DNA from: Clitopilus passeckerianus
Lineage: Eukaryota; Basidiomycota; Agaricomycetes; Agaricales; Entolomataceae
Assembly (NCBI GenBank): GCA_944990035.1
Contig: CALYLX010000096.1
Coordinates: forward strand, 62,001-126,000
Reading direction: 5' to 3'
Length of the DNA stretch: 64,000 bases
Within the stretch, counting starts at the first letter, position 1, and each line of letters starts with the position of its first letter. Shown here in pieces: positions 1-64,000 of the stretch. The translations under genes and the position numbers were made by a program. The notes under the pieces are model-generated. The model was not told the DNA's origin and did no database searches. It was given only the letters and a program-made list of their open reading frames with translations.

Positions 1-18
1 GTTTATTGGGATGGATAG
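1..18 (+). CDS. 3' tip of an F-box-like gene entering from the left
   Basis: The first 18 bases read Val-Tyr-Trp-Asp-Gly-stop and are identical to the last codons of the F-box gene that ends at 2660. The similarity continues, with small gaps, about 60 bases past the stop in both places. Only the last five codons are visible, so the call rests on this match. It implies another tandem copy just outside the window. Confidence 0.6.
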   Translation, partial: VYWDG

Positions 19-1068
19 ATTTACCAGCGTTTATAGGATATTTTGTTTTCCGTACATAATGACCTAATTGGGCAAGAATACCTATCGTTGTACCGGGAAG
101 ACGAGGGGTAGACACGTCTGTTTTATACACAGGGACTTAGACCTATGGACGTAAGGCAACGGTTGGAGGAGGATATGGTGGTAGGCGCCATTTCCGCTTG
201 CATGCGCGTGAACTGGATAGCACTGGTTTAAACGCATATCCTAACCTACCTAGGTAGCTGGTATCCTTGGAAAGGGAGAGTACGTTTCTGACATACACGC
301 GGAGGTAGGGTACGTGGATTTATGGGGTGAGACCTCTGGAGGGAGATATTGAGGCCTGGAGAGTCAATGGTGATGACAGCCCGACCACAGTGAAAAAATC
401 GCGAACAACGGCCGCGTTATTCAAAGTTAAACTGATGAGCAAGGGCCTCGACAGGGTGGTGTCGGTGCCAATATGCCTAGAGGCAACATGTTCAATGTTC
501 ACGAAGGCCCCCCCGATGGCACAGGTACAGGTAGAGACGCGGGTACATTGGCTATCACAGGTTTCGGGACAAGGTTGTGGTTCTCATAGCGCCTTCTCTC
601 CCGATGTCGTATTCTGCACTTTCTTGCACAGTCGTAGACGCGGCCTTGGGTTTACCAGCTAGTCAAACGACCACAACGACGACGCATAACTACCCATCAT
701 TGCTACGGGAGTCGTGAAGTGGTTCAACGCCTCCTAGATAGGGGCGAGCTCAGCAACAAAAGTGTTGGCGATAATGGTGGTTCAGTCAAGGATCGTGGGA
801 ATGAAACCCCAAATATGCTTACTGGACCGCACCTCAACTGAATCGGCTCCGAAGCCTCTCATTTGGCGCTTTCACAGCAGCTTGACTTGGTCAGAGGCTT
901 GAGGCTAAAGGGTTTCGAATTTCCGCTCGATAGACAACCTTTCGCGCATAAGCCATCCAGAAAAATAGTTGCTCAGATGGGTAAGCAGTATATGAGCTTC
1001 TACAAGGGCAAAATCTCTTATCTAGCCCGAAAGAAAGCAAAAACCTCTTCTCCAATAAAAGCACAAAG
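19..1068. other. intergenic, no recognisable gene
   Basis: The first 60 bases are 3' flank similar to the flank after 2660, a trace of tandem duplication. The remainder has only short unconnected open frames, none resembling a known family or the neighbouring F-box genes. It presumably holds the promoter of the gene starting at 1069. Confidence 0.5.
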
Positions 1069-2660
1069 ATGGCAGCCTACGAGGCTATAGATGTAGAGAT
1101 TCTGTCCTATGAAGCTAAAATTCGCGGATGCAAAACTCGGCATAATAACCTCTCCGACATTCTTCAGCTCCCTGATGAACTTCTCATCGAAATCTTTATC
1201 CTTCTCGTCTTAGAGGAGGCAAAGAGTATGACTCTCAGATGGATACGTGTCACTCACGTATGTACTCGATGGCGTCGTGCTGCTCTTGACTGCCCAAGGC
1301 TTTGGAGTTGGCCACCGTTTAGCAGGTCGAAACCTGTCGACATCTTCTTGCAGCGGTCCCGTTCAGCTCCCTTGAACATCATTCTGGACCTGTTTTGCCA
1401 AAGTGGCCAGGAGGAGATTCAGGCAGCTATTCGTAATCTGTACAGAGCACAAACTTTGGCTGTCCATGAATTTGAGGCCCATTCTTGGACATACTATCCC
1501 GAGCTTGCGCCTGACGCTACTTTGGATGCACCCCTCCTGAAGTACATCGAACTTCACACGAGTGACCCACGCGTACAGCGTCTTTCCCTTGACCGTATCA
1601 ACGCACCCCAACTTTCCCATCTCAGACTTTGGAACGTCGGCCTTCCAAAAGCACCCGTCGCTTTGGTTTACCCGGCGGTTCTGAGTACTTTGGATATAGG
1701 CATAGATAATTACCAAAGTCGTCCACAGCATACCTTGCACGAGATCCTGGACCATCTACGACATTTTTGCCTCCTGCAACGGCTCCGCCTTGACAACATT
1801 TTTATCGCCGACGCTGACCAGCCAGAGGATACGCCAACTCCTGGCGTTGAACTGTTATCGTTGAAAGAGATAACCATCCGCTCTTCAGCGGATAGATGCC
1901 GTCGATTCTTTGAAGCCATTACCTACCCGGCACACGGTGTCTCCATATCCGTGTGCTGTCTTCCAAGCCCAGTCAAGGACGTTCAAAGACTTTTCCAAAC
2001 CACTCTTGGCCACATGGAGGACACCATCCACGCACTCCATATTTCACCTACAGCTAATAGGAAAGGTCTACACTCATTCAACTTTTACACATCCCCATGC
2101 GACGATGAACTCAATTATTCTGAAGCACCGGCTACAATATCCATCTCCGCAATCTTCGGCAGCGGGATTCTCAAGGACTTATGTGGACGGTTGCCAATGG
2201 AGAACTTAGAACATCTCATCTTTCACGCCCCAACCTCGCAGGAGAGCATTTGGGAGGATTTCGGGAGTTTAGGTCATCTCCAGCTACTCGACATCCGCAA
2301 TACCCACCAGAGCTTCTTGAAGACATTATTAGCTCCTTGGTGGGCAGGTTCGTATTCGAAAAGTCTAGACGGAGGAGATCCGGTTGTAGTAAAGGACGCT
2401 TTTAAGCCAGAAAGTGTTCCGACCTTTCTTGGCAGGCCACGATATTTCACAACTCTCCGTGATTATCGTTCAATGGTTGGGCGTTCAAGAGCCTCCTACG
2501 TTCTCGGTTTCAAATTGACATGTTGACGAAGGGGTTAGTAAAGCGTAGGGAGTATGGGTGTGGCTTGTCGAATTTACACATCTGGGAGTGCCAAGGCATT
2601 ACTTGCGAAGATGTAGAAGAGTTTCTTGGAGGTGCGGAGAAGGTTTATTGGGATGGATAG
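1069..2660 (+). CDS. F-box-like protein, frameshifted near its C-terminus
   Basis: Likely substrate-recognition subunit of an SCF ubiquitin ligase. An F-box-like motif (LPDELLIEIF, then the conserved THVCTRWRRAALDCPRLW) lies at about residues 33-85, followed by about 400 residues of irregular leucine-rich segments, as usual for mushroom F-box proteins. The start codon follows directly after a purine-rich stretch. The open frame stops at 2526, but the neighbouring frame from 2463 continues with family-like sequence (KRREYGCGLSNL ... EKVYWDG) to a stop at 2658-2660, matching the C-terminus of the minus-strand paralog at 4473-6248. The switch equals loss of one base at about 2461-2466. It is either a young pseudogene with an altered tail or a sequencing error. 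Family membership is firm; the substrate is unknown. Confidence 0.8.
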
Positions 2661-2838
2661 AATTACCAGAATTCATTGGATATGTTGTCTGCCTAATTGG
2701 GCTACAAGTAAAGTATGCCGATCATTTGTGCCCAAACAATCATAATTTTGTGATCTCTGTTCACAACCACCAGCACGTCTACATCTGATATGGCCAGCAT
2801 TTTAAAAGCTCGCGAAGGGGACCGCTCAGCGTTAAAGG

Positions 2839-4372
2839 ATGATTCTCACTTTCACATCGGTGAGGAAAGCGTCCACCACTAACTGTTCGGGCAGAACGCT
2901 TACCGTCAATTTCAGCAAATCTTCCAGACGACATTCTGGCTGAAATATTCTATTCTATTGTCCGCGAGCTCCACAGAACTACAACGCCAAATCGCTGGCT
3001 TTATCTCACCCACGTCTGTTCCCATTGGCGGAGTGTTGCTCTCGGATATCCTCGACTTTGGAGTTCGCCATCGTTTCGTCGCAAGGATTGTGCAGAAGTC
3101 ATGCTTCAGCGTGCTCGTGCAACGCCTTTAGACATTGTCCTGGACTTCAACAAACCCTGCGACCTTTCTTGTCTCAGAATGGCGATTGCCAATCTGCATC
3201 GGGCCACAGCATTCAGTCTATATGGCATTCTCCCTAAATGGTATAACCGATCTCTCCTGGATTCATACGGAGGCAAGAGTTATGACGCTCCGTTGCTGAG
3301 ATCGATCACCATAGCCTCCGCCTTTGCCAGCAATCACTGCCCATTCTTACTTGACGTAATATCGATACAAGCACCCCAACTCCGAGTTGTAAGCCTTCAG
3401 AATTGGCGCCTCCCGAAAACGGTTGCTCTCTCGGAATCGTTCAACCTCATTACGAGTCTGAAGATCGACACCTCTCATGATGCACGAGAACCGAGGAGAG
3501 ACTCCCTACAAAACATTTTGACGTACTTGAACAACTTCCAACACCTCCAGTTTCTTCACCTCGATAGCACCATTCAGAGAGATGAGACCGGGTCCACAAG
3601 TCGCCTTCCTGACGTTCATCTACCCGAGCTATCGACTCTCATATTCCGTGATACCCCTAGGACTTGTAGGGCCTTTTTCAGGACTGTCACGTTCCCAGGC
3701 AGCGCCAATGTGGCCATCAGCACAGACTGTATTACATACGGGGGTCTTTCCTTAACAGATACTCGGGCTCTCCTTGAGCGTGCTATGGGTCGCTTGCGAG
3801 ATCCTATCAAAGCCCTTCATGTCAAAGCACAAGAGGGATCAGGTGCCACCAACCAACAGTTCGACATGTGGACCTCCTGCGACGAACAGTGCGAATACGC
3901 AGACCGAAAGCCAATCTTATCGATTGTGACGCCGTTCGATCTGGAAATATGTCGCTCTCTGAAATCGCGAACGTTTTTCAGAGATCTGGAACATCTCATC
4001 TTCGACATCCCAGCTTCCCCACTTGACTGCTTGGCTGATTTCGAAAGCCTGGATCGCCTTTGGCTCCTAGAAGTTGCAGAGAAGAGCCTCGTACTGCTCG
4101 ATTTCCTATCGCCACCAGCACCAAAGGAGAATTGGACCCTCCCGGAGTTAGTGAAGAAGCCAAATTTGCCATCCCTCCAGGACCTCACTCTCAATCAATG
4201 GCTGTTCGACGAGGACGAACGCTGGGTATTCGACGAGTTTGTCAAAGCGCTGAAGATTCGCCGCCTTGGCGGACATGGGCTCGCCAATATACAGCTTTGG
4301 AAATGTAAAGGGTTGACCACTCGACAACTAGAATCATTGGCTGGCGTAGTTGATAATCTTTATTGGGTGTAA
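2839..4372 (+). CDS. F-box-like protein, two-exon model
   Basis: Tandem paralog of the preceding gene. The body is open from the F-box motif (ANLPDDILAEIFYSIV, about 2915-2962) through leucine-rich segments to the family C-terminal signature NLYWV at 4372. The frame has no Met upstream of the F-box, so a short first exon is needed. The best model is exon 2839-2859 (seven codons), intron 2860-2914 (GTGAGG, CTAAC, TTTCAG, 55 nt), then exon 2915-4372, giving 492 residues. An alternative acceptor at 2893 would also keep frame. The conserved THVCSHWRSVALGYPRLW segment follows the F-box. Likely SCF adaptor; substrate unknown. The first exon is the uncertain part. Confidence 0.8.
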
Positions 4373-4472
4373 TTGAATATACAGGGTTCAATGATGAATA
4401 GAAGAAGGATTTGAAGCAACACTCATGATACAGATACCCTAAAGCTTGAAATGTGAGCGTACCACAGAAGCA

Positions 4473-6248
4473 TCATTCCACTTTACTCTCTTTCACCCCC
4501 TCACCCGGGTCATCAATAATGGGCTCAATAATGGGATCCTCTCCGTCCCAGTAGACCTCGTCAACCACCTCCACCAGACTCTCCAGATCTTCATAGCGAA
4601 ACCCGTCGCAGCCTGCTAATTGTAAGTGAGACAACCCACATCCGTGCTCCCGTCGTTTAGCTATGCCCTTCGCAAATGTCGACGGACATATCCAAGAGTG
4701 CTTGTAGTTTTCAAACACCCAATCATGATCGAGGGTTAGATCACGAAGAGCTTTGAAGTAGCGCGGCGGACGCGACTTTTCTTCAGTGGCGGGGGCAGAG
4801 TCGGAGGGAGGGGCCTCTAGTTTCTTGCTACCTTTCGCCTTATGAGCTTTCTTGAGTTCCCCTTCCCAGGGGGACATGAGCACTCTCAGGAACGCATAAT
4901 GGGGATTCCGAATGTCTATCAAAAAGAGATGCTTTAACCTGCCAAAGTCCTTCCACATGAAGTTGTGTGACGCATCGACATGGTAGACGAGGTGTTGTAA
5001 ATCTTGCATGGGTAAGAGATCGCAAAAATCGACGAAGATTTTCCGCAGGAAAGGGGCGATGATAGTTAGAGGGCTTGGTTCATCAGCGTAACCTAGGTCG
5101 TCGAGATGTGGTGTTGTCCAGAAGTTGAGAGAGCATGGGGAGTTAGCTGAGCTATATGCGCTTTGAGTGGGTAGGATATGCAGTGTTCGAATGGGTTGTA
5201 AACGGTGAGTGGTATTCAAAAGAAGTGTTTTGATGTTGCCGGCAGCAACATCATGATTGGAATCGTCCTCTAGACCCGAGAGGCAACTGATAGATACATT
5301 GACGCCGTGATTGGGGTAGGTAATTGATTCAAAGAAGACGCGACACATTTGGGGTGTGTCTTCAACGACGACGTTCTTGAGAGTTGCTAATTCGATGGGT
5401 GATTTAATGCTAGGAAGATGATAAGGTAGGAAGGCGTCGTAGAGGCGAAGGTCTTGGAGTTGTCCAAGGTGTGGAAGAGCGGTGAGGAGGTCTCCCATAC
5501 GAACCCGGTTCTTAGATTGTCGTCCTGAGGATCTGATTTCCAAGGCGGTAAGCATGGGAAGAGAGGTCAAATCCACTGGTAGACCGTCGAGCCCCCTATT
5601 GCGTAAAGTGAGGTGTCGCAGCTGAGGACATGCCAGGTTGAATCCTTCAGACAACTCCTTCGAGCGGTGAGTAACCGCATTAATAGTAAGCGAATGTAAT
5701 GCAGGGGCACTTAGGGATCTCCCCTTGAGATGCCCGTCGAAGAATTCCCAGTGGTCAGGGGAAATGAGGCTATGCATCGTCAAGGACTGTGCACGGGTCA
5801 AGCTGGCGAACGCTTTCCAGATCGCATGTGACTTGTGGAATCTGCTGAAGTTGATCACAAGGTTCAGCGGCATATGTGCGGCGCGAGATAGCATGGCTTC
5901 GGCGCATGGAAGGTTGCGGAAGGACGGCCAACTCCAGAGTAGAGGGCTTTGGAGGGCGATGTCCCGCCAGCGTGGGGATACGTGGGTTATAAACATCCAT
6001 GAGTTTGACATGGTTTCCACTCCGTGAAGCATGATAAGCGTGAAGATCTCGACGAGAATCTCTGCTGGGACTCGTTCAGTTACGTCGAAGGCAGTGCGGG
6101 GATAGTGGAGAGCAGACTCTCCGGTTGCGTCAGCAGGAGTGGAAAGCACTTTCTGCCCATGTCCCTCTTCAACAGGCTCTGTTGTTTGAACCACGCTTGC
6201 TTCTGCGACCTTGTCATCCGGCACAGGGAGCATCGTCTGAGTTGTCAT
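4473..6248 (-). CDS. F-box-like protein, 591 aa, single exon
   Basis: Minus-strand member of the same family, convergent with the gene ending at 4372. It has a Glu/Thr-rich N-terminal extension of about 55 residues, then the F-box-like motif (ERVPAEILVEIFTLIML) at about 58-75, the THVSPRWRDIALQSPLLW segment, and leucine-rich segments. The C-terminal signature EVVDEVYWDG is followed by an extra acidic tail rich in Glu, Asp and Pro. It is intact and intronless, so it is the best local reference for judging the frameshifted copy at 1069-2660. Predicted role is substrate binding for an SCF ubiquitin ligase; the target cannot be read from sequence. Confidence 0.88.
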   Translation of the reverse strand: MTTQTMLPVPDDKVAEASVVQTTEPVEEGHGQKVLSTPADATGESALHYPRTAFDVTERVPAEILVEIFTLIMLHGVETMSNSWMFITHVSPRWRDIALQSPLLWSWPSFRNLPCAEAMLSRAAHMPLNLVINFSRFHKSHAIWKAFASLTRAQSLTMHSLISPDHWEFFDGHLKGRSLSAPALHSLTINAVTHRSKELSEGFNLACPQLRHLTLRNRGLDGLPVDLTSLPMLTALEIRSSGRQSKNRVRMGDLLTALPHLGQLQDLRLYDAFLPYHLPSIKSPIELATLKNVVVEDTPQMCRVFFESITYPNHGVNVSISCLSGLEDDSNHDVAAGNIKTLLLNTTHRLQPIRTLHILPTQSAYSSANSPCSLNFWTTPHLDDLGYADEPSPLTIIAPFLRKIFVDFCDLLPMQDLQHLVYHVDASHNFMWKDFGRLKHLFLIDIRNPHYAFLRVLMSPWEGELKKAHKAKGSKKLEAPPSDSAPATEEKSRPPRYFKALRDLTLDHDWVFENYKHSWICPSTFAKGIAKRREHGCGLSHLQLAGCDGFRYEDLESLVEVVDEVYWDGEDPIIEPIIDDPGEGVKESKVE

Positions 6249-6747
6249 GTTGGTAGGTCAATCTGACAAAACAGCGATGCTGAGCACAATGCAACGACTT
6301 GCACATGAGTTATCCGACCTTCTCAGAATCGTAATTCCAGTATATAGGAACCGATTGGATATTCAATCAATACGCGTCGTGATGTCTTCTCCGGAATTGG
6401 TGGTAGCAGACGTTGTGGCGTATTTCACAGCAACTGCTGTCCTTGTTCCGTACGGACTTCCCGTCTGGTTTCTACTCGTAGGATCTGATAGTTTGTAGGT
6501 GCCTCAACCTGTATAAAAGCCGATTAACGGCAGGTTGCAGGTAAAGGACCTTGACTTTCGAGTAACAGCCTTTCGGTAGTGGCAGTGAATCAAAGGTGGA
6601 TATATCCGGATAGCGAGCCGAGTCATTTAACGCGAAGCTGACTAATATGGTCACGGGACCGACTGCCTCTTTCGGCCAACAACGCGCTCGACTTTCACCG
6701 TCGCCATTCAACGCGTCGAGAACGCCTGTCGCGACGTCTAGCTCGTC
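6249..6747. other. shared divergent promoter region of F-box gene and SMC1
   Basis: A 499-base intergenic stretch between two divergently transcribed genes. It contains only short open frames with no family resemblance. It must hold both promoters; no convincing TATA box was picked out. Confidence 0.5.
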
Positions 6748-9700
6748 ATGCCTCTCATACGCATTGAGCTAAGCGACTTTAAATCCTACAGGTGAGGCCA
6801 AGAAATGATAAATCTCTATTTTCTGCTCACGAGCACCAAAAACTAGAGGACATCAGACAATTGGACCATTCAAGAGCTTCACCTCAGTCATTGGTCCAAA
6901 TGGTGCTGGAAAGTCCAATCTAATGGATGCTATATCCTTTGTTTTGGGTGTCAAAAGTGCTCAGCTGCGAAGCTCTCAGCTGAAGGATCTGGTATACCGG
7001 GGCAGAAGATTGGCAAAATCAAATGCAGAAGACGGTTCTATGGCCCAAGACGAAGAGGACGATGAGGAAGAAGGGGAGGGAGAAGGTACTGCTAAGAAGG
7101 CTTGGGTGCTTGCAGTCTACGAAGATGCAGACAAAAAGGAATGGCGCTTCCAGCGAACGTTAGTGCTTTCATTTCGTGCCCTAGATCCAGATGCTGAGCC
7201 TACTCTGGCAGTATTTCAACGACAGGGGCCTCAGAATACAAACTGAACAACAAGACTGTGACATACTCTGCATATAACGCCGCCCTTATCTCCCACAACA
7301 TCCTCGTGAAGGCCAAGAACTTCCTTGTGTTTCAAGGAGACGTAGAAGCAGTCGCGTCGCAGTCTTCTCGCGAGCTGGCGCGCCTCATTGAGCAAATTAG
7401 TGGTTCCTTGGAGTTGGCTGGTGAATACGAAAAGGCAAAAGAGGCGCAAGATCGTGCAACCGAGAATGCCACATTCAACTTCACCAAACGAAGGGGTATT
7501 GCTGGAGAGATCAAACAATACAAGGAACAGAAGGGAGAGGCTGAGAGGTTCGAAAGACTGGTGCAGGAGAGGGTGAGTACTTCTTGGTTCCATTGTTTTT
7601 CTACAACGCATAACTTACGCTATTTCATTTTTGCCTAGGACGACGCCATCCTACAACGGCATCTCTTCAAACTGTTCCAAATCGAGGAATCCATTGATAT
7701 GAACTCGTCGAATATCAAGAGCAAGAACAAGGAGCTAGCCGGACATCGTCAAGAACAGAGCGTCCGAGAAAAAAAGCTGGAGGCTGCTCGTGCCGAACAA
7801 GGCAAAGTTCGTGCTGAAGTCATGCAAAAGGAGAAGTCAATAAGGAAGCATGAGAAAACGCTCGCCGACAAGGTGAATATTGGATACGGCCCACTACTTC
7901 CGTTACACCGCAATGCTGAACGAGCTTGCTACTTCCTAGAAACCCGACCTTGCCACCAAGGAAGCTCAAATCACTCACTTTACACGGAGGATAACCAATG
8001 CTACGAAGACGAAGGACGATGTCCTAAAGAGCGCAGAAAAGCTGCAGGAGCGTGTTGAATCTCTTCAAAAGGAACTCGTGAATGTCAGGAAGGCGGCTGA
8101 TGCTGCACAAGGTAACCACCTTCCACTTCCCGACGGAGAGCAATATGCTAACTTCTGGCCAATAGAAAAGCAGAGGAAAGCGTCAGAGCAGAATTTTGCC
8201 TTAAGCGAGGAGAGTCTAGAAGAATATCGCAAGCTGTGAGTTATTTTAAACCCATCATCCAACCACAGCGGTTCTCACGGATTGTTACCAGGAAAGCTGC
8301 TGCAAGCGTACTCGCCGTGGACGAGCGACAAGCACTCGAAACTCTTACTCGCGATGAGAAGACGGGCAGCCGCAATCTAGCACAATCTAAGGAGAGGCAA
8401 CAAGGACTTACAGAGAGGAGAGATGCCAGATCTGAGGAGTTGCGCAACCTCCTAGAGAAGAAAGCTGAGGTTGGTGTTTGAACCCTAAGTTCGGGAGAAT
8501 TGGCGCTGACACCATGCAATACTAGCTTGAGAGCAAGATCTCGGAAATGCAGAGAACCCTACAGCAGAACAAGCAGGAGCTGGATAACCAGCAGTCTGAA
8601 AAGACTAGGATCTCGTATGTATTCACATATTGGTCCGTCCGTCATCCGATCCAATGTCTATTTCAGAAAACTCGAGAAGGAAACAGACGAGAAACTCCAA
8701 ACCATCTACCAGCAATTGCTTCAAGCTGGTGTTGACAAGAACGAATCGGAGAGGGAAATCCGACTCAAGGAAACACTCTCGAACCTGCAACGCATATTCC
8801 CCGGAGTTCGGGGGCGACTCGTTGACCTCTGCAAACCTGTTGCCAGGAAGTACGAAACGGCCATGAGTGTAGTCTTGGGAAGGAATATTGATGCTATCGT
8901 GGTGGACGAGGAGAGAACTGCTATTGACTGCATTGAGGTAATACACGACTCTCTTCTCCCGATTATGGTGTTGCTGACGGGTCACAATTTGCAATAGTAC
9001 CTGAGAAATCAACGGGCTGGACAAGCGACTTTCATTCCTCTCGACACGATCCAGGTGAAGCCAATCAACGACAAATTCCGTTCTTTCGCGAAAGGTGCAC
9101 GTCTAGCTGTCGATGTAATCGTTAGCGAGGGTGCCATTGAGAGGGCCATTCATCATGCATGCGGGAATGCTTTGGTCTGTGACACTATGGACATTGCAAG
9201 ATATGTTTGCTACGAAAAGGGCCAAGAAGTGAAAGGTCCGCTGAAGATGCTGTTTGTCTTGCGCCTTCAATTCTGATCTGCCTTTCCTTATAGCTGTGAC
9301 CCTTGAAGGCACTGTCATTCACAAGAGCGGTCTTATCACCGGTGGTCGCAGCTCCCATGGCACTAGCAAGAAATATGATGAGAAGGATGTGCAAGGTAGT
9401 TGTAGCTTCTGCGTATTTAGCCCAATTGCTGACCCACTTGATCAGGTTTGATGCGTGCCAGAGACAACCTCAAAGCCCAGCTACGCGAATTGGCAAAGCA
9501 GAAGCCCAGGGGACAGACCGATGAGAACTTGATCGCTGAAATCTCAAGGCTGGACTCCACCCTTGTAGTTGCTAGGGATGATTTGGTAACGTCCTTACCC
9601 CACCACCTCCTGCAACCTGCTAATCAACCCGTTCACAGAATGCATGCAACCTCCGCATAAACGGTCTCAAGGATGAAGTCAAGCACCTTGAACGAGAGAT

Positions 9701-11620
9701 CAAGAAGAACGCTCCGGAACTGAAGAAGGTACTTCTATCGCTCCCTGCTCTCTCTACATGATGAACCTTCCTCATGCTCAATTTATTTAGCTCCAAACTA
9801 CCTATGATACGCTCCAAGAACGGATTGCCCAACTTGCCGAAACCATAGACCATGCCGAGGCTGGAATATACAGGAACTTCTGTCAACAAATCGGCGTTAC
9901 CAACATTCGAGAATACGAAGAACGGCAAATGAAGATGGCCCAGGAAGAGAGCAAGGCACGCCTGGAGTATGAAACCCAGATATCCCGACTGACCCATCAG
10001 TATGTCGCATGTTTTCAAGCACCTCACAACGTTAGTCTAACGTTTCCGTAGACTTGCCTTTGAGTCAGAAGGTCTCAATTCTTCTCGTGATCGCATTACA
10101 AGCATCGACAAGGCCCTTGACTCTGACCGGGCCAACCTTGCGAAATGGGAGAAGGAGAAGGATGCAGCGTTGGAGGATATTCGAGGATGGGAGACCTCAA
10201 TCGCAGAAGAAAAAGAAGCTCTTGGCACGGTGCAGGAAACCTTGGAGGAGAAGACTAGGGCCGTCGAAGTGGCCAAGAAGAGTGCCCAGCAGGCATCTAA
10301 AGTTTTAGACCTTGCTCTCAAAGAGATTTCCAGCTGGGTATGTGACCTGTCAAGTATTCTTATGATTGTTGTTAACTTCTCCGTAAACAGAACGACGAGA
10401 TTGAGAAGCTTGCCCTAGAGCGTTCCGCGATATATCGCAAATGTCGTCTAGAAGAAGTACAATTGCCTCTAGTTCGAGGCAATCTTAAGCATGTACCCAT
10501 GGAGGAGGTTAGTGCGCCCTTTGCCGCCGTGTGCGTACTTGGCCTGACCTGCTGCCTAGAACTTACGAGACGAAATGGCTATGGACGTTGATGATGACGA
10601 GGATGGCACGCAACGACCGAAGAAAGCAGCCGATTATGGAATTGAAGTCAACTTCGACAGTCTGGACGAAGAAGCTCGGGAAAGTGGCTCTGTTGAAGAT
10701 TTCGAGAAGGAAATAACTCGTCTGAATGCCGAACTCGAAAGAATTGCGCCGAATCTGAAAGCTATTGAACGGTATGCTCACCAGCACTTCTCGAGACTGG
10801 CCTGCTAAACAGTTTCCAGATTGGACGACATCGAGTCGAAACTCGCGGAAACCGAACGTGAGGCAGATAAAGCCCGTAAAGACTCTAAAAGTGCTCGCGA
10901 CGAGTTTGCAGACGTTAGAAAGCGAAGGTTGGTCCTTCACATATCGCAATGAACTAGATATCTTACCCAGCCATCAGATGTGAACTTTTCAACAAGGCAT
11001 ACAACCACATCTCAGATCGCATCGATCAAGTCTATAAAGACCTTACCAAAGGGAAGGCATCCCCTATGGGTGGTGTAGCTTATCTCTCTTTGGAGGATAG
11101 TGAGGTATGTGCCATCTTGTGGTGGTTTGCCAATATTCTCAATCGTCGCCAGGAACCTTACAATGGTGGTGTCAAATATCATGCAATGCCACCGATGAAG
11201 CGTTTCCGAGATATGGAACAACTTTCAGGTGGCGAGAAAACAGTCGCAGCACTAGCCCTTTTGTTCGCCATTCATAGGTTAGTGGCGCCAATTTCAGCCA
11301 CCGAAATGATTTGCTGATCAATGCCCACAGTTACCAACCTGCTCCATTCTTCGTATTGGACGAAGTCGATGCTGCCCTAGATAACACGAATGTAGCCAAG
11401 ATCGCGAACTACATTCGTGCCCATGCGTCTGAGACGTTCCAGTTTATCGTCATCAGTCTGAAGGGTTCACTGTACGAACGTGGCAACTCTCTGGTTGGCA
11501 TCTTCCGTGATCAGGACGTGAACAGTTCTCGAACGTTGACGCTGGATGTATGTTTGACTGGCCCACTGTTGCGCTTCCATACTGACTGGTTCTCCACAGC
11601 TCACGCAATATGATGATTGA
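6748..11620 (+). CDS. SMC1: cohesin subunit SMC1, 22 exons
   Basis: Core ATPase of the cohesin ring that holds sister chromatids together and shapes chromosomes. Exon 1 gives [15 protein letters not shown]; the Walker A motif GPNGAGKS is in exon 2 (6847-7158). Two long coiled coils flank a hinge around 8760-9400. The C-terminal lobe has the ABC signature LSGGEKT (about 11221) and Walker [12 protein letters not shown] (about 11350), followed by a short tail ending LTQYDD. By-eye splicing: 6748-6791, 6847-7158, 7212-7572, 7639-7872, 7940-8111, 8166-8235, 8292-8469, 8526-8614, 8667-8937, 8998-9235, 9294-9395, 9446-9585, 9639-9728, 9791-9999, 10052-10337, 10391-10507, 10560-10771, 10820-10927, 10978-11104, 11153-11277, 11331-11547, 11600-11620. 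This yields 1240 residues with every phase consistent, normal for SMC1. Introns are 48-67 nt. A Glu/Asp-rich insertion follows the Walker A region. SMC1 rather than SMC3, from the N-terminus and the YRGH segment. Confidence 0.96.
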
Positions 11621-12065
11621 TCAATCTCCCGTAATGCTACCACACACCTCGCTTTCCTGTTCAACTTGCATCTCTTGTACTTTTTAGCAGCTTATTATTA
11701 TCGAATCTCAGAATACGATCGACGTTGTAATGCCGACCCGATACTTGATCTATACTCCAGTAGCCTGCGCAAGATTCTGCACAAAATTCTGTGGCAACGC
11801 TTACTACGGCAAAGAATGAGAATCTCTGAAGCATGGTATGGTATGCACTGATAATTCCGCCTTCAGCCACAATTCCGGTGAGCTCCTTGTTCTGCCACTC
11901 GGGTCGAGCTCATTTCCCATTTAATGCATACAGGATCATTCCACCCATTGGCATGACTGCCGGTCGAGTGACCTCTGTTCAACACTAATACTACTCAGTC
12001 AGCGGAACTGAAGTCCGTCACTAAAGTCCATTATTGCGCTAGCTTGTTGGATTTATGGGCATCAC
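11621..12065. other. intergenic, SMC1 3' flank and P450 promoter
   Basis: Only short open frames on both strands, none resembling a known protein. Nothing further is supported here. Confidence 0.4.
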
Positions 12066-13994
12066 ATGCGACCACTACCAGACCTACAAAAAGTGAGCTA
12101 CGCAAGCACATACTCCCTCCTGTTGAACGCTGCCAAGATGCCAAACGGGCTTGTCGGCGACACGTACGCGGTGTCAAATTGGCTCGCCATTGGGTTGATT
12201 TTTGCAGGCGTATATACGTATACCTCCTTCTTTGCATCCAGGACCAAAGGCGATCTTCGCGAGCTCGGTGGCATACCTATCCTGAGGGCATGGCCCTTTT
12301 TCACTCGTCGGCATGATTTCCTGGTGTCAAACTTTGCGCACTCTGGTAACAACTTTTTTTCTTTCAAAGTTCTGCAGGTATGTGCCTGCGTTCTCACATA
12401 GCAAACCATCTGACAAATCTCATCTGCAGCATACAGTAACGGCGATAAGCGGCGAAGTGGCCAGGAAGGGCTACTTTGACAATAAAGCACTGAACCTTCC
12501 GGAAGGCTACAAAATTCTATCGGGTGCTGTGAGAAGGGCACACTTTCAAAGCAAACATGCATCTTACGTTCGAATAGGCGCCGCGTCTGGCAGACATGGA
12601 TGAGAAGGCTCAACCTCCAGAAGCTGTCGCATGGTTCAACAAGCAGCTACTAAATCTCATGAATAAAGAACGCTTAACCGAGAGTGAGTATCCTCTAGCC
12701 GAAGTTTTGTCCCATCACTGAAATGAGTAGTCATTCCCTCCATGCTCGAAGATCTGCAAGTTGAGGTCGATGGGTGGGGCCGAGCAGGTGTCATGGACCC
12801 ATTCCAGAACATTTACGATGTTCGTCGACTTTCCTGGCTGTGTTGATAGTGTTATCTGATAACTCTCCTTAGCTCGTATTTCAGATGACTGTCCGCATGG
12901 CGTCATGCAGGGAGCTTGCCAAAGACCAACAGGCTCTCAAAAGGCTGCAAACCGACTACTGGAATCTCGAGAGAAGCGCAACGCCGACGTCACTTCTGCT
13001 ACCGTGGTTCCCTAGTCCAGCACGGAAACGCAAAGAAGCCGCCACCAAAAGTCTATTCACGACGCTTTTCCAATACGTCAAGCTGCGAAAGGCTGCGTCA
13101 GTGCCCAGCTCGGATGCTATTGACTTCCTGCTTGCGAACGGCATGAGCACGGAGCACGCCATAGGAGTGAGTAATTAGCTGAATGCCGGGAACGGTATTA
13201 ACAACCAGCTCTCAAGTTCATCCTCAGCGTCATATTCGCGAGCGTCGTCAATACTGGAAACGCAGGTATAGATACTCCCAATAGTCTCATCTTTTTTGGA
13301 CTAAAGCTCCGACAGTGTGTTGGCTACTCCTCTTCCTATCGTTGAATAAGGACTGGAAAGACAAGGTCACGGCTGAGATGAACGCATTCATCTCCCGGCA
13401 TTCTAGCTTCTCTAATTCGGAAGCCCTTCACAAACGGCTTGCAACGATTCCCATTTCGGCTTGGGAAGAAGAGCTACCCATCCTGGAACTCGTAATGAAG
13501 GAGACTATCCGGATAGTGCTCAACATCGCTACACTTCGCCGGAATGTGCTTGGGGATTTGAACCTTGATGGGAAGGTCATCCCCAAAGGAAACTTCATGA
13601 CTTACCACATCGCCGACGTGCATCTAGATCCTAGCATGTACGCCGATCCTACGAAGTTTGATCCCGAACGGTATGGTCCAGAACGTCAAGAAGACCAGAA
13701 ACAGGCTTATGCCTACCTCGGTTGGGGAGCTGGTGAGTAAATCTTCCTCTGCAAGTTAGACGAGCTAATCAAGGCATGAATGAAGGCCGGCATGTCTGTA
13801 CCGGAATGAGAGTTGCAAAGCTCGAAATTAAGTTCATCGCGGCCCTTTTCCTCGCAGGATTCCAATATGAGGTGGTTAACAAGGATGGAAACCCTCTCAA
13901 TGCGCAGCCAGTTCCGAACTACAACTTGATCCACCAGGCGCGTCCCGTTGGAGAACCCTTTTTCTTCGAGTTTGAGAGGATGAAAGGCACATGA
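12066..13994 (+). CDS. cytochrome P450 monooxygenase, 8 exons, 524 aa
   Basis: Haem-thiolate monooxygenase, probably anchored in the ER by a hydrophobic N-terminal helix (NWLAIGLIFAGVYTY, about residues 39-53). Exons: 12066-12377, 12430-12528, 12578-12683, 12731-12819, 12873-13166, 13217-13265, 13316-13732, 13786-13994; phases all agree. The ExxR motif is in KETIR (about 13498-13512), the PERF-like motif is FDPERYGPER, and the haem-binding loop GWGAGRHVCTG spans the last intron, with Cys as iron ligand. The usual Phe of the haem loop is replaced by Leu/Trp, a variation seen in fungal P450 families. The oxygen-binding helix region (about 13217-13265) lacks a textbook AGxDT and reads ASVVNTGNA. 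Family and substrate cannot be assigned. It converges on the cellulase gene. Confidence 0.9.
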
Positions 13995-14170
13995 GGAAAG
14001 GAGAAACAAATCACAATCGTGTTGTTCGACTACTTATAAGTGAGGACCGATATTACAAGCAGAAGTGACGTGTATGATACATTTTTGGACGATGTACAAT
14101 AAAAACCCGAGGAAAAGAATATATACAAGATCACTCAAAAACCCCAACCCTCGCCACTAGCATGGGCGAT

Positions 14171-15847
14171 TTAGAGGCACTGGAAGTAGTAGTCGTTGAG
14201 CTTAGTGCAAGTCGTGCCGCTGGTGCAGACAGTAGGGCCAGTCCAGCCGATACCACCGCTAGAAGAAAGGAAGTCAGTCATCATGTTACACCCGTAGATT
14301 GCGCAAAAACATACCATTGACCCCACTTAGTCTGAGTAGCACCGGAAGGAGGAGGAGAGGTGGTAGTGGGAGGAGTGGTAGTAGGGGGTGTGGTGGTGGG
14401 AGGAGTGGTGGTTCCGCTGTTACCGCCCGTGTAGGTGGATCCGATGTCACCGAAGCGAATGTTGGAGAAGGTGACTGAGGCGTTGGGGCTGTTGGCCTCG
14501 ACGTCCTTGGGAGCTCCGGAGGTGGTGGCGCAAGTACCACGGGCGATACCAGGCTTGGATGCGTCGGCGTCGGTGGGGTAGCTGGAGTCGAGCCAGAGCA
14601 TCTGGGCTGCGTGGTCGTCCCAGACGGACATGACGAGAACCATTCCGTTGGCGAAAGCCTTGCCCATGCGAGCCAAACCACCCTGCTTTTGGAATTGCTG
14701 GGTGTCGCCGAAGACGGTCTTCTGAGCATCGCAGAAGTCCTCGGTGATGGAGTCGTAGGCGCTCATTCCTGGAATGTTGACCTTGGAGTTCTGGATGACA
14801 ACACCGTTCTGAACGTAGAGGCGGCGGATCTCCTTGAGCGTACCGGTAGCAGTGCCGGAGTCAGTGATGAATTGAGTAACAACGGTGAACTTCTTGGTGG
14901 TGTCGACCTTCTTGCCAGGACCGTAGAAGGTCTTGTCGCCCATACGGAAGGAGTTGAAGTCGCAACCATCGGGATCGCAAACGGTGGCGTAGCGGTCGGT
15001 GGTACCGCAAGAAGCGCCAGTGCAGCGGGAGATGCCGTCGGCCTGGCAAGGATGAGGAGTAACAGCAGCAGAGATGGAGTTGGCCTCCCAGATATCCATC
15101 TCGTTACAGCAGGCACCCCAGTTACCAGTACCGGAGTTGGGGTCGCTGGCAGAACCACCCCAGCCGGCAACGTTAGCCTGTAAAGTTCTGGTCAGTAATT
15201 GAGCAATCAACTAAAGAAAGAGAGCATACCTCGCCGTTAATGAACTTGAGATCACGGGGGCATTGAGAGTCGCAGTAACCAGTACCGTACTTGGCACCAG
15301 CCTTGTTGGTGGGGTAGGTGGAGAGACCACCATCAGCAGCCATCTCAGAGAAGTAGAGAGCGCCGTTAAGACCGCAAGGAAGGTTGGAGACATCGACGTC
15401 GAAAGTGAACTCCTGGTTAAGGAGCTTGAAGATCTGGTACTTGGAGTCGGAGGCCATGAGGTAGGTACGGGAGCCGATGTTCGTGCCAGAACCCTTGGTA
15501 ACGAACTTGAGGGTCAGGGCGTTGCCGCTGGTGGTGATACCGTAAGTGCCAGAGTAATCAGCACCGTCCAAAGCGCAGTTGGCAGCGCAGGTCTTGCTGT
15601 CCGGGCACAGGCTGGTGTCCCAGGTGTTGCCGGTGTAGCAGTTGGTGTAACCGCTGGTGGTGTGGAGCCAACGCCAGTTAGCATCGAGAGTGATAGCACC
15701 GCTGGCCTGAGTAGTGCAACCACCGCTCTTGGTGCAAGTTTGCCAGGGCAACTTGGGGTGGGTCTCCGCGGTGGAGGTACCGATCTGCTGAGCAGAGACG
15801 GCTGCAGCGAGGAAAGAGAGGGCGAGAAGAGAAGCTTTTGGGAACAT
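14171..15847 (-). CDS. cbh1: secreted GH7 cellobiohydrolase with CBM1, 3 exons, 522 aa
   Basis: Cellobiohydrolase I that releases cellobiose processively from reducing ends of cellulose, outside the cell. Exons on the minus strand: 15230-15847, 14315-15177, 14171-14258. A signal peptide ([19 protein letters not shown]) is followed by mature [12 protein letters not shown]. The GH7 catalytic motif EMDIWEAN carries the nucleophile, the Asp and the acid/base Glu in the ExDxxE arrangement. Many paired Cys are present, and the late [15 protein letters not shown] region is CBHI-like rather than endoglucanase-like. A Thr/Pro-rich linker (about 14340-14420) leads to a C-terminal CBM1 with [14 protein letters not shown] and a terminal YYFQCL. 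The last intron splits the CBM1. It is convergent with the P450 and preceded by a TATA box. Confidence 0.96.
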
Positions 15848-18461
15848 CGTTGAGAAGACGAGGTTGAGAGTGTGTTGGAGTTTCTCGATCGACTCCTACA
15901 TTGCTTTTATACAGGCAAGTTGAACGGATAATATCCGGGCTGGCAGGGTCTCGCTTGCCATGGCGAAGTTAGGAGGTCTAGGGTCTCTGTACGGTCGTTG
16001 ACCATGGTACGACGATGTCAGGTCCAACAAGCGTTGACCTGGTGAACGGTGAGTTTAGGTCCGTCCAGGCGATCGACCAGTGCTGAATCCGAAGAGACGC
16101 CGCTGCACTTTTTTCCGAGCCAAAACGTCTGGATGTATGATCCTTATGGTAGATGGGTCAGACGTTCTCAGTGGTTATACTTCGGGACTTACCTCGAGGT
16201 ACGGTTATCATTTTGAAAAATAAGGAAGAAGCATCAAGAAGATATTGACTACGATGCAGAGCAGCCATCAAGAGTAATTGACTGGATGACACGGAGAAAC
16301 TCGACTGCAAAATCAGGTCTGCCAGTGAAAGCACCCGATACTCGCTGTCGGAAGTGGTGACGTCGAGCAGTCCTTGGATTCATTCACAAGCATTCATAGG
16401 ATTTCCCGTACGAGCAGGCTGGTGCACACCTTTCAAAAATAAATCCGCTGGTCCCCGTCGGCATGAGTATCCGTGAGTATTCGTGGAAGGCACAGTTTGC
16501 GAACGGCAGTTCAAGTTGTGGTTAAACGCAAGCATCAGCCTGAGTGCCGACTATCGGCAAGATCTAAAATTAGCAAAGAGTTCACGTGCTTGTCATCCAT
16601 CAATTGCAGGTGATCGCGTCGGGCATGCAATCTCTTTTTGGCCAGGAACCCCTTGGACAATTTGCACAAACAGCGATTCCGTTTTCTGAGGATGCTGCCC
16701 GTGAAATGGAATGTTCCTGGTGGCTTGTGTCCAGCAAGGGTCAGGCTATACAATGACGCAGGGATGTCTGTAATGCTCGGAAAAACCTCGTTCAGCGCTA
16801 CCAATTTAACTGTCCTCCCTTGCCCGTACGCATCTCTGGAACTGTATCTGTTCGAGCCGGGGTCTATGGATGTTTCCAAAGTTTGGGCGGCTCGGGGAAT
16901 CCTGGGGGCTGAGGAAGTCCATCCAAAAATATACCGATGCAAAGCCTGTAGCCTGACATCGTGAGCATCGCGGGAACAGACGTTGAAACCTAATCTCTGG
17001 CCATTCGTCGACTTTGCAAGGTCAAAAAGTATAATGATGCCTCATTTTACTTAAACGTCATTTAGCCAAGGGGGCCAAGGGCCAAGGCTGAGTCTCTTTG
17101 CATTAGGCGTACTTTAACATGTTTTCCAAGGTTTTCCAAGCATATACAGTCTGGGGGAGTTGTTACGCGGCCTTTGATGGTCCCCTTTCGACCGACGGAG
17201 GTTTTTGGGACCTTGCAGAAATCACTGACCCCGGCAATGGTCATGGCATGCCCCACATGCTATGCTCTTCTCCAGAGTGATTTTCTAGGATTCTCCGTGT
17301 GTTCAGCTCGCCTAGTGTTCATGGTCAGCTATCTCCGTGTCTGCCTACTGACGTCGGACTGCGCGCTTGTCGCCATCCCGCTTCGTTTTTGTGCTCTCAA
17401 ACGCCTCTCAATCGGCGCTCTGCCATACCTTCTGATCTTTAAGGTTTCGCCTACCATTAATACATCCACTTTTGACCTATTTGCGTTTAGAAGTGCGTTT
17501 TTTACCGTTATCTCTGGGGTTTTTCCGGAGCTTAGGGCCAGTGGACGCTGAGGGGACAAACGGGGTATTCATAGATAATCGTGATCAGGCTGACAGTCTG
17601 GGGTATGGGCACGCAATGCTCTATAGAGGTACGCACAATGACGATAATGTCGATTGGATAAGCAGGGCTGGATGGTATGCTCATTCGGTGGCGCTTTCGA
17701 GGCTCCTTACAACGCCTAATCTCGACGTCAACGCAAATCAGGGATCGTCGGGATGTCATAATTTAAATAGACTTGAAGAAGCCAGCCTCGAGATGTGGGA
17801 TCTCTATTCACTCCACTTATGCCTCGGGACTCAATTAAGAATAGCTGGGCGGGCCGTCGCAAAAGCTTGAGTACTTCAAAGGCGGAAAACTGCACAAGCT
17901 CCGGTGACTAGTTGTTGACAGGCAATATTCCGAAATCAGCGTACGTGATGATAGAAATCGACGCGAGTGATCGCATTCATCTAATCTTATCTCCTAACTC
18001 CGTATGGTACTACCTTGTACTTGGTTGATGATTGGGCGCTAACCGACTCCTTGTTGACCAAAAAGCTCATGTTGGGGTCTCTGGGGCTCGTGTCGACATG
18101 ACTTTCATCGCTTCTTAATAAGCTTTACGCAGCCAACTCCCACTTTCAAGGGCAGAATTTCGAAATAGAAAGGGAAAACCTGTGCTAGGACGGTGCTGCC
18201 TGGTGATTCGCCACTTTCAAGGAGCCGATGTTGCTGTCAATTCGGTTCGCCCTTGTACTTCACCAGCTTCTAGCAACACCTTGTACTTGATAGAATGATA
18301 GATGCTTCTCCAAGCAACCGTATCCTCAACCTCACGACATGCGGCGCCTGTTCAAGCCTCTCTCACGGCGAATAGCAACCTTGTATTTCAATGACTTATA
18401 GTCTCCATGACTGCCTTTGACTCGTCGCGCCTGAGAACCCCATTGTCCGCCTCTTTTGGCC
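15848..18461. other. 2.6-kb stretch without a recognisable gene
   Basis: Contains the cellulase promoter at its left end. Open frames of 108-132 codons on the plus strand (16638-16964, 17174-17551, 17472-17870) overlap each other, have no recognisable domain and are not joined by convincing splice sites. A short direct repeat (GTTTTCCAAG twice near 17119-17139) is present. No transposon termini or coding domains were recognised. Confidence 0.4.
15905..15911 (-). promoter_or_regulatory. TATA box of the cellobiohydrolase gene
   Basis: The minus strand reads TATAAAA about 58-64 bases upstream of the start codon at 15847, a sensible distance for a highly expressed fungal gene with a short leader. 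Confidence 0.6.
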
Positions 18462-19476
18462 ATGTCTCTTACTCCTCTCACTCTCGAAACTGGGCCTATC
18501 AGGCGGCGGCAGTGGAACAAGCGGCGGGATCCTTGGGAGGAAATCCGAAATGACGATGCCGCTACGTCTTCCATTCTCTTTGATCTAGTCAACTGGATAC
18601 TTATTTACATCACCGGAGAAGGGCCATCTGTTTTCACTAAATCTCCTATTGAGCACACTATTGAGAAGAAAAGTGCATGGAACGCTATTCCATACCAAAT
18701 GCGAAAGATAAAGCAACACGCTACTCAAGGCCGCCCCATCCCAGACGGGTAAGTCGCTACTTCAAGTTGTATTAGAGTTTGGGATACTGAAATCTCCGAG
18801 GCATGTACGCGTTCGGCTCTATAACTCCATCAAAGATCTCACAAGGACGGAGCCTTTGCTGACCGCGGTGGTCGCCCTTGAACCATGTGGAGCTCTTGAC
18901 ATTCGAAGGATCAAGTCTATGTGGGGACTCGAAAGCTGCTCGGTATGTCAAGCATACCATTACACCAACTTGCAAATGAGCTTAAATTACCGTAGATCGT
19001 AGATCCTTTCCGTTTCAGACTATTCGTCCCCGAAAACGACGACCTCATCGCCCCGCTTGCGGTTCATGATTTGCGACAACACTATAATGCTATCAACATC
19101 ATTGGTATGGGATCATCTTTCTCAAAGTAAGGCAGCCTAGACTAAACTATTCGAACCAGAACCCAATGTTTCACCGACAACAGCTCGGAGACGTGACCTG
19201 CGGCTGAATATCCTTCGGCCCATATCGATCTTTATATCACACCAGCAGGACCGCAGCATCACATGGCTTCGAAAGAACACGAAACTCGTGGACTGGGCAG
19301 AAGAGACCGAACGTGATCTTCAAGGTAGTCTTCGATTTGCAGCACGACGACTGGAAGGGTGGGCTGCGGAGAACCACCCCGATCTACTATGGCTCTGGGA
19401 GTCTGTCAACCTCAGTTGGTTGGTAACCCTGGGCGTCTTGTTCCTCCTATGGAAATTTGACATGACCTCTATGTGA
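18462..19476 (+). CDS. uncharacterised tail-anchored protein, 4 exons, 284 aa
   Basis: No family is recognised. Exons 18462-18748, 18801-18942, 18996-19104 and 19160-19476 join in frame through three 52-55 nt GT-AG introns, which is the main evidence that the gene is real. The start MSLTPLTLETGP is followed by a very basic stretch (RRRQWNKRR), then a hydrophobic segment (ILFDLVNWILIYITG). The C-terminus ends with one membrane helix (LSWLVTLGVLFLLWKF) and five further residues, the layout of a tail-anchored ER or mitochondrial membrane protein facing the cytosol. It lies 300 bases from, and converges on, the helical-bundle gene at 19780-21030. A role linked to that gene is only suggested by position. 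Confidence 0.75.
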
Positions 19477-19779
19477 ACCCATGCTTTACACACGTTTTGA
19501 TTTCTGGAGACTTAACTTGCCTCCTGACATATGTTTTACCACCCCTATGCCCTATGTTATCCTTTACACCCCACCATGCCACGTTTTTCTCGATCTGTTT
19601 TCTTGCTATCGAAAGTTTAAATACCCTGTACCATATTATTGATACCTTACTAGAACAGCGAACTTCAATTTGTACTTTTCTCAGACGAACGCTATATGCA
19701 TATTGTCGACCCTCCATATTTACAAAGATCGCGTGAAGACCGAAAGCATAGGGAGATAGCTTCGCAAGTCGTTCCCTAT

Positions 19780-21030
19780 TTACCACTGGCGATCTCTACC
19801 GACGGCGCTTGCATCCAGATCCACATCATCGTCGGCGTCTGCAAGCTGGTCAGAAAAGAGAGTTACAGGCACTGAATGCATACGTACTGATGTTTGAATT
19901 TGAGAAGCTATCGTTCACAGTAGCGCCCTGAACGCGTCTAGTGAATGCTTTCTCCGTCTCTATTTTTGGAAGGAGAATTTGAGACGATAGACGGCGAAGG
20001 AAGTGGGAGTAGACTTACTGAAGCTAGAATCCTTCGTAGTCATTGTGACCTTTCCCGTTCCCTCCGTATTCATCTTGACATTTCCCTTGGCCGCTATTCC
20101 TTGCGTTAAATTCTACCTCATGGCTGGATAAAGCCTCTCACACACCGATCGTAACACTCAGCACTTCTCTAATGACATTTCCATCATCCTGGTTTGCGGT
20201 GATGACTGTTGCCCAGTCCTTGAACTCCTTCATATCCTTCACCAGTGAGATTTGGAGGCTAGTCTTTGAAGTTCATCCGTTTAGGACACGAGACTTACGA
20301 GCGCAAGTGACTCAACTCACCTGGAGTAGCTGAACTGCGCCGTCCAGTTGTTCCCTGAGACGAGCAAGCTTCCCATGTGTATCGTCAACATTGATGAACC
20401 TTATGAAGGCATTCGAGTCGGCCGGAATGTCGTTCTTGATTGCCTCAACACGCCTACGTGTCGGTGAGAAGGCAGCTTATTCCCACTAGATCACACTTAC
20501 TTTGTGAACTGGTCTATGATGACAGGATCACGGACGTGTTCGGCATTACTGGCTACGATGTACAAAAATGCACGGATGTTGTCAGCTAGCTCTTCCGTCT
20601 CCTTGTTGTTGAGCTTCATCTCCTGTCAAGACAATCAGAGCTACTCAGACCATTTAGAACGCTATTCCATGCTTACTCCGTAGCGAACGGTGATGTCCAT
20701 CAACGTCTGGGCAACAAGCTTCACCCATGGGACCGGTGCGTTGCTTGCTATCGACATCACGAAGAGAAATGAGTTCTTGACTGTTGAAGATCCAGCAGTA
20801 GGAGGCGATTCCTCAGTCTCGCGAGTACTACCTGGCGTTTTCTCGTGGAGGGCCTTCCCATCATGACCAGCATGGGAGGGTAGCGTATCACTGCTAGAAC
20901 CGGATCTTCTCGCCTCAGGGGTTTCTTTGCCATGGGTACCGCCTCCTTTATCCGTCAGTCCTTCGTCAGAACGCGTTTTCTTCTCCTTTCTGGGCAAGCA
21001 AAAGACAAAGGTGAAAAACCTTCTGAACAT
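19780..21030 (-). CDS. MLKL/HeLo-like helical-bundle protein with beta-repeat tail, 312 aa
   Basis: Seven minus-strand exons: 20677-21030, 20501-20622, 20321-20453, 20146-20263, 20019-20099, 19888-19959, 19780-19838; all phases agree. Residues 1-80 are basic then Ser/Gly/Glu-rich and probably disordered. Residues about 85-230 are amphipathic helices (VPWVKLVAQTLMDITVRYG, then EELADNIRAFLYIVASNAE, then ARLREQLDGAVQLLQ) whose pattern resembles the MLKL N-terminal-like adaptor domain found at the front of many basidiomycete NLR-like proteins. This fold is related to HeLo-type membrane-perturbing domains. The last three exons encode a beta-prone tail (AAKGNVKMNTEGTG, VTMTTKDSSF, RRVQGATVNDSFSN, then an acidic ADDDVDLD). 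The tail is homologous, exon for exon, to the tails of the two small genes at 23652-25597. The helical-bundle call is by pattern and not proven. The role is inferred as signalling or regulated cell death. Confidence 0.75.
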
Positions 21031-22724
21031 GAGGGCAATATATGGAGGCTGAGATAGATGGTGACGGGGGTTATGTGCAGCATGGAGGCACCAGTGGGTG
21101 GCCGCTTTAAACGTAACCCTGAGTGTGAACGTTTTGAGCCCACACACGGAGTCTGCGTCACCCCCCGAGGGGGCACTATTGTGAAAGGGTTCTATGAAGC
21201 GCTTTGAGGGTGCGGGTCCCGTTTCCGATGGTTATGAATCACAGCCTGAAGGTGTCCATGGATGCCGCTTCGAGCCTGACTTGATGAATTTGCCCTTCGA
21301 CCATGCCTCGAATGCTTTCTGGCAAAGCTTCGCAGTTATTCATCAAGCTTGTCTTCACACGGCCTGCGCTCGTGCAGCTACCGTCAAGCGTCCAGTTGGT
21401 ACTATACAAGGTCACCATCACAATCATTCCCGCAAAATGACCCACAGTTTGAAATGGTGTCATCATTGGAGATACGCACCTACTTCTGGTATTACCAGAA
21501 AGTCCACTGTGTTCCGACGCATTGGTGCCCGAATAGTAAGGTCGAAGGGTTTTACGCGTACCAAAGACTAAGCCTTGCGGTGGCCTGTGGAAGGGGCAGC
21601 TTTCCATTCGGTATTACCTGAAGGCGTGGATGCGGATGCGCGCATGAGCCTAGGGGCCAGAAGATTAAGCGCGTAAGAAAGAAGTTAAGCTATACACGTC
21701 ATGATCCATGCATGACTACTAACTACTCCAAATTGTGGCTACAATAATTTAACAAGGAGCGCCCATTTTTAGTATATTAAACACCACTGCAACGTTTGGG
21801 TTGGCAAACTGACCTTAATGAACCTGGAGTCGTTTCAGGTTGCACTGCATGCCAGGCGAACGCACCCAACCCTCCAACTCCAAGTGATCTTTAGGGATCG
21901 CCGTGCTCCTTGATAATTGACAAGCGCTCACCCGGGCCACTCTCTTCAGAACATTGCTGGCAGTCTGTAAGGAAGATTTTAATCGAGCGGGAAAGAAAGG
22001 AGCTCAGGAGAGCAAACTAGCCTCTAAACGGCTCTTTCTTCCCTGGAGATAACGTGTTGAAATACCTCAAACTGAAGTCCCAGCCCTGCCAACCAATTTG
22101 CCCCTGCCACGGGTCGATCGATTAGTTTACCACTCAAATCCCTGTCATACCAGGGGCTGCCTTGAAAGGCATTCCGGTTAACCAAGCGAAAATACTCGTA
22201 ACACATCGAACGACCCCTTGACGATTTCTCTGGTCTACACAGATTTTGGTTGCAAATGATCTTCTCGATATTTATCCTCCAGAGTTGTTGGGTTGCGTTT
22301 AAGGAAACTACGTCCGAGTTTTCTTGTTCTAGACACCAGAGCTGTGGGTTTCAACGTCCTTGGGATTGGACGTTTCATCATTCAAGGTCAACAGGTAAAA
22401 TATCGGAAAGTCGGGCCGACGACTTAACGACTCCTTGGGGCCGTGGGCGTATCTCACGTAACAATGTCCCACACCAATGGCAAGAGAGCTAAAGAGGCAA
22501 AGCAACCTTTAGAACGCAAAGCTTGACTAGTTGACTCACCATCGACAATTAATTCGTATACAACTCCTGGACTGACTACGCGGGAGGAGAACTTGCCAAT
22601 ACATCGAGGAAATAAATTCAACTCATTCATTCGACTCTCATAGCCAATTATGTGAAGCTCCTGGTGGACAACCTGAGGATGGCACTACCGAGGAATCCAG
22701 GACCGATTCACCCTCCCTAACCTA

Positions 22725-23291
22725 ATGTGCTTGAAAATCTGCTACGAAGATCCTTGCATCTGTCCTGCTTCAACTTTGCCCATTAACGAATCTCGTGCTA
22801 TGGGGTAGGTTTGATCCCCCATTTCTACAATCGTATCTATGATTAGCGATCTCACTTCACGATCAAAGCGTCCAAAGAAACCCGCAGACATGGAGCAGAC
22901 CGCCCACTCACGCCGTCTGATATCCGCCGCCTTCCACAGTGCCTCTCAAGCGTGGACGTCCTGGAAAGTACCCTTCGATCTACCGTTTCCCATCTCCAGG
23001 AGATCTTCCAAGGAATTCCGCTACCAGAGGTAACACAGCTGCAATTCTTCTACCCTTCCTCCCCCGATTGACTCAAAGCCCTTGAATCACGATTGGCGGG
23101 AGAATTATCTCAGGTCGAAAAACCAGAACCTAGGAATCAAACGGATCTCGCTAATCTGCGGAAGTCGCACACAACTCAAGGATGCAGGGTACAAGACCGG
23201 CCCAGCAATGCGGACTATCGGAAGTGCAGAGATTGTCCTCCAAGAATCCAGCCGGGGCGTGGTCGGACCATGGAGAAATGGTGCATCTTGA
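22725..23291 (+). CDS. possible small spliced gene, unidentified
   Basis: A tentative model only. An ATG at 22725 opens a Cys-containing N-terminus; a GTAGGT donor near 22803 and a CAG acceptor just before the ACATGGAG near 22889 lead into a helical segment (DIRRLPQCLSSVDVLEST, then SHLQEIFQGIPLPE). This is followed by a GTAACA donor and a continuation to a stop near 23291, or near 23341 with another acceptor. The helical, coiled-coil-like stretch suggests coding origin, possibly an F-box N-terminal fragment. It could be a relic. The position between the two beta-tail loci makes it worth noting. Confidence 0.2.
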
Positions 23292-23569
23292 ACGGTTCCT
23301 TATCGTTGGTGCTTGATTTGATTGTAACCTTTTCCTTTTAATCTATCGTATTATCCACACCCTGTACACCTGTTGCCATCTTTCAACCCCCAGTATCGGC
23401 ACAAGGACCTACAAACTTCAAAGGCGGACAGCTTTATGTATACACCCGTGACCAACCAAGGCTTAAGCGGACTCGCACAGTAGTAGACGCCCAGATGGAT
23501 CGTGTATACATAAATGGCTATGCTTGTATTCTTGGCCTGTCAAGATTGGCGCCCGGGCTATACACCATC

Positions 23570-23651
23570 GATCTGTTATTAAAGCGGACCTTTCCCTTGT
23601 CTTCCTTTCTTCCTTTCCCTTCCTTTCCACCTATACTCTCCGCCTATCAAT
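23570..23651 (+). promoter_or_regulatory. duplicated core promoter of first beta-tail gene
   Basis: An AT-rich TTATTAAAG element at about 23576-23584 is followed by a pyrimidine-rich (CTTCCTTTC-type) leader up to the ATG at 23652. The same arrangement, with similar flanking words (ATCGAT, TTATTAAAG, GGACC), precedes the second copy, so the promoter was duplicated with the gene. Confidence 0.5.
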
Positions 23652-24502
23652 ATGACCAACCAACAAGAGGGCTTTGGTTCTGCTCAAGCTAGTCAGCAGC
23701 CTCAAGGTAACAAAGGACGACGTGAGAGCGCCTCCTACCTTCGATCCCTCCAAACTGAAAGCAGTGCCTTCTAGCCCACGTCCATATGTTTACAGAAGCC
23801 AGCAATGTCACTGTACAAGGCTCCCAGCTGATATCAGCTGGAAGGGACGTCAATTTCACCACCTACGGAGCTGATCTCGCTTCATCCCAAGATGAATATG
23901 GTATCCAAACTGCTGAATCGTAGAATCTTGACTTGATGAACTCATCTCAACCACAGGCAACCAAGAAGTCCGTTACAGCTCAACCACTGCGAGTACGACC
24001 CTTCCGCGAGACGATACTCCTCGGGTTCCGCCCAGGCCGCAGGTAGGATCAACGCCATCATGAAATTTCAAAGTTAAAGAGCGTTTTCAGGCTACCAGTC
24101 AGAACTCAAGCCGGGGTAACGTCACCATGAAACATGAGGGGGTCACCATTAGTGAGCACCGCATAAGATTCAGAGACTTCTCCTTGTTTAATCATAGTTG
24201 ATTGCAGAGGCAAGAGGAAATATGAAAACGAACATCATCTCCACCGGTGTCGTGAACACAACAACTAGCCACTCAACTTTCAGTCAGTCCTGTCTATGTC
24301 AAGAGTAGCCTCACCTAGTCTAACATCCTCTAAGCTACGGGGAAAACCTACTCACAGACCCTCCAAGGGAGAGAAGTTAATATGACACATCAGGGAGTAG
24401 ACATCGGTGCGCTTCGGTGCTAGATCCCAATTCAGTTCGTTTGCTGATTTGATTGTAGATGCGGATGAAGATGTAGTCTTCTCAGTCAATGCTGGATTCT
24501 AA
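23652..24502 (+). CDS. small beta-repeat tail protein, copy 1, 7 exons, 172 aa
   Basis: No named family. Exons: 23652-23706, 23775-23900, 23957-24042, 24091-24151, 24208-24282, 24335-24406, 24459-24502, in frame throughout. The N-terminus is Gln/Gly-rich (MTNQQEGFGSAQASQQPQ). Residues from about 30 on form beta-prone, Gly/Asn/Thr-rich repeats such as VTVQGSQLISAGRDVNFTT, GNVTMKHEGVTI and GREVNMTHQGVDI, reminiscent of the haemagglutinin/CdiA-type beta-solenoid repeat. It ends acidic (DADEDVVFSVNAGF). There is no signal peptide or membrane helix, so it is probably cytosolic. The last three exons (75, 72 and 44 nt) match those of the helical-bundle gene at 19780-21030. Likely a partner or decoy in the same assembly; the role is inferred. 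Confidence 0.75.
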
Positions 24503-24841
24503 CCGCTCGCTCTCCCTGAAAATAACACGGTTATCTATATTCCATGATCATGTCTGTATAATACATGTTCACACTGATTGCCTGTGTTTGGCGGTGCACT
24601 GATTGTAATTCAAAATCCGGGGGCTGTCCGAGTCTATATAAGCAATAACAAGTTCAAACTCTGGATGTCCTATCTTATTGTCCTCTGGGTGTGTACAAAT
24701 AGCTGTGTATGTAATCATGGCGTGGTAGGATGGGTACAGCAGTACACTATCGATTCCTTATTAAAGAGGACCCTGTTCAATTATCTTCCCTTCTCCCATA
24801 CCCACCATTCTTATTCCCATCTATCCTCTCGGCCTATCGAT
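24503..24841. promoter_or_regulatory. intergenic promoter of second beta-tail gene
   Basis: A 339-base spacer. The right half repeats the promoter words found before copy 1, including TTATTAAAG at about 24758-24766 and a pyrimidine-rich leader. No other feature seen. Confidence 0.5.
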
Positions 24842-25597
24842 ATGATCAACGACTGGCAACAGGAGGGCTTTGGTGCTATATTTGCCAGTCAGGAGCCTTG
24901 GGGTAACAACGGACGACGTGAGAGCGCCGTCTGCCTGTGATCCTTCAGAAATTCAATCAGCACCCTTTAGCCAATGTCCACACGTTTAGTGAAACCAGAA
25001 CTATCACAACCACCACCACCACTGTCGAACGCCCCGCCGTAATATCAGCTGGAGAGGACATGAAGATCATTATCGGAGGTAATCCCACTTCGTCCCGTAA
25101 TGAACAAGGTATTTAAAATGTTATTATAATCGTGGAATGTCGAGCTCAACTTGATACCAGGCAACGAAGAACCCTCAGAACCCCGAAAGAATAACGGCTT
25201 CTATTCCAATGGAGGTATTATGAGTGAGCATCACGCGAATTTAACGCGATTTTGATTTTTCCTTCCCAATTTCTCCTTGCTTAACCATAGTTGGTTGCAG
25301 AGGCGGGAGGAAATCTGATAATTACCATTATCTCCGACGGTGTTGTGAATGTATCGGCTATCGACTCGTCCTTCTGTCAGTCAAATTCGTGCATCGACGA
25401 GCTTGGCTTGATCTAACATTATCGTAAGCCGCGGGGAAAACCTATTCGCAAACTATCCGGGGGCAAGAGGTTAATATAACACAGGAGAGAGTAGAGATCG
25501 GTGCGCTTCCGTGCTTGATCCCAGCTAACTGAATTCGACTGCTGAATCATTTGCAGATGCGGAAGATGTTGTCCACTCCGTTGATACTGAAGCCTGA
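24842..25597 (+). CDS. small beta-repeat tail protein, copy 2, 6 exons, 149 aa
   Basis: Tandem paralog of the gene at 23652. Exons: 24842-24902, 24971-25108, 25161-25223, 25301-25375, 25429-25500, 25557-25597, all phases consistent. The first introns of the two copies are both 68 nt. It begins MINDWQQEGFGAIFASQEPW, has a poly-Thr stretch, the shared AVISAGEDMKIIIGG repeat unit, then KAGGNLIITIISDGVV and GKTYSQTIRGQEVN, and an acidic end. It lacks the short exon of copy 1 that encodes GNVTMKHEGVTI. The 75-nt and 72-nt tail exons have the same lengths in both copies. It converges on the DHTKD1-like gene, with 84 bases between stops. Function unknown; see the homologous tail on the helical-bundle protein. 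Confidence 0.75.
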
Positions 25598-25681
25598 CCG
25601 CTCGCTGGCCAACCGAAAGTGGCAGAATTGTTTCATGATTATCTCTATATACTACACGCACAAATTATGATTGTCCTATCT

Positions 25682-28600
25682 TCATAGTCCTGCGAATGCT
25701 CGTTCTATCACTGCCTTCTGCTGAGCGGCGTATAGCTTCCCTACACCCGGTGCCGGGAGTGCGCTCTCCTTCCTCCCAACATACCTCAGATTCTTCTGCA
25801 CTCCCAGCCGCTGAATCACCTCACTGAATCGGCTGGAAACGTGTGTCCAGGCACCCTGGTTCCTGGGTTCTTCTTGAAGCCAGACCAATTCAACGTCCTG
25901 ACCCCCACCGTACTTTTTCTTCAACAAAGCCTCAACTTCGTGAAAGGGGAAGGGGGACAGCTCCTCGATTCTAACAAAGGCAACCTCATCCTTCAGTCCG
26001 CGAGCCTCGCGTTCTTTGATGAGGTCGTAATATAATTTACCGGTGAGGAAGACGACACGTTTGACTTTTGAAGCATCTGAGACGGGATCGTCGAGTACGG
26101 ACTGGAATCGGGTGCCTTCAGAGAGCTCGGCAATCGAGGATCCGGCGGCCTGGAGAAGCTCCAATGAGCGCAGAACCATATGCGAGGAGTAACAACATAC
26201 CGACAGACGCAGAAGACCTTTAGGCCCGGCGACGATCAATGGCTTCCTAAAGTTCCGCTTAATCTGGCGCCTCAAAAGATGGAAATATTGAGCGGGTGTA
26301 GTTGGATAGACGATATGCATGTTGATGTTAGCAGGTTTGCCATCTGGAGGAGTATAAGGGTCGTTGGAAAGCTTTGAAGACGGCATTAGTTCATCTAGGG
26401 GCTGCGGTGAAAATTGTTTGGTAACAAACCTGGAGGAAACGCTCAATACGCGACGATGAATGTTCTGGGCCGGCACCGTCAAGACCATGAGGGAGAAGCA
26501 TGACCAGTCCACTCTGCCTAAGCCATTTGGCTGCAAACGACATCAGTAGTCGAATTGTACAAAGAGTATCGACTTGACGCACTTTCTGAAGAGGAGATAT
26601 AGGTGTCAATGATGATCTGAGCTCCGTTGAAGAAGTCTCCAAACTATCCAGCAAAGTCAGATCCCGACGTAAGAGGTAATTCAATGGAAACCAACCTGGG
26701 CTTCCCAGATAGGAAGAATGTTCGGACTCTCCCAGCTAACGCCGTATTCGAACTGGATACAATCAACTGTCATCAGCACCAAGCGTCAAATTTGACGAAA
26801 TAGCATTCGGACATACCCCAAGGACTGCGAATTCACTCAAGGAACTATTTGCCAGCTCAAGCTTTCCTTGAGCACCAAGCTCATCGTTCAGAGGAACGAC
26901 AACACCTTCAGTTTTCTGATTGACGAGCATAGCGTGGCGTTGGCTAAACGTTCCCCGTCCGACATCTTGTCCGGATATACGGACGTCGACGCCTTCCGTC
27001 ATGAGTGAGCCGAAGGCCAAAGCCTGTGTAATGAATGTCACTATCATCGCTTGTTGTGTAAGGTATTAAGGCTAACCTCCGCAGTCGCCCAATCAATGCC
27101 AGCACCCGACTCGATAGCCTTCAGACGATTCTTGACGTGACGGTGGAGCTTGTTGTGGATTTCCTACAAAACATTCAATCAGTCCTCAGCCGCGTCTTTG
27201 GTGGCCGTTCAACTCACGAATCCCCCCGGAACCTTGACGCTAGCTTTCCCAATAACTTTCAAGACTTCCTCATTGACACCAGTCTCAGGATTGAATACCG
27301 GTGCTTTAGAACCCTTGGAACCAGCTGGCCAGACCATTCCTTTCCATTGCCCTTGAAGCATCACATCTTCCGGTTGAGGGGGCATGTACGTCCCGCTAGT
27401 GACCTTGCCTAGCTCAGCTTCGAGGTGGGATTTGTATTCGGAACGGACGGCAGTAATATCTTCTTCGGTAAGGACTCCTTCCATCTGGAAGGATGATTAG
27501 CGTTGGATAGGGTCAGGAGGATGGTTCACAACTAACCTTCAGTTTCTCCTCATAGAGCTGAGGGACGGAGCGCCTCGCTGCGATATGTTCGTACATCAGA
27601 GGTTGAGTGATTCCCGGAAGATCGAGCTCGTTGTGACCCCTGCACCGAGTGTATTAGCGGAAGAAAGCCTTCAAGACTGGGGAAGCTAACGTACCATCGA
27701 CGATAAACCAGAAGATCGACAATAATATCCTGAGGAGGAACTATCAGCGACGAGTTGTGCTCATCCTAATGTCGAATTACCTTTCGGAAATATTTACGGT
27801 ATCGGAACGCAATATCCATAGCACGAACGACATCTGTAGATCAGGGGGTGAGTTGTCTGCTGCATGTAGCCCAAGTTGCAAATGAAAGGTACCTTCGGGA
27901 TGATCCCCATTGACATGCAAAACAGGAGCGTTAATCATCTTGCCAATATCCGAACAGTACAACGACGAGCGTGCCCCTGAAGCAGGGGTGGTGTATCCGA
28001 TACTATTAGAACGGTGAGGACTCCAGTCCGTGCGATGAACGATGTTTGAACGCAACGTACTTGTTGCTAGATAGTTTAAAGTCAGCATACATGAAAACCG
28101 TTGAAAGAGCGAGGAAAGACATACTCAACTACGACATGAACTGTTCCTCCGCTAGTGTAATGCGGCAAGTTACCTGCAGGAAAACATAACACAGTAAGCA
28201 CCTGAACAGGTGTAATAGCAGAAAATTAAAAACACGCACTTAATCCAAGACCTTCCATGACCACGCCTTGGCCACTGAAACTTGCGTCACCATGCAGCTG
28301 CACGCACATAACTCTGTCTCCGAGTTCACAGTTATTGTTGGGATCAGTCTGGAGCGTCTTGAGGAGGGACCATTGTTTGGCGCGGGTCTTGCCGAGGGCG
28401 ACGGGGTTGACTGCCTCAAGGTGCGAGGGGTTCGGTAGTAGCGAAACCTTCATAGGATCGGCTGAAGGATAGCGAAGAGTTGGTGAAGAGACTAGAAGCG
28501 ACTATGCATGAGTTTCATCATGGACTACAGTGCATATAATGACGTACCAAGGTGGCTGAGCACGTCACCCTCGGCGCCTAACTCTTCCGGAATCTCGAAA

Positions 28601-29683
28601 CCTCCTTTGATCTTGTTGAAGAGGGTTGCCGGAGAGTATTTGAGGAGGTCAGTCAAAAGGTTGAGACGTCCACGATGTGGCATTCCTGTGGGTCCTGGAG
28701 TTAGCCAACAATGACGTGAAGAAGGCGTTGTACCACACATACCCATGACAGTGTGTTGGATCCCAGCTAATGGGCAGTTATAAGCATACTCTAACTGATT
28801 GTGAAAGGCATCCTACCGTGCGCCGCGGACGAGAAAAGAGAATCAAGGGCTGGTAACATGGACTCTCCACCTTCAAGGCCATACTAGAGTCGTATTTTAG
28901 TTGCCCAACCAAATGATAGGATGTATGCGCAACGTACCCGCTTCAAATTGGGGAACTTCAGCTGCAGGAAGTTGTCAAGCACCTCGCTTCTTGCAAGAAG
29001 TCCATGTATACGCTTCTTCATCTCCTGATCCACAATGGTGATCGGTCTGTCTCCTGCGGAAGGTAGACTTTGGGACTCTAGCAGGTGAGAGAACCAGAGA
29101 CGTTCGGTCTTCGACGGGGAGTGCATATACTACATGGTTTGCGTCAGTGAGTCCACAAATTAAGGACGACGATTAACTAACCTCATATGCGATATTCCCG
29201 ACATATATGGCTCTCAGGTGCTGCTCGATTTCTTTGAGCGTCCACCTATCTTCGTCACCTTTGTTTCCCTTGGTGATAGGATGCCTCCAAAGGATTCCAT
29301 TGAGGTCGAACTTCTTGTCATCCTCGGTGAGGCCATAACGCTTGGGGTTCAAGGCAGCGACTTCTTCACGGTGAATGATGTCCAAAGGGTCAATACGCGC
29401 TGCTCGGTGCCCGTGGGTACGCATAGAGTCGACATATCGCAACAGAGGAGCATTAACATGGCGATTTTCAAGCTGTGCATCAGTGTCTGTCCAAAACGAA
29501 GGCTATCAGGCCTGCGAAACTGAAAGCCATTGACAAGAACTCACATTCTGGGAAGATATACTTCTTTCTCTTGCGGAATCCAAAGGACTCGTCGTGGTAG
29601 CCTCGTACAGATAGGCCATAGATGCCAGTGGTCCGTGCTCGGGCCAGCAAACCTGGCGCCCTCAAAGTCATTGCTTTCGGCAT
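25682..29683 (-). CDS. DHTKD1: 2-oxoadipate dehydrogenase E1 (DHTKD1-like), 21 exons, 963 aa
   Basis: Thiamine-diphosphate E1 of a 2-oxoacid dehydrogenase complex in the mitochondrial matrix, acting late in lysine/tryptophan breakdown. A basic N-terminus ([20 protein letters not shown]) looks like a presequence. DHTKD1-type motifs, rather than OGDH/KGD1 ones, run throughout: [103 protein letters not shown]. Minus-strand exons: 29545-29683, 29182-29486, 28938-29129, 28817-28883, 28743-28766, 28548-28685, 28240-28491, 28125-28173, 28061-28066, 27893-28002, 27781-27833, 27695-27729, 27537-27639, 27218-27484, 27077-27163, 26817-27023, 26696-26752, 26583-26643, 26430-26530, 26201-26371, 25682-26149. 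They sum to 2892 nt with all phases matching. The 6-nt exon supplies part of the cofactor-binding Asn-Asn pair. KGD1 proper is the alternative, less likely from the motifs. Confidence 0.93.
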
Positions 29684-29687
29684 CCTC

Positions 29688-29870
29688 CTAAGCTTGTATC
29701 GCCTTCAACGCCAATCTTGACGCGTTGGATAGCAACGACGACGGGGGGTTGATATGAGTGTTCGAAGTCAAGTCTTTGGCCTCAAGATAAGGTAGACCGG
29801 AGTGAGGTCCAGTACCCCAGTTCTTATAGACTGGACGCGTCGGGCGGAGCATGCAGCGGAGGAGGTACAT
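29688..29870 (-). other. 60-codon ORF ending 4 bases before the DHTKD1-like start
   Basis: The frame runs from an ATG at 29870 to a TAG at 29688-29690; the DHTKD1-like ATG begins at 29683. It starts MYLLRCMLRPTRPVYKNW and has a basic N-terminus. I do not recognise it. It could be an upstream ORF that limits translation, a second cistron on one mRNA (reported for Agaricomycetes), or chance. Confidence 0.35.
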
Positions 29871-31075
29871 TTAGCGCACTTGGCCCCGTCTAGCCGAGCC
29901 ATTCCCTTTTATGGAAGATCGTCACGACCCCATTTCCGTCTCAATTCCTCGTCCGTGCTACGTCGGGCAAAGACCCCTTCGCGAAACTACAGGTGCAGAC
30001 TCTGGAAACGCGGTGAGAAGAGAACAGAAACGCTGAGCAGACGAGGTACCTTGCATCTGCAAACCTCAACTGGTATTTTCGTCTCGCAGATCTCCATCTT
30101 GCTCTTAAAATCTGAGCAATACCACTGACTGCTCCAACCTCTCAATCAGTCAACACATCTGTAGTCGTTGTTGACAATACAGCTGGCCTCAAATGTGAGG
30201 AAGCCTTGCGATGCAAACTTTCAGCAAGCAGGAAGGCTCAACGAACAACCCTGAGAGCAAATTCCCAGAATAGCTCTACCATCAATGATAACGGACTTCC
30301 CCGGTCTTGAACTGTACAGCTCCAAATGGCTATCATCCCGCTCTCTGCAGCTCAGGCTGAACCCCACCATAGCAGGCTCAAAGCTGCGATGTTCGCCACG
30401 TACAGGAAAACCCTGAGAATCATCTTAGGACTTTCTTCTCTTGCGAACGGGCTAAGGTCTGAGCATTCTAATTCCCCTTGATCGGTTCTAGACGAGCCCA
30501 CTGCTAACGCAGTGTCACGACGGACCAGAAACTCGCCTTGATTTTCGTGTATGCCCTAAGATTCTGTGTTTACGCGCAGAGGAGGGCTTGTTGAATAGAG
30601 ACTTGAAATCGTCGCGGGAATTGGGCGTGCAGTCATGCACCTTCCTTTCGGAAATTGTGTATGATTGCTTTGTCCTTCAGTTCACTTCGCAGCTCGTTCA
30701 GTATCCAGCTGCGCCACGCAGTTGGATGACGAAACTCGATTCAGACTACTCTTTGTCTGCTGTGGCAATTTTTTCTTGCTATTTTGGCGTTCTCGCCATC
30801 GATAAAAGGACTTTGTAGGTCATGTACAGTTATCATTGACACCTTGTACTATGAACTACCAATCATTAACACGCCTCCGGTACCCTCGCTCAACTTTATA
30901 CGCGTTGTCACTTTGTATTGAACAACTTCAGAACGCAGTTTCTACGCTCCGCTGTTGTAGACCAGACCGAAACCACCGCCATCATGCTGAGCAAGTGACA
31001 GTGAAAGCGTGTGAAGATAGGACTGTCCGCTACCTTGAACTTCATCTACGTGTCTTTTGACGTTGCTAGATTGCC
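29871..31075. other. 1.2-kb intergenic region
   Basis: Separates the DHTKD1-like gene from the F-box-like triplet, which are divergently transcribed. Only short unconnected frames are present, none recognisable. It must contain both promoters. Confidence 0.4.
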
Positions 31076-32473
31076 ATGACTAGTCCTTGTCTCCCGCAAG
31101 AGGTAGATGATCTAATCATCGAAGCTCTCGCCTTCGACCACTCTGCGCTCTTAAAGCTCTGCCTCGTCTCGAAGACATGGTACCGACGCGCCCGTGCTAT
31201 CTCATCCGAAACCTTTCCTGTACGCATCTCAGCAGTCTCGCAGAAAGCGAAGCACAATACAGATATACTTTTGGAGCTCCTACAATCTCCCCACTCCGCA
31301 CTCGCGGAATGTATTCACGGAATACAAATTGAAGGGCTACTACATGGATTCCGTGACGATCCCTATTCCCCACCGAAAGTTCCGGATGATGAATACAACC
31401 TCCTCAGCGCATACATACCACGCATTTCGAAACATTTGACTTCTTTACGCAGCTTAACTCTGTCATCTTTGCGTTGGGACGAGATCAGTCCCCTCGCCAG
31501 GCAATCACTGTCCAATCTCTCGACCGTGCAGCACGTAGAGATGTATCAAATCGTAGCATCCGACTACAATGTCGTTTATGATGCGGTCTTCGGTACCATA
31601 CAGTCAATGGGTCTTAGAAGTCTCAGGGTTTTAGGCATTGATGTGCCAGATCCAGCGAGTCATGTGCCGCCACTCCCCACGAAGTACCTTGCGGTTCTCC
31701 AAAGGCTGCCTTCGCTGACCCTGGACATTGGAGATAGCATGGAATTTAAACACCCCCTACTACTCGAGACCATCCTCAGAGTCCCATCTCACCTTCACAC
31801 ACTCGATATCCGGATACACAAGGGAGACCATCTGGAATTGGTGAACCAGGTCCTTAAGCACGTCGCTGGAGCGCTAAGGGTCTTGAAATTAGGGGGATAC
31901 CATCTAGCTTACGTCTATGATGGACTTCTAACCCCAGAGTACGGGGCATTACCTCTTTCCGTTTCCCATAACACCAGCCTCCAGCGACTTCATCTCCCCG
32001 GTTTTACATTGGAGCCTTTGATTGTGGATCAGCCAAGCCATTTTCCTGCCTATCTCTCTCAACTCATCGATTCGATACAGTCCCCCTACTTCATAGAGCT
32101 TGTCTTCCATATGTTCGCATTTAAAGACACCTTAGAAACGTTCCAGGATCTTAGCTCTCTTGCCAAGGGAGTAGCCAGACCTTTCCTTGGCCTAGATAGG
32201 ATGCTAGCCGATCGGAAGGCAAGCATCCCCTCTTTCCGAATTTCATTCACGAAATCTTCTGTTTCAAGGCGTTTTGATTCCGAACCTGACGCCATGAGGA
32301 CGATTGCCATACATGTGGCTCATTGGTTCCCAAATCTTTATGCGAACGGCCAATTTGCGATATCGATAGACGGGCAAGCCATTTGGTTACCGCAACCGCC
32401 GGCATTGAATGCGGGTGAGCCGATTCGGGATGATTTACGTGGGGCTAAGGTCCCGGCGGATCGGATCGATTAG
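31076..32473 (+). CDS. F-box-like protein, tandem copy 1 of 3, 465 aa
   Basis: Single-exon gene. A compact F-box-like motif sits at the very N-terminus (CLPQEVDDLIIEALAFD, then LCLVSKTWYRRAR), followed by the subfamily signature LLELLQSPHSALAECI and about 380 residues of irregular leucine-rich segments (LRSLTLSSLRWDEISP; ALRVLKLGGYHL). The C-terminal NGQFAISIDGQ motif is shared with the next two genes. It differs from the 1-6 kb and 58-64 kb F-box families, in which the F-box lies after an N-terminal extension. Probable SCF-type ubiquitin ligase adaptor; target unknown. Confidence 0.85.
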   Translation: MTSPCLPQEVDDLIIEALAFDHSALLKLCLVSKTWYRRARAISSETFPVRISAVSQKAKHNTDILLELLQSPHSALAECIHGIQIEGLLHGFRDDPYSPPKVPDDEYNLLSAYIPRISKHLTSLRSLTLSSLRWDEISPLARQSLSNLSTVQHVEMYQIVASDYNVVYDAVFGTIQSMGLRSLRVLGIDVPDPASHVPPLPTKYLAVLQRLPSLTLDIGDSMEFKHPLLLETILRVPSHLHTLDIRIHKGDHLELVNQVLKHVAGALRVLKLGGYHLAYVYDGLLTPEYGALPLSVSHNTSLQRLHLPGFTLEPLIVDQPSHFPAYLSQLIDSIQSPYFIELVFHMFAFKDTLETFQDLSSLAKGVARPFLGLDRMLADRKASIPSFRISFTKSSVSRRFDSEPDAMRTIAIHVAHWFPNLYANGQFAISIDGQAIWLPQPPALNAGEPIRDDLRGAKVPADRID

Positions 32474-32784
32474 ACGACAGGAAGAACTTGCAAGTTGGTT
32501 GAAGGATTCATTTCGAATAAGGCAGAGTTTGGTATAGAAAAGAGTTTTTTCCTGTTTCTGTGTACTCTTCGTACTAGCGTAGATCATAGATATGACGTTG
32601 TCTCGAGATGTAACTCCTTGTATGATGGCTCGGAGTCAGACTCGGGCACGGCCATAAAACGGTACTCAGGGGAGGGCGTAAGCTGACGCGGTGCCTCATG
32701 TACCCAAAATGAATGCAGGGTCGAAATAACGCTTTCTAGGACCCTCATATACACCTCCCGCCAAATTTTTCAAAAAAGAGCAGA
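32474..32784. other. intergenic spacer in the F-box-like tandem
   Basis: About 310 bases with no gene. The 3' flank and the promoter of the next copy are implied; nothing distinctive was seen. Confidence 0.4.
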
Positions 32785-34182
32785 ATGGCGGACCCCATGA
32801 TACCTCAGGAGATTCAAGAACTGATAGTGGATGCTCTCTACTTCGATAGGCCAGCACTTGCGACTTTCAGTCTCGTATCGAGGACATGGCACCGACGCGC
32901 CCGCAACCTATTCTTCGACAGATTCACTGCCTGTATGTCGGTGGCTAGTCGAGAAGGGGAACGCAACACGCGGCAATTTGTACAGCTTGTACAATCCCCT
33001 CACTCGACTCTTGCAGGATTTATCCGCAGTCTTCGAATAGAAGGCCCCGAACGAACGAGGATCTATCTAGTAGTTCGAGATCGCAGAGACCTCCCTAAGA
33101 TGTACGACATCCTTGCAGACTCTCTGTCAGCTATCGCTCACTTGCTGACATGCGTGCGCAAGTTGACACTATCAAGCCTCAGCTGGAACCAACTCTCGCC
33201 GGAAGCTAGATCATCCATATCGTCCTTCTCAACCGTACGGGATTTGCGGTGGGACCAAGTCACGGTGCCTAATCAAGCCGTCGGTCACCACGTCTTCTTC
33301 AGCGGTGTTCCGTCTACCAGGCTTGAAAGCCTCAGCGTCATTGGGGTCAAAACACGCGATTCAATCAATACATTCCACCCTCTTCCCGCACAATACTATG
33401 ATGCGTTTTCCAGGCTCTCATCTTTGGAGGTTGACTTAGGTCCATCCCTCGGCCAATTAGTCGTGCACCCCCTCTTCGCGGCCCTAACGGAGGTCCCACT
33501 GGCATGCCGACTTCATACCCTTCACATCCGTTTATTCTCCGAAAAACAATTTGACGCCATCAATCGCGTTCTCGGCCATCTAGCTGGCCAGTTGCGAGTG
33601 CTAGGCTTGGGGGGCCATCATTTGCAACAAGTCTTCCGGGGTTTTGAAGCCCCGTCATATACAGCTCTACCAATATATGTCGGCGGCCTTACGAAGCTGC
33701 AAGAACTTCACATCTCGGGTTTCGAGATCGACTTACAGGGAACCTGGAGAACCATGCCTGTCCTTCCCCCTTACTTTCTTTCCCTTTTCGACTCGATACA
33801 GTCCAGACAATTTTCCGAGGTCATTTTCCATGTCTACGTCGATCAAGACGCCATGGAGGATAATGGTGACATTTTGGGGTTTTCTAGGGCCCTCTCAAAC
33901 CTGTTCCCAACTCTAACAGCCACGATAATGGCACGAAAATTGGCCATCGCCACCTTCCGACTTTCTTTCGAATCGCCCGCCTTTTTTCGCTGGAGCGGGG
34001 AGCAAAGGCGCTACACTGCAGGCCGAGTAGCATGTGCGTTCTCAGATCTATACGTCAATGGGCAGCTTGCCATTTCGATTGATGGTGAATCGATGGATTT
34101 GCCAGAACCACCCCAGTGCACGGTACACAAGGACCAAACGGTGCCACTACAAGTATCCCACTCCTATGAAGAGGGGTGGTAG
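32785..34182 (+). CDS. F-box-like protein, tandem copy 2 of 3, 465 aa
   Basis: Exactly the same length as copy 1 and collinear with it. N-terminal motif MIPQEIQELIVDALYFD and FSLVSRTWHRRARNLFF, then FVQLVQSPHSTLAGFIRSL, leucine-rich segments, GQLRVLGLGGHHLQQVF (the counterpart of the copy 1 GGYHL segment) and the C-terminal NGQLAISIDGE. Intact and intronless. Clear divergence in the middle section suggests relaxed or diversifying selection on the putative substrate-binding region; this is inference from reading the two proteins. Confidence 0.85.
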   Translation: MADPMIPQEIQELIVDALYFDRPALATFSLVSRTWHRRARNLFFDRFTACMSVASREGERNTRQFVQLVQSPHSTLAGFIRSLRIEGPERTRIYLVVRDRRDLPKMYDILADSLSAIAHLLTCVRKLTLSSLSWNQLSPEARSSISSFSTVRDLRWDQVTVPNQAVGHHVFFSGVPSTRLESLSVIGVKTRDSINTFHPLPAQYYDAFSRLSSLEVDLGPSLGQLVVHPLFAALTEVPLACRLHTLHIRLFSEKQFDAINRVLGHLAGQLRVLGLGGHHLQQVFRGFEAPSYTALPIYVGGLTKLQELHISGFEIDLQGTWRTMPVLPPYFLSLFDSIQSRQFSEVIFHVYVDQDAMEDNGDILGFSRALSNLFPTLTATIMARKLAIATFRLSFESPAFFRWSGEQRRYTAGRVACAFSDLYVNGQLAISIDGESMDLPEPPQCTVHKDQTVPLQVSHSYEEGW

Positions 34183-34640
34183 CCACGCTTTCTTGATATT
34201 TTCCCAATATTTCCTTCTGTGATCCCCTTTACTCTTGATCTCTTGCTAATCGTATTATTGTTGAGGCCATCTCATTAGTTTTACTGTAGATTTTATTATT
34301 GTATTTGCTTATCTTATGTCCATCTCGGATTCGTTTGTCGATTGACCTTATGCCTAATCATGGCGCAGTGGTTTCAACAAGTGCCAATAATTCACTGATA
34401 TTCACTGGCACACCATGTCCCCAATGGTCCAGTGCAGTCGTATACGTGTTTGATTGGATACAGCAGTAGCAGCCTCGTCAGAGAGCCCGTTGCTAATGCG
34501 TGAGACCCCTGGGCCAGGTTTTGCCAGTAATGAAATGTGTGTCCACGGACCCGCGTTCACTAGTGGCAGGCCGTTTGGGGACCTGTGCTGTTCGCACACA
34601 GGCCTACACAGCTATTCTCCCTTGCCTCTGAACGGTCACG
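34183..34640. other. intergenic spacer in the F-box-like tandem
   Basis: About 460 bases, AT-rich at the left end. Short open frames on both strands only; no feature recognised. Confidence 0.4.
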
Positions 34641-36071
34641 ATGCCTGTCCCAGAAATTGCAGCAGAACTGCAAGACCTCTTCATCGACTACCTTTCTAAC
34701 GACCGCGAGACTCTTAGAAAGTGTGGCTTGGTCTCAAAGCCGTGGAATCGGCGCAGCCGCAAGTTGTGCTTCCACGATTTAAAGGCTGTCATCTCTGTTC
34801 ACAGGAAGTGTCACACGACGGCTTCCGAGGATTTCGTGAAACTTGTCGAATCACAACATTCAACTATAGCTGATTACATTCGCAAACTTACCATCCAAGG
34901 CCCCGAACGTTCCGGGGATTCAGAGACGTCTCCACACTGGAATACCCACCATCTGGAGGAGTATTCAACGTTAGCCATATTCCTTCCACGTCTGGTTCTC
35001 CATCTACCTAACTTGCACAAAATCACATTGCGACATGTGATTTGGAATCAGCTTCCTATAGACACCCAACTCGCAATGCTCTCGTTCCCAGCAAAGGAGT
35101 TAGGATGGGAAAACATCATCGTGGACAACCTAGCTGCTGGATACTATGCTCTAATGGGCATGGTTCATCAATCGGGCCTCGAAAAGCTACAGCTTTGGCG
35201 GGTCGGGGCTACAGATCAATCCGTAGACTCGTATGCATTTTCCGATAAGCACATGGAGGCACTATCGTCATTATCTTTCCTTGAAGTCACGTCTGGCCAT
35301 TTTTCCAACCCAGTTTTGATTGCCATGCAACGACTACCACCACGCCTCCACACCGTACGCCTTAGAGTCCAAGAAATTCGGCACCTCCCCCTGATTGCCG
35401 AATTCATTCGACATCTGGGCAGAGAAATCAAGTCTTTAACACTTGGAGGCAAAGGCCTTATAGGATCTTTCTTCAGCGAAATCGGCGGGCAACGAACATG
35501 GTCCCCACTATCACTTGAAAACAACACAAATCTCCAAATGTTACACATTGATGATCTCACATCTGCGGATTTTGTCCTCAATAGGATGGAGCGTAGATTT
35601 TTCAGTCCGGAACCCCTCCTTGCTCTACTCGATACCGTGGCGTCACCCGGCCTCAAGGAATTGGGCATTCATTACTCAACTCTTTGCAGTCCGCGCTCCT
35701 CGCTCTTTTCTCTCGGAATTTTTGACAAAGGATTGGCTGAGAGAAGTCCCTCCGTCCCTCAATTCCGATTTTTGTTGTATCTGCCGTCGTTACATGATCG
35801 TGGACTATACTATGAAGGTGATGTTAGGGTAATCGACGGAAAGCTCGTCTATCCACCCCCGCTGGCTGTACAGCTTGCTGAATGTTTCCCGCGCCTTTAC
35901 GAGCAACGCCGAGTCATCTTCGAGGTCGACGGCCAGGAGGAGCAAATTTACCCCCCAGTGCGGCCCGAAGTACCAGAAGTTGTTGTTGACACAGAGGGGA
36001 TGACATGCACAGGTTGGCCAGGCCCTTCTGAGGCGAATGCACCTCTTCCAGAGTCGGACGACGATCTTTGA
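34641..36071 (+). CDS. F-box-like protein, tandem copy 3 of 3, 476 aa
   Basis: The most diverged member of the triplet. Motif VPEIAAELQDLFIDYLS and CGLVSKPWNRRSRKLCF, then FVKLVESQHSTIADYIRKL, a GREIKSLTLGGKGL segment matching the GGHHL region of copy 2, and a family-like end (RRVIFEVDGQEEQIYPP). It has a longer acidic, Pro/Glu-rich tail than the other copies. Single exon and intact. Same predicted role as its neighbours. Confidence 0.83.
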   Translation: MPVPEIAAELQDLFIDYLSNDRETLRKCGLVSKPWNRRSRKLCFHDLKAVISVHRKCHTTASEDFVKLVESQHSTIADYIRKLTIQGPERSGDSETSPHWNTHHLEEYSTLAIFLPRLVLHLPNLHKITLRHVIWNQLPIDTQLAMLSFPAKELGWENIIVDNLAAGYYALMGMVHQSGLEKLQLWRVGATDQSVDSYAFSDKHMEALSSLSFLEVTSGHFSNPVLIAMQRLPPRLHTVRLRVQEIRHLPLIAEFIRHLGREIKSLTLGGKGLIGSFFSEIGGQRTWSPLSLENNTNLQMLHIDDLTSADFVLNRMERRFFSPEPLLALLDTVASPGLKELGIHYSTLCSPRSSLFSLGIFDKGLAERSPSVPQFRFLLYLPSLHDRGLYYEGDVRVIDGKLVYPPPLAVQLAECFPRLYEQRRVIFEVDGQEEQIYPPVRPEVPEVVVDTEGMTCTGWPGPSEANAPLPESDDDL

Positions 36072-36223
36072 ATGTTTTCATTAGCTCTTTCAAAGGTCCG
36101 AGCTGCGCCTGGCAGGAGATTCAGGGAGAATGCCAAGGAACGGTGCTATTACAACCACATTCCGACGATTTCAGCCGAGCATCCCCCATTTTTCTTTAGT
36201 ATTGCGGTATATAAATAAGGGTT

Positions 36224-37384
36224 TCATGCACAATCTATATACAACAACACGAATTTATCCCGGCGAATGAGCTCAGGAACTTGGGCTCCAGTATCGGATG
36301 CAACCCACTTCTTCGTTGCGATCGACCAGTGGGAGGGCATGAGGAGATATAACATAAGTTTGTCCAACCGAAGAAAATAGCCTTTCTCGAGAATGAGGGA
36401 CTCGAGTTCCGGGCTTTGCACCAAGGTAATGCCTGAACGCCCACCTGCCAATCTGGAGAATCTGAAGACGGTGGGAAGAGGAGGAGATTGTGCGTAGGAA
36501 GGGAAACAGCCATTCCGTCGCTGCGCCGCCTATGAGTTCGTGAAAGGGACTTATCGTCAAAGCGAGTTGTGGGGTGTTGTGGGCAGGTAAAAGTGGGGGT
36601 AAGTGGAATGGAGGTCCGTGTGCGAACTGGGTTATGCAGAAACTCTTCAGACGTGGTTTAAGCTGTCTGAACAGCTCTTGGAGGAGGGAAGTATCAAATT
36701 GCAACGCGAGGTCTAGGGTTCAACACTCTAGATCTGGGCTGCGGATGACTATGCACCAAACCGTTGGCCATATTGCCATTTCTACTTCCGAGAGTTCGAA
36801 ATGCCTGAGTGAGGACAAAGGCGGGCTCCATTCTTCTGGGAGCTTATGTTCTCCGGATACGGAGAGAACCAGACATAAAGTGTTGAGGACGCTAGATTCG
36901 TCCCCACGAACGTCTTCACGACAAACGCCACACCATTTGATTGACGCTATGCAACACGTACCCTCTCGTGTTCTAGGGAGCCAGAGACTCCACTTTGCCT
37001 CCTGGAACTGAAGGAACCCCAGATTCGGTAGCTGAGATAGATAAGTTGTGACAACGGATTCCAGGTATTCAACGTAGGTTTCTTCCAGGTTGGTTCTCAG
37101 GAATAGATTGTGAGGGTCTTCATTAGGGTCCTCAATCGCGATCCTGGTAAGGTATGGACCAATCCCTGACAAAGGAGAACTCAATAACTCCAAAAAGGCT
37201 GGTTCTTTCAAGAGTTTCTGAATGATAGTTTTGGCCTGATAACCAGCCAGGTTTGTTTGTCGAGTATCTGCTTGACATGATCGTGCCAGGCAGTACAGAG
37301 GCATTTCCACAGGAGGTAGGATTTCTTGGCTATGAGTAGCAGGTTTATTGTGATCAGCCGTATATCGAAAGGCAGCCGTGGCAT
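36224..37384 (-). pseudogene. decayed F-box-like gene, fourth relative of the triplet
   Basis: Family-like sequence runs across at least three frames. An N-terminal part starting MPRLPFDIRLITINLLLI (37384) shifts frame near 37230-37260 into a body containing FLELLSSPLSGIGPYLTRI, which matches the triplet signature. An in-frame TGA at 36720-36722 interrupts it, the same frame resumes (LDLALQFDTSLLQELF), and a further shift near 36430-36450 moves into ESLILEKGYFLRLDKL. No single set of GT-AG introns repairs all breaks, although an intron across the TGA cannot be excluded. Convergent with the gene ending at 36071. Confidence 0.6.
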
Positions 37385-37567
37385 GGTGGTATGAAATGTG
37401 GAAAGCCTAAGATTGAGCTGCAAGAGCAAGAGCTGCTAAGCAAACAAACGAACTCAGAAACAAACCGCTGGTTTGTCGTTGGTTCGCCGATTATGTAAGC
37501 AGTTCAAGTATCCTTGTATCACACCCGGCCAGTGGGGTTTGAGTGCACCGACTGGACTGCAACCAAT

Positions 37568-39774
37568 ATGAGCTCAGGGGAACAAGACTGGAAAGAGCTT
37601 TGTAAGAAGAAGAAACAAGCGCAAGCAGACTTGATACCCTTCTCTTGGACTATCAAGCCCGTGTCTGACGACAATGTGCTAGCTGTTCCCCAGAAATGTG
37701 GCTTATTGACACCCAAAGAGTTAGAAATCACGGAAACTATTGACATCGATTTACTGCTCCAGAAGCTGCATTCCGGGCAATGGACTTCCGTTGAAGTCAC
37801 TACGGCTTTCTATAAACGAGCTATCATTGCGCAACAACTGGTAAGCAACCTCTTGATCACAATGCTTTTGAGCCGACAGATTCTGGCTAGACGAATTGCC
37901 TAACAGAGATCTTTGTAGAAAGAGCGCTACAGAGGGCTCAGAAACTTGATGATCATCTGAAAGAAACCGGGAAGGTTGTTGGCCCCCTCCATGGCCTACC
38001 AATATCCGTGAAAGGTACCGATTATCCCGCCCACCTCGAGCCCTGCTAAATACATGTATGTATCCAGATCAGTTCGTCATGAAGGATCTAGAAACTGTCA
38101 TGGGTGAGTGCACTCAAGACCTTGCACCTCATTAAACTGAAAACAGCCACCAGGTTATGTGTCAGGAGTGGGCAATTTCGCTGACTATGATTGCGTTCTC
38201 GTCGAGATGTTGTATGATCTCGGGGCGATCCCTTTCGTCAGAACAAACGTTCCCCAAACGTTAAGAGTGAGATCTATGTCACGCCCTCTCTCATTTCTTG
38301 AAACTAACTTACCAGTTCGTTTAAAGTGGGGAGAAACATACAACAATGTCTTCGGTCGAACCACTAATCCCTTCAATCGTCGTCTCACACCTGGCGGCTC
38401 TTCTGGGGGAGAGGGTGCTCTTGTGGCCATGAAAGGCAGTCCAATAGGCGTTGGCACCGATATCGGCGGGTTGGTCCTTATTCTTCCAGCTTCTATCTCG
38501 TCAATCTCTTTAGTGATCGTTCACCCAGATCTGTTCGAATTCCCGCAGCATTCTGCGGCTTGTACGCTCTACGTTCCTCATATGAACGACTCCCGTACCA
38601 TGGGGCCTCCAATGCGCTCGAAGGCCAAGAATCTATCTCGTCGGTGCTCGGACCTATGACCAACTCGATGTCTGGAGTCAAAGTCTTCGCCAAATCAATC
38701 ATCGATGGGAAGCCCTGGGACAAAGATCCTTTGGTTCTGAGGAAACCGTGGTCAGATGCGGAATATGCCCTTGAATATCACGGGAAGGGGGAGAAGATGT
38801 GCTTTGCTATTATGTGGGACAACGGGGTCGTCAGGCCCCATCCGCCAGTGCTGCGTGCGCTACAGATGACCAAGGACGCTTTGGAGAGGGCAGGTCATAC
38901 AGGTTCGTGAAAAAGGGCAGAAACAACAAAGCAACTATTGATGTGTTGTATTTTAGTTGTTGATTGGGTACCACACCGACATATGGAGATCTACAAAACC
39001 GCAGAAATCCTATTTGTCGCAGACGCGGGCCATGATTATCGATACGAGTGCGAGAAGAGCGGAGAACCTCTAATCGAAAATATGAAACCTCAGCCCGACG
39101 AACATTGGGAGAATTTCCCAGCTCTTCATGGGGATCCGTTGTCAGTGCAACTTGTTGAAGGAGCAGAACACATGAGTGCATGGGAGGTATGCTTTCCTGA
39201 GCCCATTCTCCCGTTGTCTTACATCCTGACTGGTTCGTATCAGCTATGGCAACTTCACAAGGAGAAACGCCAACTCAGAAAGTCATATCTTGACCACTGG
39301 GAGAGGACAAAGGACATTACGGGAACTGGTCGACCCGTGGATGCGATCATATCTCCTGTGGCAGCGTATTGTGCTGTGCCCCATGGATTGAATATGTCCG
39401 TTCTCCATGATTATGCCTACACGTAATCTCATCAACCTCTCTCTATAGCGACTGCTTCTACACGACAATCTGCAACGCCCTCGACTACACCTGCTGCGCG
39501 TTCCCCGTAACATTTGTCAACCCAGAAATGGACCTACCACAACAACGGACGGATTTCCACAATGCCGAGGATAAATTCGTTCATGAACTCTGTGAGCATT
39601 CCTCCGATCAAGGGGTGAACAGAATCTGACATTCTTTCAGATTCTCCCGCTTTATTTAATGGGTGTCCAGTAGGGCTTCAGTTGATAGGGCGACCTCAAG
39701 AGGAGGAAGCTGTTATTGCAATGACAGAACTGATCGACCGAGCCCTCGACGAATATAAACAAAACACGAATTAA
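37568..39774 (+). CDS. amidase-signature hydrolase, 10 exons, 573 aa
   Basis: Member of the amidase signature family (acetamidase-like), hydrolysing an amide to acid and ammonia, probably cytosolic as no signal peptide is seen. Exons: 37568-37840, 37891-38014, 38068-38103, 38154-38266, 38327-38469, 38529-38902, 38957-39186, 39244-39395, 39449-39591, 39641-39774, all in phase. The catalytic Ser-Ser-Lys set is visible: Lys in LPISVKDQ (across the second intron), the cis-Ser in TPGGSSGGEGALVA, and the nucleophile Ser in GTDIGGSVRIPA (across the fifth intron). The C-terminal NGCPVGLQLIGRP is typical. An in-frame ATG at 37514 would add 18 residues. Substrate not predictable; fungal relatives include amdS-type acetamidases. 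Confidence 0.93.
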
Positions 39775-39999
39775 TTGTATTTTCTGTAAAGTATTCAAAT
39801 GACAAGATTCATTTGTGTATTCTACTGCCATAACCAGAAAAATAAAGAAAAGAACGGGGAGTGCCAGTCTATGGATGATATCTAGGTAAGGATAGGCTAC
39901 AGTTTTGATACTTGGTAGGTAATGCTAGTTCTGCGAGGTCCATTGATTAAATAGTGGTGAAATGAATAGGAAGGAGTGGATGTGCTAGTGGTGTGGGAT

Positions 40000-42900
40000 C
40001 TATTTCTTGCGGGATAGTCGAGCCTGGAGGGAGCCAAAGAGACTTCCCGTCCTGATTCGGAAGAACCAGGTCATGAAGTAGATGAGGCAAATCTGTAAGA
40101 AGGATTATTAGTACTGTCGGTATCCCCACAGGACAAAGTACATACATTGAAAGCGATGTAGCCAAAGAGAATACCAGCGTTTCGCCAATGATGGGAGTAG
40201 AAGATGTTGAAGCTTTGCTCCAAGAATTGGTCGGTCGTTCGGAATGAGCAGAACTGGCACCCATCGTTGGCGGAAGGATTAGTGAGATACCCTCCGAAGT
40301 TCTGAATGTAGGTTCCCATATATTGTCCACAAGTCTGGCCGGAAGGTGGGGTCAAGGTGACAAGCTCCACATTGGAGCAAACAATTTCGGACCTCCCGAG
40401 CGCTGTGAGATAATGAGTAACGATCCGGGAGAATATGTGAAGATTGCTTACCTTGACCAAGTAATCCTTCGATGAGATATGTATATGGTGAAAGTCGGTA
40501 CATCCATTGCCACCATCCGAGTTGCCTAAATGGCTGAAGGACACCATTGCTGTCGAGTAATTCAGCAAGGATATGCGCTGAAGTGGAAGAGCAACTTACA
40601 AAGTCAACACAAAGGAGAAGAGGAAGGAGAATATGATGGCTGAAATTTCAGCTGACCCGCACATGGAGGCTACTGCCATCGCGAAGGAGGTGTAGTATAA
40701 TGGGAAGATGACGCCGAACATGAGGTACGTGTAACCTGCACGCGAGTTATCGTAGCCCACGGTCCAGAACCAGCAAAGGAAGAAGAGCGAAGAACCGAGG
40801 ATGTTCCAGGGTATTTCAGCAAGGAATTGAGAAGTGATGAGAGCGGTCCAGCTGTACATGCGGCTGGGACGTTCGCGGATCTCGTATATGTTCCGTGTCT
40901 TGATGAAGGGAACTTGAAGCTGATTGGATAAAGGGGCTGAAAGGATAGTTCCCATATAAACCGACTGTACGATGTGTGAAAACCAGGATAGGATATTCAG
41001 ATGAAGCGACATACGAAAAGTTTGTTCTGGGTGCCTTGCTGCGAATTATTTGCCTTGAAGAAGGTGAACTGGACCAAGGCATCAGAAAAGAGGTGCAATA
41101 AACGCGGTGAGCCAACGTACCCCAATGAATAGACCTCCGAAGATATTGAGAACCAATTTAGCCATGAGGTAAGTGGGATCCCTCCAGTGAGCACGAGCGT
41201 CGCGAGCCAAGAGCTCAGTAAACTGGCGCGTCCATGGAGTCGGGAATTTTCCTCGGAAAGTTGCTGCAACTGGGGGTTTGTTGCGGCCTTCGGCATGAAT
41301 CGTCTCCAACTCCTTTTCAGCAGCCACTGACTCAGGCGAATTCTTCCAAATGGTATACCTGAACAAGAAATTGATATGAGCAGCAGCCTACATTTTACGC
41401 GAATTATGACTCACCAATCCTCCTTGGCAGTGGCCGTTGCACCAGCACCGATAACATCAAGCATGAACTCAGCACTAGGAAAAGATAAGCACGGAAGATA
41501 CGTCAGATAGCTTGATCACTTACGGATTCTCGGCAGGGTCGCAAGGACGGGAGCCATTTCGTTCGAAGTAATAGATAAGGCTCGTTGCGTTATGACCAAG
41601 ATCCCCAAAGTACACCGTTTGACCACCTTTCCTCAAAAGTAGAAGCCTGTCGAAGATCTGGAAGAGCTCAGCAGAAGGCTACGGCGAAAACATCAGTCAT
41701 CAAGTTTGAAGAAATGAGGGACAGGATATTACCTGATGGATCGTGCAAAGGATAGCTTGACCATGGTCAGCAAGCTTTCGCAAGAACTTGACGATTGCCC
41801 AGGCGCTTTGAGAGTCCAATCCGGAAGTGGGTTCGTCCAAGAAAAGTAGTAATTTCGGCTGGGGGAGCAATCAAATAACTTCAGGCGTAAGTATGATCAT
41901 TCATACCTTGGCTGCAAGCTCCACCGCAATGGTGGTTCTCTTTCTATGTTCCACTCCCAAGCTACCGATAGATGCGTCGGCATATTCCTCTAGTCCGCAC
42001 ATTTTTAGGCATGTGTCGACGCTGAAGAAGAGTTAAGACATATACCCCCCCAAAAGACCAAGATACCCACTAGGCTTCCTTCTCGGCGATGGGGATGTGA
42101 GGAGGCTGGCGAAGCCTGGCAGAGACCAGCAGGGCTTCCCGAACGGTGTCCGTGGGGACATGAGTGTCCATTTGTTGACAGTAACCGCTGATGAAGGGGT
42201 CAGTACCGCTATGTGAAAAGAACTGTAGGAAACGCACGTTTGACTCTGGAAATCAGGGGGAAGAGCTTGGCCGTTAACGAAACGATCACCAGTGACAACG
42301 CCAGTATCAGTGCGCTGGGCCAAAACATTCAGAAGCGTAGTCTAGAGGAGTGAGGTTAGGTGGGTGGCCTTTCCAAGTATGCGGAGAACACGAACCTTTC
42401 CAGCGCCAGATTCGCCCATGAGAGCCGTGAGTTTACCAGGAGCGACATAGCCAGAAACGTCGTCAAGCAAGAGGCGAGTGCCTCCTTTGACGGGAACTGT
42501 ATAGTTGATGTTCTGCCAGGAGAAGATATCGTGCATAGCGGGTTGTTGAGAAAGAGCTTTCTCTGTCTCCGCGTCGTCAGTGTTACTGGAAGACCTGGAG
42601 GGCTGTTTCTCCTCGTCTGAACCACCATGGGCCTCTTCGATGACCGGCGGCTTCGATCCGCGTTTGAACAATGTCATGAAGGTTTCACCAGCGACGGCAG
42701 TATTGAACTCGGAGAAGACGAGTAAGGCGATCATGAAAGCGATACCGAAAGCGAGGACGATTCCAAAATTCTAGGTTCCCATGAGAAGATTTCAATGGGA
42801 TAAGAAAGTGCTCCTTACCATCCAGACGTTGCTGTAGGAATAGCCGTAGGATAGCGCAATGAAACGATTCCCATCGACATAATCTTGACCGGGAACAGCC

Positions 42901-45763
42901 CCAACGGTTGCGCAGACCTGATTTTGTAGCGAGATACCCTCGTAACCGGGCCCCTGAGGGACTAGATTCGAGCATGTTCCGTTGAGTGTATGGAATTCGT
43001 TTGCTACGACGCTCTCGAATCCGTAGCGAAGAGGCTAACATAGGCCGGAATTAGCACCCGAAAGTCAAGATGTGGTTTGGAACATACATTAATATAGGAG
43101 ATCCAACGCAATGCTCCAATCATGGAGGTCTTCGGAATAGTATAACCACTGTCCTCGGGATGAGTAAACGTCAAACATGAGTTTTACGGGTACTCACGTA
43201 TAAATGACCATTGCAAGCAGGATAATACCAGAGAATGCTTGAGCAGTGGCTTCGGACTTGAAGGCGGCAGCAATTGCTCGGAACCATGCTTTCATAGTAA
43301 CGGCCATGGTAAACAAGAACAAGAAGAACGTGCTATAGATATGTCAATAGGTATGTCATCGTCATAAGGACCGGGACTTACAAAAATTGTCCTGCCGATT
43401 GTTGCAATCCGACGATGAAGTAGAGGATGACGCCGAAGATGATGAGGATAAAGAATGTGATAGGGATATCGACCAAAGTGAGAGCGAGGCTAGATAAAAT
43501 GAGATGTCAGTAAGAAAGTGTAATTCTGGGCTGAACGTGCTTACGCTTCAATGAAAGGATGGTACATTGCTGCCAATTCATGGCGATGTACGATAGGCCT
43601 TTGATGGAAAAGAGCTGGAATTTCAGCCAAACTTGACAGAGCTGCGAACAACAGGGCGCTGGATCGTCTCCGTGAGAAGGTGATTCCACAAGCACAGGAA
43701 TATCAACTTACAAGAAAAGGACACCACCACGAGAGAAATATGCCGAAGTAGCTTGAGGAATGTTGACGAAGACAGTTCCAACGATGACACCTTGAAGGAC
43801 GAACGACCTAATGCACGATGAGCTGAGAGGATATGACGAGGAGAGCGAGGCTCACATCAAACTAATGATCGTCGCAGCTTTGTTGCCCATGAGGATCTGA
43901 ACTCGACGCTTCATGACCGCTCTGGCCTGCATGGGGATGGAGATCGTGTACGGCCTGTGAAAATCATCAGCTTCAGCAATGCAGATACGAAGCTCGAACA
44001 CGTACGATTTCTTTCGGGAAGTCTTGGCATGTTCAGCTCGGACACTCTGTTTGTATGCGAGGCGACGGTCGGGAACGCCGACGTAAGCTTGCTTGTACGA
44101 ATCAATATCTTCCCTGTTTTGAGCCGCCAAAGGAGATTTCTTGAAATATTCCGCGAATTCTGAAGCTGTGCGGGGTTGGTTGGTGTACCCCTCGCGAAGG
44201 AAACGCCCTTTGGGGTCGGTGACCTGAACTCGATTAGTAAAAGAGCGTTACTGGGGGCTCCATTGCACTTACAGCGACCAAGAAATCGGGCGTGGTTTGA
44301 CGATTGGCTGGTCGGTACCCCATGTCCATGAAGTACTGCTTGGCCTCTCTGGCGGGTCCGAAATACGCCATGCGACCTTCGTAAATCACGCAAACCTTGT
44401 CGAACAGCTCATAGAGTGTTTCTCCGGCTTGATAGAGTGATACGATAGTGGTAACATGGTCGATATCGGTAGCAATGCGTAATGCACGAACGAACCTGAA
44501 AATCAGTCAGTAAGATGCCAGTTCGTGGACCAGACGAAAAACTTACTCCAGTGCGGTAGATGCATCGAGACCACGAGTGGAGCTGAAGAGGCGGGTGAGA
44601 TTACGCTGTGAAGGTGGATTGGAGTAACTTACTTATCCCATGAATGGACGCGGCTCCTGGTAGCAAGGGCCTCTGCAATAGACACACGCTTCTTCTGTCC
44701 TCCAGAAATGCCTCGTATGGCGGCATCTCCGACCATGGTGTCCTTAACGTGACTGAGGCCGAAGATGGTCAGTAAGATCTCGGTGACCTTGTCGACATAG
44801 TCGCTGCGTGAGTCGTTGAGACGATGCTGAGGTGCTCGAGTCTTGGCAGCGAAGTCGATGGTTTGCTTGACGGTGAGGGTGGGGAAATGGACATCGTCCT
44901 CAGGGCAATATTGGACGTCGCCACGGTAATGATCATGGATTTCTTGAGGCGTAAGGGAATCGTAATAGACATTGCCCTCGATGGAGTGGTATTCCTTGCG
45001 GTGATTGGCCAAAGTCTTCAGGAAGGTAGTGCAACCAGAGCCAGGTCGACCCAGGACCACTACAGAATTTCTAAACAACGGACAAAGAAGCCAAAAATAA
45101 AACTATACTCACAAACCATCTCTCCGGGGCGTACGACACCCTCAAAGCCGCTGAGAATTTCTTTGAGGGCGGGATGGCGAATATTTCCAATTTGCTCGAT
45201 AGCGTGCACGGGGTTCAAAGTTGATCCCAAAGTGGGCATATAGGAAGCAGAAGACCCAAGACCGAGAACCTTGAGGTCTTCAAAGACGACACCGAGATCT
45301 CGAGTCCTAATTGCCGCCTCTTCTTTCCTACAGAAGGGTCAATCACACAGATCAATGATGCAGCCGGAGAAACTCACTTTTTGACGACAGTTCGCAGGAC
45401 TTTCTCGAAATCGAAATTTTCGCCCGTAAGGGTGAGGTCTGAGCTGACCGATTCGAGCTCATGGTCTTCACCATTCTTGGGCCGTTGGTTAGACATTCGG
45501 GAAAGTGTTCGATTCAGGTTCCTCACGCCGGAGGGGTCGAAGAATTCAACAGAGACATGGGAGGCAGTCGAGTTTCCGCGTGGTCGAGTGGCTGGACGGC
45601 GTTCACCTTGAGTTTTCTCGCCGTCATGAATGGGGTCGGGGCAGGGGGAGAACGTGCAGTGTGCAGCATGGTGAACCTCCAATTCCTCCTTGGTAGGTAG
45701 AGGACGGACTTCGTCGACCTCGGCACCATTGGAGATATCGTGTTTCTGGGTATCGTCCACCAT
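40000..45763 (-). CDS. PDR-type (ABCG) multidrug ABC transporter, many exons
   Basis: Full-size pleiotropic-drug-resistance exporter in the plasma membrane, arranged NBD1-TMD1-NBD2-TMD2. It begins [20 protein letters not shown], with a Ser-rich N-terminal region and the PDR-type N domain. NBD1 (about 44550-45080) has the degenerate Walker [10 protein letters not shown] (Cys for Lys), signature [11 protein letters not shown] and SWDNSTRGLD (Asn for the catalytic Glu). NBD2 (about 41720-42560) has a canonical GESGAGKTT and [11 protein letters not shown] but a degenerate signature [10 protein letters not shown]. This asymmetry is the normal PDR pattern. TMD2 (about 40080-41030) carries the [20 protein letters not shown] motif, and the C-terminus ends QARLSRKK at 40000. 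Introns are short GT-AG. Substrates are probably azoles, terpenoids or plant and wood toxins by family; not determinable here. Confidence 0.93.
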
Positions 45764-48700
45764 GGGTGGGCAGTAGAAACGTTTGTTGAGCGGGGGTGAG
45801 TTTAGCGACGGAAGGTTTCACCGATCCAAGTTTTTAAAGGGCAGGCCAGTATGGCCTTAGTATCGACATCCGCGTCATCTTTTAGTCAAGGGAAACTGAC
45901 ATAATCGGCCCGACAGAGGTTGATCGACTGATAGGCCTGCCTGTACTAATGTCGTTTGCCTAATCGGGGCCGCGAGCCCCTCTTCCAGTGGTAGGTAAAC
46001 GTGCAAGCCTGTGATACACCATGGCCACAAGCTACTCTGTTTTGTTAGAGATACATGGCCAAGCAGTCCGATGGCCCATTTCTGAAGTCTGAGCATGCAA
46101 TGCGACCTCTCGGCCTCGGCAGTCACATTGCTTGCACCTGGATTACTGCTGGCGAAAGCGAGGTTCCTACTGTACTATGCAGAGGTTTCATTGCACCAGG
46201 ACCGATTCTCTGACAGTTCAGCCCCCGTTATTCACGCTGAAAGCATCAATAAGCGAGCATTTTCGCAGTCAGGACGCGCGAGAGGATGTAGCAATTAACC
46301 GGGAAAACAAGCAAGATGACAGTGGTCAACAGCATTCAACAGGCCGCCCGAACATCCGAGATATGTTGACATGTGTTATTTTCAGAGGGCATCAACCTTG
46401 GCAGCAGGGCTCGCTGTTTCTCCCTCATCCCGTTGAGAACGCGATTTAAACTCTGAAACTAGTATAGTACAATTTGCATGAATCGTTTCTTTCTTGAGCC
46501 TATAGCCTGCTTGCCACCGCCAGGTCCCAACCATTCGATTACCAATATCTAGGCATGTCCTATCCATCGCTCCAGCTTTACCCACGCGTGATGCCATAAC
46601 CCACAAGAGCCCACTGGCAGAAGCTGTTGACTATCTCCGTTAGATTCCCTGATGGCTGTCGAGCAGACGGTTTTGCCTAGGTTGTTCGCGGATAACAATT
46701 AGCTGGCGATAACAAGCCGAATATCCATGGCTACGCCAAGGTCCAAACAGTATCTGTTCTTCCAATATCTTTGAATTCAAAACGTACGACTATACGCTTC
46801 ACTTCTTCACTTCTTCTTCATACCTTTCGGCCTCGTATGCGATTAATGCTACCTTTGTTTTTCCATCAAGTCTTCCGTCTATCCGGGATGATGCATCACT
46901 CACACGGATAATTAATTGTAGGAGAAGTCAAAGCACCGCATTATGGCGAGCTCTAAGAATCTGTCGGTAAAATTACCGAGAACGGATGTAATTTTTGTTC
47001 GATAAGGGCATGCCAATGATTACGGCTTGCTGCGCACCCAAGAGGCCCAGAAGATTCGGATCGGCGTTCCTGGCCACTCGAACTCCATTACTTTGGCTAC
47101 TACAAAAGGCCTTCATTTATCGGCGCCCGTGAATAACGAATATTCAAGAAGCAACTCCCCGTAGGTGCAATGCGTAGGCATGAGAGGGCTGCAGCTTTGA
47201 CTTCAGGCTGCTAGCTGACTAGCTAATTAGAGTACATCTTTGAAGATGGGCTAGTGGGCACAGCATGTCAATGGGCCATCATGAATACCAACTGTTTCTC
47301 AACTTCTTCCTGCACCCCACTAAAGAGGAACCAGCTGGGCCTTTTCCCCCGAGGGGCAACCAAGGAATCACCACAGCTGGCGTCATCTTAGCTACTACGC
47401 CACCAGTTCCTGACATCCCATCCCGGGAGCTCATACTGGATCCCAGCCCGAGAGAAGTCCCCACTACATCATAACTTCTCTGGATCACGAGGAAAATTAA
47501 CTCAGCCCCAGCCATGATGTTGTTTGGGTTCCATCCTGGATGCGGTCAGATGCCAGTGGAATTCCGTCGCACCTTCTTCGTATATTCGCTCATATCTCTG
47601 CTCCATCTAAATCTAGCGAGCATGTGAATTGATCTGAGGCTCCTACTAGTATGACATGAGCGATGAAGAATCATGCACATGAATATGTGTGGTCTAAAGG
47701 CGCCCTTCGAACCCCATGATATCATATACCAGCAGCTGATTTGGGGCCGCCCCGCCACTATTACCATCAGCAGCGTAACTTTTAGGAACGCATCGGGGGT
47801 GAAGGAAGGGATGGAACTGATGATAGAACGAGAAAGGATAGAAGATGCGTTGCGGGTAGGTAAAGGAGAGCATGAATATGATAATCGAGGCGACCAGAAG
47901 CCGTCCGTGAATTGGCTGGGAAAATGGGAGGGCCTGGTCTCCAGTAAAACGCGAAGCCTCAGCAAGGGGACAGAAGCAATCTCTAAATTGCATGAAAGAA
48001 CTAAGCGACATAGGACATTAGGGTTAGCAAGGTTGAGCGAGCATGCTTGGGATTTGTGAAAATATGAAAAGCTTCTTGATATAACAACCGGTCGCAAAAC
48101 AAGAAGCGCCTGGGAAGGATTTCGAGGCTCGTTGTCTCCCTTTGTAGAAGAAATGACGGATGCTCACCACCATGTCTACCGTTCTAAGAGTGATCCAGTT
48201 ATTCAGGTTGGCAGAGATCGAAGGTAGAGCAGTAGAGAATAACTTGAAAGAAAGATACAATTGCTCAACATCTCTTGTAATGCCTGCGTACCAGGCCCTG
48301 TATGCGAGCTGCACTCTGCCCAAAGGCGAATTCTGGGCATGCTGGGGCTTCGTAGTGCGCTGCCCGCGATTTTCGCAAGCTCGTTGCCGGTCTGTCTCCT
48401 GGCTACGGGGGTGAGGAATAGGGCCCGCGCATACAGTCATACACTTTTAATTGGCTTGAACAGAATCCAGTGGTGCCAGTAATTACCAATCAAGACTTGC
48501 TTCCTGTTAGCCTGAGAAGAATCCATAGTTGCCAGTGAATCTCAGAACGCCGCATGTCCTAAAGTCGTGCTGGTCGTCAAGAGCGTCGCTGGAATTCAGC
48601 ACTGAGGTGTGGTAGACCAAGACGAAGAGACCAGAAGCTCGCGACGACGACAAATCAGAGTGGGATGGCCTTGGTTCGAATCAAGCCAGATTATAGCCGA

Positions 48701-49501
48701 GCTGTTGTTCCCTTGAATCGTTTGGAGAGCGGACTCATCTATGTAGGTAGGAGGAGACGAAGACGAGGTTTCTCAGCTACGGATGTAGTGGTCGCTCAAG
48801 TCAAAGGCCAGGTGGTGGCGAGGAATTGACCTTTCTTACGTGCATTTCAAGTCAAATCGGTCTCGACTCCTTGACTTGCACGCGGTTGTTATTTGTTTCA
48901 TTCGTCATTTTATTTGTTGTGTTCGATATAATTAACATATGGGAGGAAGGTTCAGTCATGCAGAAAACGTGGTAGGTAGAGTGGTAGGTCGGAATCAAGG
49001 TCGTGAAGTATGTACATGGCCTGACAAATGTCATGAAGAGTAGAAAAGAAACAAGAAACCGTGATCGTCAACCACGGGTGTATCTATAGGAAACATGTCG
49101 TATATAGAAGAGAACATGCACCAGGGGGATAAGATTAAATAGAAAGTAAAAAAGGTAAAGGATTAATGAAACTCGACATCCAGACAAAACCTCTCCCAAG
49201 AGCTTGATCAGCCAACCTGTGTCGACGAAGAGCGACAGGGGTGACCAAGTTCCGACTAAACACGCCCACGAGTTATCTGATGCCATGACTGAGGAATGCG
49301 TACAACCAAGAAGGCGAACACGGGGGATATATGACGATGAAAAGGTTGCACGCCGATGAAGGGGACGGAGAATGAAGGGAATGACACCAGATCGGGTGAG
49401 CCAGGTCTAGTTGTTGTATTACATGATAGCTTGAAATTTTAGAATCGGAAAATCAACGCGAAGGAGAGGTGAAGAGAGGAAGGTCGGAGTGAAGGAGTCG
49501 T
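45764..49501. other. 3.7-kb stretch without a recognisable gene
   Basis: Left end: promoter of the ABC transporter. Right end (about 48850-49501): 3' flank of the H+-ATPase. In between, open frames of up to 183 codons (47546-48097 minus) overlap a 128-codon frame on the opposite strand (47673-48059); neither has a recognisable motif or splice partners. No transposon ends or repeats longer than about 15 bases were noticed. Confidence 0.4.
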
Positions 49502-52500
49502 CTATGCAGCAGTCCGGCTGGGGTTGCGAGCGAGGGTCGCACCGGTGCGCTGAGCTTGGATGGAGGAGAATCGTTGGAGCTCTTCGGGCTTCATCGACAC
49601 TTTGCCACCGAAGCCAACCTTGCGAGCAGCGCGCTTGATGAACGAGACACGGTTGGAGTATAGTGACTCGTGGATGGAAGCAGCGCGGGATTGGGTACGG
49701 GTGATGGGGACACCAGTGACGGAGGCCTGGACTTGCTCGGCAACTTGGCGTTCACGGCGCTCACGGAGGTACTTGATGATAGTAGCCTTCATGGCGAACT
49801 TGATCCAGTCGAGAGGAATGAACCAGACGATATTCTAAGAAAGTTGGAGTCAGCGTCTGTAAACATGGCCCGGAAGGATAAAGTTAGCTTACCCAGATCC
49901 AAACGATACCGATCCAGCCACCAGAGATAGGCTTGATATTAGTGAAGCCCCAGTCGGCATAGGCGGCGATGATGGAGGCGATGAGCTGAGCAATACCGAA
50001 GGCAGCCATGAGGGCAACGGATGGGCGTTCCATGAAGAAGAATCCGTGCGAACGGGTGACGAAGATGAGTGCCTGTGAGATCATGGCGACTTGGAGGTAG
50101 ACGATCATGTGGAGGTGAGGATCGTTGGCATCGGTGTAGTTGTCGACGCCGAACTTCCTTCCGAAGAAATCGGTCTCCAAGATGGCGCAAACGAGGGCAA
50201 TACTGGAGGAAAAAGTAGTTAGAACCAAATTGAAGAAAAGTAGTCAATATAGGCTTACGTTGAGGCAGTGAGGAAAAGACCGTAGGCGATGGCGAAAGCG
50301 AAAATCTCGGCCAAGTCCCAGCTGTCCGGAGTCATGGAAGGGAGGACACGATCAACGGAGAGGGTCATGATGGTACCGTCGTTGAGAAGGGCGATGATAA
50401 GAACCATGAAGGGAGGGAAATCGAACTTGTAGGCGAAGGCGAGGATGGCGAAGCAGACGACGATACGGATGGTGACAGCGCAGGCGTAGATGGAGTAGTT
50501 CCTCATACGCTGGAAGATGACACGAGAACCGCGGATGGCGTGGACGATGGTGGAGAGACCAGGCTCGGTCAAGACGATATCGGCAGCACCACGAGCAGCA
50601 TCGGTAGCACCCTCGACAGCAATACCGACATTGGCACGGGAAAGGGCAGGGGCGTCGTTGGCACCATCACCAGTCATGGCGCAAAGGTGACCAAGACCCT
50701 GGAGACGCTTGACAATCTCGTATTTGTGCTCGGGGAAGACTCCTGCGAAACCATCGGCATCCATGATCATGTCGTCGAGGCTCATGTGCTTGCCACCTGG
50801 AGGGGGTCCGTCCTTCAAAACCTTGGCGGGGTACATGTGGTCACCAAGACCGAGACGACGACCGGTTTCCTTTGCAATGGCGAGCTGATCGCCAGTAACC
50901 ATCTTGACCTTGACACCGAGGGCGATGGCATCGTCGATGGTCTGCTTGGTATCGTCACGGGGAGGATCGAAGATGGCGAGGAGACCAATAAGCTCGAATC
51001 CGTTACCCTCAGCCTCGGGATCCTGACCGTCAAGTTCCTCGTATGCGACAGCGAGGGCACGGAGACCACGGGAAGCGTATTCCTCAACATCGGCCTCAAG
51101 CTTGTTCTCGACTTCCTCAGTCTTGTTGCGAGTGCAAAGTTCGATGATGATACCGGTCATACCCTTGGTGACACGCTTGAGCTTGCCGGAGGACTCCTCG
51201 AGGTAAGTGATCTCAGTACGCTTGTCGACGGGATTGAAAGGCTTGAAGTCGAGGAGCTTGATGCCAGCACGAGCCTTGGCGGGTTCGCCAATAGCAGTAA
51301 CGACAGCGGTATCGATAGCATCCTGATTCTCAGTGCGAGAAGCGTATGCAGCGAGGAGGATGACGTCATCGGCAGAGAAGGGGCCGTAGGTGCGGATGGT
51401 GTTGCGGTCGATGGTAAGCTTGTTGGTGGTAAGGGTACCGGTCTTGTCAGAGCAGAGGATGGTGACACCAGCCAACTCCTCGATAGCAGTGATACGGGTG
51501 ACAATGGCCTTGTGCTTGGCGAGTTGCTGAGCACCGACGGCGAGGGTGACGGAGAGGACAGTGGGCATGGCAATGGGGATACCACCGATCAAGAGGACAA
51601 GGATGTTGTCGAGACCACGGCGGTACTTGTAGCGGAAACCGGCATACAAGCAGAGAATCTCTGCAACGACGAAAATACCGATGGAGACAAGGCAGAAGGA
51701 CCCGATTTGGGCGAGAATCTTCTGCAAGTGACCGGTAGTATCGTCATCCTGGCCAACGAGGGAGGCAGCACGACCGAAGAAAGTGTTGGCACCGGTAGAG
51801 ATGACGACACCCTCAGCCTCACCCTGCTTACAGGTGGAACCACTAAAATCGCGAATTTAGAACCTGACTTTAAGGATAGTGGAAAAATTTCAACTTACGA
51901 GAAACACTGGTCACCAAGCTTCTTGGACGAGGGAAGAGATTCACCAGTAAGGGCGGCTTGGTCGATAGAGACGTTGATGGATTCAGTGAGACGGCAGTCG
52001 GCGGGAACGATATCACCAATCTTGAAGGAAATCATATCACCAGGGACGAGGTCGGAAGATTCAATTTCTGACCAAGAACCGTCGCGCTTAACCTTGGCCT
52101 TAGGAGCAAGGGAGTCCATAAGAGCCTTGACAGCGTTACCGGCATTGCGTTCTTCGTAGAAACCGATGGCGGAGTTGATGAATAGAAGGAGGACGATACC
52201 GACGAAATCTTGCCAGTCGGGTGCACGACCTTCTCCGTTGGAGAGGGCAATGGCCACGAGGGCAGCACCCTCCATGACCCAGGAAAGGGGGTTCCACATA
52301 AAGGACAGGAACTAACAAATTCAGAGAGATATGTCAGAGGCGGGCCCCACGGAGGCATGAAATAGGAAAACATACCTGAAGGAAAGCGTTCTGCTCCTCG
52401 CTCTCGAGTTTATTGGGGCCGAAAAGTCCCAAACGGCGTTGGGCCTCCTCCTTAGAGAGACCTTCATCGCTACATTGCAGGAGGGTGAAAACGTCCTCGA

Positions 52501-52834
52501 TGACAATGGTCTCCAGATCGACCTTTTCCTTATCATAGAGATCTTCGGCCTTCAACTCAATCTATACAAGTCTGATTAGTACCGATATCAGCGAAATTCA
52601 GGGAAATTGCACGTACCGTCGACATGTCAACATTCGCGTCTGGAAAGAGGGTGAATATTTGCGTCAGCACTTCGAAAATCACAACAGCGACATGACGGAT
52701 AGCTTACGAGTTGGCTTCTCGGTCTCATGGTCAATATCCTTGTACTCTCTCTTCCTTTTCTCAGGTGGGGCGGTGGGAGTAGAGGCGGGTGAATCGCCTT
52801 GTGGACCGGGTTCCTTTTCAATGTTTGAAGACAT
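49502..52834 (-). CDS. PMA1: plasma-membrane H+-ATPase, 7 exons, 991 aa
   Basis: P3A-type proton pump that energises the plasma membrane. Minus-strand exons: 52708-52834, 52617-52639 (23 nt), 52376-52561, 51899-52311, 50259-51842, 49893-50202, 49502-49834; phases all match. Motifs in order: TGES in the actuator domain, PTVLSVTL in helix M4, the phosphorylated Asp in [17 protein letters not shown] in the nucleotide-binding domain, MVTGDQ, and the hinge [11 protein letters not shown]. About ten membrane helices are apparent. A C-terminal regulatory tail is rich in Arg/Ser ([19 protein letters not shown]). The length is normal. Strong codon bias leaves a 539-codon shadow frame on the opposite strand, consistent with very high expression. 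Confidence 0.97.
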
Positions 52835-55800
52835 GGTTGCAGGTAAGAGTTCAACCAACGACGACGAGGGGTTTAAAGCCCTATAGAAATGGTGTCGATT
52901 ACCACGACTTTGACGGCGAGTACGGCGACAAGCGAGTCGAGGACGATAAAGGGTTGGAAGAGAGGGGAATGGCGTCGGAGGAGGATATGTTGCCTTTTAT
53001 TTTCGCAGGACCCCAATTCAAACGATCAAACAAGAAAACACGGACAAACACTTTGCATCCCGACCCGCGATCCTTCCTACTCCGTTCTGATTTACGGAAG
53101 AATAATAGTCTTCCTCCTCAGCCTGCTCTATTGTATTTTCTGCTCATATTTCTGTCCAATTCAAGCATGTTTCTTCCGATGTTCAATGCTCTACGAGCTT
53201 GCCGTGCTTTCGGCCAAAGCGGAGTCCAAAATCTATCAGTCGGCCTTACGCACAGAAATAGCCAACAAGATCACGTTGCTTTCCGAATTTACCCTCCCTG
53301 ATCAGATCGCCTGTTGAAGGCTCACCCGAGGCGCCATTCCACTGTGGATGGAAGGTCGACAGCCAGCTGTCAATTATATCCCCTTGGCGCGGCGTTATCA
53401 TTAATACCCCAGCCTCTTATTCTAGTCTAGTACGTTTCAAAACCAGGGATCAGTGCCTTCTCAACCCTTCTCCCCATATCGAATAGTACAGATAGTTGCC
53501 AGTATATACATCACAAATTGACAATGTCAGTTTGAGCGAACTATCCATAGGAACGGTGAACGATGGACAAGAGAACCGACCAACCGTCCGCTTCCGCTCA
53601 CCCACTAACGCCTACTGACGCGAAGATCCTCATCAACCAGTAGCATTCTTCCCTCGAGTCCTCCTCAAACGACTGACATAAGGCAAGCGTCCGACCCCGG
53701 TACCGTCCCCGATTGTGCTGTGAAATGCGAGCCTATCGGATACCGGCATCATGCTGTATTATGCTACCAAATGCGCTTACATTCGCTTTTATCCTATCAT
53801 CGTATCAAAAAAAGCTTTCTCTAGTCATCCTTCATCTTCATTGAGTCTATAACGCCCCTTGCTGATCCACTTTTCTTCAATTCTCCTTGCACACCTTTGA
53901 CATCGGACCGACCGTAAAAATGGACATGGAAGGACCTGCGTATGTTACCAAACTCGCGTCATAGGCTACAGCTCCAACCCCATTGCTTGGTAAGCTTTTT
54001 TCAAAGACAGCCGGTTAGCCTTTTCAACTTTGCCGCCGGCATCTCTTCAAAGCCGTTCACTTTGGAGTATGCAAAAAAAAAATTGGAAAGGATGTTGTCG
54101 TCCGCGGTCGTCCAAGATATGATATATGATCTTGAATGTTCAATTTTCGTTCGTCGCCGGCGTCACCTCCATCAACAAGATCATTCACCGTCCCGCTCGT
54201 TGCTGGACGCATCAGGAAATACCACCGCACATCTCAGCTGCTCTGTCCCAGGGAGTCACGCTTCCAATGGAACTCCCACATCGGATGTCGCTCTACAGAC
54301 GCCCCAAAAGAGACCCTCAGGCCCCTCCGAGAATGTGTTAGAAGGTGCTTACGCTGGGCAGCACAGTGTGCACCCCCTGTGGACGTCCCTTGAGCATGAG
54401 GACCTTCCGTGTGCCCGGTCTGAGCACAAGGTGCAGCATCATCGATCCGCGTTCGGCATTTCCTTATCGGACTTCGTTCGGATATCCGGATAATGATCGT
54501 CTTTCATTAGCCGACGAGTCCCCGGTAATGTAATAAACTTTGCCTCCAGCCTTTCGAGGATAACATTTCCTTTTTGAATTCGAGTGCAGACTGAAGATGG
54601 ATTTGCTTTTGAGATTTTCAGCTGCGAGGAGGAGCTGGGATTTGCTGGACACAATCAGTCGACGACGGCCGTACCCATTCTACAGATCTTTTTCGGCTTG
54701 CTTCTTGTCTTGTGCTCGTCGAAGACCATGCTGCCAAGACACTCTTTCTCGCTTTCGACTTCGACCAAGCCTTCGTTAGTGTGCAGTCTAGTGTTATCGT
54801 TCGAGTAGAAATCTTGGAACTCTAGGCAACTGCTGTATTCTTGATTGATTGACGTATTCGAATTTCATGCTGTGTGCCGGACAACATTTTCAGAAGCTAG
54901 GTGTATTGACTACGCATTTCTTCGCAAAACAAAACCAAGCCATTTAGCTTCCGCTTAGCTCGAAGATAAGCACCACTTTGGCTGGGCAATGCGCAGCCAA
55001 TAAGTTTCCTTTCATTGCTAATTCTTGGTCGTCTGCCAGCAATACCTCAAGGGATGCAAGCGTTTCAATTGTTCTATTGATATCACAGCATGAGTGTTGA
55101 TAGACGCATCGTCATGGTGCTCAGCCATTCATCGTGACACCCCAGAATCCTAACATAGTTCCATATCCCCATTAACCCAAGTCGTGAATCTTCACACTCA
55201 GCCACCAGTGGCGCCTTCGCCCACACACGGTAATCATCAAACTTCTGCACTCCTCGTCGTGACTCAACTCCACATGTGAAGTTTCCTTCGAGGCAGCTGA
55301 AAGCCTAAATGCACACATCTGCCTCGAGATCCACCCGTGTTACGCATCTTTCCTACAGTGCCACCGCCAATTCTCCAGTATTCTCGAAAATGCAGAGTAC
55401 ACCCGTATCTCAATCTCTTGGCCCACATGTCGCTCCGTAAAATGGCGCGTACAGGGCTCAACGCGAACATTTGTGAGGGAAAAAGGCACATTACGGACGA
55501 ATCGATCCGAGCCGACGTCACTGCTCGCTGCCCGGTCCGATACGCTCACGATGGCGTGCTGGACCATGACCTGATGGTCCTGACGTCCCTAGACAGGGCA
55601 ATGGTCAACTGGCCAGTACACCCCAGGCCAGCCTCCCGACGCCACGAGAGCCAGTGAGATTCTCGAGATGTTCAAGTCCGTCTCGAGTATTCTGAGAGGT
55701 CGGTGATGCGGTGATATTGCCCGAGGCCTGGAGTTTGAATTCGTTGATAGTAATGCGCCGAGTAGATACGCAGATGCGTATTTACACGACGGGGCTGGAG

Positions 55801-56660
55801 GGTCGACGCTTTCTTCCTTTTGATTCTGTCTCCTCAAGTTCAGGCAATTACGCTCCCAGTCGTGTCTCCAGAATGTCCATCAGACTCCATAATTTATTTG
55901 AATTTTGCGAAATTCATCCTGAATGTCCTTTAATTAAGGGCTATCCCAGGCTATCCGACATCTTCCGTTCACTGGTGGATGCCTGATTGCCAGGAACACG
56001 ATACACGATCTTCAAAGAGGCCCTGCGGCGTGACCTAACCAACTTGAGGGTTTATTTCTATTCGCTGAGCCAATTGCACACATTTGTGACGCCGTCCACA
56101 CACTGTATGCGCGGCTTCCGCAGTTTGAAAATGCCTTTCTGAGTCTTGACTCTTGAGGACCCCATACACTTGGCAGTGAGACAGAGAGAGGGTCGGACAC
56201 ATACCTTCAACAATACGTCAGGATGAGGGTAAGCAGGGACGCTGATCTATTTTTATACTTTTGGTGCCTCGCCAACTCAATATATCAATTCAGTGCTTCA
56301 CCCTGTGCTGAGAATAGTCATCCTCTACTACGAAGTCGCACAAGACGATACAATCCTCGCAAATCCGCGTGCTCTAAACAGGAAGACCTATTTTCAGTAA
56401 GAAAATTTTCTGAGACACTACCTGTGGTACAATTGTGACTCTATTTTGGAACGTTACTGCGGGACTGACGAAGACGAGGCACAGAGCAGTGGAGCATTTG
56501 TTCTTAGGCTGGGACATCTTTAAGGAAGTCGGGGCCACAATTGCACCCCACTGGCGAGCAGAACGAACCAATGAAGTGAGAGTGGACTTCTAATGATAGT
56601 TCGAATATTAAGAAGATTATCGGCTGAGCAGATCGATATTTAAAAGCAGTCCTCTGTGGT
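52835..56660. other. region without a confidently identified gene
   Basis: Begins with the PMA1 promoter (about 52835-53500). Between 53921 and 54808 open frames can be strung together (listed separately). Frames at 55264-55837 exist on both strands and none has a recognisable domain. Confidence 0.35.
53921..54808 (+). CDS. possible spliced gene of unknown function
   Basis: Tentative. An ATG at 53921 gives MDMEGPA, followed by splice-like signals (GTATGT donor near 53940, CTACAG acceptor near 53972, GTAAGC donor near 53990). Further down, one frame is nearly open from 54126 (IPPHISAALSQGVTLP) but has a TAG at 54339-54341. It then continues (VCTPCGRPLSMRTFR) to a GTAATG donor and a GTGCAG acceptor near 54589, ending at 54808. 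The single stop and the lack of any family likeness mean it could be a relic or noise. Confidence 0.2.
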
Positions 56661-56879
56661 AGAAATGTATGCCATGGATGCTAAGAAACCATTCAAATCG
56701 TCTCGTGAGAGGCGATATCCGTGGCGCATGCTCACGGTACGTTGAAGGAATGCGACAATCTGAAGGTTTCCAAATAGTTACAAATACCTACCCCATTGTC
56801 CCTCAGGCCTCAGGCCTCAACTCCTTTGTTGCGACGAAAATGCTACCAACCGAAATCTATGGAGCTAAGCCAGGCGATG

Positions 56880-57720
56880 GTCCTTATCTACCTGGTGGGC
56901 ATTCGCGACTCAGAACGCTTGTACGAAACCAATAACAAGCGGTTTTTTGATTTTCTTCATACTGAACATTCCAAGAACATTCCACAATTGTGCCTTACAT
57001 CTTCGGAGTAGACTTTGATATATGGGCCCCTAACCATACTGCAAGGGATTGCGAATACTCCGAACGGACATTCGTGAATTACCTCTCGTATCTTCCCAAT
57101 CTTCGACAAATCACGTTGTCTCGAGTCGCCGGATACCTGGTGCTGGGGTTAAAGAATATTTTGCGAAATGTACCTCTACGATGCTGAGTTTTCCTGGATT
57201 CACAATCTCGAGGCCCTGATCCTTGCCCTCGAAACGGTCCCCAGGCTCCAGAATTTCGCATTTGAAGGCGACTAATTTGAAGTCCTTCCTCTCACATGTT
57301 CCCTGGAACAGAGCGAAAATCTGCACTTGAAGCGCCTTGACGGTGACCTGCCAAGACTAGTCCGTCTGGCTGGTCTGTTATAGAATCCATCGTTCATCAT
57401 TCTCTGACCCTGAACGCGTTAACTTTGCATTCAATATGGACCGTTGAGGACATAGTCCCGATCCAACCACTTCCCGAGCAAATAGGCATGCGTTTACGCT
57501 ACCTAGAACTGGATATTGCGCGTGCCCTATCGAGAGCGGAGAGCTCAAACCAAGGGTCCTTCCTGACATTGACACTCTCACCGTGCTACCAACTTCAGGA
57601 ATTATACTTCGCACGTTTACCGTGGATAATCGATTTTCATGTCGGTGGATTTTTTCACTGTTGGACACCATCACCTCCAAGAAATTTCAGCCCTTCGAGA
57701 TACACCTAACTTCGGGTTCC
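56880..57720 (+). pseudogene. eroded F-box-like/leucine-rich relic
   Basis: Fragments in changing frames follow the order of the 31-36 kb F-box-like subfamily. NNKRFFDFLHTEHSKNIPQL (near 56930-56990) resembles the subfamily signature segment, FVNYLSYLPNLRQITLSRV (near 57075-57130) is leucine-rich, HNLEALILALETVPRLQNF is in another frame near 57200, and LRYLELDIARALSRAE is near 57500. Stops and frame changes separate them and no intact N-terminus is visible. Best read as an old pseudogene. Confidence 0.45.
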
Positions 57721-57822
57721 GGCGCTATGTTGACTACGTTGACTACGTTCCCCCTCCAATATGTGGCGGCATCCGAACCCAACACCAGTGTCGTCATATC
57801 CAAATGCCTACCAATCATCTGG

Positions 57823-59502
57823 TCATGACTCGACCTTAACCCTACATGACGCATGATCGTTCATCGGTAGAAAGGATTTGAGTGTTATTTCTACATCATT
57901 TTCGGCCTCGATTTCGTCAATCCTTGCAAGAAGGCGATTCATGTAGCCTAAATTCACCAGGCTGTCGTAAACCTCGTAAACAACCTTGCAAATTTTGCTG
58001 CCAGGACTCGACCCATTGAATCGAGGCTTGAGTAGGATGAGGGCCCCAAGTGCGATATTTGTCGGAAAATGGAGCGTTTCTATGGCAGGAAGAAGCTCTC
58101 CATTTCCTATCATGGTCAAGGTGTGGGAATTGAGGAGCGTGATTGTTTCAAAGGTTTTGACCGACTTCAAGTGTTCCACGAGTCGGTAGAAACTTTGACG
58201 AGTGATACGCAACGGGACGTACTCCGTGGCCTTTTCCTTGAACACTTCGAGCTGACAATTGGAAGCCTCGAGAAATTCGATCACACCCTCTACTTGGAGA
58301 TGGACACATTCGAGAGTCAGCGAGCTGAGGGAAGGCGTAATGAAGTGTGTAAGGGGAAATACATCTTTAGACGAGAGTGACAGGGAATTCAATGCAGGGA
58401 GAAATATGGGGTTGTAGACTTCCGAGTCGAGTGGATGTTCCTCGAGGCCGGGGAGAAGTTCTAGTGTTAGGTCTCGAAGGCTAACACACTTCCTGAGGGC
58501 AGAAGTCACCTCCTTCCATTGAAGCCTTGGTTGACCTTCAATCTCTGTGTGGGACAGTTCAAGGCGGGAGAGTCTGAACCACGGCAGGGTCAGTCTAAGG
58601 TAGAATTCGATCGTCGGGCTGTCTCCGACGAGTTTAAGGTTGCGAAGTTGAGAGAGCCCCTCAAATGTCTTCGCGTATTCGTCTTCCGAATATTGGGAAA
58701 AGACTCCAGTTTCGGGCGTGGTATGGCGCAGGTGTAACGACAAGGTGTTCAGTGCGCTCATCTGCACTTCGGCGCGATGAAGGGTGTTGAGACACGGGGT
58801 GTATGACTGGGGCAAGTCATAGGTCAGGCTCGCTAATCGGCCCAGACATGGAGCAACCAGGTGTTTGAAAGCATGATGCACAAGCTCTGTGGCCTGAGGC
58901 TGGACCGAGGAGATCACCACACTGATGCGAACATTACCAGTTGTGGGGAGAAGTTGGCTGGCATTCTTTAATCGTCGAAGCCAGCGCTTGCCAACCAACT
59001 TCCGCGGCTTATTATTTATTGACTCAAGCTCTTTCCACTCGACGGTTATGGCGTTCCACAGATGCAAACAGTCGAGAGCCGCTTGCCTCCATGAAGAGCA
59101 GACATGGCGGACATTCCATGGTGAGAGGTCGGGATGGAGATGGCCCGGAAATTGGAGGCCCTTGTATTCCGGAAATTGCGACCATTGGGCGAATTCGAAG
59201 ATTAGTCGAAGTGCATCTAACGGAAGACGCTTTTGGGGTGATATGGCGGTCTGGAGACGCTCCAGTTGAACGTAGTGGCTTTGCCGAATGGCTTGGAGCC
59301 TAGCAATCTCCTCATCAAGTGCATCAACCTTTTTTTCAACTTCGAAGATTGCTACTTTGACCGCTGCGTGGCCTTCAGGAGGAAGAATCATCGTGTTTGA
59401 TTCTTCTGCTGATAATACTTGGGATGTGTGCCTCGAGGGAAGGTAACCATCCAAAAGCGACATTTTCAGGCTGGTTCGAGATCCATTCAAAATTGAACCC
59501 AT
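57823..59502 (-). CDS. F-box-like protein, 559 aa, single exon
   Basis: Mushroom-type F-box protein. After an N-terminal leader comes a short coiled coil (VEKKVDALDEEIARLQAIR, about residues 53-71), the F-box (KRLPLDALRLIFEFA, about 92-106), the WNVRHVCSSWRQAALDCLHLW segment, then leucine-rich segments (LSQLRNLKLVGDSPTIEF; SLRDLTLELLPGLE). This coiled-coil/F-box/LRR-like order is shared with the two genes to the right. Intact. Predicted SCF ubiquitin-ligase adaptor with unknown target. Confidence 0.88.
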   Translation of the reverse strand: MGSILNGSRTSLKMSLLDGYLPSRHTSQVLSAEESNTMILPPEGHAAVKVAIFEVEKKVDALDEEIARLQAIRQSHYVQLERLQTAISPQKRLPLDALRLIFEFAQWSQFPEYKGLQFPGHLHPDLSPWNVRHVCSSWRQAALDCLHLWNAITVEWKELESINNKPRKLVGKRWLRRLKNASQLLPTTGNVRISVVISSVQPQATELVHHAFKHLVAPCLGRLASLTYDLPQSYTPCLNTLHRAEVQMSALNTLSLHLRHTTPETGVFSQYSEDEYAKTFEGLSQLRNLKLVGDSPTIEFYLRLTLPWFRLSRLELSHTEIEGQPRLQWKEVTSALRKCVSLRDLTLELLPGLEEHPLDSEVYNPIFLPALNSLSLSSKDVFPLTHFITPSLSSLTLECVHLQVEGVIEFLEASNCQLEVFKEKATEYVPLRITRQSFYRLVEHLKSVKTFETITLLNSHTLTMIGNGELLPAIETLHFPTNIALGALILLKPRFNGSSPGSKICKVVYEVYDSLVNLGYMNRLLARIDEIEAENDVEITLKSFLPMNDHASCRVKVES

Positions 59503-60024
59503 GAAATATAGAGCTTCTCACCTTCAAGAGGTAGCAAGGCTGGCCACGATGTATTTGAAGGCCCCTCGACGGTTGAAACGATCGGCCACTGCCGCCAGCC
59601 TTGTGGCCACAAACCATGACACGGATGACACGGAGCGGACAAACACGGACAAAGAACGCGTCGACCAATATGGACGCACCCCTGCTGCCAGTGCGCATCC
59701 TCCATGATGAACCTTCTGGAAGAAATGCCTCTTTCCCTTGTTGCATTCTAAACATGACTCTACACAATGGGCCTACATTTCAGCTTCAAACTCATTTACG
59801 TAAAGCGAGCCTCCTCAATGCTTCACCCAAGTTCATTGGAAAGCTATTTGGATCTGTTTGGCCAGCTAATACGAATTTGGAAATTTATGAACTCAGACAA
59901 CCGCCACCGTCTCCGCCCCAGATACCAATTTCCTCTTTTCTGCAGGCTATCTAAAGCCCCGACCTCAGCTAACTTATAGCGTGCTATATCTCGTTTAAAC
60001 CCCACAAATTCGACATTCACACCA
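59503..60024. other. divergent promoter region between two F-box genes
   Basis: About 520 bases between divergently oriented paralogs. A small frame at 59375-59767 on the minus strand overlaps the gene's 5' end and is not supported. Nothing else recognised. Confidence 0.4.
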
Positions 60025-61728
60025 ATGGACCGTCAGCAATGGCATATGTATGCCCGGCATCTTGAACGCACCATTGATCCTTGTCCCAACCAGGACATCT
60101 GCAGGATTCAACAATCAACGGCATGGTCCAACACAACTGTACCGCCCGAACCTGAACGAACACTGCTGAAAAACGACATAGACAAGACAGAAGCCGAAAT
60201 TGACGCCCTCGACGACGAAATTACTCGTCTAAATCGCAATCAGGAACGGAAAGGGTGCCAGGGTCTATATCCTACGAACCGCCGTTGCACCCCACAAGAA
60301 CCTCACTACGGAAATTCTAAGGTTGATTTTCGAACACACCCTTTCCACATCAGGATCCAATAGCAGTGCTCTTGCCATTCCAAGTGGGCTTTCGCGTCGA
60401 GCAAGCCCGTGGAACCTCCGCCAAATTTGCTCTACCTGGCGAAGGGTTGCACTGCAAACTCCTAAGCTGTGGAACAATATCCTTATCTCGTATAAGAGGG
60501 ATCCGATGGGAGCAAATAAGTTCAAGAAGTATCTAGATATCGCGAAAAACATCCTTCCACTCTCTGGACGTATTCATTTTGAGCTGTCGTTGGATGACGC
60601 TGGCTCTCCGTATCAAAACGTATCACTTATTTCCTGAAGCACCTCGGTCAGAAAAATTGTTCCCGCCTCTCATCCCTTAGTTTGCGAGTTCACTGCGGCT
60701 ATGAGGCGTTCCAGACACTTTATAAGGATGCTGAACCGAACCAGTGGACTCTACCCTCACTTGAGTCCATCCATTTGGTCTGCGATGCAGATTTACCTAT
60801 AGCCGTTGACGAATTCCAGATCGGTGATTTCACGGACGCCGACCTCGATTTCTTCGAAGCAGCCGAACAACTCGGCAGCTATCGATTTGTGGGCGACAGC
60901 TCGGTAATGACCAATGCTTTCCAGCTCATAGAAACTCCGTGGGCTACGAGCAGAATCACAATCCTTGAGCTAGGTTACCAACCCATCGCTCCCCATGCAC
61001 CCGACGTTATGTTAACTCCTTGGACGGACTTCTGTCGTGCCCTTGCGGGAAGTACAAATCTCAAAACGCTCAGCCTTCGGCTCGCTCTTGGTCTTGACAA
61101 TACACACTCGGAATCGAAGCACATCAAACTCCCAGAGCTTACCTCTCTTACCATATGCACTGAAACCTTCCCATTCGTGTTCAATTCCTTCACCCTTCCC
61201 GCCCTTTCCCACCTCACATATCGATCGGGGGTCGAGTTCGGTATTGACGAGTTGATTGACCTCCTAAAACGCTCCCAATGCACCTTGGATAGTTTCGTCG
61301 AAGAAGGCCGTCCAGAGAAGGGAATGCCGACACCGATTGGACGAATGAAGTGGGTCGAACTTGTTCGGCTCTTGGACTCGGTCAAGGAGGTGAAGACAGA
61401 CACAGTCTTCGACGACGTTGACATGGCCCAACTCGGCGTTGGGGAAATCTGGCCATCCGCCGAGAGAATTACAGTACCCATCGAGGAACCGTTTACCGTT
61501 TTCGAGAAACTGGAAAGTCGGATTGTGGGATCTGGTGGAAGGGGCCAGCCGAGTAAGCTTAAGGGCGTCTGCATCAGGTACGGTCAGAATGTTCGCTGGT
61601 GGCACTGGAAATATAAGGCGGAGCTCCGCGAACTCGGCCAAAGCAAGGTTGCAGCCGAGCAGCATGGATCTGAAATTCAGTACGTTGAAACTCTGACAAA
61701 AGAGAGGACGAGGAGGAGAATTATTTAA
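60025..61728 (+). pseudogene. F-box-like gene broken by two single-base frameshifts
   Basis: Close paralog of the intact minus-strand gene at 62177-63868. Frame 1 from the ATG at 60025 covers the leader and coiled coil (IDKTEAEIDALDDEITRLN). At 60250-60256 (AAAGGG run) one extra base moves the family sequence to the next frame (VAPHKNLTTEILRLIFEHT, WNLRQICSTWRRVALQT). At 60617-60619 one base is missing and the frame moves again (FLKHLGQKNCSRLSSLSL), then stays open to 61728 with the shared C-terminal RTRRRII. No introns are needed, as the paralog is continuous across both sites. Recent inactivation or sequence errors. Confidence 0.75.
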
Positions 61729-62176
61729 TCTTAATCTAAGGACTCGGAGAAGTCCTGCTTAAAGTTATTTATACCATAAACCTAATCACCATCATCACTG
61801 CCCTTCCCCGTGGTTAGCAGGACTCTCTGTGCCTATCGTCTATGTCAATTCAACTAGGAGATGGTTCACCAATCCCATCTACGGGAGAAGGTACCAACTG
61901 TCACGGACGTAATTGATCGATGCTTCGAGTTGGCCAATCTCCAGCTTCCTATGAATGTAGGCCGCCTCCTGATTTCAGTCAGCTCCAGAACTTCCGTTCT
62001 GTGCAGAATGACGAAAATATGGTCAGTGCAGCAAGAGTACGAAAATATGGTCAGTGCAGCAAGAGTACGAAAATATGGTCAGTGCAGCAAGAGTACGAAA
62101 GCACTGGTTGCGATTATACAACGAAGGATCTAAGATACTTAACATACGTATTAAAGTAAAGGTCTAAAATTCAAAA
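61729..62176. other. spacer between convergent F-box paralogs
   Basis: About 450 bases between two convergent stop codons. It holds the 28-nt tandem repeat listed separately; otherwise no gene seen. Confidence 0.5.
62011..62100. repeat. 28-nt tandem repeat, about 3.2 copies
   Basis: Three perfect 28-base units at 62011-62038, 62039-62066 and 62067-62094, plus six bases of a fourth. Each unit starts ACGAAAATATGG and ends GCAAGAGT. It lies in the spacer between two convergent F-box paralogs, so it would fall in 3' untranslated sequence. Confidence 0.95.
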
Positions 62177-63868
62177 CTAAATAACCCTTCTCCTAGGCTT
62201 GTCATAATCTATTGGTTTGAACTGTATTACAGACCCGCACTGCTCGGCCATCGCTTTGATTTCCTTGAATGATGGAAGTTGTGCCATCTTCTCCCAATAC
62301 TGGTCCCTGCTAAAGTGGATGCAAACCCGTCGGAGCTTGTTTGGGCCTCTTTTAGTACCAAACCCGACAACCCTGCTTGCGATCTTGGCAAAGGTACCCA
62401 CTATGTCGTCAACGGGAATATCCAGGATTTCGACGCAGGGCAAAATTTCACCGAGTCCGAGGCGGGCCATATCAGGCTTCTTGAAGATCGTATCTGTCCG
62501 TAGCTCCTGCACTGAACGTAGTAGCCTGACGAGTTCATCCCATTCCGCTCGCTTGACGGGTACAGCGTTCGGAACGGGCTTCTTCGGGCGGCTTTCTTCG
62601 ATAAAAGTCTTCAACTCGCACTTGGAGCGTTTGATGAGCTTGACCATTTCCAGAATGTGAAAGCTAGATCCAGCTCGGTACGTGAAGTGGGATAGCTTGG
62701 GGAGTGTGAAGGAGTCCAAGACGGAGATCGGGGTGAACAGTGTCAGGGAGGTGAGTTCTGGGAGCGTAACGTGCTCTGCTTCGATCGATTGATCGATTGG
62801 GCCGCAGAGCCTGAGAGTCAGCTCGGTGAGCTTGGTAGACCTGCGGAGGACACTGCAAAACTGAGCCCAGGTGATTGAGGTCTCGATGGGTGAATTAGGG
62901 AAAACGGTGCGGTAGTCGATATTGAGGGAAGTGAGTCTACTGGACGCCCATGGGGACGCTATGAATTGAAAGGCATATGTCATCACGGGGGCGTCGCCCA
63001 ACAATTGAATATTCTTGAGGCGACCGGCTTTTTCCAATCTGTGAGGGTCGGAAAAGATGTAATCTGCATCCTCAAGCTCTTCTTGCACTGCATCTTCGCG
63101 TGCTTCGCAGATCAGGAGGAGGGTTTCTAATGATGGAAGGTCGAGGAGACCATCTTCCATGTATAGGGCTTCGAAGGCTGAGTAGCAACCGCAACGAGCT
63201 TTCAGCTTCAATGAAGCTACCTGTAAACGGCGGGGGACGACTAGGTGGAGAAAGAAGCGATGAATGAGGTCGATGGTATTGAGAGTCCCGTCCTGGACTG
63301 ATAGTTCAAGATGGATTGGTCCAATGCGAGGAAGGAGCTCGCTCGCTATATCCAAATTTCTAGTAAATGCTGTCCCTTTCGGATCGATTTTGCCAGACTG
63401 AATAATGCGGATTTTGTTCCAAAGGGCGATATGTGATACCGCCACCTTCCGCCATGTGGAGCATACTTGGCGGAGATTCCAAGGGCTGGTGCGATGGGTG
63501 AGGCCGCCTGGGAGGTGAAGGGCTTTTCGACTCGATTCTTCAGTCGAAAGGGTGAATCCGAAAATCATGCGGAGCACCTCGGTCGGAAGCTTCTTGTGAG
63601 GTGCAATGACAATTTGCAAAACATCAACCTTTGCAAGTTTGCTATTCCTGATAGCGTGTAACCGGGCGAGTTCTTCGTCGAGTACGTCGATTTCTTGGTT
63701 GGTTTTGTCTATCTCGTTCACCACAATTTGGTGATCAATGGCGGACACAAGAATGGTATTTGACCCTCCCGCCAAGTGATGAATACTGCCGATGTCATGG
63801 GTTTCGTAAGGGTCGCGTAGATGTGAGGTCTCCATTCCGAGAAACATTTGGGTGCTGTCTGGTGGCAA
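62177..63868 (-). CDS. F-box-like protein, 563 aa, single exon
   Basis: Intact paralog of the frameshifted gene at 60025-61728, in a tail-to-tail arrangement with it. Leader, coiled coil (IDKTNQEIDVLDEELARLH, about residues 53-71), F-box (KKLPTEVLRMIFGFTL, about 91-106), the WNLRQVCSTWRKVAVSHIALW segment, then leucine-rich segments (LPSLETLLLICEA; STKLTELTLRLCGP). It ends PRRRVI, like its partner. Probable SCF adaptor; target unknown. Confidence 0.88.
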   Translation of the reverse strand: MPPDSTQMFLGMETSHLRDPYETHDIGSIHHLAGGSNTILVSAIDHQIVVNEIDKTNQEIDVLDEELARLHAIRNSKLAKVDVLQIVIAPHKKLPTEVLRMIFGFTLSTEESSRKALHLPGGLTHRTSPWNLRQVCSTWRKVAVSHIALWNKIRIIQSGKIDPKGTAFTRNLDIASELLPRIGPIHLELSVQDGTLNTIDLIHRFFLHLVVPRRLQVASLKLKARCGCYSAFEALYMEDGLLDLPSLETLLLICEAREDAVQEELEDADYIFSDPHRLEKAGRLKNIQLLGDAPVMTYAFQFIASPWASSRLTSLNIDYRTVFPNSPIETSITWAQFCSVLRRSTKLTELTLRLCGPIDQSIEAEHVTLPELTSLTLFTPISVLDSFTLPKLSHFTYRAGSSFHILEMVKLIKRSKCELKTFIEESRPKKPVPNAVPVKRAEWDELVRLLRSVQELRTDTIFKKPDMARLGLGEILPCVEILDIPVDDIVGTFAKIASRVVGFGTKRGPNKLRRVCIHFSRDQYWEKMAQLPSFKEIKAMAEQCGSVIQFKPIDYDKPRRRVI

Positions 63869-64000
63869 AATCTGCGTAGAACCGGTGGCAGCAAAGGAGC
63901 TATGGTATGCGTAGTCGTGGGGGTCGGAGAATAAGAGGGAGAAGAGCCAGAGAAAATTGTCGTTGCTTCCAAGGCACGGCCTTCAAGCCGTCATGGTGCA
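63869..64000. other. 5' flank of the last F-box gene
   Basis: The remaining 132 bases are the upstream region of the gene starting at 63868. Nothing specific was recognised before the window ends. Confidence 0.4.

Follow-up and report, generated by a model that had tools for sequence, protein, structure and literature searches.

In the ascomycete HET-S/NWD2 system (HRAM), the executor of cell death ends in a C-terminal double pseudo-repeat, R1 and R2, with opposite charges at equivalent positions, and a single related, less charged motif is found on the NLR receptor (PMC4518210, PMC12881547). Receptors of the HET-s type have motifs poorer in charged residues than the executor repeats, the receptor motif lies nearer to R2 than to R1 in some HRAM groups, with the opposite seen in HRAM2, and the NLR gene adjoins the executor gene in 98 of 155 cases, an arrangement that is common without being universal (PMC4518210). 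Executors with a double repeat are already known in the fungal class studied here, with single-motif NLRs in the genome; they carry HET-s-type motifs, and executor-less partners are not mentioned for them in the part of that account considered here (PMC9815663). The same survey describes BaMLKL and the NLR05/08/22/29/44 group, in which the MLKL-type domain lies outside the NLR, dozens of NLRs per strain carry a short motif before NACHT, and in that motif a G[DN] pair comes after the hydrophobic pattern; of 500 stand-alone proteins, only a few had fragments resembling a motif (PMC9815663). In basidiomycetes NLR-side motifs are plentiful and executor-side motifs seemingly less frequent (PMC9815663).

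The locus described here, in a 64,000-nucleotide stretch of Clitopilus passeckerianus DNA (the window), resembles HET-S/NWD2 in its double-repeat candidate executor, in the charge opposition of the two repeats and, more tentatively, in the single, less charged motif on the NLRs. It appears to resemble the BaMLKL group, as judged from its published description, in the probable MLKL-type domain outside an NLR, in the many NLRs with a short motif before NACHT and in the form of that motif; the scarcity of motif-like fragments among the stand-alone proteins of that group is a point of difference. It differs from HET-S/NWD2 in that R2 has no invariant glycine, the linker between repeats is about 28 aa in one of the small proteins (B), no NLR adjoins the executor among the matches scored, the HeLo domain is only weakly recognised, and there are extra small proteins joining a receptor-type motif to an executor-type tail. 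The known executors of the same class likewise differ in their motifs, the repeats here being without the HET-s glycine. The product of the inactive allele HET-s is, like these small proteins, a tail carrier that cannot kill, yet it retains a mutated HeLo domain, which is missing from B, C and D, where an NLR-type motif is found instead (PMC12881547, PMC10197012). In the PP/RHIM pairs (HELLP-PNT1) and the Chaetomium three-gene cluster one motif is also common to several proteins of a cluster, but there, comparing by description, the partners are executors, a lipase or NLRs (PMC12881547, PMC5485727). In the fungal literature, as far as the accounts considered here extend, we found no description of executor-less small proteins that combine an NLR-type motif with the executor double repeat.

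The candidate executor, gene A, has an open frame with GT-AG splice sites and the following features.

19780..21030, minus strand: gene A, seven exons, 312 aa
21030-20677, 20622-20501, 20453-20321, 20263-20146, 20099-20019, 19959-19888 and 19838-19780, minus strand: exons of gene A
20146..20787, minus strand: helical (HeLo/MLKL-like) domain, about residues 82-242, weak Pfam MLKL_N match
20019..20099, minus strand: tail exon 5, 81 nt, second half of R1, whose first half closes exon 4, and linker
19888..19959, minus strand: tail exon 6, 72 nt, first half of R2
19780..19838, minus strand: tail exon 7, 59 nt with stop, acidic second half of R2 and C-terminus
C156:440581-441836: allele A' on the other haplotype, same exons as A, reads through, stop two codons earlier

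From N to C terminus the protein consists of a short amphipathic stretch, a polar linker, the helical domain and the double-repeat tail. It is probably a HeLo/MLKL-type, membrane-attacking cell-death protein, with a weak domain call: the helical region alone matches Pfam MLKL_N at 15.3 bits (E 0.014), below the cut-off of 27, and the whole protein at E 0.074. A paralogue, A2, is unlinked (C123/C26) and has the exon plan and tail of A, its exons past the first measuring 122, 133, 118, 75, 72 and 59 nt; the Pfam search returned no MLKL match in it. Two unrelated families, Nanovirus_C8 in A and Peptidase_A4 in A2, gave weak matches with better E-values than MLKL_N and were judged to be chance. 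The N-terminal stretch of both proteins is basic and amphipathic (helical moment 0.59 in A, 0.51 in A2). A sequence-profile search of the PDB with A gave nothing significant (best E 0.095), and neither A nor B had a match at E <=10 in a database of 5.8 billion protein sequences, which presumably holds few fungal gene models. The predicted splice models of A and B are supported by the second haplotype, in which their exons read through. Gene A is under purifying selection between haplotypes, with dN/dS of 0.26 (20.0 nonsynonymous and 21.0 synonymous changes) overall and 0.15 in the helical domain; between the A2 alleles dN/dS is 0.45 outside the tail, and the tail has 0 synonymous and 2 nonsynonymous changes.

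Two small genes lie on the opposite strand within the window, neither containing a Pfam family.

23652..24502, plus strand: gene B, seven exons, 172 aa, without a helical domain
23652-23706, 23775-23900, 23957-24042, 24091-24151, 24208-24282, 24335-24406 and 24459-24502, plus strand: exons of gene B, the last three being the tail exons, the final one including the stop
23804..23860, plus strand: NLR-type motif (R0-like) in exon 2 of B, matched by the NLR-motif profile
24115..24233, plus strand: R1 of B, running from the end of exon 4 across the intron into exon 5
24367..24485, plus strand: R2 of B, running from the end of exon 6 across the intron into exon 7
24842..25597, plus strand: gene C, six exons, 149 aa, with R1 degenerate in its first half
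24842-24902, 24971-25108, 25161-25223, 25301-25375, 25429-25500 and 25557-25597, plus strand: exons of gene C, the last three being the tail exons, the final one including the stop
25042..25083, plus strand: NLR-type motif (R0-like) in exon 2 of C, matched by the NLR-motif profile

The first-pass annotation had proposed that A, B and C share a three-exon tail, and the DNA bears this out in the exon lengths (81, 72 and 59 nt in A; 75, 72 and 44 nt in B; 75, 72 and 41 nt in C), in the phase 1 of the introns that precede and separate the three tail exons of each gene, and in the kinship of the encoded tails: an hhalign comparison of three executor with four small-protein sequences over the whole tail gave a probability of 97.9 and an E-value of 3.7e-13 across 54 columns. 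Exon by exon, ungapped scores were compared with 5,000 shuffles, the first two residues of A's exon 5 being left out. Exon 5 of A or A2 was matched by 0-1 shuffles in all six comparisons with B, C and D, and exon 6 by 0-5 (6/6); likeness in exon 7 is weak, with p of 0.009 for A-B, 0.036 for A2-B and 0.20-0.39 in the other four of six. Judged from these alignments, the tails of A, B and C are homologous.

The tail consists of two pseudo-repeats, each split by a phase-1 intron. Its position is the same in the two repeats of A2, B, C and D; the R1 of A is interrupted two codons further upstream with respect to the motif. Aligned at these junctions, R1 and R2 are in the best of 17 registers when pooled over five proteins. 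In B the likeness is strong by itself (score 30, reached by 0 of 5,000 shuffles; next best register 2); taken singly it is weak in A2 (67 of 5,000) and not significant in A (1,064), C (1,893) or D (374), and a profile comparison of R1 with R2 gave P 0.029 at a probability of 1.7. The junction register yields 24 hydrophobic pairs against <=10 in 14 other registers, and 10 opposite-charge pairs against <=8 elsewhere (best of 15), counted over A, A2 (one of two alleles used in alignments), B, C and D with two residues at A's R1 junction omitted and a one-residue gap introduced into the R2 repeats of C and D. The second half of R1 has a net charge of +1 to +4, and that of R2 one of -2 to -5, in all six proteins or alleles, A' being included in this charge table only, such that a basic R1 faces an acidic R2 in the junction register.

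Measured against HRAM, a C-terminal pair of pseudo-repeats, each about 21 aa long, is present (by the pooled register, and strongly by itself in B), and the glycine and the loop length diverge. The HRAM glycine (position 19, with hydrophobics at 5, 8, 10, 16 and 18) is not reproduced by the R1 and R2 columns: just past the conserved Ala, R2 reads D, D, V, D, D, gap, gap and R1 reads R, R, G, G, K, K, G, and one column further G is present in all seven R1 sequences, with no invariant glycine in R2. The stretch between the repeats of B, counted by hand, exceeds the 6-18 aa of the HRAM loop. Exon 2 of B does fit the HRAM pattern by eye (A, V, V, I, A, then G). A PDB sequence-profile search with R2 gave nothing significant (best E 0.28). 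The alternating hydrophobic pattern and the like placing of introns would also suit a stable, non-amyloid beta-solenoid, in which R1-R2 is an ordinary folded binding domain, of which the small proteins are stand-alone forms, and a PDB sequence-profile search with the NLR motif found phage tailspikes as its best matches, at a non-significant E of 0.063. We consider this distinctly unlikely, as there are just two short rungs per executor, the charges of R1 and R2 complement each other as in stacking repeats, and the small proteins resemble NLR N-termini.

This last resemblance concerns a short motif recognised by eye just before NACHT, some 260-290 nt upstream of the NACHT match, in 23 of 40 NLR genes inspected. 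Among 87 scored of 257 candidate NACHT matches none lies within the window, the nearest on the same contig (C96) being at 383881, approximately 296 kb away. A profile was built from 16 of the 23 motif-bearing genes, without any small-protein sequence; a further alignment (A3) held 13 of the 23, those omitted being near-identical copies or alleles. Run against the 2,047 ORFs of the window, the profile placed exon 2 of B first (13.2 bits) and exon 2 of C second (7.5 bits), and with 400 shuffles each its scores were matched by 0 for B, 1 for D and 1 for C. The executor tail was matched only weakly: the R2 of A (spliced exon 6/7 segment) scored 5.4 bits (0 of 400 shuffles) and A2 0.1 bits (13 of 400), with A2's R2 at -2.9 though in register. 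By hhalign, exon 2 matched the NLR motif with P 0.0004 and R2 matched it in register with P 0.0055, the motif probabilities being low throughout (34.7, the value for exon 2, then 6.6 and 1.9). The NLR motifs are nearer to R2 than to R1, and within hand-chosen windows contain 9.3% D+E+K against 23.1% in R1+R2.

These likenesses may instead be convergent, with short Gly/Asn-rich beta-arch sequences having arisen separately in exon 2 and in the NLRs. The motif is short, the comparisons were chosen after the likeness had been spotted by eye, the hhalign probability is low, and the reverse profile (R1, R2 and exon 2), run on 1,704 ORFs upstream of NACHT, did not retrieve the NLR motifs cleanly: its top match (7.3 bits, L060) lies close before NACHT and is perhaps another motif, and was followed by four chance-looking near-identical matches and only then by four near-identical true motif sites at 3.9 bits. 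An earlier profile of exon 2 only was likewise unspecific. This lack of specificity weakens any strong claim that the tail and the NLR motif form one family, and only in the direction from the NLR motif to exon 2 is the profile match strong. Nevertheless, the ranking of B and C at the head of the window ORFs, by a profile free of small-protein sequence, and the hhalign P for exon 2 argue against convergence, which we regard as unlikely.

Taken together, the evidence suggests that the locus encodes death signalling of an amyloid type, in which small proteins act as partners. The first-pass annotation had read it as a templated-assembly module; the shared tail, the opposite-charge repeats and the NLR-type motif fit that design, and the helical-bundle assignment of its effector falls below the Pfam cut-off. 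The model that we favour, and hold to be somewhat better than an even call, is of a HET-S-like executor templated by NLRs and accompanied by partners that have three motifs but no executor domain and serve as relays or brakes. In this model A would combine a membrane-seeking N-terminal helix, a HeLo/MLKL-type bundle held inactive and the R1-R2 tail, the repeats of which would fold into stacked beta rungs on meeting a template. Two templates may be offered: NLRs with one related motif directly before NACHT, and B, C and D, in which the NLR-type motif of exon 2 stands ahead of an R1-R2 tail without an executor domain. Oligomerisation of an NLR would allow its motifs to nucleate a beta-solenoid, which the small proteins would enter through exon 2 or R1-R2, either handing the fold on to the executor tail or competing it away. 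The beta-solenoid or amyloid fold, the pores, the binding, the order of templating and the direction, relay or brake, are what we infer.

The role of relay is added to those of regulator, seed or decoy, put forward earlier, because of the exon 2 motif. Its fullest form, in which B, C and D would act as adaptors relaying a prion-like cascade of three layers, from NLR to exon 2 to R1-R2 to the tails of A and A2, is tentative and rather doubtful. If true, fast-changing small proteins may connect many NLRs, whose motifs have diverged, to a small number of executors, and amyloid signalling would gain an adaptor layer that we did not find described in the fungal accounts considered; should the small proteins act as brakes, amyloid signalling would have a built-in buffer. 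The locus is a compact candidate for the link from receptor to executor, comprising a probable executor, an unlinked paralogue and small proteins with receptor-like and executor-like motifs.

The second haplotype bears upon these roles. Its copy, on C156, was considered as a distant duplication and rejected as such, being collinear with 15161-33791 at 90-94% identity. It holds a third small gene, completing the set of B, C and D, and a broken allele of C, with three small genes on one haplotype and two on the other. Between haplotypes gene B is under purifying selection (dN/dS 0.26; 14.5 nonsynonymous and 15.5 synonymous changes), and allele B' has the exons of B, reads through and uses a GC donor after exon 3. 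This selection, the tail without an executor, and a copy number and broken allele reminiscent of dosage-type modifiers would all suit a brake or decoy, in which the small proteins are soluble competitors that co-assemble with the executor tail or the NLR motifs, cap or dilute the death polymer and so set its threshold. Braking alone leaves the NLR-type motif of exon 2 unexplained; as a special case of the favoured model, and compatible with it, this reading is possible if somewhat unlikely. The C allele, as mapped, has its reading frame disrupted in exons 1 and 2, and the acceptor of its third exon is gone; gene C is thus in decay or dispensable. Together with the GC donors in B' and in intron 1 of D, this could mark all of B, C and D as degenerate relics, functionless, broken copies of either an NLR gene or one resembling A, which we think very unlikely, since B retains its frame, its exons and its low dN/dS, and since simple truncation of either parent cannot yield both an NLR-like exon 2 and an executor-like R1-R2. 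B and C were also considered as parts of one longer gene and rejected as such, each having its own start, its own stop and similar upstream sequence.

We propose, from sequence, that a HET-S-like executor accompanied by executor-less partners is the account that best fits this locus, a reading we hold with moderate confidence. Gene A would be the executor and the small genes B, C and D its partners, and the new element would be that the partners join an NLR-type motif to the executor's double repeat.

Genes discussed; A, B and C were rebuilt from DNA, and positions are within the window unless a contig is named
21030-19780, minus strand: gene A, candidate executor, seven exons of 354, 122, 133, 118, 81, 72 and 59 nt, 312 codons
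23652-24502, plus strand: gene B, small protein sharing A's tail, seven exons of 55, 126, 86, 61, 75, 72 and 44 nt
24842-25597, plus strand: gene C, small protein sharing A's tail, exons of 61, 138, 63, 75, 72 and 41 nt
About C156:445772-446607, between B' and C' (alleles of B and C): gene D, third small gene, aligned DNA 68-69% identical to that of B and C
Contig C123, allele on C26: gene A2, unlinked paralogue of A, exons of 258, 122, 133, 118, 75, 72 and 59 nt

Rebuilding reproduced the tail exons, exon lengths and intron phases of the first-pass annotation for A, B and C, and the tail it had taken to be common to executor and small proteins is borne out by hhalign (probability 97.9, E 3.7e-13), and in exon-by-exon shuffles the support is strong for exons 5 and 6 and weak for exon 7. 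Judged by its sequence, this tail is a pair of pseudo-repeats. In B, R1 comprises the end of exon 4 and start of exon 5 (NVTMKHEGVTI / KARGNMKT) and R2 the end of exon 6 and start of exon 7 (EVNMTHQGVDI / DADEDVVF), both cut by a phase-1 intron at the same residue. B's repeats score 30 against each other at the junction register, a score equalled by 0 of 5,000 shuffles, and at most 2 at the other registers (of 17); pooled over five proteins, the junction register is again best. For the other proteins taken singly, the score of A2 is reached by 67 of 5,000 shuffles, a borderline result, and the scores of A, C and D by 1,064, 1,893 and 374, none of them significant; R1 and R2 compared as profiles match weakly (P 0.029, probability 1.7). 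Hydrophobic pairs number 24 in the junction register and no more than 10 in any of 14 others, and opposite-charge pairs 10 versus no more than 8, once two residues are omitted at the R1 junction of A and one gap is set in R2 of C and D. The net charge of the second half is positive in R1 and negative in R2 in 6/6. Opposite charges at equivalent positions of HET-s-type repeats are read, in the accessible part of PMC4518210, as a sign of in-register stacking. HeLo proteins carrying a double HET-s motif are already described in Agaricomycetes (PMC9815663, accessible part), and A likewise has a double-repeat tail.

Residues ~81-242 of A match Pfam MLKL_N at E 0.014, a match that falls short of the cut-off. 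The starts of A and A2, MFRRFFTFVFCLPRKEKK and MPRFFRIFSRLSKSR, are basic and amphipathic, with helical moments of 0.59 and 0.51 over the first 18 residues, and a polar linker comes next; membrane targeting by HeLo-type domains depends on the N-terminal helix (PMC10197012, accessible part). In our judgement A is probably of HeLo/MLKL type. Seven NLR genes that bear the motif described below (L043, L044, L046, L049, L059, L075 and L081) recall A and A2 to some extent, in that a short basic start leads into a linker rich in Ser and Pro (MRKVFSRFKRKKDAKSPDSISSTP, MPKLSALFRKKKPKDSQASGSSTPP); their N-terminal helical moments are 0.21 to 0.53, and a membrane-seeking head may be common to receptor and executor.

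Searching the genome (64.8 Mb in 160 contigs; window C96:62001-126000) with A returned one further gene, A2, 40% identical to A and with the same exon lengths from exon 2 onward save 75 versus 81 nt. Its tail start resembles the small-protein tails (KAGGN; TTGQAFSQRIQG versus TTGKTYSQTLQG), and no second tail turned up when the surrounding 9.9 kb were scanned by pattern. Exon-by-exon searches that took A, A2, D, the B tail or B exon 2 as query, one E 0.33 hit of one query being disregarded, found nothing beyond D and the allele pairs of A, A2, B and C; diverged copies can escape such searches, as A's tail did the B-tail query.

The NLR side of the proposal rests on 87 scored NACHT matches among 257 candidates in the genome, none of the 87 lying inside the window. 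Among 40 whose N-termini were examined, 23 have a motif like VVSSITNNRINAGGDSIIYNVAGN, recognised by eye, ~260-290 nt upstream of the NACHT match. A profile of 16 of these, small-protein sequences excluded, ranked B exon 2 first (13.2 bits) and C exon 2 second (7.5 bits) among 2,047 six-frame window ORFs of at least 20 aa; the third match reached 4.1 bits, and A exon 6 was fifth at 3.1 bits despite being unspliced. On spliced proteins it scored 10.4 bits for B (0/400 shuffles), 6.6 for D and 5.7 for C (1/400 each), 5.4 for R2 of A (0/400) and 0.1 for A2 (13/400), whose R2 in register gave -2.9. By hhalign the motif matched exon 2 (P 0.0004, probability 34.7), R2 in register (P 0.0055, probability 6.6) and R1 out of register (P 0.026), the executor tail being matched weakly; the reverse profile was unspecific. 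From these results we take exon 2 to be NLR-like with fair confidence, and R2 possibly to be related to the motif. Motif-bearing NACHT genes are clustered, several per contig (C59, C130, C138, C139), and of 19 motif matches from one search, nine lie on C59. Seven (L052, L053, L057, L063, L064, L072, L082) of the 17 NLRs without the main motif show another upstream of NACHT, e.g. MFKNAAGVAIYNSNLTNAHTINN and MPMFENARNISIYNATFIEE, perhaps a second motif class.

Partners of this kind would suit a relay, with an NLR signalling to B and B to A, or a brake. Executor-less proteins with both motifs are undescribed in the accessible parts of PMC4518210, PMC5485727, PMC9815663, PMC10197012, PMC12261475 and PMC12881547, weak evidence given that subscription papers and preprints are mostly uncovered.

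Contig C156, the second haplotype, is collinear with the A-B-C region at 90-94% identity. The models of A and B hold there with exon structure unchanged, although the stop of A' comes two codons sooner and the donor that follows exon 3 of B' is GC. D has a GC donor in intron 1 and reads exons 3 and 4 as one. Exons 1 and 2 of C', as mapped, are out of frame and one acceptor is lost, so C is dispensable or decaying, and with D present the small-gene copy number differs between haplotypes. That the small genes are plain relics seems to us improbable: selection on B (dN/dS against B' 0.26 overall, N part 0.25, R1-R2 0.28) opposes it for B, though not for C. A versus A' gives 0.26 overall (linker 0.24); the tail (19780-20099) changes faster between alleles than the helical part (0.55 versus 0.15), and the allele C-termini differ. 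A2 alleles give 0.45 outside the tail, which has two nonsynonymous and no synonymous changes.

The gene content includes a GH7 cellobiohydrolase, an F-box gene, numerous short introns and numerous NACHT genes, as would be expected of a basidiomycete that decays wood or litter. Beside A lies a plus-strand gene of unknown family (18435-19476). Its last ORF closes with a hydrophobic stretch of membrane-like character, and the two ORFs compared with Pfam gave no match. The GH7 cellulase (14284-15210, minus) and the end of a 2-oxoglutarate dehydrogenase gene (25685-26542, minus) are ordinary neighbours.
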